From Branchiostoma floridae (lineage: Eukaryota; Chordata; Leptocardii; Amphioxiformes; Branchiostomatidae): 64,000 nt of DNA. The notes under the pieces are model-generated. The model worked only from the letters and a program-made list of their open reading frames with translations. It did not search any database and was not told the DNA's origin. Below are positions 1 through 64,000 of this stretch, in pieces. The DNA lies in NCBI RefSeq assembly GCF_000003815.2, contig NC_049990.1, positions 924,830-988,829 of the forward strand, given 5' to 3'. Position 1 is the first letter of the stretch. Each line of letters opens with the position of its first letter. Both the position numbers and the translations under genes were made by a program.

Positions 1-467
1 AATTTTGAACAGAACAGTCAGCAAAAATGATCCAGGCACTTGACCACAAGTTGAAAAACATTTCCGTTGTCTTTTAATCAAAGTCGGATACCTACGCGTA
101 CGCATATACAATCAAAAATAGGCTTTTTTTAATGTGAACAACAAGCCATCTGGTTATAATGTATGGACATCAATACTTTTTGTACTGTTACTGTCAGAAT
201 GAATACTCAGCCCATCGAGTAAGCTTCTGTACAGCTCTCAGCTGTAAATTAAGCCATCACATCAAAGCAGCCCTGCTTACTATCAAAATTAGCACTATCT
301 ACACCAATTAAGATTATGCAAATATTTAACACCACCCTGCAACGTAACAGATAAACGAAACAGTACTAATCAACTGCGGTAGAAAACATCAAGTCTTCGT
401 CTATTCGATTCAAACATTAGATGGTTGTCTGATCTGCATACCTGGAAGTATGCAGAGAGAACAAAAA
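1..467. other. 3' flank of RTK A
   Basis: Noncoding sequence downstream of the RTK A stop codon on the minus strand. Short stretches resemble the 3' flanks of RTKs B-D (for example the segment around 220-270 against 17,090-17,110), but overall it is much more diverged than B, C and D are from one another. No further gene seen. Confidence 0.5.
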
Positions 468-3396
468 CTACACCACAGTCTCCATTTCAATGACGTCGTG
501 TGGAAGCAGTGCATGTCTCAGTTGCAGCAGCCTCTCTTCTATCCCTTCTGGAGTCGGTCTGGTATCTGGAACGTCGCGCCAACACGACCTCATCAGTCGG
601 TACAGGTCCTCTGGACATTCCGGCGGCCTCTCCAACCGTATGCCTTGCCTCAGAATCCCCACCATCTGAAGAAAGCTCAGCTGCATCCTGCCATCGTAGC
701 ACGGATCTTTCCCCAGCGTGGCGATCTCCCACAGCAGCACGCCGAAGGACCAGACGTCACTCTGACAGGTGTACTCGCCGGTCTCGATGGACTCCAGCGC
801 CATCCACTTCAGCGGAAGGAGTTCGTCAACGCCTGGACGATTGCATCGGACATACTGGGTAGTGGCGTAGACATCTCTGGCCAGTCCAAAGTCAGCCAAC
901 TTGGCCACGTCATCAGCAGTGATGAGGACGTTGCGAGCGGCCACGTCACGATGGGCGATTCTCAAGCGTTCCAGCTCTTGTAGAGCTCGTGCTATGTGGA
1001 CTGCGTATCCAAGAAGGTTTCCAAGTAGGTCTTTCTCGTTGATGTTTCCAATTCGGCGTAGGAAGCCCAAGAAATCTCCTTTAGAGGCATATTCCAAAAG
1101 AATGTACTTCTCCGCAGACTTTGTGATGAGCCCCACAAGTCGAACAATGTTGGACACACGACAATCGCCATCTCGTTGTTGGTGCACAGCTACCAAAATG
1201 GCTGCTTCTCTGTAGAAGTCTCGGTAGGACTGTGAGTCCTCGACGCGAACTGTCTTGGCGGCAACGGCGAGCTCTCCCTCAGGTGTGCGCAGTTTTCCTT
1301 TTCTGACTAGTCCAAACATTCCTTCTCCTATCAGTGGACCAGGAGTAAGATGTTTGATCTTCTTCTCCCAAAGTCCCAGCCAGCCCGGTTGTAGGCTCTG
1401 TGCTAGATCGTGCTCCATTCTCCTCAGCTCGAAAAGTATCTTGTCCTCCTCGCCTGTTTTAGGCGTGGAGCAAGCCAGAATGCTCATTTTGTAGAGTATG
1501 GCCATCACTATGGCAACAAATAAGACTAAGGAGCCCAGTGAGACCAGGATTTCGAGCATCGATTGATCGGCGCTTGTCTGCAACTGGTCACAGTTCCGTC
1601 CCGTCCATGGCGTCACACATGTGCAGCTACCGTCCACATTGCTACATGTAGCATTGTTCTTACAGGCACAAACTTGATGACATCTCCAACCGAACCGACC
1701 GTTTACACATGGTTTGCTACAATTCCTTCCGTACCATCCGGTTTCGCATTCACACCTACCGTCACTAGGGCCACAAGTCGCCCCATTTTGACAGCTGCAG
1801 TTATTTGCACAGTCTTTACCGTACTTGCCATGGGGACATTTTGTCTGACACCTGGTTCCTGTCCATCCCAGCGGACAGACACAACCAGTCCAGCGGTCAC
1901 AGCTGGCACCATGTAGGCAACCACACACTTCATCACACCGGGCACCTTTTGTGTCTGGAGCACAGTTGGTAACATTGAGCACAAACGTGGTGTTGAGTGT
2001 GTTTCCCCGGGTGTCTCGGACCTGGCAGGTGTAGGGCCCGTTGTTGGTAGGTTGTATGTTCGGAACTACAAAGCCTGTCTCATTTACACCAAACCNNNNN
2101 NNNNNNNNNNNNNNNNNNNNNNNNNNNNNNNNNNNNNNNNNNNNNNNNNNNNNNNNNNNNNNNNNNNNNNNNNNNNNNNNNNNNNNNNNNNNNNNCTTTC
2201 TCTGCCTTATTTGGAAATGTAACCGAGATGTATTCATCATCGAAATGGTATGCCTTGCAATGAAACGTAGCATTTGCGGAAATGTAGGTATCGCCAGGGT
2301 CGCTAGGTGTCGTCGTGATGGAGACGTCCTGTTTGGGAATGTCACAAGCCACACCTTTCCAGCCGGGCGGACATTTGCAGGCACCGTTAAACCCATGGCA
2401 GCGGGCGCCGTTCTTACAGATGCAGGTTTTGTCACAAACTAAACCGTATTTTCCAACGGGGCATCCTACCGGATTCGTCCGTATCTCAAGATATTCAACA
2501 TTTGCCATTGGCTTTAATGTTCCATCAGTCTCTACGACTGTTGTTAAGCTGATAGGGTAGCTCGGAACTTCGCAGCTGTAGAGCGTATCTTTTGTTGTAG
2601 GATATTCCAAAGAAACCATTATGAAAAATTGGAGATCTTCATTTTTTAGGACAGAGTCGGGAACAAATTTTCCTAAGTAATTAAGTCTTAACGCGTCGTC
2701 ATATTTCCTGTTCCTGTACAAGTGAAAGGAAATATTGGGTAGTTGAGAATTGGAACTAGGAGTGCATGTTAGTTGACGGAAACCTCTGTCCCATAGCTCC
2801 ATTAAATCTGCCAAATGCGGAATGTATCTAGTGTACGAAACTAAGCGAATGTTACAGTCGCTGTTGTCCATGTGTACCATCCATGGAAGAAGGATTGTTG
2901 AGTTTGTCACTTTGCTGTGTGTCCCACTGCTAAAGAAAACATCTCCGGTTGTCGTCACGAGTTCCCCTGATGTAGTTACACTGTGTAGTAAATCTCCCGT
3001 CTGTCCGTCAGTGTTGACCGGAGTTTCACACGTCTCGTTATACACAGGAGGATAGCCCTCAACGTCACTTAACTCTACCTTAACTCTCGTGTTGTGGACT
3101 CCACTGCGGATTGTCAGCAGATATGCCGACTGTACTGACCTGTCCAGTGGGTTGGCGACCACAATAGTGCAGTTCTTCGTCACATTAAAGCGGCCGTACG
3201 GATCTCCCTCCAGTTTGGCACACGGAAGTTCCGCTTTTTCTCCCGCCCGGGTCCTAGGTAGGCTAAAAACGGTCTCCCCAACCGCGACGTTTTCTGGTAC
3301 GGAAACGCTGAACTCCTGGGCCCGAGCAGAACAAAGAAGCTGGACAAGAACACTCCACAAAGCAACAACAAGCAATCCCTGCAAGTTTCCTGACAT
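468..3396 (-). CDS. Receptor tyrosine kinase A, single exon, cadherin-like/Ig/EGF ectodomain
   Basis: Type I membrane receptor kinase. The start at 3396 gives a signal peptide ending near CSARAQ, then a cadherin-like domain (PEN, LDR, DVEGYPP), a variable segment with Ig-like cysteines (QLTC, YSCEV), an 8-Cys EGF module, an Ig-like domain (YTCQV), three more EGF modules, a transmembrane helix and a kinase with GEGMFG loop, VAAK lysine, HRDVAARN, DFG and WMALES. It ends in ETVV. There is no intron. The 100-N gap at 2096-2195 breaks the frame, but against copy D (around 45,350) only three bases seem to be missing, and replacing the gap by three bases restores the frame, so I read the gene as intact, about 940 residues. 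Its variable segment is like D's, while its upstream flank is nearly identical to B's. Family assignment is unresolved: EGF-Ig-EGF recalls Tie and the cadherin-like start recalls RET. Confidence 0.93.
2096..2195. other. Assembly gap (100 N), probably about 3 missing bases
   Basis: The flanks read CAAACC before and CTTTCTCTGCC after. Copy D has these joined with only CAA between them. A placeholder of fixed size explains the apparent frame break in RTK A. Confidence 0.85.
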
Positions 3397-4379
3397 ATTT
3401 TTACCTCACTTGTACCTCTAAAGTTGAAGAAAAATCCCAGAGGTAACGACGCGGGTTCTCACTGCGTTTTCTTGTTTGTTTTTTCCCTGCTAGAAGTTCA
3501 GGGGGCATTACTCTTCAATAGCGCAGTATCGTGTGTCACTTCGTCTGTGTTACACATAATTATGTTTTTGTATTTTTGCCCTTTGTTCAGATAGATGTAT
3601 ATTCTAGGTGTTAAAAGGTACAAGACTGGAGAGGCGTGCAGGCTGTTACCAAACCATACGTAAAAGGCCGAATATGATCCGGATCCTTACACTTGCTTTG
3701 AGATTAGTGTGTCTCCTGCACAAATCGCCTTGTTAGAAGAGGAAGAAGAAAAACATCGGGGATAAAATACGTGGACGGACAGTTCTGCAAAAGGAAAGAG
3801 ACGATGGTAGGGCACGACGGTTGTTGAGTCTGCTTTAGGTAGATTACAAAACGTCACAAAGACACACACGCACGATGACATCGATATGCCTCCCTTTGGA
3901 ACACATAACAAAACGTTGCAGTTTTTAGGCAATATTGGCTTTCACTGGCATCATATCCGCTTTCTCGGGAACCATCAAACGAACAGAACCCTTAGTACCC
4001 GTACCCTACTTAATTGAAGCGAAAGCCATAAAAAGACCAATGGCACGTTTGTAGCTTAGTTTCTGTCAGTACTTTCAAAGACACCAACTATTTTGCAGGA
4101 AATGATTCTGAACCTGTCTATGTTAGCTTATGCTCAGAACTTATACATTTTCATCTAAACTTTCAAAATTCATCATGGGAATTTTAATTCCAATGTTGGA
4201 ATTTGAAAAAGTGGCCAAACAGTCAACACAGAAGATTAAGGCACCAGACTAATCTCCAAGCAGATCTTGCGGTGGCATAATATAGTATCATAAGCTGTGG
4301 AAGGAGTTTAGCCGGCAGAGGTGTTTAATTCCACCAACACCTGCTTTTAGATCTCAATCCTGGTTAAGTTATAACAAAG

Positions 4380-4960
4380 TGACAGATTTACCTTCAAAGT
4401 TTATCCACCGGCAGAAACATACCTTTCAAACCACTCAGACACGTTCTGGTCTGGAACTCGTGTAGAATGGCTCAGGCTGTTGTTGTGTACATGTAGGGTG
4501 GTAGCTGATCATATTGTTACAGGTTTGCAATAGAAAAACGTGTACGTATTGGTTTCGTTAGCGTCCTTGGGCACCGCCATATTGTCTCAAGGGAGTGTTA
4601 CATTTTGTCTCAAAGGAGCCTTGCCTTGTATGATGGCAAGAGGCGTCGCAATTTCGACGTGTTAACGACTGACTACCTTCAGCACATTCTAATAACTAGA
4701 AAAAAACTTTCACACTCGCAAACCTTGGCAAAAGCCAGCTTTTTTTAAGCAATGGTTTAGGCTGTTGTTGTGTACATGTAGGGTGCATCTTTCAGTACTA
4801 AGAATAGTAATAATTTAGTAGTGCATCTTTCAGACGCTGGTCCGTAATCCCGTGTGGTAAACGACCCAGGATTAGTCTTACCTACAGGGCGGGGCAGATT
4901 GTTTGTTCAAAGCTGGCTATCCAAATTATTTCAACATTAAAAATGATGATGGGAATTTAT
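4380..4960. repeat. Diverged copy of the minisatellite-flanking module
   Basis: Contains TTTATCCACCGGCAGAAACA, GGCTCAGGCTGTTGTTGTGT, CTGGTCCGTAAT and GTGGTAAACGACC in the same order as 14,990-15,490, but with only single degenerate copies of the 51-bp repeat. Counterparts lie near 21,190-21,660 and 35,040-35,820. It shows an old duplication inside each unit. Confidence 0.7.
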
Positions 4961-5718
4961 TTTAACATGGTGCATGTTTCAAAATACACGTCAGGTCAAA
5001 GCGTATTGCACAATAATAAGTTTCAATGTAAGGAAATGCGTTTTATATTGACTACTACCGTAACATTATATGACTAAAGAATTATACTTTAAACGACTTA
5101 CACTTAAAACTAGGGGCATACAAATTGTCAATTTTTCAGCATTTCCGCCACGTGGCGTCAGGGACACGTGACTGCAGGAACGCGTCAGATAGCCTATATG
5201 CCCCCTCCCCCGTCATATGTTCTTACAGCAGTTTTTCTGCTTTAAAGTTTTAGTGTTCGGTAGTTGGCTTGTGAGAATAAGGGTTGACAGGACGCGTCGC
5301 GAAAGGATGTCAGGACATTAAGTTTCTTCCACTTGCAACCGCATAAAATAACTTAAAGACAAACTGTCGAATCTGTACTTTTTCTTGTATTTCATTTTTC
5401 TCAGCTCATTACACAGAAGTCATTGAAGAACATGTAGTTCTTCTAAAACTAATAAAAACGTTCTTTTACTGTCAGTTATGATTAAGCATGTAACGAGTTA
5501 CACCTTTCTGGTATATACCCTTACTATAATGACATATACGTCATCTTTGTATTTGTCTTCAGCTTGTCTTGTGTTTGTCTCTTCAAGTGTCTTATCACTT
5601 TATCGCTTTCATTACCGTTCTTCAAAAAAAGTAAGACCATGTTGATCGGATTATATGGATATTCCTGGCATAAACACCACAAGATTTGATCCATTTCCAC
5701 AGAAACAGCTGCAAGATG

Positions 5719-5719
<1 letters not shown>

Positions 5720-5764
<45 letters not shown>

Positions 5765-5765
5765 T
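5720..5765. repeat. TA dinucleotide microsatellite
   Basis: About 20 uninterrupted AT/TA steps. The same site holds only about five steps in unit 2 (22,443-22,453) and about 27 in unit 3 (36,582-36,636), so the locus is length-variable. Confidence 0.95.
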
Positions 5766-6419
5766 CCCAACAGTAAATTGCAAACAAAAATATATTTGAA
5801 AACGGATGCTAATGTCAGAGAATTCCAAAGTCATTTCCAAAGTCAAAGAAGACGTAAAAGAACAAAAAGGGACATTTCTTTGTACGGTATGTCATGCACT
5901 GTTCAGTCATTCGTTCAACCTTCCTGACTACTTAGAAGTAATTTTTGTGCTTTCTCTTGAAACTCAGTTTTGGGGTTCCCAGAGGATCGATGTTATCCAA
6001 ACAATCGAGTCAGCATGGCCTAAAGAAACCAAATTTACAGGTTGGTGAAGTTGTCTTGGACTAAAACTATCGTGGTAACAAAATGCTGTTATCATGCTAT
6101 TAGATCACATACTATTAGATCGTTCTATAGACTTGCATGCAATTAAATAATATGCTTAATAGATTACATTTTTGTCATTAAAGAAAGTCGCGAAAGTGGG
6201 ATCTTGCAAACATATTTTGTAACGTCAATTCTACTAATACTTCCTAGGTGTTAACACATCCAAAGCCGGCCACTACAACAAATTGTTTTTGGTTTCTCAT
6301 ATATGCAATCAAAATTCAACTGTACAAAAAGTCATACAATTAAAGTGAATAATACAAGAAATAGGTATGACCACTATCTTTACAATATCACAAAGAAAAC
6401 AAGAACAAAATACTGCCGG

Positions 6420-8360
6420 TGTGACAGCGATCTCGCCCCGGGGGGGGGGGGGGGGGCGAGATCACTAGCGATCTCGCCCTCCCCGGCTAGTGATCTCGCC
6501 CCCCTACCTCGCCCCCCTTTAGCGATTTCGCCCCCCCCCCAAAAAAAACGGGTTTACATGACATTTTAGAAGGTGATTGGTATAAATCACAAAATGCAGT
6601 TTCAGAATGATATAAGTACACGAGTTTGATACATAACTCAAATCATAGTATCAATATTAACGTAATTACATGGTAATAAGATAGTTGAACTTGTTTCAGA
6701 CAAGGAGGGTTGGGTCCCTTGTATTCCCATTATTGCATATACCTGAGTCTTGACAGAAGATGGTATTTCATTGTATTCACCTGTCCTCAAGCAACCTATA
6801 TATCTCCAATATGAAGTCTCTACCATGAAGTGACCACAAAAGAACTATGTAATGTCTTTATTAATTATGCAAATACTAGGTATTAATTAGAATAACGCAC
6901 ATTTTGGTATATGCACCTGGCCAAGGGATATCTTCACCTCCAACATGACTGTTTTTTCTAGTATTTAGGAACTGATGCATTTACCCGTGATTCTTAAGAC
7001 TGGTACTTTACCAGTGTTTCTGTAGCATTTATCAACAGCTATATCAACTTGCGCGTAGATAGTGTTTATAATGAGAAACTATTATTCACGTGTGTTTTTG
7101 TTAGTGCTTTGGAAATGTTTCCAGCACAAGAAAGAAAACACTGTGACAAATTGAAAACATATAGCTGACCTATTACGGCAACTACAAATACTACAAAACA
7201 GAGCGGCAAGGGTGGTGCTACAACGTAGGCAACGGGACATCAGCATTGTGAACCTCCACCAAACTCTCAACTGGAAATACCTGGCTGATAGGAGATTTGA
7301 GCACACGTGCATTATGGTTTTCAAATGTCTGACAGGCTTGGCACCAACATACCTATCCGCCACATTTCAGCACAACTCTCGTATCCATACTTACAACACT
7401 AGGCAGACCACTAAACTACACCCACCAAGCTACACCACCACATGTGGACAAAAAACATTTGCATACACTGGCACTAGCCAGTACAACAAACTAGCAGATA
7501 ACATAAGAAACAACACAACACTAAAAGGCTTTAAAACAGCTCTGAAGAACACATGTATATCTGACCTCAAGTAATATTGGAACTTAGTATGGAAAAGCAC
7601 CTTTGTCTCTGATGTGCCTTACTGTTTTAATTTTTTTGTTTGTTCAATCTTTACATATGATTTACTATCCATACTTTGTAAATTTCAGTTTCATTAATTT
7701 TCGATTTACACATGATTTGATATATGATTTGACCTCTGACCTCCACTCCATCTCTTGACATATTGATTTTGACCTTGGAACGTTTTCGACATGAGTATGG
7801 ACACTGATTATGTTTTGACGCACCGGTTTTATGTTTTCTGTACTGTATGTTGTCCCTGGATGTTCAAAGTTTGACTGATTGTAACCACGTTTTTTGTCCT
7901 GTATTTATTATTTTACATGTATGTTTGATGGGCCCCCTTGGAAATCAACTATGCACTGTTGTAGGGGCTACCCATCTGTTTTCAAGATGAAATAAATAAA
8001 TAAAAAAGTATTCCGTACCATAGACGGTGTTGATTTATACGTTCGCAGTAGCACTGTTTTTATACCACTTTTATAATACTATATATCAGCTGCAAAAATT
8101 GTCCTTTTCATTTCAATGTCATGTTTGCACCGAACAATATAGTATGGACTTTCGAGGTATGACATCTTACGGTACGGTAATAAGGTGCCATATAGGTATC
8201 AGGTAACACACCATATACGTTACTCCCCAGGTGCAGTATAGTACCAGGTAGCGCACCTGTAATATGTAGTAACCAGCTGCTCTTGGGGTGGGGGGGCGAA
8301 AACGCTAAAGGGGGGCGAAAACGCTAGTGATCTCGCCCCCAGGGCTAGATCGCTGTCACA
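6420..8360. mobile_element. Non-autonomous inverted-repeat element, 4-bp CCGG target duplication
   Basis: Present only in unit 1. The ends are inverted (TGTGACAGCGATCT at 6420; its complement ends at 8360) and flanked by CCGG at 6416-6419 and 8361-8364. Units 2 and 3 have a single uninterrupted site at about 23,485 and 37,310. GATCTCGCCC-type subterminal repeats and long G/C runs lie inside both ends. No transposase was seen. A LINE fragment sits in the middle. Superfamily not assigned. Confidence 0.8.
7160..8010 (+). mobile_element. 5'-truncated non-LTR retrotransposon (LINE) 3' end
   Basis: The plus-strand reading frame to the stop near 7574 gives LQILQNRAARVV, then FKCLTGLAPTYLS and GTSQYNKLADNIR. 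This is the typical C-terminal tail of CR1/L2-like reverse transcriptase proteins. It is followed by a 3' UTR with GGGCCCCCTTGGAAAT and an (AAATA)n tail near 7990-8007. The RT core is absent. Confidence 0.75.
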
Positions 8361-8991
8361 CCGGCATTACTCAGGTTTAAAGCTCACTTCCAATCAGAAA
8401 CATCCAGCGATGATAACGACCATTAAGATATAGCTGATCGGTAACTTACAACCCCTATAGCTTCTGCAGTACTTTTAAATTTTCAAACTTAAATTGTGAA
8501 TACCTTACACAAAATGACAAAACTCTCTTGATGATGATTAGTCTTAGTTCTCGTCATATAATTGTAAGCCCTCAAACAACAAATTTGCCAAGTAGGCAAG
8601 GCACTGTTGAACTTAACATTTTACATTTGGGGTGTGAATGTTAATCTATTTTTTCTTTAATCACCTAGAGCCCGACTAGCATCCTGCATGCCTACAACCA
8701 GTAGTTATAAACTGAAGTCTCCACAAACCACGGGCTACATTCTAATACACCGATGAAGGTGAAACATCCAGGTAATAAGATAGACAAGGTAACAGTTACT
8801 CTAATCATCTAATGACTCCAGATTTTCGTGAAGTCATTGTCGAAAGACAGCAGTGGATGCTGTCTGAACCGTCTGATCGTTTCCAAATTCATGCTGCTTG
8901 AATAACTGTTAGCTTCGTAAAAGGCACATCGATTGTTTGAGCCTAAAAAGTACTGTTTTTTTTACATTGTAGTTTAAATAATATGCCTGGC
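8361..8991. other. Conserved noncoding region downstream of LRR A
   Basis: Matches 23,490-24,230 and 37,315-37,985 with small indels. No coding potential recognised; it presumably includes the 3' UTR of LRR A. Confidence 0.6.
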
Positions 8992-11900
8992 TTATTTAAA
9001 TCCCTGTTTGGTCTCTGTATAGATGTTTGGGTTCGATTCAGTGATGGCCTGAGACTGAACATGATCTTCCTGATTGTTTTGGGGGGTGGGGGCCATATAT
9101 TCACGATGTCTATCATTGCTACCGGTCACTGCAGTAGCTGTGGTGTTTGTGTTAGTCTCAATGACGGCCTGAGACTGGCCCTGCCCTGTCTGATCATGAC
9201 TACTGGTTTCCACAGCAGCTGTGGTGCCCGAGTTGGATTTAATGATGGCCTGAGACTGGCCCTGCCCTGTTTGATCATAACCGCTGGTCACTACAGCAGC
9301 TGTAGTGTTTGTGTTAGTTTCAATGACGGCCTGAGGCTGGCCCTGCTCTGTCTGATCATGACCACTAGTTCCTACAGCAGCTGTGGTGCCCGAGTTGGAT
9401 TTAATGATGGCCTGATACTGGCCCTTAACGTTGTACAAGGAATTCAGCTGTGAGTCAGTCCGCCCTGTGCCATAAGATAGAATACCAGCATCCAAGGATT
9501 CAGTGACAGCTTGAGACTGGCCCTGCCCTGCCTGATCAGAACCACTAGCTTCCACAACAACTGTGGTGTTTGTGTACAAAAAATTAAGCTGCGAGGCAGT
9601 CGGCCCTGAGCCATATGATAGATTTCTAGCATCAAAGGAGTTAGTGATGGCCCCAGGATAACCCTGCCCTGTCTGGCTGTCCATGTTTTTACACTGGTGA
9701 TCATGACCACTGGTCACTACAGTAGCTTTGGTGTTTGTGTTGGATTTAGTAATGGCCTGAGACTGGTCCTGCCCTGTCTGATTGTGTTGAGGGGCCATAT
9801 CTTCATACTCTTGATCTTGGCTACTGGACGGTACAGCATCTGCGGTGTTTGTGTTGGATTGAGTGAAGGACTGAGACTGACCCTGCCCTGTCTGTTTATA
9901 GTCGTGATATTGAATACCGGTCATTTCGGCTTCTTTGGTGTTTGTGTTGGATTCTGTTATGGCCTTAGACTGACCCTGCCCTGTCTGATTGTGTTGTTTG
10001 TCTGCACTAGCTGTTTTGTTTGTGTTCGTTTCAATGACGGCCTGAGACTGGCCCTGCCCTGTCTGATCATGACCACCAGTTCCTACAGTAGCTGCGGTGC
10101 CCGTGTTGGATTTAATGATGGCCTGATACTGGCGCTCAACGTTGTACAAGGAATTAAGCTGTGAGTCAGTCGGCCCTGAGCCATATGATAGATTTCTAGC
10201 ATCAAAGGAGTTAGTGATGGCCCCAGGATAACCCTGCCCTGTCTGGCTGTCCATGTTTTTATACTGGTGATCATGACCACTGGTCACTACTGTAGCTTTG
10301 GGGTTTGTGTTGGATTTATTGATGGACTGAGACTGGCCCTGTCCTGTCTGATTGTGTTGAGGGGCCATATCTTCATACTGTTGATCTTGGCTACTGGCAA
10401 GTACAGCATCTGTGGGGCTTGTGTTGGATTCAGTGATAGCCTGAGACTGGCCCTGTCTTGTCTGATCGCGTTGTTTGTCTACATCTTCATACTGGTGATC
10501 ATCATCCCTGGTCATTAATGCAGCTGTGGTGTTTTTGTTGGATTCTGTGATGGCCTTAGACTGACCCTGCTTTGTATGATTGTGTTGTTTGTCTATATCT
10601 TCATACTGGTGATCATCATCACTGGTCATTAAAGCAGCTGTGGTGTTTGGGTTGGATTGAGTGATGGCCGGAGACTGGCCCTGCCTTTTCTGATTGTGTT
10701 GTTTGTCTATATCTACATACTGGTGATCATGGCCACTGCTTACCACAGCAGATTTGGTGTTTGTGTTTAACTTATTGATGGCCTGAGTCTGGCCCTGCCC
10801 TGTCTGATCGCGTTGTTTGTCAACGTCTTCATACTGGTGATCATGCCCACTGGCCACTACAGCAGCTGTGGTGTGTTTTGTGTTTAACTTAGTGATGGAC
10901 TGAGACTGACCCTGCCTTGTCTGATTGTGTTGTTTGTCTATATCTTCATACTGGTGATCATCATTGGCAACTGCAGTAGCTGTGGTGTTTGTATTGGATT
11001 GAGTGATGGCCTGAGACTGGCCCTGCCTTGTCTGATTGTGTTGTTTGTCTATATCTACATACTGGTGATCATCATCATTGGCAACTACATCAGCTGTATT
11101 GTTTGTGTTTGTGTTTAGCCCTAAAGGAGGATGGCTGGTCCTCCTCTTGCACCAGGTAGTGAGAGTGATGGTGCCAATCAGGACAATGGCAGTTATTGAA
11201 CCACAGATAGTGGCAATGAATACAGCATTGGGTAAATTGGGAGATAATTCATGAGAACTGCGGATATCTGGTTTGTCTGGTGTGATTGCATGGAGGGAAG
11301 GTGGTGTTGCTCTAGCTTGGCTTGTATTGCCTGGAGTTGAACCAGAATCGCCCTTGAAGTACCAGTTACATCGAGAGGTGACAGTGCCATTGGAACTGTT
11401 GTTAGCACTTTGCATTGGACCAATTAGGGACTGTCTGGCAGATGTGGAGTCTTCAGGGCGCGCTGTTGGACCAGCATTGATTAATGTGGTGCCAAACGGA
11501 GAAGATGTTGACCCTGCAGATGACTGGAAGGAAGTTTGGATATCAACAGACAGTGTTGATATGGTTACTCCTTCGCATATCGATCCTTCCAGCATCTGCT
11601 CGTTGTCTACTTTAACCTCTCGTAGCTCGGGGAGATTTACAAATGCACAGGGCTGAATCTCTGTTATCTTATTGGACTCCAGATACAAGTTTCTGAGGCT
11701 GGGTAGGTCTGCAAATGTGCCAGTTCGAATCATTGTTATCTGGTTGCTTATTAGGTTCAACAAATATAGCTGGGACAAATCTGCAAATGTGCTACTTTGA
11801 ATCATTGTTATCTGGTTTGAGGATAGGTCCAGTGTTTCAAGCAGGGGTAACGCTGCAAACAAACCAGGATTGATCTTACTTATCTTGTTGCTGTTCAACA

Positions 11901-12393
11901 ATAAATTTTGGAGTGGGTCTGCAAATGTACCTGCCTGAAGCGTTGTTATTTGATTGAATGACAGGTCGATCTCCCAGAGCTGCGGTAACTCTGCAAACGC
12001 ACCAGGCTCAATCCTTGTAATGTTGTTATGGGACATGATTAACCGTCTTAGCCGGCGTAGACCTGCAAATGTGCCATTCTGAACCATTGTTATCCTGTTT
12101 CGGGCCAAGCACAAAAGTTGGAGATCGTTTAGCTGTACATGTGCAAACGTACCTGCCGGAATATTTGTTATGTTGTTTGAGAACAGGTCCAACCTACTTA
12201 TTCCCCATGTCTTAAGAAATGTGCCTGCCTGAATGTTTGCTATCATGTTATGTAAAGATAAGGGGTTGCCGTATGTGATATTCTGAGGGACGCTGGTGAA
12301 ATCACGCTTGTCTTCACAGAAAGTTTTTGACACGTTGGACTCATTCCAGAGGATGAGAAGAAAGATGAGCACGTGTCGCAGATTTTTCCCCAT
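8992..12393 (-). CDS. LRR receptor A, single-pass, phosphotyrosine-motif repeat tail
   Basis: 1133 residues, no intron. Signal peptide residues 1-25 (LRHVLIFLLILW core). About nine LRRs cover residues 45-265 (spacing about 24, NQITMI.TGTFADLP.L type). Then a Ser/Thr-rich stalk with NxS/T sites, a transmembrane helix at 391-414 followed by CKRR, and a cytoplasmic tail of about 719 residues. The tail is built from imperfect repeats around HQYEDIDKQHNQT and GQGQSQAITESNTNTT. It carries six Src-SH2-like YEDI/YEDV/YVDI sites and three YxxM sites (YEDM twice, YKNM once); one repeat has Cys in place of Tyr (CKNM). The N-terminal LRR cap has lost most of its cysteines compared with copy B. Likely a cell-surface recognition receptor that recruits SH2 proteins; the ligand is unknown and the function is inferred. 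Confidence 0.9.
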   Translation of the reverse strand: MGKNLRHVLIFLLILWNESNVSKTFCEDKRDFTSVPQNITYGNPLSLHNMIANIQAGTFLKTWGISRLDLFSNNITNIPAGTFAHVQLNDLQLLCLARNRITMVQNGTFAGLRRLRRLIMSHNNITRIEPGAFAELPQLWEIDLSFNQITTLQAGTFADPLQNLLLNSNKISKINPGLFAALPLLETLDLSSNQITMIQSSTFADLSQLYLLNLISNQITMIRTGTFADLPSLRNLYLESNKITEIQPCAFVNLPELREVKVDNEQMLEGSICEGVTISTLSVDIQTSFQSSAGSTSSPFGTTLINAGPTARPEDSTSARQSLIGPMQSANNSSNGTVTSRCNWYFKGDSGSTPGNTSQARATPPSLHAITPDKPDIRSSHELSPNLPNAVFIATICGSITAIVLIGTITLTTWCKRRTSHPPLGLNTNTNNTADVVANDDDHQYVDIDKQHNQTRQGQSQAITQSNTNTTATAVANDDHQYEDIDKQHNQTRQGQSQSITKLNTKHTTAAVVASGHDHQYEDVDKQRDQTGQGQTQAINKLNTNTKSAVVSSGHDHQYVDIDKQHNQKRQGQSPAITQSNPNTTAALMTSDDDHQYEDIDKQHNHTKQGQSKAITESNKNTTAALMTRDDDHQYEDVDKQRDQTRQGQSQAITESNTSPTDAVLASSQDQQYEDMAPQHNQTGQGQSQSINKSNTNPKATVVTSGHDHQYKNMDSQTGQGYPGAITNSFDARNLSYGSGPTDSQLNSLYNVERQYQAIIKSNTGTAATVGTGGHDQTGQGQSQAVIETNTNKTASADKQHNQTGQGQSKAITESNTNTKEAEMTGIQYHDYKQTGQGQSQSFTQSNTNTADAVPSSSQDQEYEDMAPQHNQTGQDQSQAITKSNTNTKATVVTSGHDHQCKNMDSQTGQGYPGAITNSFDARNLSYGSGPTASQLNFLYTNTTVVVEASGSDQAGQGQSQAVTESLDAGILSYGTGRTDSQLNSLYNVKGQYQAIIKSNSGTTAAVGTSGHDQTEQGQPQAVIETNTNTTAAVVTSGYDQTGQGQSQAIIKSNSGTTAAVETSSHDQTGQGQSQAVIETNTNTTATAVTGSNDRHREYMAPTPQNNQEDHVQSQAITESNPNIYTETKQGFK

Positions 12394-12473
12394 GGTTGTC
12401 TGTCACCTAAACAGAACAGGAACGTCGTCTGTTAAAGCTAACCTCGTCAATATCTCGCAATTTGATGTTTACT

Positions 12474-13715
12474 TTAACCCTCAAAGTGCCTGCGCCAACT
12501 TTGACATCGTATAACTGCCGAACGACGTGTGCCAGGACTACAAAACTTGGTGACTTTTCCTGAAATAATGTAGACAACAATTCTGCGAAAAAATTGTGAC
12601 TTTTCGCGTTGCCTTGGCAACAGGTTCCTCACAGGCATATTTTACCAAATTTACTAATTTCAGTTTGAATTATGGGATTTCATGGGGTTAACCGGGTTAA
12701 CTCTCAAGCACCCGACCTTTTTTTGCGACTAAAATGACCAAAATGTTTTGTTCATAAAATCACAGTACCATTTCTTATCGGCGATCATTGTATAAACATT
12801 GCTTCGTCAATGTAAGAGGAAGATTTTGAGATGTTAATGTGTTACTAATTCCAACTCATTATCATAATTTATGCAAAAGTTCAGAAGGACCACGTTTTGC
12901 ACTAAACCTAATCCGACCAGATAGGGGAATTTTGAGGCCCTCAGCAACATTTATGTCGCATAACTCATGAACGGCTAGAGCTAAAGCTACGAAACTTGGT
13001 AATTTATCACAAAATATTGTTCGCAAAAGTTTTTGGTCAAAAAAGTAAGTTTATCATTTTTGGGAGTTGCCATGGCAACCATATTCTAACAGGCATATTT
13101 TTGCCAAATTTTGACAATTTCAATTTAAACAAGGTTTTCTTGGTAAACTACACCTGTTTTCTGACAACAATTAAATTCTATGAATTTCAATGTAATTTTC
13201 ATGACTTGAAATTTATAATTTATGCTAATTTCATGACGTCATTGGTAAAAATTCAAGATGGCTGCCCTGATTAGGCAGATGACATCATAATGTCGTCACA
13301 TTACACGTTGATGACACAGAAATTTTTGTTATGATTGAGGTTTACCTTCCTATTATTATCTGAAAGTTGGGTAGTCATACTATAAGTGGTTAAGGAGTTA
13401 GCCTCCAAAGTTTGTTTTAAAAACTGCACATTTTTACTGGGTTCCGTTTGGACCCCAGAGGGACTGAACACAAACTTTCTTTATAATTTCCACATTATTG
13501 TACCAATCTTTGCGAAAACTTAGGAGAAGGTATAAGACATATTGATTGATTGATTGATCTTTAGGGTAGTCCCTTCAGTAATACTACATATAGTACATAT
13601 TGACTGACAAAGTCACGAAAGGATGTTTTCTTCAGATCAAAAATGTTCAAATGGCACTTCAAAATGTACGCCTGGGGTCCAAATGGACCCCACTCGGGTG
13701 TTTGAGGGTTTTAAA
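12474..13715. mobile_element. Inverted-ended element, TTAACCCTC type (piggyBac-like MITE?)
   Basis: The left end TTAACCCTCAAAG is mirrored at the right end by TGTTTGAGGGTTTTAA. Inside are two palindromic TGGGGTCC..TGGACCCC motifs and an internal duplication of a CTACGAAACTTGGT-type segment. A shorter form lies at 41019-41390 in unit 3. Unit 2 lacks it (28,150-28,170). The TTAA flank and CCC start suggest piggyBac-like ends, but the right flank is not a clean TTAA junction. Confidence 0.5.
13546..13603 (-). mobile_element. Tiny LINE 3'-tail insertion with 9-bp target duplication
   Basis: 58 bases absent from unit 3 and flanked by ACATATTGA at 13537-13545 and 13595-13603. On the minus strand it ends in an (ATCA)n run after GGGACTACCCTAAAG, as expected for a severely 5'-truncated LINE. 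Confidence 0.65.
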
Positions 13716-14855
13716 ATAAATTTTGACTGGAAAAGTGTGTAACAAGCAGTAAAATTATTGTGGTCTCTGCGAAATGGTTGTGTTGATTGTCTGAAGCTGG
13801 CTGAATGAATATTAATATTGAGGTTGTTTACTCGTTTTGGGGCAGTGCAAAACTTCTTCCAGAAACGTTCATCTGCCTATTGCTGGACTAAACGGTTCTT
13901 TTATACCTATAGTCACTCCCGTCGAAATAATTTTATGATCTTTCTTTGCATGGTCCTACCTTCAGTCGTTCTATTATAGCATCAAGGACTGAAGGCAAAC
14001 TATCAATATATGCAGTGTTAGTAATAAACAAGGGAATCAAAGCAGTCAAAGGAGACCGGCAGACGTATTATAAAAACACGTAAGCCAGACTAAAATGCCT
14101 ATTATAAAAACACGTAATAAAACAGCCGGAGTCGAACCTCTGCTTGGGGAGTACTTCAGCAGTTGTTCCCTTACAGTGCGTAACAAAAACATTTAAATTA
14201 CTGTGATCATGTGATATGGTTAACTTCTGTTGATTGTCTGAAGCTGGCTGTTTGAATGTTCCCTCAAGGATACTAAGTGTAATACGTCTCATGAATATGT
14301 CTCCAAATTTTAACTGAAATTTTCTTGCAAACTATAATTTGTATAGAACTGCATTTCTTAGTAACCCACGTCTAAAAAAAATTGATTATCTACATTTATA
14401 TTCTAACATAGGCTTGATGCTTTAGTTTTACTATTGTATGTTTTACTAAATATAAAATAAGAGACAAAACCTGAAGTGTTGATAGTGAACAGAAGAAAAT
14501 AAAACAATTGATAAAATAATCTAGACTACCACTAAATCTATAGCATACTTGCTATCACTAAATCATAATGAACTTATACAAAAATACATATGTAGACAAA
14601 GACGATTTCAGTTGAGAGTATCCATTTTTGAAGCCTAGAGGGAGGGAATGTTTTTCACAACAGGCCGAAAAACATTTGAACCGGACTGTGGCCTCGAGAG
14701 ATGGCATGATCAATCTGCAGAAATTCCGGTAATGGCAGACCAGTCAGAAAAAGCAACAAACAAACAAACAAACAAACAATCACTGTGCAGCACCCGTTCC
14801 CCACTGCAAGAATAACATAACCTTCAAGCAGATGTTGGGATTTAAAAAAAAACTG

Positions 14856-15090
14856 TTAGTAAGCATTTTTCACCGTGGCAGCCAACAGTTGGAGGACGTC
14901 ACAATCTTCTGTACAACCTCTGCTTGGAGAATTCAGCACCAGGTAGGCTAAGGCAAATAACAAATGTATGCACAACAAAATTACCTTTAAATGTTTATCC
15001 ACCGGCAGAAACATACCTTTGAAGCCACTGAGAACATCTTCAGGCGGCACCTTGGCCAGGAACTTGAGTAGAATGCCCCAGGCACCAGGT
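14856..15090 (-). pseudogene. Possible exon fragment ending at a splice-donor-like site
   Basis: On the minus strand a frame reads LLKFLAKVPPEDVLSGFKG, then MFLPVDKHLK, directly before GTAATT; another donor-like AAAG|GTATGT lies inside. It recurs in all three units (29,870-30,095; 42,525-42,720) with the same reading, and a frame-broken relative lies near 4380-4440. I do not recognise a family. It could be a duplicated exon of an unrelated gene or a repeat with coding-like composition. Confidence 0.3.
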
Positions 15091-15438
15091 GCTGGTGTGT
15101 AGGGTGCGGCCGTCGGTAGCTGGTCCGTAATGGCTCAGGCTGTTGTTGTGTAGGGTGCGGCCGTCGGTAGCTGGTCCGTGATGGCTCAGGCTGTTGTTGT
15201 GTAGGGTGCGGCCGTCGGTAGCTGGTCCGTAATGGCTCAGGCTGTTGTTGTGTAGGGTGCGGCCGCCGGTAGCTGGTCCGTGATGGCTCAGGCTGTTGTT
15301 GTGCAGGGTGCGACCGTCGGTAGCTGGTCCGTGATGGCCCAAGCTGTTGTTGTGTAGGGTGCGGCCGTCGGTAGCTGGTCCGTAATGCCCCAGGCTGTTG
15401 TTGTGTAGGGTGCGGCCGCCGGTAGCTGGTCCGTAATG
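15091..15438. repeat. 51-bp minisatellite, about 7 copies (unit 1)
   Basis: Consensus contains GGCTCAGGCTGTTGTTGTGT followed by AGGGTGCGGCCGTCGGTAG and CTGGTCCGTGAT. Because 51 is a multiple of three it stays open on the minus strand as repeats of HHGPATDGRTLHNNSLS. Copy number differs between units (7, 9, 5). I treat it as a VNTR, not a gene. Confidence 0.9.
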
Positions 15439-15584
15439 TCGTGTGGTAAACAACTCGTGATTAGTCTTTCTTACAGGGCGGGGCTGATTGTCTGAAGCTG
15501 GATATTTATATTAACATTAATATTAATGTTCATGATGTAAAATGAAATCATGATGCAGGTTTTATAATACACGTCAGATCAAAG

Positions 15585-15590
15585 TTTATT
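15585..15590 (-). promoter_or_regulatory. Candidate polyadenylation signal AATAAA for RTK B
   Basis: AATAAA in the context TGCAATAAACTTTG on the minus strand. It lies about 610 bases from the stop once the 15713-16768 insertion is subtracted. The same signal occurs at about 600 bases from the stops of C and D. Confidence 0.4.
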
Positions 15591-15712
15591 GCACCCGTCA
15601 CGGGTTTAATGTAAGGAAAGGCGTTGTATACGGTCGACTACTGGCTGCTAAGATTAATCTTGTTCAATACTATTCAAAGCTACATTAAGTATTCAAAGCA
15701 TTTTAACAGAAA

Positions 15713-16768
15713 CTAGAGTTCGGCGACCTCATACCTCCATGAAAATTTAGAGCTTTCGTAAATTTCATGCAATTGACCAATACATTAACATAATTTATGC
15801 ATGGTGTTGTTCATCATTGACTAACGTACACATGTCACAATTATAAAATTCCCATCATCAATCATAAAGCGGTTTTAATTTTTACATAAATTATGCAAAT
15901 AAGTTCCCAATTACAATATCTGGTATCTGCTTATATTCCACCTATCGTAAGTTACATTTATTGAAGTCCAGTTATTGAAAACAATTGAATTATACAATTT
16001 CCTCATTGATTATGCAAATGAAGTCCTCATTTGCATAACATGCATATCATTATGAACATCTTTGCCCAAGCTACCTGCATGCCTAAAATGATGCCAATCC
16101 GTNNNNNNNNNNNNNNNNNNNNNNNNNNNNNNNNNNNNNNNNNNNNNNNNNNNNNNNNNNNNNNNNNNNNNNNNNNNNNNNNNNNNNNNNNNNNNNNNNN
16201 NNNNNNNNNNNNNNNNNNNNNNNNNNNNNNNNNNNNNNNNNNNNNNNNNNNNNNNNNNNNNNNNNNNTGAAAAAACTGTTATTACAGAATATTCTCATTA
16301 ATTATGCAAATGTACTCCTATTTTGCATAATTAGTATTTTATCGTGTACAACATTGTCTAAGGTACCTACATACAAAAAATCATGAAAATCCGTTGTTCC
16401 CTTCTTGAGTTATCCTCTTCAGAAGTTTTTGACAAAAATGCCCCTGCTATCCCAAAACTAGACGCTAGGGGGCCCAAACTTATGTCATTCCTCTCTGAGC
16501 ACAAGAGCTATCTAACACTCAAAAATCGTGACCATAGCATGTTCAGAACACCGAGATAGCAAAACCGGAAGTTGCGCTGCAGTACCAAGGGGAGCCGCTA
16601 GGGGACCCAAAATCTAATCATTTCCAGCTTTCATCACACACTACCAACACACCAAGTATGAAACCAATCCACTTAGCCATTCTTGAGTTATCTTGTTTAC
16701 ACACACACAAACACACAGACACACAAACGCGGGGTAAAATATAACCTCCATGACATTTCATGGAGGTA
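15713..16768. mobile_element. Unit-1-specific insertion with inverted TACCTCCATGAAA ends
   Basis: Interrupts sequence that is continuous in units 2 and 3 (30,815; 43,230). The ends carry TACCTCCATGAAA and TTTCATGGAGGTA. Inside are several ATTATGCAAAT/ATTTGCATAAT motifs, CGCTAGGGG segments and a CA-rich tract near 16,700. A related arrangement is seen at about 61,400-62,100. It includes an assembly gap (16103-16267). No protein seen. Confidence 0.65.
16103..16267. other. Assembly gap (165 N)
   Basis: Run of N inside the unit-1-specific insertion; nothing can be said about its content. Confidence 1.
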
Positions 16769-17256
16769 AAAATAACGAGCGTTCAACGGTCTCATACCTT
16801 CACCGATTAATTACAACATCAATCAAATATAGACACAGCACTGGATTCAAACTGCAAATTGACTTTAAACATAATACGGAAGAAGGAATGATGTGTAAAG
16901 TTATGTATATTTTTTAATTGGGAAATCATGTTGCAAAGCATCTCTAGTACCCTCCACATTTTTATATGCTTGTCATTGACTAAGTAAGCTTGTAACATGT
17001 ACATAGCTACATCTTAATACTCAAGCCATCACAGCAACCCATCAAACTGTTACTGTAGGAATTGGTACACTGCAAAATAAGCAAGATTCTGTACAGCTAG
17101 CTCTCAATTCAAACTTAGTAATGGCCTCAAAACAATGCTCAGTGATTAAAATATCAATACAAGCACTAAACAGACGAAGAAAGATTCTACAAAAATGCTA
17201 AGAATGGCAAACGAAAGCTTCATATTTTCTTTTACAAGTTTCCATAGCGAGAAAAA
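16769..17256. other. 3' flank of RTK B
   Basis: Closely matches 30,820-31,289 and 43,230-43,725 (3' flanks of RTKs C and D), so it is probably 3' UTR. No coding sequence seen. Confidence 0.6.
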
Positions 17257-20191
17257 CTACACCACAGTCTCCATTTCAATGACGTCATGTGGAAGCAGTG
17301 CACGTCTCAAGTGCAGCAGCCTCTCTTCTATCCCTTCCGGAGTCGGTCTGGTATCTGGAACGTCGCGCCAACACGACCTCATCAGTCGGTACAGGTCCTC
17401 TGGACATCCCGGCGGCCTCTCCAACCGTATTCCTTGCCTCAGAATCCCCACCATCTGAAGAAAGCTCAGCTGCATCCTGCCATCGTAGCACGGATCTTTC
17501 CCCAGCGTGGCGATCTCCCACAGCAGCACACCGAAGGACCAGACGTCACTCTGACAGGTGTACTCGCCGTTCTCGATGGACTCCAGCGCCATCCACTTCA
17601 GCGGAAGAAGTTCGTCAACGCCTGGACGGTTGCATCGGACATACTGAGTAGTGGCGTAGACATCTCTGGCCAGTCCAAAGTCAGCCAACTTGGCCACGTC
17701 ATCGGCAGTGATGAGGACGTCGCGAGCAGCCACGTCACGATGGGCGATTCTCAAGCGTTCCAGCTCTTGTAGGGCTCGTGGTATGTGGACTGCGTAGCCA
17801 AGAATGTTTCCAAGTAGGTCTTTCTCGTTGATGTTCCCAAATCGTCGTAGCAAACCCAAGATATCTCCTTTGGAGGCATATTCCAAAAGAATGTACTTAT
17901 CCGCAGACGTGGTGATGAGCCACTACAAGTCGAACAATGTTGGACTCACGGCANNNNNNNNNNNNNNNNNNNNNNNNNNNNNNNNNNNNNNNNNNNNNNN
18001 NNNNNNNNNNNNNNNNNNNNNNNNNNNNNNNNNNNNNNNNNNNNNNNNNNNNNCATCCCGTTGTTGGTGCACAGCTACCAAAATGGCTGCTTCTCTGTAG
18101 AAGTCTCGGTAGGACTGTGAGTCCTCGACGCGAACTGTCTTGGCGGCAACGGCGAGCTCTCCCTCAAATGTGCGCAGTTTTCCTTTTCTGACTAGTCCAA
18201 ACATTCCTTCTCCTATCAGTGGACCAGGAGTAAGATGTTTGATCTTCTTCTCCCAACGTCCCAGCCAGCCCGGCTGTAGGCTCTGTGCTAGATCCTGCTC
18301 CATTTTCCTCAGTTCGAAAAGTATCTTGTCCTCCTCGCCTGTGTCAGGTGCGGAGCAAGCCAGAATGCCCGTTTTGTAGAGTATTGCCATCACTATGGCA
18401 ACAAGGACGACTAAGGAGCCTAGTGAAACCAGGATTTCGAGCAGCGGTTCATCTCTGCTTGTCTGCCATTGGTCACAGTCCGGCCCCGTCCATGGCGTCA
18501 CACATGCGCAGCTGCCATCCACGTTGCTACATGTAGCGTTATTCTTACAGGTACAAATCTGCTGACATCTCCAACCGAACCGACCGTTTTTACACTGTTT
18601 GCTACAATCCTTACCGTACCACCCGTCGGTGCACTCACACGTACCATCGCTAGAGCTACAACTCGCCCCATTTTGACATGTACAGTTCCTTTCACAGTCT
18701 TTACCGTACTTGCCATGGCGACATTTTGTATGACACCTGATTCCTGTCCATCCCGGCGGACAGACACAACCAGCCCAACGGTCACAGCTGGCACCTTGTA
18801 GGCAACCACACACTTCATCACACCGAGCACCTTTTGTGTCAGGAGCACAGTTGGTAACATTGAGCACAAACGTGGTGTTGAGTGTGTTTCCCCGGGTGTC
18901 TCGGACCTGGCAGGTGTAGGGTCCACTGTTGGTTGGTTGTATTTTCGAAACCTCAAAGTCAGTCTCATTTACACCAAATGTAACTTTCGTTGTCACATTT
19001 TGAAAGGTTATTGACACGGACCTAACCTCGATATGGTGTGCCTTGCAATGAAACGTGATATTTGCGGAAATGTAGATATCGCGAGGATCGCTAGGTGTCG
19101 TCGTGACGGAGACGTCCTGTTTGGGAATGTCACAGGCCACACCTTTCCAACCGGGCGGACATTTGCAGGCACCGTTAAACCCGTGGCAGCGGGCGCCGTT
19201 CTTACAGATGCAGGTTTTGTGGCAAAGTAACCCGTATTTTCCAACTGGGCAGCCCACTGGTTTTATTTGTATGTCCAGGTATTCAACATATGATATCTTT
19301 CGGGTGTTCTGATTCTCATAATATATTCGTATTGGAGTGCGAAACTGGGGAATTTCACACTTGTATGACATTGCTTCTCTTGTAGGAATCGTCCCGGAAG
19401 CCAACATTATGAAGTTGAAATGCTTGGCGTTCACGACGGATTCAGGAACATACTTTCTTAAATGTTTAAGAATAGCCTTTCCGCCATATTTAAGATTAAA
19501 CAAGTCCCAAGACCTATTTTGGGCAAGTAAGCCCGCAGTGCAGGTTAGCTGATGAATGCCATTGTGCCAGAGATCTTGCAATAATGTTAAGTCTTCGATA
19601 TTGGCCAATATTTGACGGCCTAAAGCGAATGTTGCAATCACTGTTGTGTGTGTGAAACATCCAAATATTAGTTTTCCAGTCGGTAGGGCGGAGTAATCCA
19701 GTGACTGAATTGAAAATTTGTTTTGCAAACACAATGTCTCCTTCTGTTGTTACTCCTTCCCCAGCGCTAGTTACACTATAAAGGAAATCTCCTGTCTCGC
19801 CGTTCCAGTTGACCGGAGTTTCACACGTCGCGTTATACACAGGAGGATAGCCCTCAACGTCACTTAACTCTACCTTAACTCTCGTGTTGTGGACTCCACT
19901 GCGGATTGTCAGCAGATATGCCGACTGTACTGACCTGTCCAGTGGGTTGGCGACCACAATAGTGCAGTTCTTCGTCACATTAAAACGGCCGTACGGATCT
20001 CCCTCCATTTTGGCACACGAAAGTTCCGCTTTTTCTCCCGCCCGGGTCCTTGGTAGGCTGAAAACGGTCTCCCCAACAGCGACGTTTTCTGGTACGGAAA
20101 CGCTGAACTCCTGGGCCCGAGCAGAACAAAGAAGCTGGACAAGAACACTCCACAAAGCAACAACAAGCAATCCCTGCAAGTTTCCTGACAT
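17257..20191 (-). pseudogene. Receptor tyrosine kinase B, probably inactivated
   Basis: Same architecture as RTK C, to which its variable segment corresponds. Three defects are visible. (1) A net 4-base insertion at 19603-19630 relative to C (33,535-33,552) shifts the frame in the ectodomain; translation from the normal start ends near 19514. (2) A one-base insertion near 17,925 relative to the other copies gives a stop (TAA) a few codons later. (3) The catalytic-loop Asn is Asp (HRDVAARD; all others HRDVAARN), which should impair Mg-ATP binding. Three compensating one-base changes occur near 19,505-19,545. Defect 2 lies close to a gap, where base quality may be poor; defects 1 and 3 do not. 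The ends (ETVV, signal peptide) are preserved, so the decay is recent or partly an assembly artefact. Confidence 0.75.
17954..18053. other. Assembly gap (100 N), probably about 5 missing bases
   Basis: The flanks CACGGCA and CATCCCG correspond to CACGACA and CATCTCG in copy D, which are separated there by only ATCGC. The placeholder size is not real. Confidence 0.8.
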
Positions 20192-20735
20192 ATTTTTACC
20201 TCACTTGTACCTCTAAAGTTGAAGAAAAATCCCAGAGGTAACGACGCGGGTTCTCACTGCGTTTTCTTGTTTGTTTTTTCCCTGCTAGAAGTTCAGGGGG
20301 CATTACTCTTCAATAGCGCAGTATCGTGTGTCACTTCGTCTGTGTTACACATAATTATGTTTTTGTATTTTTGCCCTTTGTTCAGATAGATGTATATTCT
20401 AGGTGTTAAAAGGTACAAGACTGGAGAGGCGTGCAGGCTGTTACCAAACCATACGTAAAAGGCCGAATATGATCCGGATCCTTACACTTGCTTTGAGATT
20501 AGTGTGTCTCCTGCACAAATCGCCTTGTTAGAAGAGGAAGAAGAAAAACATCGGGGATAAAATACACGGACGGACAGTTCTGCAAAAGGAAAGAGACGAT
20601 GGTAGGGCACGACGGTTGTTGAGTCTGCTTTAGGTAGATTACAAAACGTCACAAAGACACACACGCACGATGACATCGATATGCCTCCCTTTGGAACACA
20701 TAACAAAACGTTGCAGTTTTTAGGCAATATTGGCT

Positions 20736-20881
20736 NNNNNNNNNNNNNNNNNNNNNNNNNNNNNNNNNNNNNNNNNNNNNNNNNNNNNNNNNNNNNNNNN
20801 NNNNNNNNNNNNNNNNNNNNNNNNNNNNNNNNNNNNNNNNNNNNNNNNNNNNNNNNNNNNNNNNNNNNNNNNNNNNNNNNN
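20736..20881. other. Assembly gap (146 N)
   Basis: The length equals the corresponding stretch in unit 1 (3941-4086, 146 bases), so this gap size is realistic. Confidence 0.9.
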
Positions 20882-22577
20882 ACTATTTTGCAGGATATGA
20901 TTCTGAACCTGTCTATGTTAGCTTATGCTCAGAACTTATACATTTTCATCTAAACTTTCAAAATTCATCATGGGAATTTTAATTCCAATGTTGGAATTTG
21001 AAAAAGTGGCCAAACAGTCAACACAGAAGATTAAGGCACCAGACTAATCTCCAAGCAGATCTTGCGGTGGCATAAGATAGTATCATAAGCTGTGGAAGGA
21101 GTTTAGCCGGCAGAGGTGTTTAATTCCACCAACACCTGCTTTTAGATCTCAATCCTGGTCAAGTTATAACAAAGTGACAGATTTACCTTCAAAGTTTATC
21201 CACCGGCAGAAACATACCTTTCAAACCACTCAGACACGTTCTGGTCTGGAACTCGTGTAGAATGGCTCAGGCTGTTGTTGTGTACACGTAGGGTGGTAGC
21301 TCATTATATTATTACAGGTTTGCAATAGAAAAACCTGTATTGGCTTCGTTAGCGTCCTTGGGCACCGCCATATTGTCTCAAGGGAGTATTACATTTTGTC
21401 TCAAAGGAGCCTTGTATGATGGCAAGAGGCGTCGCAATTTCGACGTGTTAACGACTGACTACCTTCAGCACATTCTAATAACTAGAAAAAAAAACTTTCA
21501 CGCACGCAAACCTTGGCAAAATGTCAGCTTTTTTAAAAGCACTTGTTTAGGCTGTTGTAGTGTACATGCAGGCTGCATCTTTCAATAGCTTGTTTCGTAA
21601 TGGCGTGTGGTAAACGACCCGGGGTTAGTCTTACCTACTGGGCGGGGCTGATTGTCTGAAGCTGGCCATTCAAATTATATGACCATTAATAATGATGATG
21701 GGAATTTTTTTTTAACATCGTGAATGTTTCAAAATACAAGTCAGGTCAAAGCGTATTGCACAAGAATAAGTTTCAATGTAAGGAAATGTGTTTTATATGA
21801 CTACTACCTTATATGACCAAAGAATTAGACTTCAAATGACACACTTAAAACTAGGGGCATACAAACTGTCAATTATTCAGCATTTCCGCCACATGGCGTC
21901 AGGGACACGTCAGATAGTCTATATGCCCTCCTCCCCCGTCATACTTTTTTTTACAGTTTTTATGCTTTCAAGTTTTAGTGTTTGGTGGTTGGAATAAGGG
22001 TTGACAGGACGCGTTGTTAAAGGATGTCAGGACAATTTAGTTTGTTCCACTTGCAACCTCATCAAATGACTTAAAGACAAACTGTCGAATCTGTACTTTT
22101 TCTTGTATTTTATTTTTCTAAGCCCATTACACAGAAGTCATAGAATAACATGTAGTTCTTCTAAAACTAATAAAAACGTTCTTTTACTGTAAGCTATGAT
22201 AAAGCACTCTCTAATAACGAGTTACACCTTTCTGGTATATACCCTTACTATAATGACATTTACTTCATCTTTGTATTTGTTTCGGATTGTCTTGTGTATG
22301 TCTGTACAATTGTCTTATCACATTATCGCTTTAATTACTGTTCTTAAAATAATAAGACCATGTTGATCGGATTATATGGATATTCATGACATAAACACCA
22401 CAGGATTTGATCCATTTCCACAGAAACAGCTGCAAGATGGGCACATATATATATGCCAACAGTAAATTGCAAACAAAAATATATTTGAAAACGGATGCTA
22501 ATGACATAGAATTCCAAAGTCATTTACAAAGTCAAAGAAGATGTGAAAGAACAAAAAATATTTTTTGTACGGTATAC

Positions 22578-22937
22578 CAGGGTTGTAGCCAGCCTGAAAT
22601 CTTTTTCAGCCCCCTTGATTTTGAATAAGAATCCTATCGAGCACTGACGGCATTACGTTGCATGTCATTTCTAGGGGGTCTGGGTCCCAGAAAATTTTTT
22701 ATATCAAGACTCCCTGAAACGCTATTTCCTGCATTTTGAAGTGCAAATTTTGCTTGTAGACTAAGCTGTTCAATGGAATCTGTTTTGGTGAAGAAGAACA
22801 CATGGGTTTCAGTTTTTTTATATCTTTACTTATCAATTTTTGTCTGTCCCAGGGGACGGAATGGGAAAAACTTTTTTCAGTCCCCAGCTGCAAAATTCCT
22901 TCAAAGGACTGAAGGACAGGTGCTGGCTACAACCCTG
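22578..22937. mobile_element. hAT-like MITE, 360 bp, 8-bp target duplication
   Basis: Perfect terminal inverted repeats CAGGGTTGTAGCCAGC / GCTGGCTACAACCCTG flanked by the direct repeat CGGTATAC (22570-22577 and 22938-22945). Units 1 and 3 have the empty site (about 5885 and 36,765). CAGGG termini and an 8-bp duplication are hallmarks of hAT transposons. No transposase, so non-autonomous. Confidence 0.92.
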
Positions 22938-24560
22938 CGGTATACCATGCTCTGTTCAGTCATTAGTTGAACCTTCCTGACTACTTAGAAGTAATTTTTT
23001 GTGTTTTCTCTTCAGCTTCAGTTTTGGGGTTCACGGAGGATCGATGCTATCCAAACAATCGAGCCAGCATGGCCTAAAGAAACCAAATTTACAGGTTGGT
23101 GAAGTTGTCTTGGATTAAAACTATCGTGGTAACAAAATGCTGTTATCGTACAATTAGATCACATACTATTAGATCATTCTATAGACTTGCATGCAATTAA
23201 CGTGTAATTAAAACGATAATATGCTTAAAATAATCCAATCTTTTAAAAGAAAGTCTCGATAGTGAGATCTTGCAAACATATTTTGTAACGTCAATTCCAT
23301 TAATACTTCCTAGGTGTTCACATATCCCAAGCCGGCCACTACAATAAATTGTTTCTGGTTTCTCATGTATGAAATCAAAATTCAACTGCACAAACAAGTC
23401 ATGCAATTAAAGTGAATAATACAAGAAATCGGTATGACCACTATCTTAACAATATCACAAAGAAAACAAGAACAAAATACTGTCGGCATTACTCAGGTGT
23501 AAAGCTCACTTCCAATCAGAAAGATCCAGCGGTGATAACGACCGTTAAGATATAGCTGATCAGTAACTTACAACTCCTACAGCTTCTGCAGTACTTTTAA
23601 ATTTTCAAACTTAAATTGTCCATACCTTACACAGAATGACAAAACTATCTTGCTGATGATTAGCGACAGCTATACAGAGAGGTTCGTACGCTAAACTTTT
23701 AGTCTTAGTTCTCGTCATATAATTGTAAGCCCTCAAACAACAAATTCGCCAAGTAGGCAAGTCACTGTTGAAATTTCTGCGAGCTCAACATTTTACCTTT
23801 GTAGGCTGAGAATTCAAATCTACTTTTTCTTTAAGCAGTTTCAAAGTATCACCTAGAGTCCGACTAGCATCCTACATGCCTACAACCAGTAGTTTTAAAC
23901 TGAAGTCTCCACAAACCAAGGACTACTTTCTAATACACCGATGAAGGTAAAACATCCAGGTAGTAAGATAGACAAGGTAACAGTTACTCTAATGATTATA
24001 GATTTTCGTGAAGTCAACGTCGAAAGACAGCAGTGGATGCTGTCAAAACCGTCTGACCGTTTCCAAAATCATGCTGCCTGAATAATTGTTAGCTTCGTAA
24101 TAGGCATATACTAGTAATGGTTAATGATGCCCATCCAGATTGTCTGAGCCTAAAAATGTACAGTTTTTTTTTTACATTCCATTGGAGTTTTAATACTATG
24201 CCAGGCTTATTTGAATCCCTGTTTGGTGTCTGTAGAGATGTTGGCCAACCAGTCGTTAATCTCTAGGCAGTGCATTACTAACATTGCAGGATCAGAATTA
24301 AGCCAATGGATCCTTTTAATTTCTGAACCCTGGAATATCAGCTCCGATATTAGAGGCTAAAGGGTATCTCAAAAACATTACTACCACATAAGCAGCACAT
24401 AGTGTCACCTAGCGTTCTCCTGGTGTCCCACAACAACGAATTAGAACTCTTTGAATCCAACCAAACAACCAACTAACAGACTACTTTCTTACTTTCTAAC
24501 AGGATGTAGGAGTTTTCTGTTACACAACCAGTTAATCTAACCTAAGCTGATGTTATACAA

Positions 24561-24640
24561 CTTCCTCAGAGCTTCTAACTGAAGTTCTGCTTCTTTTGGG
24601 GTGGCGAGAAGCAGAACTCCAGGTATTGGCTCTGAGGAAG
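24561..24640. repeat. Nested inverted repeat (80 bp)
   Basis: The outer arms CTTCCTCAGAGC (24561-24572) and GCTCTGAGGAAG (24629-24640) are perfectly complementary. The inner arms GTTCTGCTTCT (24584-24594) and AGAAGCAGAAC (24607-24617) also pair, with 11-base intervals on both sides. It is only in unit 2. It may be a transposon end or a folded RNA; the internal loop is too large for a standard microRNA precursor. Confidence 0.6.
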
Positions 24641-24872
24641 ATGTCTAACAGGCATAGAAACGTCAGCTAAGGTGAGATTAACTGGTAGACAATGTGTAAA
24701 AGAAAACTTGCAGGTTGTCTTCCCAGCTGTCTCTTTCCACTTAGATTTCCAATTGAAAGTTTTTAGAAATATATCATCGAGCCAGGAAATTACATTGGTG
24801 TACGTGGCTACTTGCAGTGCCTTCGTGGACGTGCTCCATATGTGGCTCTCTTCAAACACGGGACTTCTCGTC

Positions 24873-25473
24873 CTATTCGAGGGACGAACTAAGACGTAAA
24901 TAGGTACTCATTTTCACATTATTGCATGGAGAGACGTCTTCCAAAGTGCCTTTAGGATTTGAACCCGGGACCTCTGGGTTCTGGGCCAAACCACCTGCCG
25001 TCACGCCACACGATCTGACATCAAATGACTCAGTGAATGGCTGAGACTGGCCCTGCCCTGTCTGACCATGACCACTGGTCACTACAGCAGCTTTAGGGTT
25101 TGGGTTGGATTCAGTGCTGGCCTGAGACTGGCCTTGCTCTGTCTGACCATGACCACTGGTCACTACAGCAGCTGTAGTGTTTGTGTTAGTTTCAATGACG
25201 GCCTGAGGCTGGCCCTGCCCTGTCTGATCATGACCACTGGCCACTACAGCAGCTGTAGTGTTTGTGTTAGTTTCAATGACGGCCTGAGACTGGCCCTGCC
25301 CTGTCTGATCCAGACCACTGGTCACTACAGCAGCAGTGGTGTTTGGGTTGGATTCAGTGATGGCCTGAGACTGAACCCGATCTGCCTGATTGTTTTTGGG
25401 GTGGGGGGCCATATATTCACGATGTCTATCATTTCTCCTGGTCACTGCAGTAGCTATGGTGTTTGTGTTAGTC
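24873..25473 (-). pseudogene. Detached C-terminal tail remnant of LRR B
   Basis: In a different frame from LRR B, the minus strand continues the tail repeats (GQGQSQAVIETNTNTT units, NDRHREYMAP), then runs into a tRNA-like SINE head read as GVTAGGLAQNPEVPGSNPK and stops. It was cut off from the main frame by the 5-base deletion near 25,483. Compared with A it also has about three extra repeat units. Confidence 0.75.
24955..25015 (-). mobile_element. tRNA-like SINE head (A and B boxes)
   Basis: On the minus strand TGGCGTGACGGC (25008-24997) resembles a pol III A box and GGTTCAAATCC (24965-24955) is a good B box. The spacing of about 54 bases is that of a tRNA. The sequence between (CCCAGAACCCAGAGGTCCC) is tRNA-like, but an acceptor stem does not form, so a SINE or tRNA relic is more likely than a working tRNA. 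Confidence 0.6.
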
Positions 25474-28092
25474 TCAATGACGGGACTGGCCCTGCCCTGT
25501 CTGATCATGACTACTGGTTCCTACAGCAGCTGCTGTGCCCGAGTTGGATTTAATAATGGCCTGATATTGGCCCTCAACGTTGTACAAGGAATTAAGCTGT
25601 GAGGCAGTCGGCCCTGTGCCATAAGATAGATTTCTAGCATCAAAGGAGTTAGTGATGGCCACAGGATAACCCTGCCCTGTCTGGCTGTCCATATTCTCAT
25701 ACTGGTGATCATGACCACTGGTCACTACAGTAGCTTTGGTGTTTGTGTTGGATTTAGTGATGGCCTGAGACTGGTCCTGCCCTGTCTGATTATGCTGAGG
25801 GGCCATATCTTCATACTGGTGATCAAGACCACTGGATACTGCAGTAGCTGTGGTGTTTGTGTTAGTTTCAATGATGGCGTGAGACTGAACCTGCCCAGTC
25901 TGATCATGACCACTGGTTCCCACAGCAGCTGTGGTGCCCGAGTTGGATTTAATAATGGGCTGATACTGGCGCTCAACGTTGTACAAGGAATTTAGCTGTG
26001 AGGCAGTCGGCCCTGTGCCATAAGATAGAATACCAGCATCCAAGGATTCAGTGACAGCCTGAGACTGGCCCTGCCCTGCCTGATCAGAACCACTAGCTTC
26101 CTCAGCAGCTGTGGTGTTTGTGTACAAGGAATTAAGCTGTGAGTCAGTCGGCACTGAGTCATATGATAGATTTCTAGCATCAAAGGAGTTAGTGAAGGCC
26201 TGAGGATTATCCTGCCCTGTCTGGCTGTCCATGTTTTTATACTGGTGATCATGACCACTGGTCACTACTGTAGCTTTGGAGTTTGTGTTGGATTCAGTGA
26301 TGGCCTGAGACTGGCCCCGCCCTGTCTGATTGTGTTGAGGGGCCATATATTCATACTGTTGATCTTGGCTACTGGCCGGTACAGCATCTGTGGGGCTTGT
26401 GTTGGATTCAGTGATAGCCTGAGACTGGCCCTGTCTTGTCTGATCGCGTTGTTTGTCTACATCTTCATACTGGTGATCATCATCACTGGTCATTAATGCA
26501 GCTGTGGTGTTTTTGTTGGATTCTGCGATAGCCTTAGACTGACCCTGCTTTGTATGATTGTGTTGTTTGTCTATATCTTCATACTGGTGATCATCATCAC
26601 TGGTCATTAAAGCAGCTGTGGTGTTTGTGTTGGATTCTGTGATGGACTGAGACTGGCCCTGCCTTGTCTGATCATGACCCTTGTTTTCATTCTGGCCACT
26701 TGTCATGACGGAAACTGATGTGTATGTGTTGCTACTAATAGTATTGTGATTTAGCCCTAGAGGAGGATGGCTGGTCCTCCTCTTGCACCAGGTGGTGAGA
26801 GTGATGGTGCCAATCAGGACAATGGCAGTTATTGAACCACAGATAGTGGCAATGAAAACAGCATTGGCTAACTTGGGAGATAATTCATGAGAACTGCGGA
26901 TTTCTGGTTTGTCTGGTGTGATTGCAAGGAGGGAAGGTGGTGTTGCTCTAGCTTGGCTTGTATTGCCTGCAGAACCTGTAGTTGAACCAGAATCGCGCTT
27001 GAAGTACCAGTGATAGCGAGAGGTGACGGTTCCATTGTAACTGTTGTTAGCACTTTTCATTGGGCCAAAAGAGGACTGTGTGGCAAATGTGAAGGCTTCA
27101 GGGCGCGCTGTTGGACCAGCATTGATTAATGTGCTGCCAAACGGAGAAGATGTTGACACTGGAGATGACTGGAAGGGGGTTTGGATATCAACAGACAGTG
27201 TTGATATGGTTCGTTCTTCACATATCGATCCTTCCAGCATCTGCTTGTCGTCTACGTATACGTTAACCTCTCGTAGCTGTGGTAGATTTACAAATGCACA
27301 GGGCTGAATCTCTGTTATCTTATTGGACTCCAGATACAAGTTTCTGAGGCTGGGTAGGTCTGCAAATGTGCCAGTTCGAATCATTGTTATCTGGTTGGAG
27401 TCTAGGTCCAACGTAAAGAGCTCCGGCAACTCTGCAAATGTGCTAGTTCGAATCATTGTTATCTGGTTGGAGGACAGGATTAGTATTTGAAGCCGGGGTA
27501 ACTCTGCAAACACACCAGGATCGATCTTAGCTATCTTGTTGTTGTTCATCGATAACTTTAAGAGACCGGGTGTGTCTGCAAATGTACCTGCCTGAATCGT
27601 TGTTATCTGATTGAATGACAGGTCGATAAAGCCGAGATGGGGTAACTCTGCAAACGCACCCGGCTCAATCCTTGTTATGTTGTTATGGGCCATGTATAAC
27701 CATTCTAGCCGACATAGACCTGCAAATGTGCCATTCTGAATCATTGTTATGCTGTTGCGGGACAAGCACAAAGAAGAGAGATTGTATAGCGGTGCAAATG
27801 TACCTGCAGGTATATTTGTTATGTGGTTGGATAACAGGTCCAACCTATTTATTCTGCTCAGCTTAACAAATGCATCGGGCTGAATCTTTGTCATCAAGTT
27901 ATGTTGCAAAGATAAGAGTTCGCCATGTTCAATATTCTGAGGGATGCTGGTGAAACCACGCTTGCTCCAACACCCCGGTTGGTCTGGTCGGCAAGTATGA
28001 GAGTCTCTACAGAAAGCTTCTGACACGTTGGACTCATTCAGGAGGAGGAGAAGAAAGATCAGCACGTGACGCAGCTTTTTCCACATGGTCAT
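25474..28092 (-). CDS. LRR receptor B, tail truncated by frameshift
   Basis: 872 residues, no intron. Signal peptide, then a complete cysteine-containing N-terminal LRR cap (C28, C34, C41) that copies A and C lack, about nine LRRs (residues 60-290), a stalk, a transmembrane helix at 410-434 and a repeat tail. The tail has two YEDI/YEDV sites and four YxxM sites (YEYM, YKNM, YEDM, YENM). Relative to A, five bases (CCTGA on the plus strand) are missing near 25,483; translation then reads SRH and stops. The rest of the tail lies out of frame at 24873-25473. Extracellular and membrane parts are intact, so a shortened receptor could still be made. The ectodomain is clearly more diverged from A and C than those are from each other. 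Confidence 0.85.
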   Translation of the reverse strand: MTMWKKLRHVLIFLLLLLNESNVSEAFCRDSHTCRPDQPGCWSKRGFTSIPQNIEHGELLSLQHNLMTKIQPDAFVKLSRINRLDLLSNHITNIPAGTFAPLYNLSSLCLSRNSITMIQNGTFAGLCRLEWLYMAHNNITRIEPGAFAELPHLGFIDLSFNQITTIQAGTFADTPGLLKLSMNNNKIAKIDPGVFAELPRLQILILSSNQITMIRTSTFAELPELFTLDLDSNQITMIRTGTFADLPSLRNLYLESNKITEIQPCAFVNLPQLREVNVYVDDKQMLEGSICEERTISTLSVDIQTPFQSSPVSTSSPFGSTLINAGPTARPEAFTFATQSSFGPMKSANNSYNGTVTSRYHWYFKRDSGSTTGSAGNTSQARATPPSLLAITPDKPEIRSSHELSPKLANAVFIATICGSITAIVLIGTITLTTWCKRRTSHPPLGLNHNTISSNTYTSVSVMTSGQNENKGHDQTRQGQSQSITESNTNTTAALMTSDDDHQYEDIDKQHNHTKQGQSKAIAESNKNTTAALMTSDDDHQYEDVDKQRDQTRQGQSQAITESNTSPTDAVPASSQDQQYEYMAPQHNQTGRGQSQAITESNTNSKATVVTSGHDHQYKNMDSQTGQDNPQAFTNSFDARNLSYDSVPTDSQLNSLYTNTTAAEEASGSDQAGQGQSQAVTESLDAGILSYGTGPTASQLNSLYNVERQYQPIIKSNSGTTAAVGTSGHDQTGQVQSHAIIETNTNTTATAVSSGLDHQYEDMAPQHNQTGQDQSQAITKSNTNTKATVVTSGHDHQYENMDSQTGQGYPVAITNSFDARNLSYGTGPTASQLNSLYNVEGQYQAIIKSNSGTAAAVGTSSHDQTGQGQSRH

Positions 28093-28573
28093 CTGTCAAC
28101 TGAACAGAACAGGAAGGTCGTCTGTAAAACCTAATCTAGTCAATATATCGCAATTTGATGTCAATTTTTAAGTAAATCTCGACTGGAAAAGTGTGTAACA
28201 AGCAGTTAATTTACCGTGTTTTGCGAAATGGTTGTGTTGATTGTCTTAAGCTGACTGAATGAATATTAATATTTAGGTTGTTTACTCTTTTTTGCTGACG
28301 TATTTCTGACTTTGTTTGCACATTCTAGATGATGAAATCAACAGATGAATGGACATTGCAAAAACCTCTTCCAGAAACGTTCATCTGCCTATTTCTGGAC
28401 TACACGGTTCGTTTATACCCTATAGTCACTCCCGTCGAAATAATTTGATGATATTTCTTTGCATGTTCCTACATGTAGTCGGTCTACTATAACATGAAGG
28501 GCTAAAGGCAAACTATCAATATATGTAGTGTTAGTAATAAACGGGGAGACAAAGCAGTTATAGGAGACCGGCA

Positions 28574-28863
28574 TCTTCTTCGGAGGCATCTTCTCTGGAT
28601 AGTTTTAAAGAACGCTTGCAGATAGACGTGCAAAAGTTAGGTGTGACGGGTCGTTCAGTGTAATATAACCAGCTGCTGCCGCGCCGCGTGCCTGCGAAAC
28701 TGGTGTGTTACGCCGAAGAGTGGTTGTACCGGCTATATAGATACAGATACAGAAGCTGGTGTGTTACGCCGAAGGGCGGTTATACCGGCTATATAGATAC
28801 AGATACAGAAGCTGGTGTGTTACGCCGAAGGGTGGTTATACCAGCTATATAGATAAGGATACA
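28574..28863 (+). mobile_element. Truncated retroelement tail with 56-bp repeats and 9-bp target duplication
   Basis: Flanked by AGACCGGCA (28565-28573 and 28863-28871); units 1 and 3 have one copy. The 5' part reads LDSFKERLQIDVQKLG then TGRSV and a stop, like a protein C-terminus. Three 56-bp repeats follow (GCTGGTGTGTTACGCCGAAG, ending GGCTATATAGATACAGATAC) at about 28,698-28,865. Confidence 0.65.
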
Positions 28864-29224
28864 GACCGGCAGACGTAAAGCCAGACAAAAACGCCGGAGT
28901 CGAACCTCTGCTTTCAGCAGTGCGAAACAAACAGATTTAGATTACTGTGATCATGTGATATGGTTGACTTCTGTTGATTGTCTGATGCTGGCTGTTTGAA
29001 TGTTCATTTTGTGTTTTTTACTCTTTTTGTGTAATAAGTCTCATAAATATGTTTCATATCTCCACATTTTGTAACTGACATTTTCTAACAAACTGTCATT
29101 TGTATAGAAATGAATCACTTAGTAACTCTCATCTGAAATAATTGATGATCTTCATTTATATTCTAACGTAGGCTTAATGCATTAGTTTTACTATTGTTTT
29201 AATAACTAAATGTAAAAGAACCTG

Positions 29225-29441
29225 CCACATGTGCGTGGGTGCGATGTGTGCGGATCAAACCATTCCGGCCAAAATGGGGTAGGGAATTTCCCGAGCAGCC
29301 TCGTAACCCCTGCTTCGCCTATTGAGTCAGTGAAGTCAAGCTTGCCTAAGCTTGATGTTTCTGACTTAGGGAGAAGAAATGCTGCTACAGTTATCGCTAT
29401 GGGCCGCTCTTCATCTTCATGATGGTAACATCAGGCCCTAC
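29225..29441. mobile_element. Unit-2-specific insertion of unknown type
   Basis: About 217 bases absent from units 1 and 3, possibly flanked by GAACCTG (29218-29224, 29442-29448). No coding sequence or inverted ends recognised. Confidence 0.4.
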
Positions 29442-30097
29442 GAACCTGATTTAGAAGAAAAAAAGGGGACAAAACCCTGAAGTGCTAATAGTGAACAGAA
29501 GAAAATAAAACAATTGATCAAAAAATCTAGGATACCACTAAATCTATAGCATACATGCTATCACTAAATCATAATGTGCTTATACAAAAATATAGATGTA
29601 GACAAAAATTTAAGTTGAGAGTATCCATTTTTTGAAGCCTAGAGGGAGGGAATGTTTTTCACAACAGGCGGGAAAACATTTGAACCGGACTGTGGCCTCG
29701 AGAGATGGCATGATCAATCTGCAGAAATTCCGGTTATGGCAGACCATGAAGTCAGAAAAAAGAACAAACAAACAAACAAACAAACAATCACGGCGCAGCA
29801 CCCGTCCCCCACTGTAAGAGTAACATAACCTACAAGCAGATGTCGGGATAAAAAAACTGTCAGTATAAAGCATTTTTCACCGTGGCAGCCAACAGTTGGA
29901 GGACGTCACAATCTTCTGTACAACCTCTGCTTGGAGAATTCAGCACCAGGTAAGCTAAGGCATATAGCAAATGCATGCACAACAGAATTACCTTTAAATG
30001 TTTATCCACCGGCAGAAACATACCTTTGAAGCCACTGAGAACAGCTTCAGGCGGCACCTTGGCCAGGAACTTGAGTAGAATGCCCCAGGCACCAGGT

Positions 30098-30548
30098 GCT
30101 GGTGTGTAGGGTGCGGCCGTCGGTAGCTGGTCCGTAATGGCTCAGGCTGTTGTTGTGGAGGGTGCGGCCGTCGGTAGCTGGTCCGTGATGGCTCAGGCTG
30201 TTGTTGTGAAGCGTGCGGCCGTCGGTAGCTGGTCCGTAATGGCGTAAGGCTGTTGTTGTGTAGGGTGCGGCCGTCGGTAGCTGGTCCGTGATGGCTCAGG
30301 CTGTTGTTGTGGGGGGTGTGGCCGTCGGTAGCTGGTCCGTGATGGCTCAGGCTGTTGTTGTGTAGGGTGCGGCCGTCGGTAGCTGGTCCGTGATGGCTCA
30401 GGCTGTTGTTGTGTAGGGTGCGGCCGTCGGTAGCTGGTCCGTGATGGCTCAGGCTGTTGTTGTGTAGGGTGCGGCCGTCGGTAGCTGGTCCGTGATGGCT
30501 CAGGCTGTTGTTGTGTAGGGTGCGGCCGTCGGTAGCTGGTCCGTGATG
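30098..30548. repeat. 51-bp minisatellite, about 9 copies (unit 2)
   Basis: Same repeat as at 15091-15438. One unit has a small length change (ATGGCGTAAGG), which breaks the otherwise continuous minus-strand frame. Confidence 0.9.
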
Positions 30549-31289
30549 TCGTGTGGTAAACAACCTGGAATTAGTCTTCCCTACAGGTCTGGGCTGATTG
30601 TCTGAAGCAGGCTATTTATATTAACATTAATATTCATGATGTAAAATGAAATCATGATGCAGGTTTTATAATACACGTCAGATCAAAGTTTATTGCACCC
30701 GTCACAGGTTTAATGTAAGGAAAGGCGTTGTATACGGTCGACTACTGGCTGCTAAGATTAATCTTGTTCAGTACTACTATTCAAAGCTACATTAAGTATT
30801 CAAAGCATTTTAATAGAAGAAATAACGAGAGTTCAACGGTCTCATACCTTCACCGATTAATTACAACATCAGTGAAATATAGACACAGCACTGGATTCAA
30901 ACTGCAAATTGACTTTAGACATAATACGGAAGAAGGAATGATGTGTTAAGTTATATATATATTTTTTAATTGGGAAATCATGTTGCAAAGCATCTCTAGT
31001 ACCCTCCACATTTTTGTATGCTTATCATTGACTAAGTAAGCTTGTAACATGTACATAGCTACATCTTAATACTCAAGCCATCACAGCAACCCATCAAACT
31101 GTTACTGTAGGAATTGGTACACTGCAAAGCTAGCTCTCAATTCAAACTTAGTAATGGCCTCAAAACAATGCTCAGTGATTGAAATATCAACACAAGCACA
31201 AAACACACGAAGTAAGATTCTACAAAAATGCTAAGAATGGCAAACAAAAGCTTCATATTTTCTTTTACAAGATTCCACACCGAGAAAAA
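30549..31289. other. 3' flank of RTK C
   Basis: Uninterrupted version of the sequence split by an insertion in unit 1, closely matching 42,967-43,725. Holds a candidate polyadenylation signal. Confidence 0.6.
30689..30694 (-). promoter_or_regulatory. Candidate polyadenylation signal AATAAA for RTK C
   Basis: AATAAA on the minus strand about 600 bases beyond the stop, position conserved in copies B and D. Confidence 0.4.
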
Positions 31290-34115
31290 CTACACCACGG
31301 TCTCCATTTCAATGACGTCATGTGGGAGCAGTGCACGTCTCAGTTGCAGCAGCCTCTCTTCTATCCCTTCTGGAGTCGGTCTGGTATCTGGAACGTCGCG
31401 CCAACACGACCTCATCAGTCCGTACAGGTCCTCTGGACATCCCGGCGGCCTCTCCAACCGTATTCCTTGCCTCAGAATCCCCACCATCTGAAGAAAGCTC
31501 AGCTGCATCCTGCCATCGTAGCACGGATCTTTCCCCAGCGTGGCGATCTCCCACAGCAGCACACCGAAGGACCAGACGTCACTCTGACAGGTGTACTCGC
31601 CGTTCTCGATGGACTCCAGCGCCATCCACTTCAGCGGAAGAAGTTCGTCAACGCCTGGACGGTTGCATCGGACATACTGAGTAGTGGCGTAGACATCTCT
31701 GGCCAGTCCAAAGTCAGCCAACTTGGCCACGTCATCGGCAGTGATGAGGACGTTGCGAGCAGCCACGTCACGATGGGCGATTCTCAAGCGTTCCAGCTCT
31801 TGTAGAGCTCGTGCTATGTGGACTGCGTATCCAAGAAGGTTTCCAAGTTTGTCTTCTTCAGTAGTGATTCTTATTCGGCATAGAACACTCAAGAGGTCAC
31901 CTTTGGGTGCATATTCCAGAAGAATGTACTTCTCCGCAGACTTGGTGATGAGCCCCACGAGTCGAACAATGTTGGACTCACGATAATCGCCATCTCGTTC
32001 TTTGTGCACAGCTACCAAAATGGCTGCTTCTCTGTAGAAGTCTCGGTAGGACTGTGAGTCCTCGACGCGAACTGTCTTAGCGGTAACGGCAAGCTCTCCC
32101 TCAGGTGTGCGCAGTTTTCCTTTTCTGACTAGTCCAAACATTCCTTCTCCTATCAGTGGACCAGGAGTAAGATGTTTGATCTTCTTCTCCCAACGTCCCA
32201 GCCAGCCCGGCTTTAGGCTCTGTGCTAGATCCTGCTCCATTCTCCTCAGCTCGAAAAGTATCTTGTCTTCCTCGTCTGTGTCGGGCGCGGAGCAAGCCAG
32301 AATACCTGTTTTGTAGAGTATTGCCATCACTATGGCAACAAGTAAAACTAAGGAGCCCAGTGAAACCAGGATTTCGAGCAATGCCAGTGGTTCATCTCTG
32401 CTCGTCTGCCATTGGTCACAGTTCTGTCCCGTCCATGGCGTCACACATGCGCAGATACCGTCCACGTTGCTACATGTAGCGTTATTCTTACAGGTACAAA
32501 CCTGCTGACATCTCCAACCGAACCGACCGTTTTTACACGGTTTGCTACAATCCTTACCGTACCACCCGTCGGTGCAGTCACACGTACCATCGCTAGGGCT
32601 ACAGCTCGCCCCATTTAGACAGGTACAATTCCTTGCACAGTCTTGACCGTACGTGCCATTGGGACATTTTTTCTGACACCATCCCGGTGGACAGACACAA
32701 CCAGCCCAGCGGTCACAGCTGGCACCTTGTAGGCAACCACACACTTCATCACACCGAGCACCTTTTGTGTCTGGAGCACAGTTGGTAACATTGAGCACAA
32801 ACGTGGTGTTGAGTGTGTTTCCCCGGGTGTCTCGGACCTGGCAAGTGTACGGTCCGCTGTTGGTTGGTTGTATGTTCGAAACCTCAAAGTCAGTCTCATT
32901 TACACCAAATGTAACTTTCGTTGTCACATTTTGAAATGTTATTGACATGGACCTAACCTCGACATGGTGTGCCTTGCAATGAAACGTGATATTTGCGGAA
33001 ATGTAGATATCGCGAGGATCGCTAGGTGTCGTCGTGATGGAGACGTCCTGTTTGGGAATGTCACAGGCCACACCTTTCCAGCCGGGCGGACATTTGCAGG
33101 CACCGTTAAACCCGTGGCAGCGGGCGCCGTTCTTACAGATGCAGGTTTTGTGGCAAAGTAACCCGTATTTTCCAACGGGGCAGCCCACTGGTTTTATTTG
33201 TATGTCCAGGCCAATGGCCAATGATATCTTTCGGGTGTTCTGATTCTCATAATATATTCGTATTGGAGTGCGAAACTGGGGAATTTCACACTTGTATGAC
33301 ATTGGTTCTCTTGTAGGAATCGTCCCGTAAGCCAACATTATGAAGTTGAAATGCTTGGCGTTCACGACGGATTCAGGAACATACTTTCTTAACTGTTCAA
33401 GACTAGCCTTTCCGCCATATTTAAGATTAAACAAGTCCGAGACTATTTTGGGCAAGTAAGCCGCAGTGCAGGTTAGCTGATGAATGCCATTGTGCCAGAG
33501 ATCTTGCAATAATGTTAAGTCTTCGATATTGTCAGTTTTGATGGCTATGCGAATGTTGCAATCACTGTTGTGTGTGTGAAACATCCAAATATTAGTTTTC
33601 CAGTCGGTAGGGCGGAATAATCCAGTGACTGAATTGAAAATTTGTTTTGCAAACACAATGTCTCCTTCTGTTGTTACTCCTTCCCCAGCGCTAGTTACAC
33701 TATAAAGGAAATCTCCTGTCTCACCGTTCCAGTTGACCGGAGTTTCACACGTCGCATTATACACAGGAGGATAGCCCTCAACGTCACTTAACTCTACCTT
33801 AACTCTCGTGTTGTGGACTCCACTGCGGATTGTCAGCAGATATGCCGACTGTACTGACCTGTCCAGTGGGTTGGCGACCACAATAGTGAAGTTCTTGGTC
33901 ACATTAAAGCGGCCGTACGGATCTCCCTCCATTTTGGCACACGGAAGTTCCGCTTTTTCTCCAGCCCGGGTCCTTGGTAGGCTGAAAACGGTCTCCCCAA
34001 CAGCGACGTTTTCTGGTACGGAAACGCTGAACTCCTGGGCCCGAGCAGAACAAAGAAGCTGGACAAGAACACACCACAAAGCAACAACACGCAATCCCTG
34101 CAAGTTTCCTGACAT
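31290..34115 (-). CDS. Receptor tyrosine kinase C, intact single-exon reference copy
   Basis: 941 residues in one gap-free frame, so it is the template for the family. Signal peptide 1-26; cadherin-like domain about 28-120 (PEN, LDRS, DVEGYPP: calcium-site residues mostly lost); variable segment 128-305 with Ig-like Cys216 and Cys276; 8-Cys EGF 312-351; Ig-like 355-443 (Cys380, Cys425); three EGF-like modules 446-567, one with a 12-base deletion; transmembrane helix about 580-602; kinase about 650-925 with G656-x-G658-x-F-G661, K680, E696, HRD 781-783, N788, DFG 801-803 and activation-loop Tyr809 and Tyr814. All catalytic residues are present. The C-terminus ETVV fits a class I PDZ ligand. 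Residues about 742-757 differ sharply from the other copies. Acts at the plasma membrane; ligand unknown. Confidence 0.96.
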   Translation of the reverse strand: MSGNLQGLRVVALWCVLVQLLCSARAQEFSVSVPENVAVGETVFSLPRTRAGEKAELPCAKMEGDPYGRFNVTKNFTIVVANPLDRSVQSAYLLTIRSGVHNTRVKVELSDVEGYPPVYNATCETPVNWNGETGDFLYSVTSAGEGVTTEGDIVFAKQIFNSVTGLFRPTDWKTNIWMFHTHNSDCNIRIAIKTDNIEDLTLLQDLWHNGIHQLTCTAAYLPKIVSDLFNLKYGGKASLEQLRKYVPESVVNAKHFNFIMLAYGTIPTREPMSYKCEIPQFRTPIRIYYENQNTRKISLAIGLDIQIKPVGCPVGKYGLLCHKTCICKNGARCHGFNGACKCPPGWKGVACDIPKQDVSITTTPSDPRDIYISANITFHCKAHHVEVRSMSITFQNVTTKVTFGVNETDFEVSNIQPTNSGPYTCQVRDTRGNTLNTTFVLNVTNCAPDTKGARCDEVCGCLQGASCDRWAGCVCPPGWCQKKCPNGTYGQDCARNCTCLNGASCSPSDGTCDCTDGWYGKDCSKPCKNGRFGWRCQQVCTCKNNATCSNVDGICACVTPWTGQNCDQWQTSRDEPLALLEILVSLGSLVLLVAIVMAILYKTGILACSAPDTDEEDKILFELRRMEQDLAQSLKPGWLGRWEKKIKHLTPGPLIGEGMFGLVRKGKLRTPEGELAVTAKTVRVEDSQSYRDFYREAAILVAVHKERDGDYRESNIVRLVGLITKSAEKYILLEYAPKGDLLSVLCRIRITTEEDKLGNLLGYAVHIARALQELERLRIAHRDVAARNVLITADDVAKLADFGLARDVYATTQYVRCNRPGVDELLPLKWMALESIENGEYTCQSDVWSFGVLLWEIATLGKDPCYDGRMQLSFLQMVGILRQGIRLERPPGCPEDLYGLMRSCWRDVPDTRPTPEGIEERLLQLRRALLPHDVIEMETVV

Positions 34116-35539
34116 ATTTTTACCTCACTTGTACCTCTAAAGTTGAAGAAAGATCCCAGAAGTAACGACGCGGGTTCTCACTCCGCTTCCTCGTTCCTTT
34201 CCCTTCTAGAAGTTCAGGGGTCATTACTCTTCAATAGCGCAGTATCGTGTGTCACTTCGTCTGTGTTACACATAATTATGTTTTTGTATGTTTGCCCTTT
34301 GTTCAGATAGATGTATTTTCTAGATCCGGATCCTTACATCTGCTTTGAGATTAGTGTGTCACCTGCACAAATAGCTTTGTAAGAAGAGGAAGAAGAAAAA
34401 CATATTGGATAAGATACGCGGATGGACAGTTCTGCAAAAGGAAATAGACGATGGTAGGGCACGACGATGGTTGAGTCTGCTTTAGGTAGATTACAAAACG
34501 TCACAAAAGCACACACACACACTGTGACATCGATATGCCTTTCTTTGGAACACATAACAAAACGTTTTTTTTTTAAGCAATATTAGCTTCCATTGTCATC
34601 ATATCCGCTTTCTCGATCGGGAATTATCAAACGAACAGAACCCTTAGTGTCCGTACCCTACTTAATTGAAGCGAAAGCCATAAAAATATCAAAGGCACGT
34701 TTGTAGCTTAGTTCCTATCAGTACTTTCAAAGACACCAACTATTTTGCAGGAAATGATTCTGAACCTGTCTATGTTAGCTTATGCTCAGAACTTATACAT
34801 TTTCATCTAAACTTTCAAAATTCATCATGGGAATTTTAATTCCAATGTTGGAATTTCAAAAAGATGCCAAACAGTCAACAAAGATGATTAAGGCACCAAA
34901 CCAATCTCCAAGCAGATCTTGCGGTGGCATAAGATAGTATCATAAGCTGTGGAAGGAGTTTAGCCGACAGAGGAGTTTTATTTCACCAACACTTGCTTTT
35001 AGATCTCAATCCTGGTTAAGTTATAACAAAGTGACAGATTTACCTTCAAAGCTTATCCACCGGCAGAAACTTACCTTTCAAACCACTCAGACACGTTCTG
35101 GTCTGGAGCTCGTGTAGAATGGCTCAGGCTGTTGTTGTGTACATGTAGGGTGGTAGCTGATCATATTGTTACAGGTTTGCAATAGAAAAACGTGTACGTA
35201 TTGGTTTCGTTAGCGTCCTTGGGCACCGCCATATTGTCTCAAGGGAGTGTTACATTTTGTCTCAAAGGAGCCTTGTATGATGGCAAGAGGCGTCGCAATT
35301 TCGACGTGTTAACGACTGACTACCTTCAGCACATTCTAATAACTAGAAAAAAACTTTCACACTCGCAAACCTTGGCAAAATGTCAGCTTTTTTAAAAGCA
35401 CTTGTTTAGGCTGTTCTAGTGTACATGTAGGGTGCATCTTTCAGTGGCTTGTTTCGTAATGCCGTGTGGTAAACAACCCGGGATTAGCTTTACCTACAGA
35501 CACATTGAGGTACATCACTATGGCGTAATGGCAGTAATA

Positions 35540-35761
35540 CCCCTGTCACATTATCCCCGATCTTCTGGCGTATCGATGGAAGATCGGCCATATTTAAGAT
35601 CGACAGAGGGTTGCGCGTATTTTCCACCTGAAAACCGTCCCTGTCACATATAAGCCTTACTTTGTACCTTGTACAACCGTTGTGCAATAAACTTATAATT
35701 ATAAGCGAGGCGACTGCCGCAGAATCGTCGTCCGATCGATTTTCGCCAAATGTGACTGGGG
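35540..35761. mobile_element. Short inverted-repeat element with TA flanks
   Basis: Ends CCCCTGTCACATT and AATGTGACTGGGG, flanked by TA on both sides, about 222 bp, absent from units 1 and 2. It sits inside a larger event: AAACAACCCGGGATTAG-type sequence is directly repeated at 35471-35500 and 35765-35795 around it. Confidence 0.65.
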
Positions 35762-36581
35762 TATAAACAACCCGGGATTAGTCTTACCTACAGGGCGGGG
35801 CTGATTGTCTGAAGCTGGCCATTCAAATAATATGACCATTAATAATGATGATGGGAATCTTTTTAACATCGTGATTGTTTAAAAATACAAGTCAGGTCAA
35901 AGCGTATTGCACAAGAATAAGTTTCAATGTAAGGAAAGGCGTTTTATATGACTACTACCTTATATGACTAAAGAATTAAAGTTCAAACGACTTACACGTA
36001 AAACTAGGGGCATAAAATTGTCAATTATTCAGCATTTCCGCCACATGGCGTCAGGGACACATGACTGCAAGGCCTCCTCCCCCGTCATCATTTTTTTACA
36101 GCTGTTTTATGCTTTCAAGCTTTAGTGTTCGGTAGTTGGCTTGTGAAAATAAGGGTGGACAGGACGCATTGTGAAAGGATGTCAGGACAATTAAGTTTTT
36201 TCCACTTGCAACCTCATAAAATGACTTTAAGACAAACTGTCGTATCTGTACTCTTTCTTGTATTTTATTTTTCTCAGCTCATTACACAGAAGTCATAGAA
36301 TAACATGTAGTTCTTCTAAAACTAATAAAAACGTTCTTTTACTGTCAGTTATGATTAAGCACTCTCTAATAACGAGTTTCACTTTTCTGGTGTATACCCT
36401 TACTACAATGCCATTTACTTCATCTTTGTATTTGTCTTCAGGTTGTCTTGTGTATGTCTCTTTATCGCTTTAATTACCGTTCTTCAAAAAAGTAAGACCA
36501 TGTTGATCAGATTATATGGATATTCATGACATAAACACCACAAGATTTGATCCATTTCCACAGAAACAGCTGCAAGATGGG

Positions 36582-36636
<55 letters not shown>
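36582..36636. repeat. TA dinucleotide microsatellite (unit 3)
   Basis: Same locus as 5720-5765, expanded here to about 27 steps. Confidence 0.95.
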
Positions 36637-36641
<5 letters not shown>

Positions 36642-38049
36642 GATGCCAACAGTAAATTGCAAACAAAAATACATTTGAAAACGGATGCTAATGTCAGAGA
36701 ATTCCAAAGTCATTTCCAAAGTCAAAGAAGACGTAAAAGAACAAAAAAGGAGATTTCTTTGTACGGTATATCATGCACTGTTCAGTCATTCGTTCAACCT
36801 TCCTGACTACCTAGAAGTAATTTTTGTGCTTTCTCTTCAAACTCAGTTTTGGGGTTCCCAGAGGATCGATGCTATCCAAACAATCGAGTCAGCATGGCCT
36901 AAAGAAACCAAATTTACAGGCTGGTGAAGTTGTCTTGGACTAAAACTATCGTGGTAACAAAATGCTGTTATCATACTATTAGATCACATACTGTCAGATC
37001 ATTCTATAGAATTGCATGCAATTAACATGCAATTAAATAATATGCTTAATAGATTTCATTTTTTTTGTCATTTTAGAAAGTCGCGATAGTGGGATCTTGC
37101 AAACATATTTGTAACGGTAATTTTATCAATACTTCCTAGGTGTTAACACATCCAAAGCTGGCCACTACAACAAAATTGCTTTTGGTTTCTCATATATGAA
37201 ATCAAAATTCAACTGTACAAAAAGTCATACAATTAAAATGAATAATACAAGAAATAGTTATGAGCACTATCTTTACAATACCACAAAGAAAATAAGAACA
37301 AAACACTGCCGGTATTACTCAGGTGTAAAGCTCACATCCAATCAGCAACATCCAGCGGTGATAGCGACCATTAAGATATAGTTGATCGGTAACTTACAAC
37401 TCCTACAGCTTCTGTAGTACTTTGAGATTTTCAAACTTAAATTGCCCAAACTTGAATTGTCCGTACCTTACACAGAATGACAAAACTATCTTGGTGATGA
37501 TTAGCGTCATCTACACAGAGAGGTTCGTACGCTAAACTTTTAGTCGCAGTTATCGCGCCATAATTGTAAGCCCTCAAACAACAAATTTGCCAAGTAGGCA
37601 AGGCACTGTGGAAATTTCTCCGAACGTAACATTTTACATTTGGGGTGTGAATGTTAATCTATTTTTTCTTTAATCACCTAGAGTCCGACTAGCATCCTAC
37701 ATGCCTACAACCAGTAGTTCTCAGCAGAAGTCTCCACAAACCACGGGCTACATTCTAATACACCGATGAAGGTAAAACATCCAGGTAATAAGATAGACAA
37801 GGTAACAGTTACTCTAATCATCTAATGACTCCAGATTTTAGTGAAGTCATTGTCGAAAGACAGCAGTGGATGCTGTCTGAATCGTCTGATCGTTTCCAAA
37901 ATCATTCTGCTTAAAAAGCTGTTTGCTTCGTAAAAGGCACATCGATTGTCTGAGCCTAAAAAGTACTTTTTTTTTACATTGTAGTTTAAATAATATGCCT
38001 GGCTTATTTAAATCCCTGTTTGGTCTCTGTATAGATGTTTGGGTTCGAT

Positions 38050-40935
38050 TCAGTGATGGCCTGAGACTGAAACTGATCTGCCTGATTGTTTTGGGGGTGG
38101 GGTGGGGGGCATATATTCATGATGTCTATCATTGCTACTGGTCACTGCAGTAGCTATGGTGTTTGTGTTAGTTTCAATGACGGCCTGATACTGGTACTGC
38201 CCAGTCTGATCATGACCACTGGTTCCTACAGCAGCTGCTGTGCCCGAGTTGGATTTAATAATGGCCTGATACTGGCCCTCAACGTTGTACAAGGAATTAA
38301 GCTGTGAGTCAGTCGGCCCTGTGTCATATGATAGATTTCTAGCATCAAATGAGTTAGTGTTGGCCTGAGGATGATCCTGCCATGTCTGGCCGTCCATATT
38401 CTCATATTGGTTATAATGACCACTGGCCACTACTGTAGCTGTTGGGTTTGTATTGGATTTAGTGATGGCCTGAGACTGACCCTGCCCTGTCTGATTGTGT
38501 TGAGGGGCCATATATTCATACTGTTGATCTTGGCTACTGGCCGGTACAACATCTGTGGTGTTTGCGTTGGATTCAGTGACGGCGTGAGACTGGCCCTGCC
38601 TTGTCTGATTGTGTTGTTTGTCTACATCTTCATACTGGTGATCATTACCACTCAATACTGCAGTAGCTGTGGTGTTTGTGTTAGTTTCATTAGACCGAAC
38701 CTGCCCAGTCTGGTCATGACCACTAGTTCCCACCGCAGCTGTGGTGCCCGAGTTGGATTTAATAATGGGCTGATACTGGCCCTCAACGTTGTACAAGGAA
38801 TTCAACAGTGAGGCAGTCGGCCCTAAGCCATATGATAGATTTCTAGCATCAAAGGATTTAGTGACAGCCTGAGACTGGCCCTGCCCTGCCTGATCAGAAC
38901 CACTAGCTTCCACAGCAGCTGTGGTGTTTGTGTACAAAGAATTAAGCTGCGAGGCAGTCGGCCCTGAGCCATATGATAGATTTCTAGCATCAAAGGAGTT
39001 AGTGAAGGCCTGAGGATTATCCTGCCCTGTCTGGCTGTCCATGTTTTTATACTGGTGATCATGACCACTGGTCACTACTGTAGCTTTTGGGTTTGTGTTG
39101 GATTTATTGATGGCCTGAGACTGGCCCCGCCCTGTCTGATTGTGTTGAGGGGCCATATCTTTATACTGGTGATCATGACCACTGGCCACTACTGTAGCTT
39201 TTGGGTTTGTGTTGGATTCAGTGATGGCCTGAGACTGGCCCTGCCCTGTCTGATTGTGTTGAGGGGCCATATATTCATACTGTTGATCTTGGCTACTGGC
39301 CGGTACAGCATCTGTGGGGCTTGTGTTGGATTCAGTGATAGCCTGAGACTGGCCCTGTCTTGTCTGATCGCGTTGTTTGTCTACATCTTCATACTGGTGA
39401 TCATCATCACTGGTCATTAATGCAGCTGCGGTGTTTTTGTTGGATTCTGTGATGGCCTTAGACTGACCCTGCTTTGTATGATTGTGTTGTTTGTCTATAT
39501 CTTCATACTGGTGATCATCATCACTGGTCATTAAAGCAGCTGTGGTGTTTGGGTTGGATTCTGTGATGGCCTGAGACTGGCCCTGCCTTGTCTGATCATG
39601 ACCCTTGTTTTCATTCTGGCCACTTGTCATGACGGAAACTGATGTGTATGTGTTGCTACTAACAGTATTGTGATGTAGCCCTAGAGGAGGATGGCTGGTC
39701 CTCCTCTTGCACCAGGTAGTGAGAATGATGGTGCCAATCAGGACAATGGCAGTTATTGAACCACAGATAGTGGCAATGAAAACAGCATTGGCTAACTTGG
39801 GAGATAATTCATGAGAACTGCGGATATCTGGTTTGTCTAGTGTGATTGCAAGGAGGGAAGGTGGTGTTGCTCTAGCTTGGCTTGTATTGCCTGTAGTTGA
39901 ACCAGAATCGCGCTTGAAGTACCAGTTACATCGAGAGGTGACAGTGCCATTGGAACTGTTGTTAGCACTTTGCATTGGACCAATTAGGGACTGTGTGGCA
40001 GATGTGGAGGCTTCAGCATTGATTAATGTGGTGCCAAACGGAGAAGATGTTGACCCTACAGATGACTGGAAGGAAGTTTGGATATCAACAGACAGTGTTG
40101 ATATGGTTACTCCTTCGCATATCGATCCTTCCAGCATCTGCTTTTTGTCTACTTTAACCTCTCGTACCTCGGGTAGATTTACAAATGCACAGGTCTGAAT
40201 CTCTGTTATCTGATTGGACTTCAGATACAAGGTTTGGAGGCTGGGAAGGTCTGCAAATGTGCCAGTTCGAATCATTGTTATCTGGTTGCTTATTAGGTTC
40301 AACAAATATAGCTGGGGCAAATCTGCAAATGTGCTAGTTTGAATCATTGTTATCTGGTTTGAGGATAGGTCCAGTGTTTCTAGCAGGGGTAACGCTGCAA
40401 ACAAACCAGGATTGATCTTACTTATCTTGTTGCTGTTCAACAATAAATTTTGGAGTGGGTCTGCAAATGTACCTGCCTGAAGCGTTGTTATTTGATTGAA
40501 TGACAGGTCGATCTCCCAGAGCTGCGGTAACTCTGCAAACGCACCAGGCTCGATCCTTGTAATCTTGTTATGGGACATGATTAGCCTTCTTAGCCGGCGT
40601 AGACCTGCAAATGTGCCATTCTGAATCATTGTTATTCTGTTGCGGGCCAAGCACAAAAGTTGGAGATCGTATAGCTGTACATGTGCAAATGTACCTGCCG
40701 GAATATTTGTTATGTTGTTTGAGAACAGGTCCAACCTACTTATTCCCCATGTCTTAAGAAATGTGCCTGCCTGAATGTTTGCTATCAAGTTATGTAAAGA
40801 TAAGGGGTTGCCGTATGTGATATTCTGAGGGACGCTGGTGAAATCACGCTTGTCTTCACAGAAAGTTTCTGACACGTTGGACTCATTCCAGAGGATGAGA
40901 AGAAAGATGAGCACGTGTCGCAGCTTTTTCCCCAT
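38050..40935 (-). CDS. LRR receptor C, alternative C-terminus from a C-run shift
   Basis: 961 residues, no intron. Nearly the same signal peptide and LRR region as copy A (both lack the cysteine cap seen in B), transmembrane helix 384-408, repeat tail. The tail has three YEDI/YEDV sites and five YxxM sites (YEYM twice, YKDM, YKNM, YENM). Near 38,092-38,110 the C-rich codons differ in length from A and B; the frame changes from MAPTPQNNQ to MPPTPPPKQ and ends shortly after at SVSGHH. About 20 residues present at the A terminus are lost. Likely a functional surface receptor; ligand unknown. Confidence 0.9.
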   Translation of the reverse strand: MGKKLRHVLIFLLILWNESNVSETFCEDKRDFTSVPQNITYGNPLSLHNLIANIQAGTFLKTWGISRLDLFSNNITNIPAGTFAHVQLYDLQLLCLARNRITMIQNGTFAGLRRLRRLIMSHNKITRIEPGAFAELPQLWEIDLSFNQITTLQAGTFADPLQNLLLNSNKISKINPGLFAALPLLETLDLSSNQITMIQTSTFADLPQLYLLNLISNQITMIRTGTFADLPSLQTLYLKSNQITEIQTCAFVNLPEVREVKVDKKQMLEGSICEGVTISTLSVDIQTSFQSSVGSTSSPFGTTLINAEASTSATQSLIGPMQSANNSSNGTVTSRCNWYFKRDSGSTTGNTSQARATPPSLLAITLDKPDIRSSHELSPKLANAVFIATICGSITAIVLIGTIILTTWCKRRTSHPPLGLHHNTVSSNTYTSVSVMTSGQNENKGHDQTRQGQSQAITESNPNTTAALMTSDDDHQYEDIDKQHNHTKQGQSKAITESNKNTAAALMTSDDDHQYEDVDKQRDQTRQGQSQAITESNTSPTDAVPASSQDQQYEYMAPQHNQTGQGQSQAITESNTNPKATVVASGHDHQYKDMAPQHNQTGRGQSQAINKSNTNPKATVVTSGHDHQYKNMDSQTGQDNPQAFTNSFDARNLSYGSGPTASQLNSLYTNTTAAVEASGSDQAGQGQSQAVTKSFDARNLSYGLGPTASLLNSLYNVEGQYQPIIKSNSGTTAAVGTSGHDQTGQVRSNETNTNTTATAVLSGNDHQYEDVDKQHNQTRQGQSHAVTESNANTTDVVPASSQDQQYEYMAPQHNQTGQGQSQAITKSNTNPTATVVASGHYNQYENMDGQTWQDHPQANTNSFDARNLSYDTGPTDSQLNSLYNVEGQYQAIIKSNSGTAAAVGTSGHDQTGQYQYQAVIETNTNTIATAVTSSNDRHHEYMPPTPPPKQSGRSVSVSGHH

Positions 40936-42720
40936 GGTGTTCTGTCACCTAAACAGAACAGGAACGTCGTCTGTTAAAGCTAACCTCGTCAATATCTCGC
41001 AATTTGATGTTTACTTTAACCCTCAAAGTGCCTGCGCCAACTTTGACATCGTATAACATCATACAACGTTAGGATTGAGGTTTACCTTCCTGTTATTATC
41101 TGAAAGTTTGGTATTCATATTATAAGTGGTTAGCCTCCAAAGTTTGCTTTAAAAACCGCACATTTTTGCTGGGGTCAGTTTGGACCCCAGAGGGACTGAA
41201 CACAAACTTTCTTTATAATTTCCACATTATTGTACCAATCTTTGCGAAAACTTAGGAGAAGGTATAAGACATATTGACTGACAAAGTCACGGAAGGATGT
41301 TTTCTTCAGATCAAAAATGTTCAAATGGCACTTCAAAATGTACGCCTGGGGTCCAAATGGAACCCACTCGGGTGTTTGAGGGTTTTAAAATAAATCTTAA
41401 CTGGAAAAGTGTGTAACAAGCAGTAAAATTACTGTGGTCTCTGCGAAATGGTTGTGTTGATTGTCTGAAGCTGGCTGAATGAATATTAATATTGAGGTCG
41501 TTTACTCGTTTTGGGGCAGTGCAAAACTTCTTCCAGAAACGTTCATCTTTCTATTTCTGAACTAAACGGTTCTTTTGTGCCCTATAGTCACTCCCATCGA
41601 AAAAAAGTCATGATCTTTCTTTACATGGTCCTACCTTCAGTCGTTCTATTATAACATCAAGGACTGAAGGCAAACTATCAATATATGCAGTGTTAGTAAT
41701 AAACAAGGGGAGTCAAAGCAGTCAAAGGAGACCGGCAGACGTATTATAAAAACACGTAAGCCAGACAAAAACGCCTATTATAAAAACACGTAATAAAACA
41801 GCCGGAGCCGAACCTCTGCTTGGGGAGTACTTCAGCAGTGCGTAACAAAAATATTTAAATTACTGTGATAATGTGATATGGTTAACATCTGTTGATTGTC
41901 TGAAGCTGGCTGTTTGAATGTTCCCTCAAGGATACAAAGTGTAATACGTCTCATAAATATGTCTCCAGATTTTTAACTGAAATTTTCTTGCAAACTGTGA
42001 TTTGTATAGAACTGCATTTCTTAGTAACCCTAGTCTAAATAGATTGATCTACATTTATATTCTAAAATAGTCTTAATGCATCAGTTTTACTATTATATTA
42101 AGTTAAGAACTAAATCTAAAATAAGAGACAAAACCTGTGTTAATAGTGATGAGCAAAAATCTAAACAATTGATCATAAAATCTAGGATACCACAAAATCT
42201 ATAACATACATGCTAAATCATAATGTGCTTATACAAAAATATAGATGTAGACAAATACGATTAAAGTTGAGAGTATCCATTTTTGAAGCCTAGAGGGAGG
42301 GAATGTTTTTCACAACAGGCCGGAAAACATTTAAACCGGACTGTGGCCTCGAGCGATGGCATGATCAATCTGCAGAAATTCCGGTTATGGCAGACCATGA
42401 AGTCAGAAAAAACAACAAACAAACAAACAAACAAACAATCACTGTGCAGCACCCGTTCCCCACTGCAAGAGTAACAAAATCTTCAAGCAGATGTCGGGAT
42501 TAAAAAAAAAACTGTTAGTAAGCATTTTTCACCGTGACAGCCAACAGCTGGAGGACGTCACAATCTTCTGTACAACCTCTGCTTGGAGAATTCAGCACCA
42601 GGTAAGCTAAGGCATATAACAAATGTATGCACAACAGAATTACCTTTAAATGTTTATCCACCGGCAGAAACATACCTTTGAAGCCACTGAGAACATCTTC
42701 AGGCGGCACCTTGGCCAGGA
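40936..42720. other. Noncoding region upstream of LRR C
   Basis: Contains the short form of the TTAACCCTC element, then sequence matching 13,720-15,090 of unit 1, including the exon-like module near 42,525-42,720. No gene supported. Confidence 0.6.
41019..41390. mobile_element. Short form of the TTAACCCTC element
   Basis: Same ends and palindromic TGGACCCC motif as 12474-13715 but lacking about 810 internal bases. Either it has an internal deletion or unit 1 has an internal insertion. Confidence 0.5.
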
Positions 42721-42966
42721 ACTGGTGTGTAGGGTGCGGCCGTCGGTAGCTGGTCCGTGATGGCTCAGGCTGTTGTTGTGTAGGGTGCGGCCGTCGGTAG
42801 CTGGTCCGTAATGGCTCAGGCTGTTGTTGTGTAGGGTGCGGCCGTCGGTAGCTGGTCCGTGATGGCTCAGGCTGTTGTTGTGTAGGGTGCGGCCGTCGGT
42901 AGCTGGTCCGTGATGGCTCAGGCTGTTGTTGTGCAGGCTGCGGCCGTCGGTAGCTGGTCCGTAATG
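42721..42966. repeat. 51-bp minisatellite, about 5 copies (unit 3)
   Basis: Same repeat as in units 1 and 2; shortest array. Confidence 0.9.
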
Positions 42967-43106
42967 CCGTGTGGTAAACAACTCGTGATTAGTCTTTCTT
43001 ACAGGGCGGGGCTGATTGTCTGAAGCTGGATATTTATATTAAGATTAATGTTCATGATGTAAAATGAAATCATGATGCAGGTTTTATAATACACGTCAGA
43101 TCAAAG

Positions 43107-43112
43107 TTTATT
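43107..43112 (-). promoter_or_regulatory. Candidate polyadenylation signal AATAAA for RTK D
   Basis: AATAAA on the minus strand about 610 bases beyond the stop, in the same context as the B and C copies. Confidence 0.4.
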
Positions 43113-43725
43113 GCACCCGTCACGGGTTTAATGTAAGGAAAGGCGTTGTATACGGTCGACTACTGGCTGCTAAGATTAATCTTGTTCAGTACTACTATTC
43201 AAAGCTACATTAAGTATTCAAAGCATTTTAATAGAAGAAATAACGAGAGTTCAACGGTCTCATACCTTCACCGATTAATTACAACATCAGTGAAAAATAG
43301 ACACAGCACTGGATTCAAACTGCAAATTGACTTTAGACATAATACGGAAGAAGGAATGATGTGTTAAGTTATATATTTTTTTTTAAATTGGGAAATCATG
43401 TTGCAAAGCATCTCTAGTACCCTCCACATTTTTGTATGCTTATCATTGACTAATTAAGCTTGTAACATGTACATAGCTACATCTTAATACTCAAGCCATC
43501 ACAGCGACCCATCAAACTGTTACTGTAGGAATTAGTAGATTGCAAAGTAAGCAAGATTCTGTACAGCTAGCTCTCAATTCAAACTTAGTAATGGCCTCAA
43601 AACAATGCTCAGTGATTAAAATATCAACACAAGCACTAAACACACGACTAAGATTCTACAAAAATACTAAGAATAGCAAACAAAAGCTTCATATTTTCTT
43701 TTACAAGATTCCACACCGAGAAAAA

Positions 43726-46700
43726 CTACACCACGGTCTCCATTTCAATGACGTCATGTGGAAGCAGTGCACGTCTCAGTTGCAGCAGCCTCTCTACTAT
43801 CTCTTCCGGAGTCGGTCTGGAATCTGCAACGTCGCGCCAACACGACCTCATCAGTCGGTACAGGTCCTCTGGACATCCTGGCGGCTTCTCCAAGCGTATT
43901 CCTTGCCTCAGAATCCCCACCATCTGAAGAAAGCTCAGCTGCATCCTGCCATCGTAGCACGGATCTTTCCCCAGCGTGGTGATCTCCCACAGCAGCACGC
44001 CGAAGGACCAGACGTCACTCTGACAGGTGTACTCGCCGGTCTCGATGGACTCCAGCGCCATCCACTTCAGCGGAAGGAGTTCGTCAACGCCTGGACGGTT
44101 GCATCGGACATACTGATTAGCGGCGTAGACATCTCTGGCCAGTCCAAAGTCAGCCAACTTGGCCACGTCATCGGCAGTGATGAGGACGTTGCGAGCGGCC
44201 ACGTCACGATGGGCGATTCTCAAGCGTTCCAGTTCTTGTAGAGCTCGTGCTATGTGGACTGCGTATCCAAGAAGGCTGCCCAGTAGACCATCCTCGTTGA
44301 CGTTTATTATTCGTCGTAGGAAACCCAAGAGATCACCTTTTGGGGCATATTCCAGAAGAATGTACTTCTCTGCAGACTTGGTGATGAGCCCTACAAGTCG
44401 AACAATGTTGGACTCACGACAATCGCCATCTCGTTGTTGGTGCACAGCTACCAAAATGGCGGCTTCTCTGTAGAAGTCTCGGTAGGACTGTGAGTCCTCG
44501 ACGCGAGCTGTCTTGGCGGCAACGGCGAGCTCTCCCTCAGGTGTGCGCAGATTTCCTTTTCTGACCAGTCCAAACATTCCTTCTCCTATCAGTGGACCAG
44601 GAGTAAGATGGCGGATCTTCTTCTCCCAACGTCCCAGCCAGCCCGGCTGTAGGCTCTGTGCTAGATCCTGCTCCATTCTCCTCAGCTCGAAAAGTATCTT
44701 GTCCTCGTCACCTGTGTCAGGTGCGGAGCAAGCCAGAATGCCTGTTTTATAGAGTATGGTCATCACTATGGCAACAAGTAAGACTAAGGAGCCCAGTGGA
44801 ACTAAACTTTCGAGCAGCGGTTCATCTCTGCTTGTTTGCCATTGGTCACAGTCCCGTCCCGTCCATGGCGTCACACATGCGCAGCTGCCGTCCACGTTGC
44901 TACATGTGGCATTGTTCTTACAGGCACAAATCTGCCGACATCTCCAACCGAACCGACCGTTATTACACGGTTTGCTACAATCCATTCCGTACCATCCGGC
45001 TTCGCATTCACACCTGCCATCGTTTTTGTCACAGGTCGCCCCATTTTGACAGGCACAGTTCATTGCACAGTCTTGACCGTATGTGCCATGGGGACATTTT
45101 GTCTGACACCTGGTTCCTGTCCATCCCGGCGGACAGACACAACCAGCCCAGCGGTCACAGCTGGCACCTTGTAGACAACCACACACTTCATCACACCGGG
45201 CACCTTTTGTGTCTGGAGCACAGTTGGTAACTTTTAGCACAAACGTGGTATTGAGTGTGTTTCCCCGGGTGTCTCGGACCTGGCAGGTGTATGGTCCGTT
45301 GTTGGTTGGTTGTATGTTCGGAACCACAAAGCCTGTCTCATTTACACCAAACCCAACTTTCTCTGCCTTATTTGGAAGTATAACTGACAGGTATACAACA
45401 TCGACATGGTGTGTCTTGCAATGAAACGTGACATTTGCGGAAATGTAGATATCGCGAGGGTCGCTAGGTGTCGTCGTGATGGAGACGTCCTGTTTGGGAA
45501 TGTCACAGGCCACACCATTCCAGCCGGGCGGACATTTGCAGGCACCGTTAAACCCGTGGCAGCGGGCGCCGTTCTTGCAGATGCAGGTTTTGTGGCAAAG
45601 TAAACCGTATTTTCCAACTGGGCAGCCCACTGGGTTTATTTGCAGGTCCAGATATTCAATATTTGCCATTGGCTTTAATTTTGCATCAGCCTCTACGATT
45701 GTTGTTAATCTGATTGGTGCAGTTGGAACTTCGCAGCTGTAGAGCGTTTCTTTTGTTGTAGGATATTCCCAAGAAACCATTATGAAAAATTGGAGATCTT
45801 TATTATCTAGGACAGAGTCTGGAACAAATTTTCCTAAGTAATTAAGTCTTGACTCGTCGTCGTGATCCCTGTTCCTGTACAAGTGAAAGGAAATGTTTGG
45901 NNNNNNNNNNNNNNNNNNNNNNNNNNNNNNNNNNNNNNNNNNNNNNNNNNNNNNNNNNNNNNNNNNNNNNNNNNNNNNNNNNNNNNNNNNNNNNNNNNNN
46001 NNNNNNNNNNNNNNNNNNNNNNNNNNNNNNNNNNNNNNNNNNNNNNNNNNNNNNNNNNNNNNNNNNNNNNNNNNNNNNNNNNNNNNNNNNNNNNNNNNNN
46101 NNNNNNNNNNNNNNNNNNNNNNNNNNNNNNNNNNNTAGTCTTGACTCGTCGTCGTGATCCCTGTTCCTGTACAAGTGAAAGGAAATGTTTGGTAGTTCAG
46201 AATTCGAACGTGCAGTGCATGTAACTTGACGGAATCCTCTGTCCCATATCTCTATTAAATCTGCCAAATGAGGAATGTATCTAGTGTACGAAACTAAGCG
46301 AATGTTACAGTCGCTGTTGTCCATGTGCACCATCCACGGAAGATAATTTGTTGCGTCGACGTCGGTCACTTTGCTGTGTGTCCCACTGCTAAAGAAAACA
46401 TCTCCGATTGTCGTCACGAATTCCCCTGATACAGTTACACTGTATAGTAAATCTTCTGTGTCACCGTTCCGGTTGACCGGAGTTTCACACGTCTCGTTAT
46501 ACACAGGAGGATAGCCCGAGACGTCACTCAACTCTACCTTAACTCTCGTGTTGTGGACTCCACTGCGGATTGTCAGCAGATATGTCGACTGTACTGACCA
46601 GTCCAGCGGGTTGGCGACCACGATAGTGCAGTTCTTCGTCACATTAAAGCGGCCGTACGGATCTCCCTCCATTTTGGCACACGGAAGTTCCGCTTTTTCT

Positions 46701-46855
46701 CCGGCCTGGGTCCCTTGTAGGCTGAAAATGGTCTCCCCAACAGCGACGTTTTCTGGTACGGAAACGCTGAACTCCTGGGCCCCAGCAGAACAAAGAAGGT
46801 TGACAGAAACAACCAAGAAACATACAGCAAGTATTCCCTTCATGTTTACTGCCAT
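43726..46855 (-). CDS. Receptor tyrosine kinase D, single exon, gap is an assembly artefact
   Basis: Same architecture as C. I chose the Met at 46855 (MAVNMKG; the Met at 46843 is equally possible) because a signal peptide follows (ILAVCFLVVSVNLLCSAGA); the open frame runs further upstream without a leader. The 235-N gap (45901-46135) lies in the variable segment, but the same 59 bases occur on both sides of it, so the contigs overlap and the protein continues unbroken, giving about 940 residues. The kinase is complete (HRDVAARN, DFG), with activation loop VYAANQY instead of VYATTQY. Ends ETVV. Its signal peptide and 5' flank differ from A-C. It is the promoter-side neighbour of RTK E. Confidence 0.92.
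45901..46135. other. Spurious assembly gap (235 N) flanked by duplicated sequence
   Basis: 45842-45900 and 46137-46195 are the same sequence (CTTGACTCGTCGTCGTGATC onwards). Two contigs overlap here and should be merged; one copy and the gap are not real. Confidence 0.85.
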
Positions 46856-47819
46856 AATTCCCCGTCCACTTGTATATCTTTGGCGTTGAAAACAGACCCC
46901 AGAGTTAATGGACGGGTTCTCACTCCACTTCCTCGTTCCTGTTGTTGCTTGAAGTTTCGGGTCAGTGCGTGCAAAATCACGATCTCGGGTGTCACCTATC
47001 TCTGACAAATGTAAAGAATTAGCTCATTATCTTGTTTGTTTGAACCTTTATTTTTTCATAAAAGCTCAAATCGGCCTGCAGGCCTTGGTCTTCGCATCTA
47101 AAGCAACATAACTTCGCATTCCTTCTGGAGCTGCACTTTTTTTAAAGTGTCATTGTGTGGTTTAAAATAGGTGCAATACTGGAAAGGCGTGCCAAATATC
47201 TTGCAAAAGTATACATATATAACGCTGAGAATAGGCCTGATCCTAACCTCTGCTTGGAGATGGTCGAAATTTATCAGTAGGTAGACAAAGGTTGTCTGAG
47301 TGTTTAAGACTATCTTTTAGCGTATCACATTGAAAACATGGGAAACTAAAACCCATATTATGACAATTTATGACAGTCGTTTGATATCATGATACGCAAA
47401 AAAATCAGCAACGATGTTTCCTCTTCCGCCCATTGTGACACTGGATAAAACCCCTGACGTCACAGTTATTTCTGTTGCTGCCTTTTGAGGGGATCTCCGG
47501 AACAGTGTTGGAAAGGGGATCTCCCGTGTAATGTTGGGAGTGTACATTTCCTGCACAGTGTCACGCTCTGAAGGATAACCGCGTCGAATCTCAATTCGAT
47601 TAATTCAATCTCAAAAGTCCCTTTGTAATATCTGTGACTGAACAAATAACTGTACGTGGCCTTGCGTAGTTCCTCTCCTGTATAGCAGAATTATTTAAAT
47701 GTTTCACAAACAGCACTTCAGTACTGCCGCGGGGTTATGTGCAATTTCTCAGAACCTCTTGATGAGGAAGTGCACCGTGAATCCCTTCGTATTGTTAGTA
47801 TGCATCTATTGATGATTAT

Positions 47820-48243
47820 ACAAACAAGTGTGTACGGGTTGTGACGGAACAAGCAGTATGCAGTGTCACGTAGTTCCTCTTTTGTAGAGCAGAAGTTGTT
47901 TAAAGTTTCGAAAAGAACTTAAGTGTTAGCTACGTTAACAGTACTTCAGGGTACTAGTATACAAACAAGTGTGTACGGGTTGTGACGGAACAAGCAGTAT
48001 GCAGTGTCACGTAGTTCCTCTTTTGTAGAGCAGAAGTTGTTTAAAGTTTCGAAAAGAACTTAAGTGTTAGCTACGTTAACAGTACTTCAGGGTACTAGTA
48101 TACAAACAAGTGTGTACGGGTTGTGACGGAACAAGCAGTATGTAGTGTCACGTAGTTCCTCTTTTGTAGAGCAGAAGTCGTTTAAAGTTTCGAAAAGAAC
48201 TCAAGTGTTAGCTATAGCTACGTTAACAGTAATTCAGGGTAAT
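47820..48243. repeat. 141-bp tandem repeat, three copies
   Basis: Units start at about 47820, 47961 and 48102 with ACAAACAAGTGTGTACGGGT. The first two are practically identical, the third slightly diverged with a short internal duplication (TAGCTATAGCTACG). It lies between the divergent RTK promoters. Confidence 0.93.
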
Positions 48244-48833
48244 TCAAACATTATACAGGAACCCCTGATGAGGAACTTTATTTGTTATAAAACTCTTGCA
48301 GACATTCTTCTATTAGGTATTACCTACACTTTAATAGTGCGCCCAAAAGCAGTTACTCAAGCAAAAGCATATGGTTTTGGAAACTGTCGGACGTTTCAGA
48401 CAGCCTTCCGGTGTCATTCTTCATAGGATATAAAAGCTCTCTTAAACAAAGATCTCTCCAGTATGGCAGGCGAAAGACACCGGATGGTTGTCTGAAAGGT
48501 CTGATCCTAATAATCAGTAACTGCTTTCTGGCATATCGTTTTACCTGGATGTCTCACCTTTATCGGCGTACTTTAATACTGGTCCTGCTCTCGACTTGTT
48601 AGATAACTAAAGCAAACTGGTCGAGACAGGTAGTCCATTTACTTTAGGTCAGAAGTTGTTAAAAGAACTTATTTCAGTTTTTTGGAAACTGCACTTTAGT
48701 ACAGCCAAGGGATAATTTGTGATTCATACAGGATCTTCTGAAGAGGAAGTGAATTGTAAATCTCTTTGTACTATGGACAGACAGACATCTATTAATGATT
48801 AAAAACTTAATTGCAGGTTCCTCATTCCAGGTG

Positions 48834-48840
48834 TATAAAA
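48834..48840 (+). promoter_or_regulatory. TATA-like box upstream of RTK E
   Basis: TATAAAA 82 bases before the chosen start codon, with an initiator-like TCAGATC about 30 bases downstream of it. Confidence 0.5.
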
Positions 48841-48921
48841 ACACGACCATATAAGGAAGTTAGTCAGATCTTCAGGCAGGCAAACTTCTGGCGAGTACAT
48901 AGGAAAAACGTCCAACAAAAC

Positions 48922-51615
48922 ATGGCGACTAGTTTTCAGGCATTACTTGTTGCAACATGCTGCTTTCAATTGTACTTTTGCGTCTCAACTGGAATACCCG
49001 GCTTTGCCGTTTCCATTCCTAACTTTAACGTTTCCGTACCAGAAAACGTCGCTGTTGGGGAGACCATTTTCAGCCTACCAGGGACCCGGGCTGGAGAAAA
49101 AGCGGAACTTCCGTGTGCCAAAATGGAGGGAGATCCGTACGGCCGCTTTAATGTGACGAAGAACTGCACTATTGTGGTCGCCAACCCGCTGGACTGGTCA
49201 GTACAGTCGGCATATCTGCTGACAATCCGCAGTGGAGTCCACAACACGAGAGTTAAGGTAGAGTTGAGTGACGTTGAGGACTATCCTCCTGTGTATAACG
49301 AGACGTGTGAGACTCCGGTCAGACCTGAAAGTGAAATGGGAGATTTACTATATCGATTACAGATGAGTTTAGAGGTAGTGACGACAGATGGAGACATAAT
49401 ATCTGGTAGTCAGGTGTATAGCAACACCTCTGACCTCTGGAAGGTCAAACCTCCTGCTGAATGGCAGGTTCAAACAGACAACGACCATTGTAAAGTCCGT
49501 ATCATTTCGTATGACACTAACGCGGATATTCAGGACTCATTGGACGACCTGTGGAACAAAGATATATTCCAGTTGATGTGTACCTCTGATTCTGAGCTAT
49601 CGAGTATTTTCATTGATTTGTATGATCTCAAAAATTGGGAACCCGGGCTTGGCCCATTGAGAAAATATGTTCCCGAATCCTGGACAGATGACAACAGAAA
49701 TCTCGGCATCGTCCTAATGTGGTCCTGGTCATTTCCTACAACAAGAACAAAATCATTTTCTTGCGACGTGCCACAAGACATAAAATTTACGATCAGGAAT
49801 CGCCCAATATTAATGGCAATCGAGGCATATATCCAATATCTGGAGATAGACCTAGAGCCAATGGGCTGTCCACTTGGAAAATATGGTTTTCGTTGTCACA
49901 AAACCTGCATCGNNNNNNNNNNNNNNNNNNNNNNNNNNNNNNNNNNNNNNNNNNNNNNNNNNNNNNNNNNNNNNNNNNNNNNNNNNNNNNNNNNNNNNNN
50001 NNNNNNNNNNNNTCCAAACATACAACCAACCAACAACGGACCATACACCTGCCAGGTCCGAGACACCCGGAGAAACACACTCAACACCACGTTTGTGCTC
50101 AATGTTACCAACTGTGCCACGGCTCCAGGCACAAAAGGTGCCCGGTGTGATGAAGTGTGTGGTTGCCTACAAGGTGCCAGCTGTGACCGCTGGGCTGGTT
50201 GTGTCTGTCCGCCGGGATGGACAGGAACCAGGTGTCAGACCAAATGTCTGGAGGGCACGTACGGTCAAGACTGTGCAAGGAACTGTACCTGTCAAAATGA
50301 GGCGAGCTGTAGCTCTAGCGACGGCATCTGTGACTGCACTGCTGGATGGTACGGAAGGAATTGTAGCAAACCCTGTAAAGATGGTCGCTTCGGTTTGCAA
50401 TGTCAGCAGGTTTGTACATGTAAGAACAGTGCTGTGTGTAGCAACGTGGACGGCAGCTGTGAATGTGTGACGCCATGGACGGGACAGGACTGTGACCAAT
50501 TGGAGACAAGCAGAGATGAAGCGCTGCTCGAAAGCCTGGTCCCACTGGGCTCCTTAGTCTTACTTGTTGCCATAGTGATGGCCATACTCTACAAAATGCG
50601 AGTTCTGGCTTGCTCCGTGCCCGACATAAGCGAGGAAGACAAGATACTTTTCGAGCTGAGGAGAATGGAGCAGGATCTAGCACAGAGTCTACAGCCGGGC
50701 TGGCTGGGACGTTGGGAGAAGAAGATCAAACATCTTACTCCTGGTCCACTGATAGGAGAAGGAATGTTTGGACTAATCAGAAAAGGAAAACTGCGCACAC
50801 CTAAGGGAGAGCTCACCATTGCCGCCAAGACAGTTCGCGTCGAGGATTCACAGTCTTATCGAGACTTCTACAGAGAAGCAGCCATTTTGGTAGCTGTGCA
50901 CCAACAGCGAGATGGCGATTGTCGTGAGTCCAACATTGTTCGACTTTTCGGGCTCATCACCAAGTCTGCGGAGAAGTACATTCTTCTGGAATATGCCCCC
51001 AAAGGTGACCTCTTAGGTTTCCTACGACGATCTGGGAACATCAATGAGGAAGGCCTACTTGGAAACCTTCTTGGATACGCAGTCCACGTAGCACGAGCTC
51101 TACAAGAGCTGGAACGCTTGAGAATCGCCCATCGTGACGTGGCCGCTCGCAACGTCCTCATCAATGCCGATGACGTGGCCAAGTTGGCTGACTTTGGATT
51201 GGCTAGAGATGTCTACGCCACTACTCAGTATGTTCGATGCAACCGGCCAGGCGTTGACGAACTCCTTCCGCTGAAGTGGATGGCGCTGGAGTCCATCGAG
51301 ACCGGCGAGTACACCTGTCAGAGTGACGTCTGGTCCTTCGGCGTGCTGCTGTGGGAGATCGCCACGCTGGGGAAAGATCCGTGCTACGACGGCAGGATGC
51401 AGCTGAGCTTTCTTCAGATGGTGGGGATTCTGAGGCAAGGAATACGGTTGGAGAGGCCGCCGGGATGTCCAGAGGACCTGTACCGACTGATGAGGTCGTG
51501 TTGGCGCGACGTTCCAGATACCAGACCGACTCCGGAAGGGATAGAAGAGAGGCTGCTGCAACTGGGACGTGCCCTGCTTCCATATGACGTCATTGAAATG
51601 GAGACTGTTTTGTGA
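48922..51615 (+). CDS. Receptor tyrosine kinase E, inverted copy with a third ectodomain type
   Basis: Only RTK on the plus strand. The start ATG at 48922 (AACATGG context) is preferred over an in-frame ATG at 48811, because it opens a signal peptide and lies below the TATA box. Order: cadherin-like domain (PEN, LDWS, DVEDYPP), a variable segment unlike both other types, EGF start (then a 100-N gap, 49913-50012), Ig-like domain, three EGF modules, transmembrane helix, kinase (GEGMFGLI, IAAK, HRDVAARN, DFG). By comparison with D the gap hides roughly 250 bases, not 100; the frame agrees by chance. It ends YDVIEMETVL, so it keeps a class I PDZ-like end and gains a Tyr that the other copies have as His. 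Confidence 0.93.
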   Translation: MATSFQALLVATCCFQLYFCVSTGIPGFAVSIPNFNVSVPENVAVGETIFSLPGTRAGEKAELPCAKMEGDPYGRFNVTKNCTIVVANPLDWSVQSAYLLTIRSGVHNTRVKVELSDVEDYPPVYNETCETPVRPESEMGDLLYRLQMSLEVVTTDGDIISGSQVYSNTSDLWKVKPPAEWQVQTDNDHCKVRIISYDTNADIQDSLDDLWNKDIFQLMCTSDSELSSIFIDLYDLKNWEPGLGPLRKYVPESWTDDNRNLGIVLMWSWSFPTTRTKSFSCDVPQDIKFTIRNRPILMAIEAYIQYLEIDLEPMGCPLGKYGFRCHKTCIXXXXXXXXXXXXXXXXXXXXXXXXXXXXXXXXXXPNIQPTNNGPYTCQVRDTRRNTLNTTFVLNVTNCATAPGTKGARCDEVCGCLQGASCDRWAGCVCPPGWTGTRCQTKCLEGTYGQDCARNCTCQNEASCSSSDGICDCTAGWYGRNCSKPCKDGRFGLQCQQVCTCKNSAVCSNVDGSCECVTPWTGQDCDQLETSRDEALLESLVPLGSLVLLVAIVMAILYKMRVLACSVPDISEEDKILFELRRMEQDLAQSLQPGWLGRWEKKIKHLTPGPLIGEGMFGLIRKGKLRTPKGELTIAAKTVRVEDSQSYRDFYREAAILVAVHQQRDGDCRESNIVRLFGLITKSAEKYILLEYAPKGDLLGFLRRSGNINEEGLLGNLLGYAVHVARALQELERLRIAHRDVAARNVLINADDVAKLADFGLARDVYATTQYVRCNRPGVDELLPLKWMALESIETGEYTCQSDVWSFGVLLWEIATLGKDPCYDGRMQLSFLQMVGILRQGIRLERPPGCPEDLYRLMRSCWRDVPDTRPTPEGIEERLLQLGRALLPYDVIEMETVL
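49913..50012. other. Assembly gap (100 N), about 250 bases missing
   Basis: The rest of the EGF module and the first half of the Ig-like domain, present in all other copies, are absent between the flanks. Confidence 0.85.
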
Positions 51616-52066
51616 CGTCAAACAATATTTAAAAATACTTTAGTAAATATTTAGAGGCACTGAATTCTTTGAAGTCAATTTTTCTGTTGTATGAAAGAAT
51701 CATTTTGTCTTGTGTTAGGATTAGAATTTATCTAAGTAGTTTCTTTAGTTTTAATATTTTATTTTACACTGTAAATTGTACCATAAGGAACGGATTGTGC
51801 TTTATGAATATATCAGAAAAGAGTTTCCATATTTTGAACATCTTATTGTAACGGATAAATTTCTATTTTTGATGCGCCTAGATAAACCCTGTATATTAAA
51901 CATTATTTGTTCCTATATCTACACCTGTACAAAGCAGCGAGAAGATGTCGACCATAATGTTAGCTTAGTACCTTCAATTAGTTAAATTGAATCTTGTTGT
52001 CCCTGCATATGTCTGTTATGTCTGTTATCTGTGACCTGTACCTAGCCCGTCGAGGCATGAATTTAC

Positions 52067-52072
52067 AATAAA
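52067..52072 (+). promoter_or_regulatory. Candidate polyadenylation signal AATAAA for RTK E
   Basis: AATAAA 450 bases after the stop. The preceding text (GACCTGTACCTAGCCCGTCG, then a TTATTAATATTAATAA tail) also resembles a LINE 3' end, so the signal may come from a retroelement. Confidence 0.4.
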
Positions 52073-53319
52073 TGTCTTTCATTATTAATATTAATAAACA
52101 ATAAGAACGAAGTAGGTAAATAGACAATATGGTATAATTAATCAGCTTTATTTCCTTTTAATCTGTACTGATTCATTCTTGCTCAAAAATAACCTCACGT
52201 ATCAACGTAAGCCTAGCAATGACACGAAAACTTTAATTTGCCAAAGTTGACATTCAAATACTCTACGAGAAAATAAAACCAAAAGTAATAATTACATCAC
52301 GGTCGACACTAAGTGCATATTTCACGTTGAATAGGGATGATAACTTTAATAGCGATTCTATCATATCAGTAAGTTAATTCTTCTAACAAAAACGCACTAA
52401 AATTGCATCAATCCGCATAACATTCATCTTTACACGCATTAGAAGGAAAAAAGTAGCATCTTTCAGATTAATGGTTCATTACACAAGAAATGCTACAAAA
52501 TTATCTCTCATACTTTTGTCTACAAGCGTTTCCTATGCTGTACAGATGAGAAAAATGATATGTTAAAACAAAGAGCTTTGAATGGTAATTAGACAAACAC
52601 TGAATAAAATCATTTACATACACAACGTTTGGTCGTATCCTCTAAATATTCATACATTTGCAAGATTTACAAAAAAGGCTAACAATTAATTGCACATACT
52701 TCTTATTCTCGTACCAGCAGATTGTCTTGCAGTTCATTTTAGTTCATTACGGTTCATTACTAATTCAACGGAAGTTTGCACAGCGTAACTAGAAGATACA
52801 GAAAGTCAAACACATAGGTATGAAGTTCCTTGGAACACATTTTTGGACTGAGAGCATCCACTGTAACACAGATGTGTCATAAAAACTTAAACAAAGATTA
52901 CATGATTGTGGTCCAATAAACCAGCATTGATGGCGGTTTTCTCAGTAGAACTTATAAATGTTTAACAACATCAGTGAAATATGGAAACTGCACGGAATCC
53001 AATCTTTAAGCATGCATTTAAGCATGCGTAAATATGACTTTAAAAAATGAAAGCAGTGCTTTACGTAATCTTTACGAATTACGAATTACAGAGCTGATTT
53101 ACCTGGTTGCTCTGACTTTTAGCTGATTAAGACTGCCATCTTTTGTTGTAAATTTGGGAGAACGATTAGCTTTTGCTGAATTTCCTATTGATAATTAGAA
53201 TCAGAAATGGACTAAAATCATTTCCAATTTGAAACTTTATCTCCATGCAATGTCGCTACAATCTATCAAAGTACTAAGCACTCATTAGTGGGAATCGAAT
53301 TGTTATAAATTATTTCCAA

Positions 53320-53715
53320 NNNNNNNNNNNNNNNNNNNNNNNNNNNNNNNNNNNNNNNNNNNNNNNNNNNNNNNNNNNNNNNNNNNNNNNNNNNNNNNNN
53401 NNNNNNNNNNNNNNNNNNNNNNNNNNNNNNNNNNNNNNNNNNNNNNNNNNNNNNNNNNNNNNNNNNNNNNNNNNNNNNNNNNNNNNNNNNNNNNNNNNNN
53501 NNNNNNNNNNNNNNNNNNNNNNNNNNNNNNNNNNNNNNNNNNNNNNNNNNNNNNNNNNNNNNNNNNNNNNNNNNNNNNNNNNNNNNNNNNNNNNNNNNNN
53601 NNNNNNNNNNNNNNNNNNNNNNNNNNNNNNNNNNNNNNNNNNNNNNNNNNNNNNNNNNNNNNNNNNNNNNNNNNNNNNNNNNNNNNNNNNNNNNNNNNNN
53701 NNNNNNNNNNNNNNN
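53320..53715. other. Assembly gap (396 N)
   Basis: Run of N in intergenic sequence. Confidence 1.
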
Positions 53716-54610
53716 AATGTAAAGAGTGTTTGCACACACGTGACACAACATAGTTCGCCATGATGGATGGCTAAATCTGGAGGTTAAATTTGAATGTATT
53801 AACTAATCACACCAGCGTTTACGTATGCAAATTTAAAGGTATGACTCTTCTTGGTTTAACCAACCAGTATGGTGTCTGTAACGTACAAACACGTGATTTA
53901 TCAAAAGTCATGATATGTTTTTAATCTGACCTAATCTGAGGTCAAGTTCAACAGCTTTTGCATCCTGATATGTCAAAGGTCAGGCATTCGGCCAATCGCA
54001 ACGTAACGATAAACTTAGTTTTGACCGGACGCTTAGGTCGCGTAATTGTGACATTCACGTAACAGCGTTTGATTTGCTCCTCAATCTTTTATAACAGACA
54101 ACCACCATAGGAGAAAATTTGGCAACAATTGATCAGAAACTGTGCCCGTCAATTGTAGAGAGTTATTGCCGAACAACATGAATATTCGTAGTTTTTTTCT
54201 TATTATCAGATCTTAAACGTTTGGAGGATGCCACACTTGCAATCAGAATTGATGCTACAGCCGTCGTTTCAACGTGGAACTAAATCTTCTTGGAAAATCT
54301 TGCATTGCAGCATACTCTATTGAGGCACGATCGGGTCCATATATCAGAACAGGCGGCACTTAGAAGGTTTTGTAGAAATCTCTGAAGATTGCACCATAAA
54401 TTTCCTCTGTACGAAATATTTACATTATCTTCTTACCTGATTCCTTCTCTAAAACATTAAGACTCTCAATCCGTTATTCTTTGTCATATTGACACGTAAC
54501 TGCGGTTTGATACGATGGTAATTCAATTGGTCCCCTTAATATTTCATCAATAAAATTTTCTACAGCAAAAGAAAGAACCTGCAACAACAGTACCTACTGT
54601 ACATCTTGAA

Positions 54611-54825
54611 ACTTTTGCGGTGGTTTCATTTTCGCGATGACATGACCGTCGCGAAGTCATTACACAACAAATATACAACTGCAATGTTTACAGCGAATAT
54701 TCTACTATAACCAGTGATCACGGCGAATGTACAATTTACATGTCTCAACCGCGAATAATGGAAAACATCGCGAAAATTAAAACCTGATTTTTCCCTTCAA
54801 CGCGAAAAAGAACCACCGCGAAAGT
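54611..54825. mobile_element. MITE with ACTTT(C/T)GCGGTGGTT inverted ends
   Basis: The left end ACTTTTGCGGTGGTTTCATT and the right end GAACCACCGCGAAAGT are inverted copies. The inside is rich in CGCGAA motifs. 215 bp, no protein. Target duplication not clear. Confidence 0.75.
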
Positions 54826-55358
54826 CAATGGTAATAACCACTACGTCATCGTCAGCTAATCAGAAAGACGACTAAAAATAGACAATAAGGTTGCACTTCT
54901 GGTGGCGATTTTGACCTTACAATTTCAATACAGTTATTCACTACTACTAACATCTACGAATCGGACATTGCAAGAGGTGCCATGCACTCCACTATAAGTT
55001 ACTTGGCCATGCTCACCTGCTAATTTCACTGCAACAGGTTGTCCATGGCAACCCACGGGTAAGATATCATGATTGTAAAATTAATACAGGCTATAACCGT
55101 GGTCTGTGACACTTTCTTAGAAATTTAAATTTAATCTCATACAGATTTTACCTACTAGTTTTCCAGAAAGTCTGGGTACTGTTGCAAGCGTATCTGATTG
55201 TGGGAAGATGATACACATACAATCAATGCCAAATGACTTTTGAGGAGGCCCTTGCACCTTCCGGCACCATGTGGTCAATTTTCTTTTAGAATGAAGCATT
55301 TCTGCAGGTTACGCATAAACTTTATGTGTTTCTTCCACAACAAAAACACCCTTATCTT

Positions 55359-55476
55359 CTCCAGTCTTCTTCAGTACGACTGCCCAAGTGATCACGTGAC
55401 CTAATTCAAGCTTAACGTAAGCGATGGTATCACGTGATTAATGCTATACGTTCAGTCTTCCTGAAGAAGACTGGAG
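55359..55476. repeat. Short inverted-repeat element (118 bp)
   Basis: CTCCAGTCTTCTTCAG at 55359-55374 is perfectly inverted at 55461-55476, with two ATCACGTGA-type palindromes between. Probably a small foldback element. Confidence 0.7.
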
Positions 55477-55655
55477 ACCTAGTCACAAATTTGGTATTCC
55501 GATTGTTCGTGTTGAAAACAGTCAAATTCTGCCGTATGGTAGTTTGATTTAATCTAGATTGGAGCCGCAAAGTTACAAAATGTTCTAAAGGTTTCATGTC
55601 ACCATTAGGAATTGCTGCTTCATATTTTTAGACACAGAGAAAGATGGAGTTTTTC

Positions 55656-55787
55656 TTAGGCGTCGAACCTCCACCGCTGCGAGTCCTGCCCTGTGCAGCG
55701 GACGGCCTTGACCTCTTTCTTCTCCTGTCGCTCCTCGGGGTCAAAGTGCAGGCACTTGCCGTGGTAGGCATTGTAAACGGAGCCGTC
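55656..55787 (-). CDS. GALNT: GALNT terminal exon (lectin gamma repeat, stop TAA)
   Basis: Begins after [22 protein letters not shown] ... [10 protein letters not shown], stop at 55656-55658. 43 codons plus stop. It carries the last CLHF and QxW motifs of the ricin-type lectin domain. Confidence 0.95.
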   Translation of the reverse strand, partial: DGSVYNAYHGKCLHFDPEERQEKKEVKAVRCTGQDSQRWRFDA

Positions 55788-58700
55788 CTGCACAGAGGTC
55801 AATGTCAGAGGTCAGATAAGTACAACTGCCGTGCGTTGCATCTTATTCGCGAGTTAGAACCATTCGTTACTTCAGGAAATTCGCATAGAACATTTTGAAT
55901 CATTATCATAGGATAAAATCTCTCCTCAAGATAAAGTAACAAAAGCTTGGGTGCCATCCGATTTCTACCGGGGCTCCTTACACTCGATATATTTTTTTAG
56001 GGTAAATAAACAAAAATGCCAAAGCCACAAACTGAGAACCATTACATGTTTGATCCATGGACCACGCCTCTTAACTTGTCTGCTCTCCCTTTATTTTCTG
56101 AACGAACTCTGAACCATGACCCTTTGGAACCCGTACCTCTGAACCATGACCCCTCACCTCTCTGATCTGCCATTTTTGCTGTGCGGGTACGTTATTACCC
56201 GAGGTGCAGTGCATCAGCACCACGAACTCCCCTCCTTGCGCCTCCACACACATCTCCTTCCCTCCTGTGTTGTGCCGGAACTCCTCGCGGCTGTTCAGCT
56301 CAAAATACTGGATAGGAAACAAAATAGCATTTTTCAACACACTCGTTTTTTTTCTTTACACGCGTTTTTCTCCCCCCTCTCCTATGCTATTATTTGAAGC
56401 ATAGAAATGTCGACACGACGCTGCGAACGTTAGATGCAAAATTATATTTTTCTACCGACGTTTCTTCAGATTCTCTGATGGTTTTATCAGCCTGAGGACA
56501 AAGCAAACATTAAAATACCTGACACGCCTTGTCGCATTGGAAACTTCACTTTGCCTTGACGAAGACAGCAATGTCGGTAAAGACAAATATGTGTAACAAG
56601 GAAAAATAGCTTAAGTTGAACATTTAATTGATGGAATTCGATCGAACTTAATGGAATTAGTTACGGGTGTTGGAAAGACATCTTGTTATTTGGCCTTAAC
56701 TAGGCAATCATGCTGAATTAAGTTGTCCTCACCTGATTCCCGCCCATGCCGTGACATCCCCACATGGTGGGTCTTTTCCCGGCATTCTCTGCACCCTCAG
56801 AGTCGAAGCAGAGGTTTGAGGCACTGTTTCGTAACTGCAGAAAATATTCACATTTTAGGAGAGCTGGTATCACCCGAACAAATGACGATTGCGACTGATT
56901 CAAAATACCTCATGATGAAAACACCTGTCACATAACACAGGTTTGACATACCAGGGCCTACAGTGCAGTTAATGTTTCTCACTGCACCCAGGTAACAGAC
57001 ATTACAATGGCGAAAAACTAACCGAGAGTGTCTTGAAGCTTTCAGTCATTGTAGTAATATTAGGAAACCGAGTCCTATCGGTATATAAGGTATTTGGAAT
57101 ATTTCTAACTCCTCTTAGATGGCAGCTAGCTTTGAAGGAAGTTTTTCCATTCTATACTCAATTCTCGGGTCTTTGAGAATGGAACATGTTAAACGGTCTA
57201 TTGGTTTACTCCCCCAAGCAGAGGTTCGGCTCCGGTTGTTTTTTAAATGTGTATTTAGACATAAAGAAAACGGTACAAAATAGAAAGACCGATAAAAAGG
57301 TAAACAAAAGTAAAAAAAACAGCCTGAACCTCTGCTTGGATAAGGTATTGTTTCTTTCTTGTAATCTCAACATAATATAATATGCTAATTCCCTACTCAC
57401 CGCGCCCGAGCGGCCAGGCCTGTCCTCGGGAACGTACATGTCCGGCATGATGGTCTGCATGAACCACTTGAAGGGTTTACAGTGAAGCTTGTCCTTCAGG
57501 TCTAGTCGTGCAGAGACGTCACCGTACCTCTCCTGAAACGAAACGGAAATGACGTCAGGGATACCGGAAATGACGCACAAACGGTTTGCAGTGAAGCTTG
57601 TCCTTTAGGTCTAACCTGGCAGACACGTCTCCGTACCTCTCCTGTAACGAAACGGAATTGACGTAAGGGATATCGCAAATGACGGCATCCGTACTGACCA
57701 TTTTGGTGCGTGGGTTCTTCCTGTAGAACATCTTTTTCTAATAGTCCATCCGGAGAAAAACAACAGCAGCAGCAGAATACTAGTACCATCTGTACTGACA
57801 CACCAGCCAACCAGCAGGCCTTGGACATTTTTCTTGATCAGCTACCACACATACAAATTGCGAAAAGGAAGCACTGTAAGAACCTGATAGGCTTACTGGG
57901 NNNNNNNNNNNNNNNNNNNNNNNNNNNNNNNNNNNNNNNNNNNNNNNNNNNNNNNNNNNNNNNNNNNNNNNNNNNNNNNNNNNNNNNNNNNNNNNNNNNN
58001 TTGGGAACGAGTGAGGGGAACGAGGCCTGAACACGTGACCCACCCTGGAGCAGGGCATGATCTCCAGGTTCCCGCCACATTGCCAGATCTGCAGAAGGAC
58101 AAGAAAAATACAACATGAATGGTAATAAAAAATCGAACTTCCTGGCACGTTTGAACGATTGTCGAAGTCACGTATACACAAGATCACTTGTCAATAAGAT
58201 CACATGGCTGTAACTCTCGCGAGTGTAAGCTCGGAAATGACTGGTCCTGATGATCATTGATCCTGAAGAAGGCGACAGTGGTCGTTGAAAAGTTGCTCCA
58301 TGTATGACTTCAAGTTAAAGTTAGTATATTTTTCAATGTTTCAACTTTTCATCAGCAATTTTGGCTGAAAACAATTTTCATCCAAAACGTTCTAACGGAT
58401 CTGTTCCATGCAAGGCAATTTGACCACTTCTAGGCAATGAAAACTAAGTTGTAAAGGTATAAACACTAGTACTAGTGCTACACTGAAGAATACTGTAAAG
58501 GATCTAAGACGTATTGGAAGAAAGTTCAGCATTGCACTAAGAGTTGGTAAAGTTCAAAAGTAGATATGTTCTTGAATGATGCAAGTTTTCATTAGCCATT
58601 GTGTGTTTGATTCGGGACAGGACAACTTAAGACTACCGTTAACGATTACAGTGGTGTTGCACGTATGTATTGGTTTTTCCACCGGGATCTTTGAAAAAGG

Positions 58701-60176
58701 CCAGCCAGGCAACATGTATACGCAACACTGGCTAAATGAAAACATGTAAACAAACAAACAAACAAACAAACAAGACGTACCCTGAAGGACATCTCTAGGT
58801 TCTCCCCTCCCCATACGTCCATCCCGGCGTCGTACGTGCCGATGTGCTCGAAGTACCACTTGTCGATGGCGAACAGACCCCCCGCCATGGTCGGCGACCT
58901 GCAGGGCAGACAGGGTTTACACTCACGTGATCGTAACGCAACTATTGTCCGCCATGTTGGATAGTTAAACCTAGGTGTACCTGATGATTAGCATGGATTA
59001 CCTGCGCCTAAAAGGTTATGTTTTCATCGACGAATCTTTATTGTATAATATGATTGAAAATTGATCATTTTACTCAGATTCAACGTTAACGTTGTAACGA
59101 TCATGATCACCAAAATGCACGACTCAGGTGAACTTCCATTAGATGACGCAGACTGACGTTACCAGTTTGTGCTTAAAGACGCCATCAGTCCGTTCGTACC
59201 TGACGGGGTCCACAGGAGACTTCCTCCTGCTGCGCTCGTAGTCAGGGATGAGGCCCCAGGTGAAGGTCAGCCTCCAGTCGAAGATACCCCGCTGCACCTG
59301 TGCAAGTATGTTTATCAATATATTTCTGCACATTTAGTTGGACTATCTATTTAGTCTGTGCTCCTCTTATAGGACAGGTTCTATGGGTAGAAGCTATCCT
59401 GCGAGTCGAAGATGCATCTGTGAGATGAGTGTGTTAAATTATCCATCAGTTTCTGCACATTCAGTTGGACTATCTAGTTAGTCTGTGCTTCAACCAATGG
59501 AACCTCTTGAGTCAAATATGCCTCACTGTGCGGCCACTCGAATCCTAACCCTAACCCTAACTACAACCCTAACCCTAACCCCTAAAAACATGGCATGGTG
59601 TGTTAGCCTAACCTTAAGCCTAAACCTAAGCCTAACCCTTACCCCTAGCCCTAGCCCTAGCACTAGCCCTAGCCCTAGCCCTAGCCCTAACCCTAGCCCT
59701 AGCCCTCACTCCTTACCCCTAACCCAAACAAGTATACCTCCATGGTGTGTTGGTACTCGAACGTCTTCCAGTCGAGCACGTCAATCACTGGTGTCACGAC
59801 ATTGGACCGGTTTTCGGCAATCCGGGCCAGCAATGGTTCCAGCCACTGAAAATAGAGAAGCCAAGCGTTTCGACATTGCACCAATTTTCGGCAGTAGAGA
59901 ACCTAGGCTTAACTTAACAGCTAATGCCGCCTGCCTGTGTATTTTTTATTTTTTTGCAATTTCAGTAAAGAAATGACTAAGCAATCACAAATCCTTAAAA
60001 CCAGCCAACCTGCTCATGACATTCACAGTGCGAGTCCAGGAACGTGAGAACCTCTCCTCGCGCATGCGCAGCCCCCAGCAGCCTCGCTCGGATGAGGCCC
60101 TCCCTGCGAGTCGTCCGGACCAACCTCACGGCCCTGAGCTGCGACAGGTACATCTCTAGTGGCTCTTTCAGGTGGT
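55656..60176 (-). CDS. GALNT: Polypeptide N-acetylgalactosaminyltransferase, 3' part of a multi-exon gene
   Basis: Golgi type II membrane enzyme family that transfers GalNAc from UDP-GalNAc to Ser/Thr and starts mucin-type O-glycans. Eight complete or partial coding exons with GT-AG junctions and matching phases were placed at 60176-60010, 59845-59738, 59297-59200, 58898-58781, 58088-58001 (then gap), 57532-57401, 56834-56733, 56307-56158 and a ninth, terminal exon at 55787-55656. Visible are the DSH metal site (LTFLDSHCE), the Gal/GalNAc-T motif ([12 protein letters not shown]), SRVGHVFR, and a C-terminal ricin-type lectin domain with [12 protein letters not shown] and QRWRF. Not found: the cytosolic tail, anchor and first catalytic exons (beyond the window) and the exon for the AEVWMDEYK-type region. 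The paralogue number is not resolved. Confidence 0.95.
56158..56307 (-). CDS. GALNT: GALNT lectin-domain exon
   Basis: 50 codons, phase 0-0, between CTATCCAG and GTGAGG. Reads [13 protein letters not shown] ... [10 protein letters not shown] ... AQQKWQIRE. Confidence 0.95.
56733..56834 (-). CDS. GALNT: GALNT lectin-domain first exon
   Basis: 34 codons, phase 0-0, from [14 protein letters not shown] to [10 protein letters not shown]. The CHGMGGNQ motif is characteristic of GALNT lectin domains. Confidence 0.95.
57214..57339. mobile_element. MITE in a GALNT intron, CCAAGCAGAGGTTC ends
   Basis: CCAAGCAGAGGTTCGGCTCC ...TTGTTTTTT is inverted at the other end (AAAAACAGCCTGAACCTCTG, CTTGG). The same AACCTCTGCTTGG motif recurs near 14,135, 14,918, 28,912, 41,813 and 47,250, so it seems to be a dispersed family. 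Confidence 0.7.
57401..57532 (-). CDS. GALNT: GALNT catalytic-lectin linker exon
   Basis: 44 codons, phase 0-0, acceptor CGTTTCAG and donor GTGAGT. Reads [20 protein letters not shown] then [20 protein letters not shown], matching the YGDVS...CKPFKWY region of the family. Confidence 0.95.
57578..57641 (-). pseudogene. Partial tandem copy of the GALNT linker exon
   Basis: 109 bases upstream of the real exon, acceptor CGTTACAG is followed by a second version encoding [20 protein letters not shown], then F and a GTGCGT donor-like site; 63 bases in phase 0. It has mostly synonymous differences from the real exon. It may be dead, or an optional exon. Confidence 0.75.
57901..58000. other. Assembly gap (100 N) in the GALNT gene
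   Basis: Cuts the exon ending in SPHSFP. The family's AEVWMDEYK region is not found on either side, so the real gap probably contains at least one more exon. Confidence 0.8.
58001..58088 (-). CDS. GALNT: GALNT catalytic exon (partial)
   Basis: Begins phase 0 after [35 protein letters not shown], then gap. The His of SRVGHVF is the usual third metal ligand. Confidence 0.95.
58781..58898 (-). CDS. GALNT: GALNT catalytic exon with the Gal/GalNAc-T motif
   Basis: 118 bases, codon split AG|G with the previous exon. Reads [16 protein letters not shown] ... [14 protein letters not shown]; donor GTACGT. Confidence 0.96.
59200..59297 (-). CDS. GALNT: GALNT catalytic exon (VQRGIFDW)
   Basis: 98 bases: [20 protein letters not shown] then [12 protein letters not shown] plus AG of a split Arg codon; acceptor TTGCACAG, donor GTACGA. 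Confidence 0.95.
59543..59725. repeat. Telomere-like repeats in a GALNT intron
   Basis: CCCTAA repeats grading into CCCTAG, CCTAAG and CCCTTACC variants on the plus strand, ending only about 12 bases from the intron's 5' splice site at 59737. Degenerate, so an interstitial array, not a chromosome end. Confidence 0.9.
59738..59845 (-). CDS. GALNT: GALNT catalytic exon (WLEPLLARI)
   Basis: 36 codons, phase 0-0: [20 protein letters not shown] then [16 protein letters not shown]; acceptor TTTTCAG, donor GTATAC. Confidence 0.95.
60010..60176 (-). CDS. GALNT: GALNT catalytic exon with the DSH metal-binding motif
   Basis: 167 bases: AC of a split Asp codon, then [20 protein letters not shown] ... 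[16 protein letters not shown]; acceptor GTTCCAG, donor GTTGGC. Most 5' exon recognised in the window. Confidence 0.95.
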
Positions 60177-60345
60177 CTGGAACAGGTAACGACAGGTATG
60201 AAGCATATATAAAACTGTACATGACACAGGTACATCTCTTAAGGCTCTTTCAGGTGGTCTGCAAAAGGTAAGAACAGGTGTGAAACACACTCAATACAGG
60301 TACATCTCTAAAGGTTCCTTCAGGTGGTCTGCAAAAGGTAATTAA
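60143..60345 (-). repeat. Three tandem copies of the 5' end of the GALNT DSH exon
   Basis: The segment with acceptor CAG|ACCACCTGAA and the first 12 or so codons occurs at 60176 (real exon), 60258 and 60328 (exon-start positions). The second copy has an in-frame stop after HLKEP, the third reads [11 protein letters not shown] then stops. Periods are about 82 and 70 bases. Confidence 0.8.
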
Positions 60346-60468
60346 GGACAGGTATAAGGTACACCTTAAACAGGCCATTCTACCTATTGCTTTGAGTGAT
60401 CTGGTTAGGACAGGTGGCTACTACTTCGGCGTGCCACATTGGAGGCTCCGCCTCTGAGGCGGTACCAA

Positions 60469-60848
60469 AAATAAAGCCGTCCATCAAACACGCTCGACTA
60501 CAGGCTTCACTTTTTAACATTTCCGCCAGGGGGTGTTGGTGCCTTTGTCACTCCATCCCCACGACGACACTATTACAATCGGTACCGTTTAAAGCCGGAT
60601 ACGGGGATCGCTTTAGCCTGTTTGATGACACCAAGGATGGCATGTATCAAACAAGCTCGACTACAGGCCTCACTTATTAAAGTTTCCGCCAGGGGGCGTT
60701 GGTGCCTTTGTCACTCCATCCTCTCGACGACACTAGTATTTACAATCGCTACCGCTCAAAGCGCGGATACGGGGATCGCCTCAGCCTGTTTGATGACACC
60801 AAGGATGGCATGTATCAAACAAGCTCGACTACAGGCTTCACTTTTTAG
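60469..60848. repeat. About 163-bp tandem repeats, left array
   Basis: Part of one unit plus two complete units. Landmarks are TTTCCGCCAGGGGG, CACTCCATCC, TTTAAAGCCGGATACGGGGA, GATGGCATGTATCAAACAAG and CTCGACTACAGGC. Same family as 62390-62990. Confidence 0.9.
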
Positions 60849-62389
60849 CGACGCCTGATGGGCGAGCTTAATAGTATAGTGTGGAACCGTTTCGAAAGTA
60901 TTCTAAAAACTGTACAGGAATGTCAGGAATGTCAAAAGTCCGCGCGTGCGTAGTTGCATCATGCCGGACTGTACCATTACCTCCACGGGTAAGCTTTCCA
61001 GTCGCAGGACACATACCGCGGTACCGATATACGTGTGCACAGCAGTGTTTTCCGTATTCGCGCAAGGCGATTTTTGACTGATAGCCGTGCAAAATTGAGA
61101 AAAGCCTAGGACTTCAGACGTACCCGAATTGTAGTATGTAGTATGGTGGTCATGGAAATGTAAACATTTGAAATAGGGGGTAAAAGATTGTTGAAATATG
61201 TTTCTCGAAAAATGACCTGTGAGTCGTGGAAATCACTTCCGGGTTCGTTCGTGGTTTATGTGTCCAGGAGTTTGGAAAGTTTGGTGGCCTTCTTCACCCT
61301 TAATATCTTTGCTTCAAAAATACAAACTGATGTGTGAAACAGGCATTGTTTGAGCTTAAAACATGTGGGGGTTGTGAGATAGCGATGTGATAGTTACCTT
61401 CGCCAAGAAAGTTATATTTTGGCTAGCGTTTGTAGGTGTGTGCCGGTTGTACAAGACCACCATAGCTTAAGAACGCCTGGATGGATTGTATTGATATTCG
61501 GTATGTGGGTAGGTCTTGTTGAGACCTGGAAACGATAAGATTTTTGGCTTCCTATTAGCCTGCTACGGTACTGCAGCAAAACTTCCTGGTTTGATACCTC
61601 GAGTTCTGGACATGCTGCGGCTATGAATCTTAAGTGGTTGACAGCTCTTGATGCTGTAAGTAAGTGGTATAGGTTTGGGCCCCCTAGCGGCTTATTTTGG
61701 AACTGCAGGACAGGTGACTTAGGTGTCAGACTATTAAAGGGAATAGCCAAAGAAGGGGTAGACGGATTGTTATGGTTTTTGATATGTGGATAGGTTACGT
61801 GATGGTTAATATAATTGCATATTAATTATGAAGAATTATGCAGAGTGGAAGCTAATTTGCATAATAAATTGGGAAATTGTCTAAACATGCTCAGCTCAAT
61901 TAAAGGACCATTACAACATGTGACCTTTGTAACTGAGAAAGAGAAGGATATTGATAGATAAATACCTTATTTGCATAATTAATGAGAAAATGCTAACATA
62001 TATTGCGCATGTCTGTTGGAGATGATCAAGTTATATAGTTTATGCAAATGAGGGCCTTATTTGCATAATTCATGACAAACACAATTAATTCAGTAGAAAA
62101 ATATTTTTATCTATCTATATATCTATATGATATCGATACTGGCCGAAACCCTTTTTTAGCATATTGTTATTTAGCTAGAGTAAAATGAGGCCCTGATTTG
62201 TAAAATCGAAGCAATAACATTAGTTCACCCTTCACTCACAAGGGACCCCCTTTGACAGCAATGCTCTATGAACATCCATCGCCAGACGAATGGAATACGA
62301 CTATTAAAACCCATTAACAACAACAATCTATAAAACTTATAAACATTAAAACCGTCGCTATGGCAATAATTTTAATTGCCACACTTTTA
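60849..62389. other. Sequence between the two repeat arrays, no gene seen
   Basis: About 1.5 kb. Contains the element-like stretch at 61396-62100 and otherwise no recognisable coding sequence; no conserved GALNT 5' exon was found here. Confidence 0.5.
61396..62100. mobile_element. Repeat-derived sequence with TACCTTCGCCAAG end and ATTTGCATAAT motifs
   Basis: Starts TTACCTTCGCCAAGAAAG, contains CCCCTAGCGGC and several ATTTGCATAATT/TTATGCAAATGAGG motifs, like the 15713-16768 insertion. Boundaries uncertain. Confidence 0.4.
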
Positions 62390-62990
62390 AAAGTTTCCGC
62401 CAGGGGGCGTCGTTACCTTTGCCACTCCATCCCCACGACGACGTTGTTTACAATCGGTACCGTTTAAAGCCGGATACGGGGATCGCCTCAGCCTATTTGA
62501 TAATGTATCAAACAAGCTCGACTGCAGGACTCACTTATTAAAGTTTCCGCCAGGGGGCGTCGTTACCTTTGCCACTCCATCCTCACGACGACACTAGTAT
62601 TTACAATCGGTACCGTTTTAAGCCGGATACGGGGATCGCTCCAGCCTGTTTGATGACATCAAGGATGGCATGTATCAAACAAGCTCGACTACAGGCTTCA
62701 CTTTTGAACAATTCCGCCAGGGGGCGTTGTTGCCTGTCACTCCATCCCCACGACGACGTTGTTTACAATCGGTACCGTTTAAAGCCGGATACGGGGATCG
62801 CTCCAGCCTGTTTGATGACATGAAGGATGGCATGTATCAAACAAGCTCGACTACAGGCTTCACTTTTTAAAGTGTCCGCCAGGGGGCGTCGTTGCATTTG
62901 CCACTCCATCCTCACGACGACACTATTTACAATCGCTACCGCTCAAAGCCCGGATACGGGGATCGCTCCAGCCTATTTGATGACAAACAG
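62390..62990. repeat. About 163-bp tandem repeats, right array
   Basis: Four copies (starts about 62392, 62542, 62709, 62871) in the same orientation as the left array; the first is shortened. Confidence 0.9.
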
Positions 62991-64000
62991 CGGAACTCAT
63001 GTACAGCGTGATGATGGCTTTCCGCTACATTAAGCGGCAGTAAAACCCCTTTATGAGTTTGGCGCCGTAAAAATGAGGCTATGTGGGCGCGAAAATTGCA
63101 AATATTGAGCCACGGGATCATACCAAATAAACGAGACTTCTGGGGGGACACACATAAGGCATCGATTTTAGCTTGCTCTCTTGCTAAAGGTTGGTGATAT
63201 TGCCCCAATTTTCAAAGCACGAAGTGCGATTGTCTCTCTTTTTGAATGGCGGAACGAATCGAGATAAGAAAAGAACACCGTAAGAAAGACGTGCACAAAG
63301 CTACATGGTGATAAAACCGTGAAAATTCAACAAAGCAATCGGTGATAGCATGGCCTTGACGTCATACTAGCTATTAAGTTCAACGAGGCGTTTATAGTCG
63401 TTCCCTTAAACTCGTTTAGGGTGGAAGTATGGTAGCCCAATAAACTAAATAAGATGGGACCCAAGTGTTACAAACCAAATAAAGCTACACCTGTGCTTGC
63501 AGGTTATTCTGATCCTTTCTCAAGAAAGACCTGTGTGTCTGGAGAAGTAATTTAAAATATTAGTTTACACTGTCCAAATAGGAAGTGATAACAGCAACCA
63601 ATTGTGGTTCATTTTACTGGTAAATTCTCATCATTTTCTGCCTTCTTGCTCAACTCTACAAGTACCAGGCGATGTTGTAGTTGGCTTATGAATGGTAGAA
63701 TTAGACACAAATATTTCATCAGTTTAATTCGCCTGTCGTGTCCAAATTGTCCACAGTATCTTTCGGGAAACTTCTATTTTCGTAGCAACCCGCGAAGTCC
63801 CGTAAGAGATTACACTTCTACAGTGTTATTATCTATATCATAACGAGTTTAATGAAAGATCAGCCATATGTAAGATAAGAACAAGCGCACATCCGTTAGA
63901 AATACAAAGGGGGCACTATAAACAGCTCCCTGTCCACGAGAGATTGTGTACATATTGTCTAATGAATGCAGTGGAAAACGAAACACATTTTATCAGTCAG
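62991..64000. other. No gene seen
   Basis: No supported coding sequence, RNA gene or clear repeat. It may be intron of the GALNT gene, whose 5' exons lie beyond the window. Confidence 0.5.

Follow-up and report, generated by a model that had tools for sequence, protein, structure and literature searches.

Three leucine-rich repeat (LRR) genes of the amphioxus Branchiostoma floridae, referred to as A, B and C, probably encode receptors whose tails serve as multivalent phosphotyrosine docking arrays, the valency of which changes by gain and loss of repeat units. They lie in the window, i.e. the whole stretch of 64 000 nucleotides that was analysed (contig C12, positions 924830-988829, in a genome of 513 Mb and 431 contigs), and their tails hold HQYEDI/V and QY(E/K)xM cassettes inside units of about 38 residues of the type QAITESNTNTTAAVVTSGHDHQYEDIDKQHNQTRQGQS. 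By the combination of LRRs, a transmembrane (TM) segment with a basic block and cassette units, they belong to an amphioxus cassette-tail family that is spread across the genome, and the core of the cassette motif is under constraint.

Anatomy of genes A, B and C

Each of the three genes, all on the reverse strand, has a single open frame that starts with a hydrophobic N-terminus and continues through LRRs, a stalk rich in Ser and Thr, one hydrophobic segment and the residues CKRR into a long tail (719 aa in A, 437 aa in the open frame of B and 553 aa in C). Gene A (8992..12393; 1133 codons from ATG to stop, 1133 aa; Pfam LRR_8, E 3.4e-45) begins with a probable signal peptide, as read from the sequence (12328..12393), followed by the LRR region (approximately 11599..12246; Pfam LRR_8 and LRR_5), the top PDB match of which is the acid labile subunit (7wrq_A, E 1.8e-66), and by the TM segment with CKRR after it (11152..11229), an arrangement of membrane segment and basic block also found in relatives. 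The tail then runs through six YVDI/YEDI/YEDV units (Tyr 445, 482, 521, 559, 597 and 635; 10426..11127, located by sequence and repeat finding), a YEDM unit (Tyr 673) and a YKNM unit (Tyr 711; together 10219..10425) into a distal part (8995..10218) with LYNV/YQAI units, spacer units devoid of cassettes, a second YEDM, a second KNM unit in which Cys replaces Tyr at residue 901 (HQCKNM), and a terminal YMAP. The tail of gene B (25474..28086) stops at a frame change near 25474, and the final residues of gene C (38050..40935) are in a different frame from those of A; both frame changes, which were left uncorrected, are either genuine or assembly errors.

The single-pass anatomy of the original prediction agrees with the KRR found directly after the membrane segment in all three sequences. 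The tails are predicted to be cytoplasmic because of these positive charges, together with the signal-like N-terminus and LRRs of an extracellular type, the top PDB matches being secreted or ectodomain proteins. Cysteine accounts for two of the 719 residues of the gene A tail. The N-glycosylation sequons, of which 23 family tails contain 262 compared with 177 in shuffled sequences (a count inflated by the repeats), are in an excess that is odd for a cytoplasmic tail and that counts against the docking reading. In A, B and C, Pfam finds no kinase domain, so that they are not Trk-like LRR kinases, no TIR domain, so that they are not Toll-like receptors, and no WSC domain (E up to 0.01), unlike BbLcLRR (see below). 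A metallophosphatase match in the gene A tail (E 0.0016) is under the Pfam cut-off and is regarded as due to chance.

Tyrosine cassettes and their exchange

The tail of gene A contains 7.4 copies of a 114-nt tandem unit (TRF, 10261-11109), and 27-residue units lacking the 11-residue motif cassette also occur in the tails. Recounting gave exactly the numbers originally predicted, i.e. three, four and five YxxM sites in A, B and C, respectively, and six, two and three YEDI/YEDV/YVDI sites, and supported the proposal that motif type and copy number change between these paralogues. Each tail holds several YxxM sites, as docking of p85 would require, on what is predicted to be the cytoplasmic side, while the pYEEI-like ligands of Src SH2 domains are represented as a sequence class. 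Among 26 picked loci, 23 had a recognisable TM-KRR (L034, L041 and L049 extend past the end of the locus), and in the tails of these 23 YxxM occurs 44 times against a shuffle mean of 5.6 (maximum 11, 200 shuffles) and the Src-ligand-like Y[EDVK][DEN][IV] 70 times against 1.0 (maximum 5), these sites being repeat copies and, hence, mutually dependent. The Grb2-type YxN pattern is within chance in the same tails (35 versus a shuffle mean of 26 and a maximum of 38).

Two other readings of the tyrosines were discarded. An ITAM consists of two YxxL/I about 6-12 residues apart, and the YEDI/V tyrosines of gene A are spaced by 37-39 residues. With I/V/L/S at -2 of the tyrosine as the criterion for an ITIM, all 161 cassettes scored carry H, Q, N, R or P at that position; outside the cassettes the ITIM pattern occurs 0, 1 and 0 times in the tails of A, B and C, and 18 times in the 23 family tails, which equals the shuffle maximum.

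The three genes have also exchanged parts. The ectodomain of C matches that of A at 94-99%, whereas its membrane segment and proximal tail match those of B at 95-99%; further along, in the distal part of the tail, A and B share 92-95% identity and each of them is 84-88% identical to C. Genes of the cluster have thus swapped their recognition and signalling halves.

A genome-wide receptor family

With the tail as query (406 aa), 238 matches were obtained in the genome; those listed were merged by hand into at least 83 loci in 46 clusters, LRRs being assumed for these loci rather than checked one by one and stops being present in some of the matches. Among the loci fetched, cassettes were seen on 15 contigs, on 13 of which a TM segment and basic block lie ahead of them in the same frame, and long open frames run through the tails of many family genes. 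Over the first 531 residues of gene A, genes B and C and two further C12 loci (L018 and L029) are 72-88% identical to it, and 11 members are 40-49% identical, ten of them located on other contigs and one, L048, on C12 itself at a distance of 18 Mb.

A recurrent order is observed in the tails, namely two to eight YEDI/V units followed by YEDM or YEYM and then by YKNM. It is found in A and B, in C, which has one YKDM in addition, in a fourth gene, D, outside the window (C12, 906 kb), in the C12 loci at 674, 687 and 607 kb, and on C15; departures are a C169 tail that ends in YGNV and the C12 locus at 649 kb, with YENI, and other members mix the motif types without that order. Relatives also contain LKPNPMYAGVG units, which include NPxY, and SLYKVV-type units, and L046 has LYENV. 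L015 has nine YEDI/V sites, and the 270-aa tail of L048 has three tyrosines in all. Failure of the tyrosines to be conserved beyond the A, B and C duplicates had been named beforehand as grounds for giving up the docking reading; they are conserved overall, with losses in some relatives.

In a branch on C8 (L024 and L027) the cassette Tyr is replaced by His, a tyrosine two residues further on gives YMSL, and SYTNI sites appear; judging by these sequences, this is a change of motif type. A giant frame of 18396 aa at C8 was set aside, as the part fetched (L024) enters a stretch of X. Two LRR-Ig-type receptors with short tails and single IYENS or LYENE sites (L003 on C5, L007 on C1) form a separate family with Grb2-like motifs.

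Constraint on the motif core

Tyrosine is present in 182 of 206 cassettes from 32 genes, which were drawn from frames with at least two matches to the unit patterns (one of which includes Tyr) and then selected by a rule that required 12 of 18 accepted residues and ignored the Tyr column, identical windows being counted once per gene. By parsimony on the cassette tree, the ratio of nonsynonymous to synonymous changes is 182:78 in the core (positions -3 to +5; omega 0.50) and 351:86 in the spacer (omega 1.36), with the events non-independent through relatedness and gene conversion and the neutral ratio assuming a transition weight of 2; core omega was under spacer omega in 40 of 40 half-gene resamples. 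The lowest core ratios are those of the aspartates at -3 and +2 (17/12 and 15/11, neutral 5.0), and the Tyr codon alone reveals no selection by itself (13:4, neutral 4.0). In a leave-one-out selection, Tyr is found in 151 of 161 cassettes and I, V or M at +3 in 150 of 160.

The 24 cassettes without Tyr comprise eight from the C8 branch, where the HEYMSL-type cassettes have a tyrosine two residues further on, six from a C13 gene and ten from elsewhere. The C13 gene has lost Tyr in six of its 12 cassettes, the rest of the motif being intact (HQNEDIDK, HQHEDIDK).

Pairwise comparison of the window genes gave dN/dS values of 0.78-0.94 for ectodomain plus TM segment and of 0.50-0.61 for the tail, the alignment of which is uncertain since the units do not correspond one to one. 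Between gene A and ten distant members, ectodomain dS is 0.70-1.27 and dN/dS 0.44-0.74 (one gene, on C7, was skipped because its cut point was not found). Seven of the ten have cassettes by the pattern used and three have none by the same pattern; cassette dN/dS is 0.25-0.44 over all pairs, compared with 0.45-0.74 for the ectodomains of these seven, the pattern itself depressing dN in the cassettes.

Interleaved receptor kinases and other neighbours

Five receptor tyrosine kinase genes with HRD and DFG motifs lie among the LRR genes, at 468-3405, 17257-20200, 31290-34124 and 43726-47023 on the reverse strand and at 48811-51615 on the forward strand. The third has an Ig-like domain (Pfam), and EGF-like stretches are discernible by eye in the kinases. 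None of the five has a tyrosine between the membrane segment and the kinase domain, save one at the membrane edge (ILYK) in each; C-tail tyrosines number zero in K1-K4 (for K2, in the open frame that ends the gene) and one in K5. Genome-wide, 127 kinase matches were found, a large number of which lie in frames open over some 950 aa. LRR and kinase genes interleave on C12, in the stretches 602-728 kb and 898-976 kb, and also on C15. Four of the 46 receptor clusters have such a kinase at a distance of 50 kb or less, as matched by 21 of 4000 random placements (102 of 4000 at 100 kb, where the observed number is again four). The test used 122 kinase positions, obtained from the 127 matches by manual merging, and a null with six interpolated chromosome lengths; it overstates independence, as the C12 and C15 cases may share one ancestral arrangement. 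The idea that all family members pair with a kinase was rejected, as 42 of the 46 clusters lack one at up to 50 kb.

A tandem repeat occurs in three copies (14987-15510, 29994-30611 and 42515-43038), which separate an LRR gene from the kinase gene that follows and are open in two frames (RTSYRRPHPTQQQPEPS / GPATDGRTLHNNSLSH). At 7155-7574, an open frame looks, by eye, like the terminal part of a LINE reverse transcriptase.

A proposed docking tail of variable valency and its alternatives

In the mechanism proposed for A, B and C, the LRR domain would bind a ligand outside the cell and the tail would be a flexible array of tyrosine cassettes. Upon receptor clustering, a cytoplasmic tyrosine kinase, with the Lck/Src type as the first candidate, may phosphorylate the cassettes; pYEDI/V would hold Src-type SH2 domains, allowing phosphorylation to spread along the array, pYxxM would recruit the p85 subunit of PI3-kinase, pYKNM or pYENM could hold Grb2 as well, and the NPxY units of relatives may recruit PTB proteins. 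The number and mix of units, which change by gain, loss and exchange between neighbours, would set the strength and kind of the output. The Grb2 step is the weakest part of the proposal, given the chance-level count of YxN. Src kinases prefer I, V or L at -1, and the Q found there in the cassettes counts against docking. So do the lack of selection on the Tyr codon taken alone, the C13 gene with half of its cassettes Tyr-less, the three tyrosines of L048 and the three distant members devoid of cassettes by the pattern used. Amphioxus, a chordate, is not known to possess vertebrate-type antigen receptors. If the proposal is true, the genes form a natural series of receptors that vary in how many phosphotyrosine docking sites they have and of which type, so that evolutionary tuning of docking valency is directly testable, and they supply amphioxus innate immunity with many candidate receptors for signalling through tyrosine kinases, with a possible immune or phagocytic role.

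The tyrosines could instead serve mainly as endocytic sorting signals (YxxPhi for AP-2, with NPxY in relatives) of uptake or phagocytic receptors that work without phosphorylation. YxxPhi is indeed abundant in the 23 tails (191 versus a shuffle mean of 46), as is NPxY (32 versus 1.0, with none in A, B or C), and the prevalence of I/V/M at +3 fits such signals; however, AP-2 does not require acidic residues at -3 and +2, which are also constrained here, and one or two copies would be enough where L015 has nine, which makes this reading unlikely. We consider it still harder to believe that the tyrosines have no role and that the tail merely reflects tandemly repeated DNA whose frame happens to have stayed open and whose units are kept alike by copying. 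Units do copy and exchange, the spacer omega exceeds one, Tyr losses are tolerated in half the cassettes of the C13 gene and the Tyr codon alone fits neutrality, but the core of the very same units has an omega of 0.50, cassettes persist in seven of ten members at ectodomain dS values of 0.70-1.27 from A, and long frames are open in many genes.

The interleaved kinases, poor in docking tyrosines of their own (five of five in the window), may suggest a split receptor kinase that uses the LRR tails in trans. The interleaving in two C12 clusters and on C15 and the 21 of 4000 placements speak for it; against it, most receptor clusters stand apart from any such kinase, the C12 and C15 cases perhaps descend from one arrangement and at 100 kb chance does as well in 102 placements. 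The probability of this reading is slim. The composite scenario, in which ectodomain and tail recombine as modules among tens of lineage-specific LRR genes, repeat number sets valency and the C12 tail-less kinases phosphorylate their LRR partners in trans, would come as a surprise if it held in full.

Relation to known receptors

For a multivalent phosphotyrosine docking tail on an LRR receptor, several partial parallels exist. The tails of the CD28/CD19/IRS type carry YxxM, as well as YxNM able to hold p85 and Grb2; they share YxxM with A, B and C, but have no LRR ectodomain and their sites are not repeat copies. SLITRK proteins and LRRC25 share LRRs and tail tyrosines, yet have few, non-repeated sites and form small conserved families; among the papers listed in the literature search, none was seen to describe a cassette-type tail for them. 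The engulfment receptors CED-1/Draper/MEGF10 mix NPxY and YxxPhi-type sites in their tails, which are joined to EGF-like instead of LRR ectodomains and contain no repeat array. The SH2, PTB and AP-2 preferences used above are general background. In titles and beginnings of abstracts of the open-licence literature, no tandem tyrosine-cassette LRR receptor was described, and the cassette letters as a text query matched only unrelated work on an Entamoeba Argonaute.

The original statement that no LRR receptor with such a tail has been described was too strong in view of B. belcheri BbLcLRR, although tandem cassettes are not described for it in the available portions of that report (PMC8211107). 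According to these portions, BbLcLRR is, like A, B and C, an amphioxus LRR receptor with a single TM segment and tail tyrosines, three of which are phosphorylated by Lck and act through SH2 phosphatases; it differs in its length of 699 aa with a WSC domain and in its single ITIM or ITIM-like sites (DDYATV, HDYSEV and HDYDDP), which are inhibitory in Jurkat cells (PMC8211107). A second B. belcheri LRR receptor, FrLRR, is linked to Grb2 and phagocytosis in the accessible part of its report, and the GPI anchor predicted for it implies that, unlike A, B and C, it has no cytoplasmic tail (PMC10199209). By analogy, BbLcLRR offers the nearest experimental support for phosphorylation of amphioxus LRR tails, as far as the available portions of its report go (PMC8211107). 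Receptors with phosphotyrosine tails being already known, what looks new here is the tandem-cassette family.
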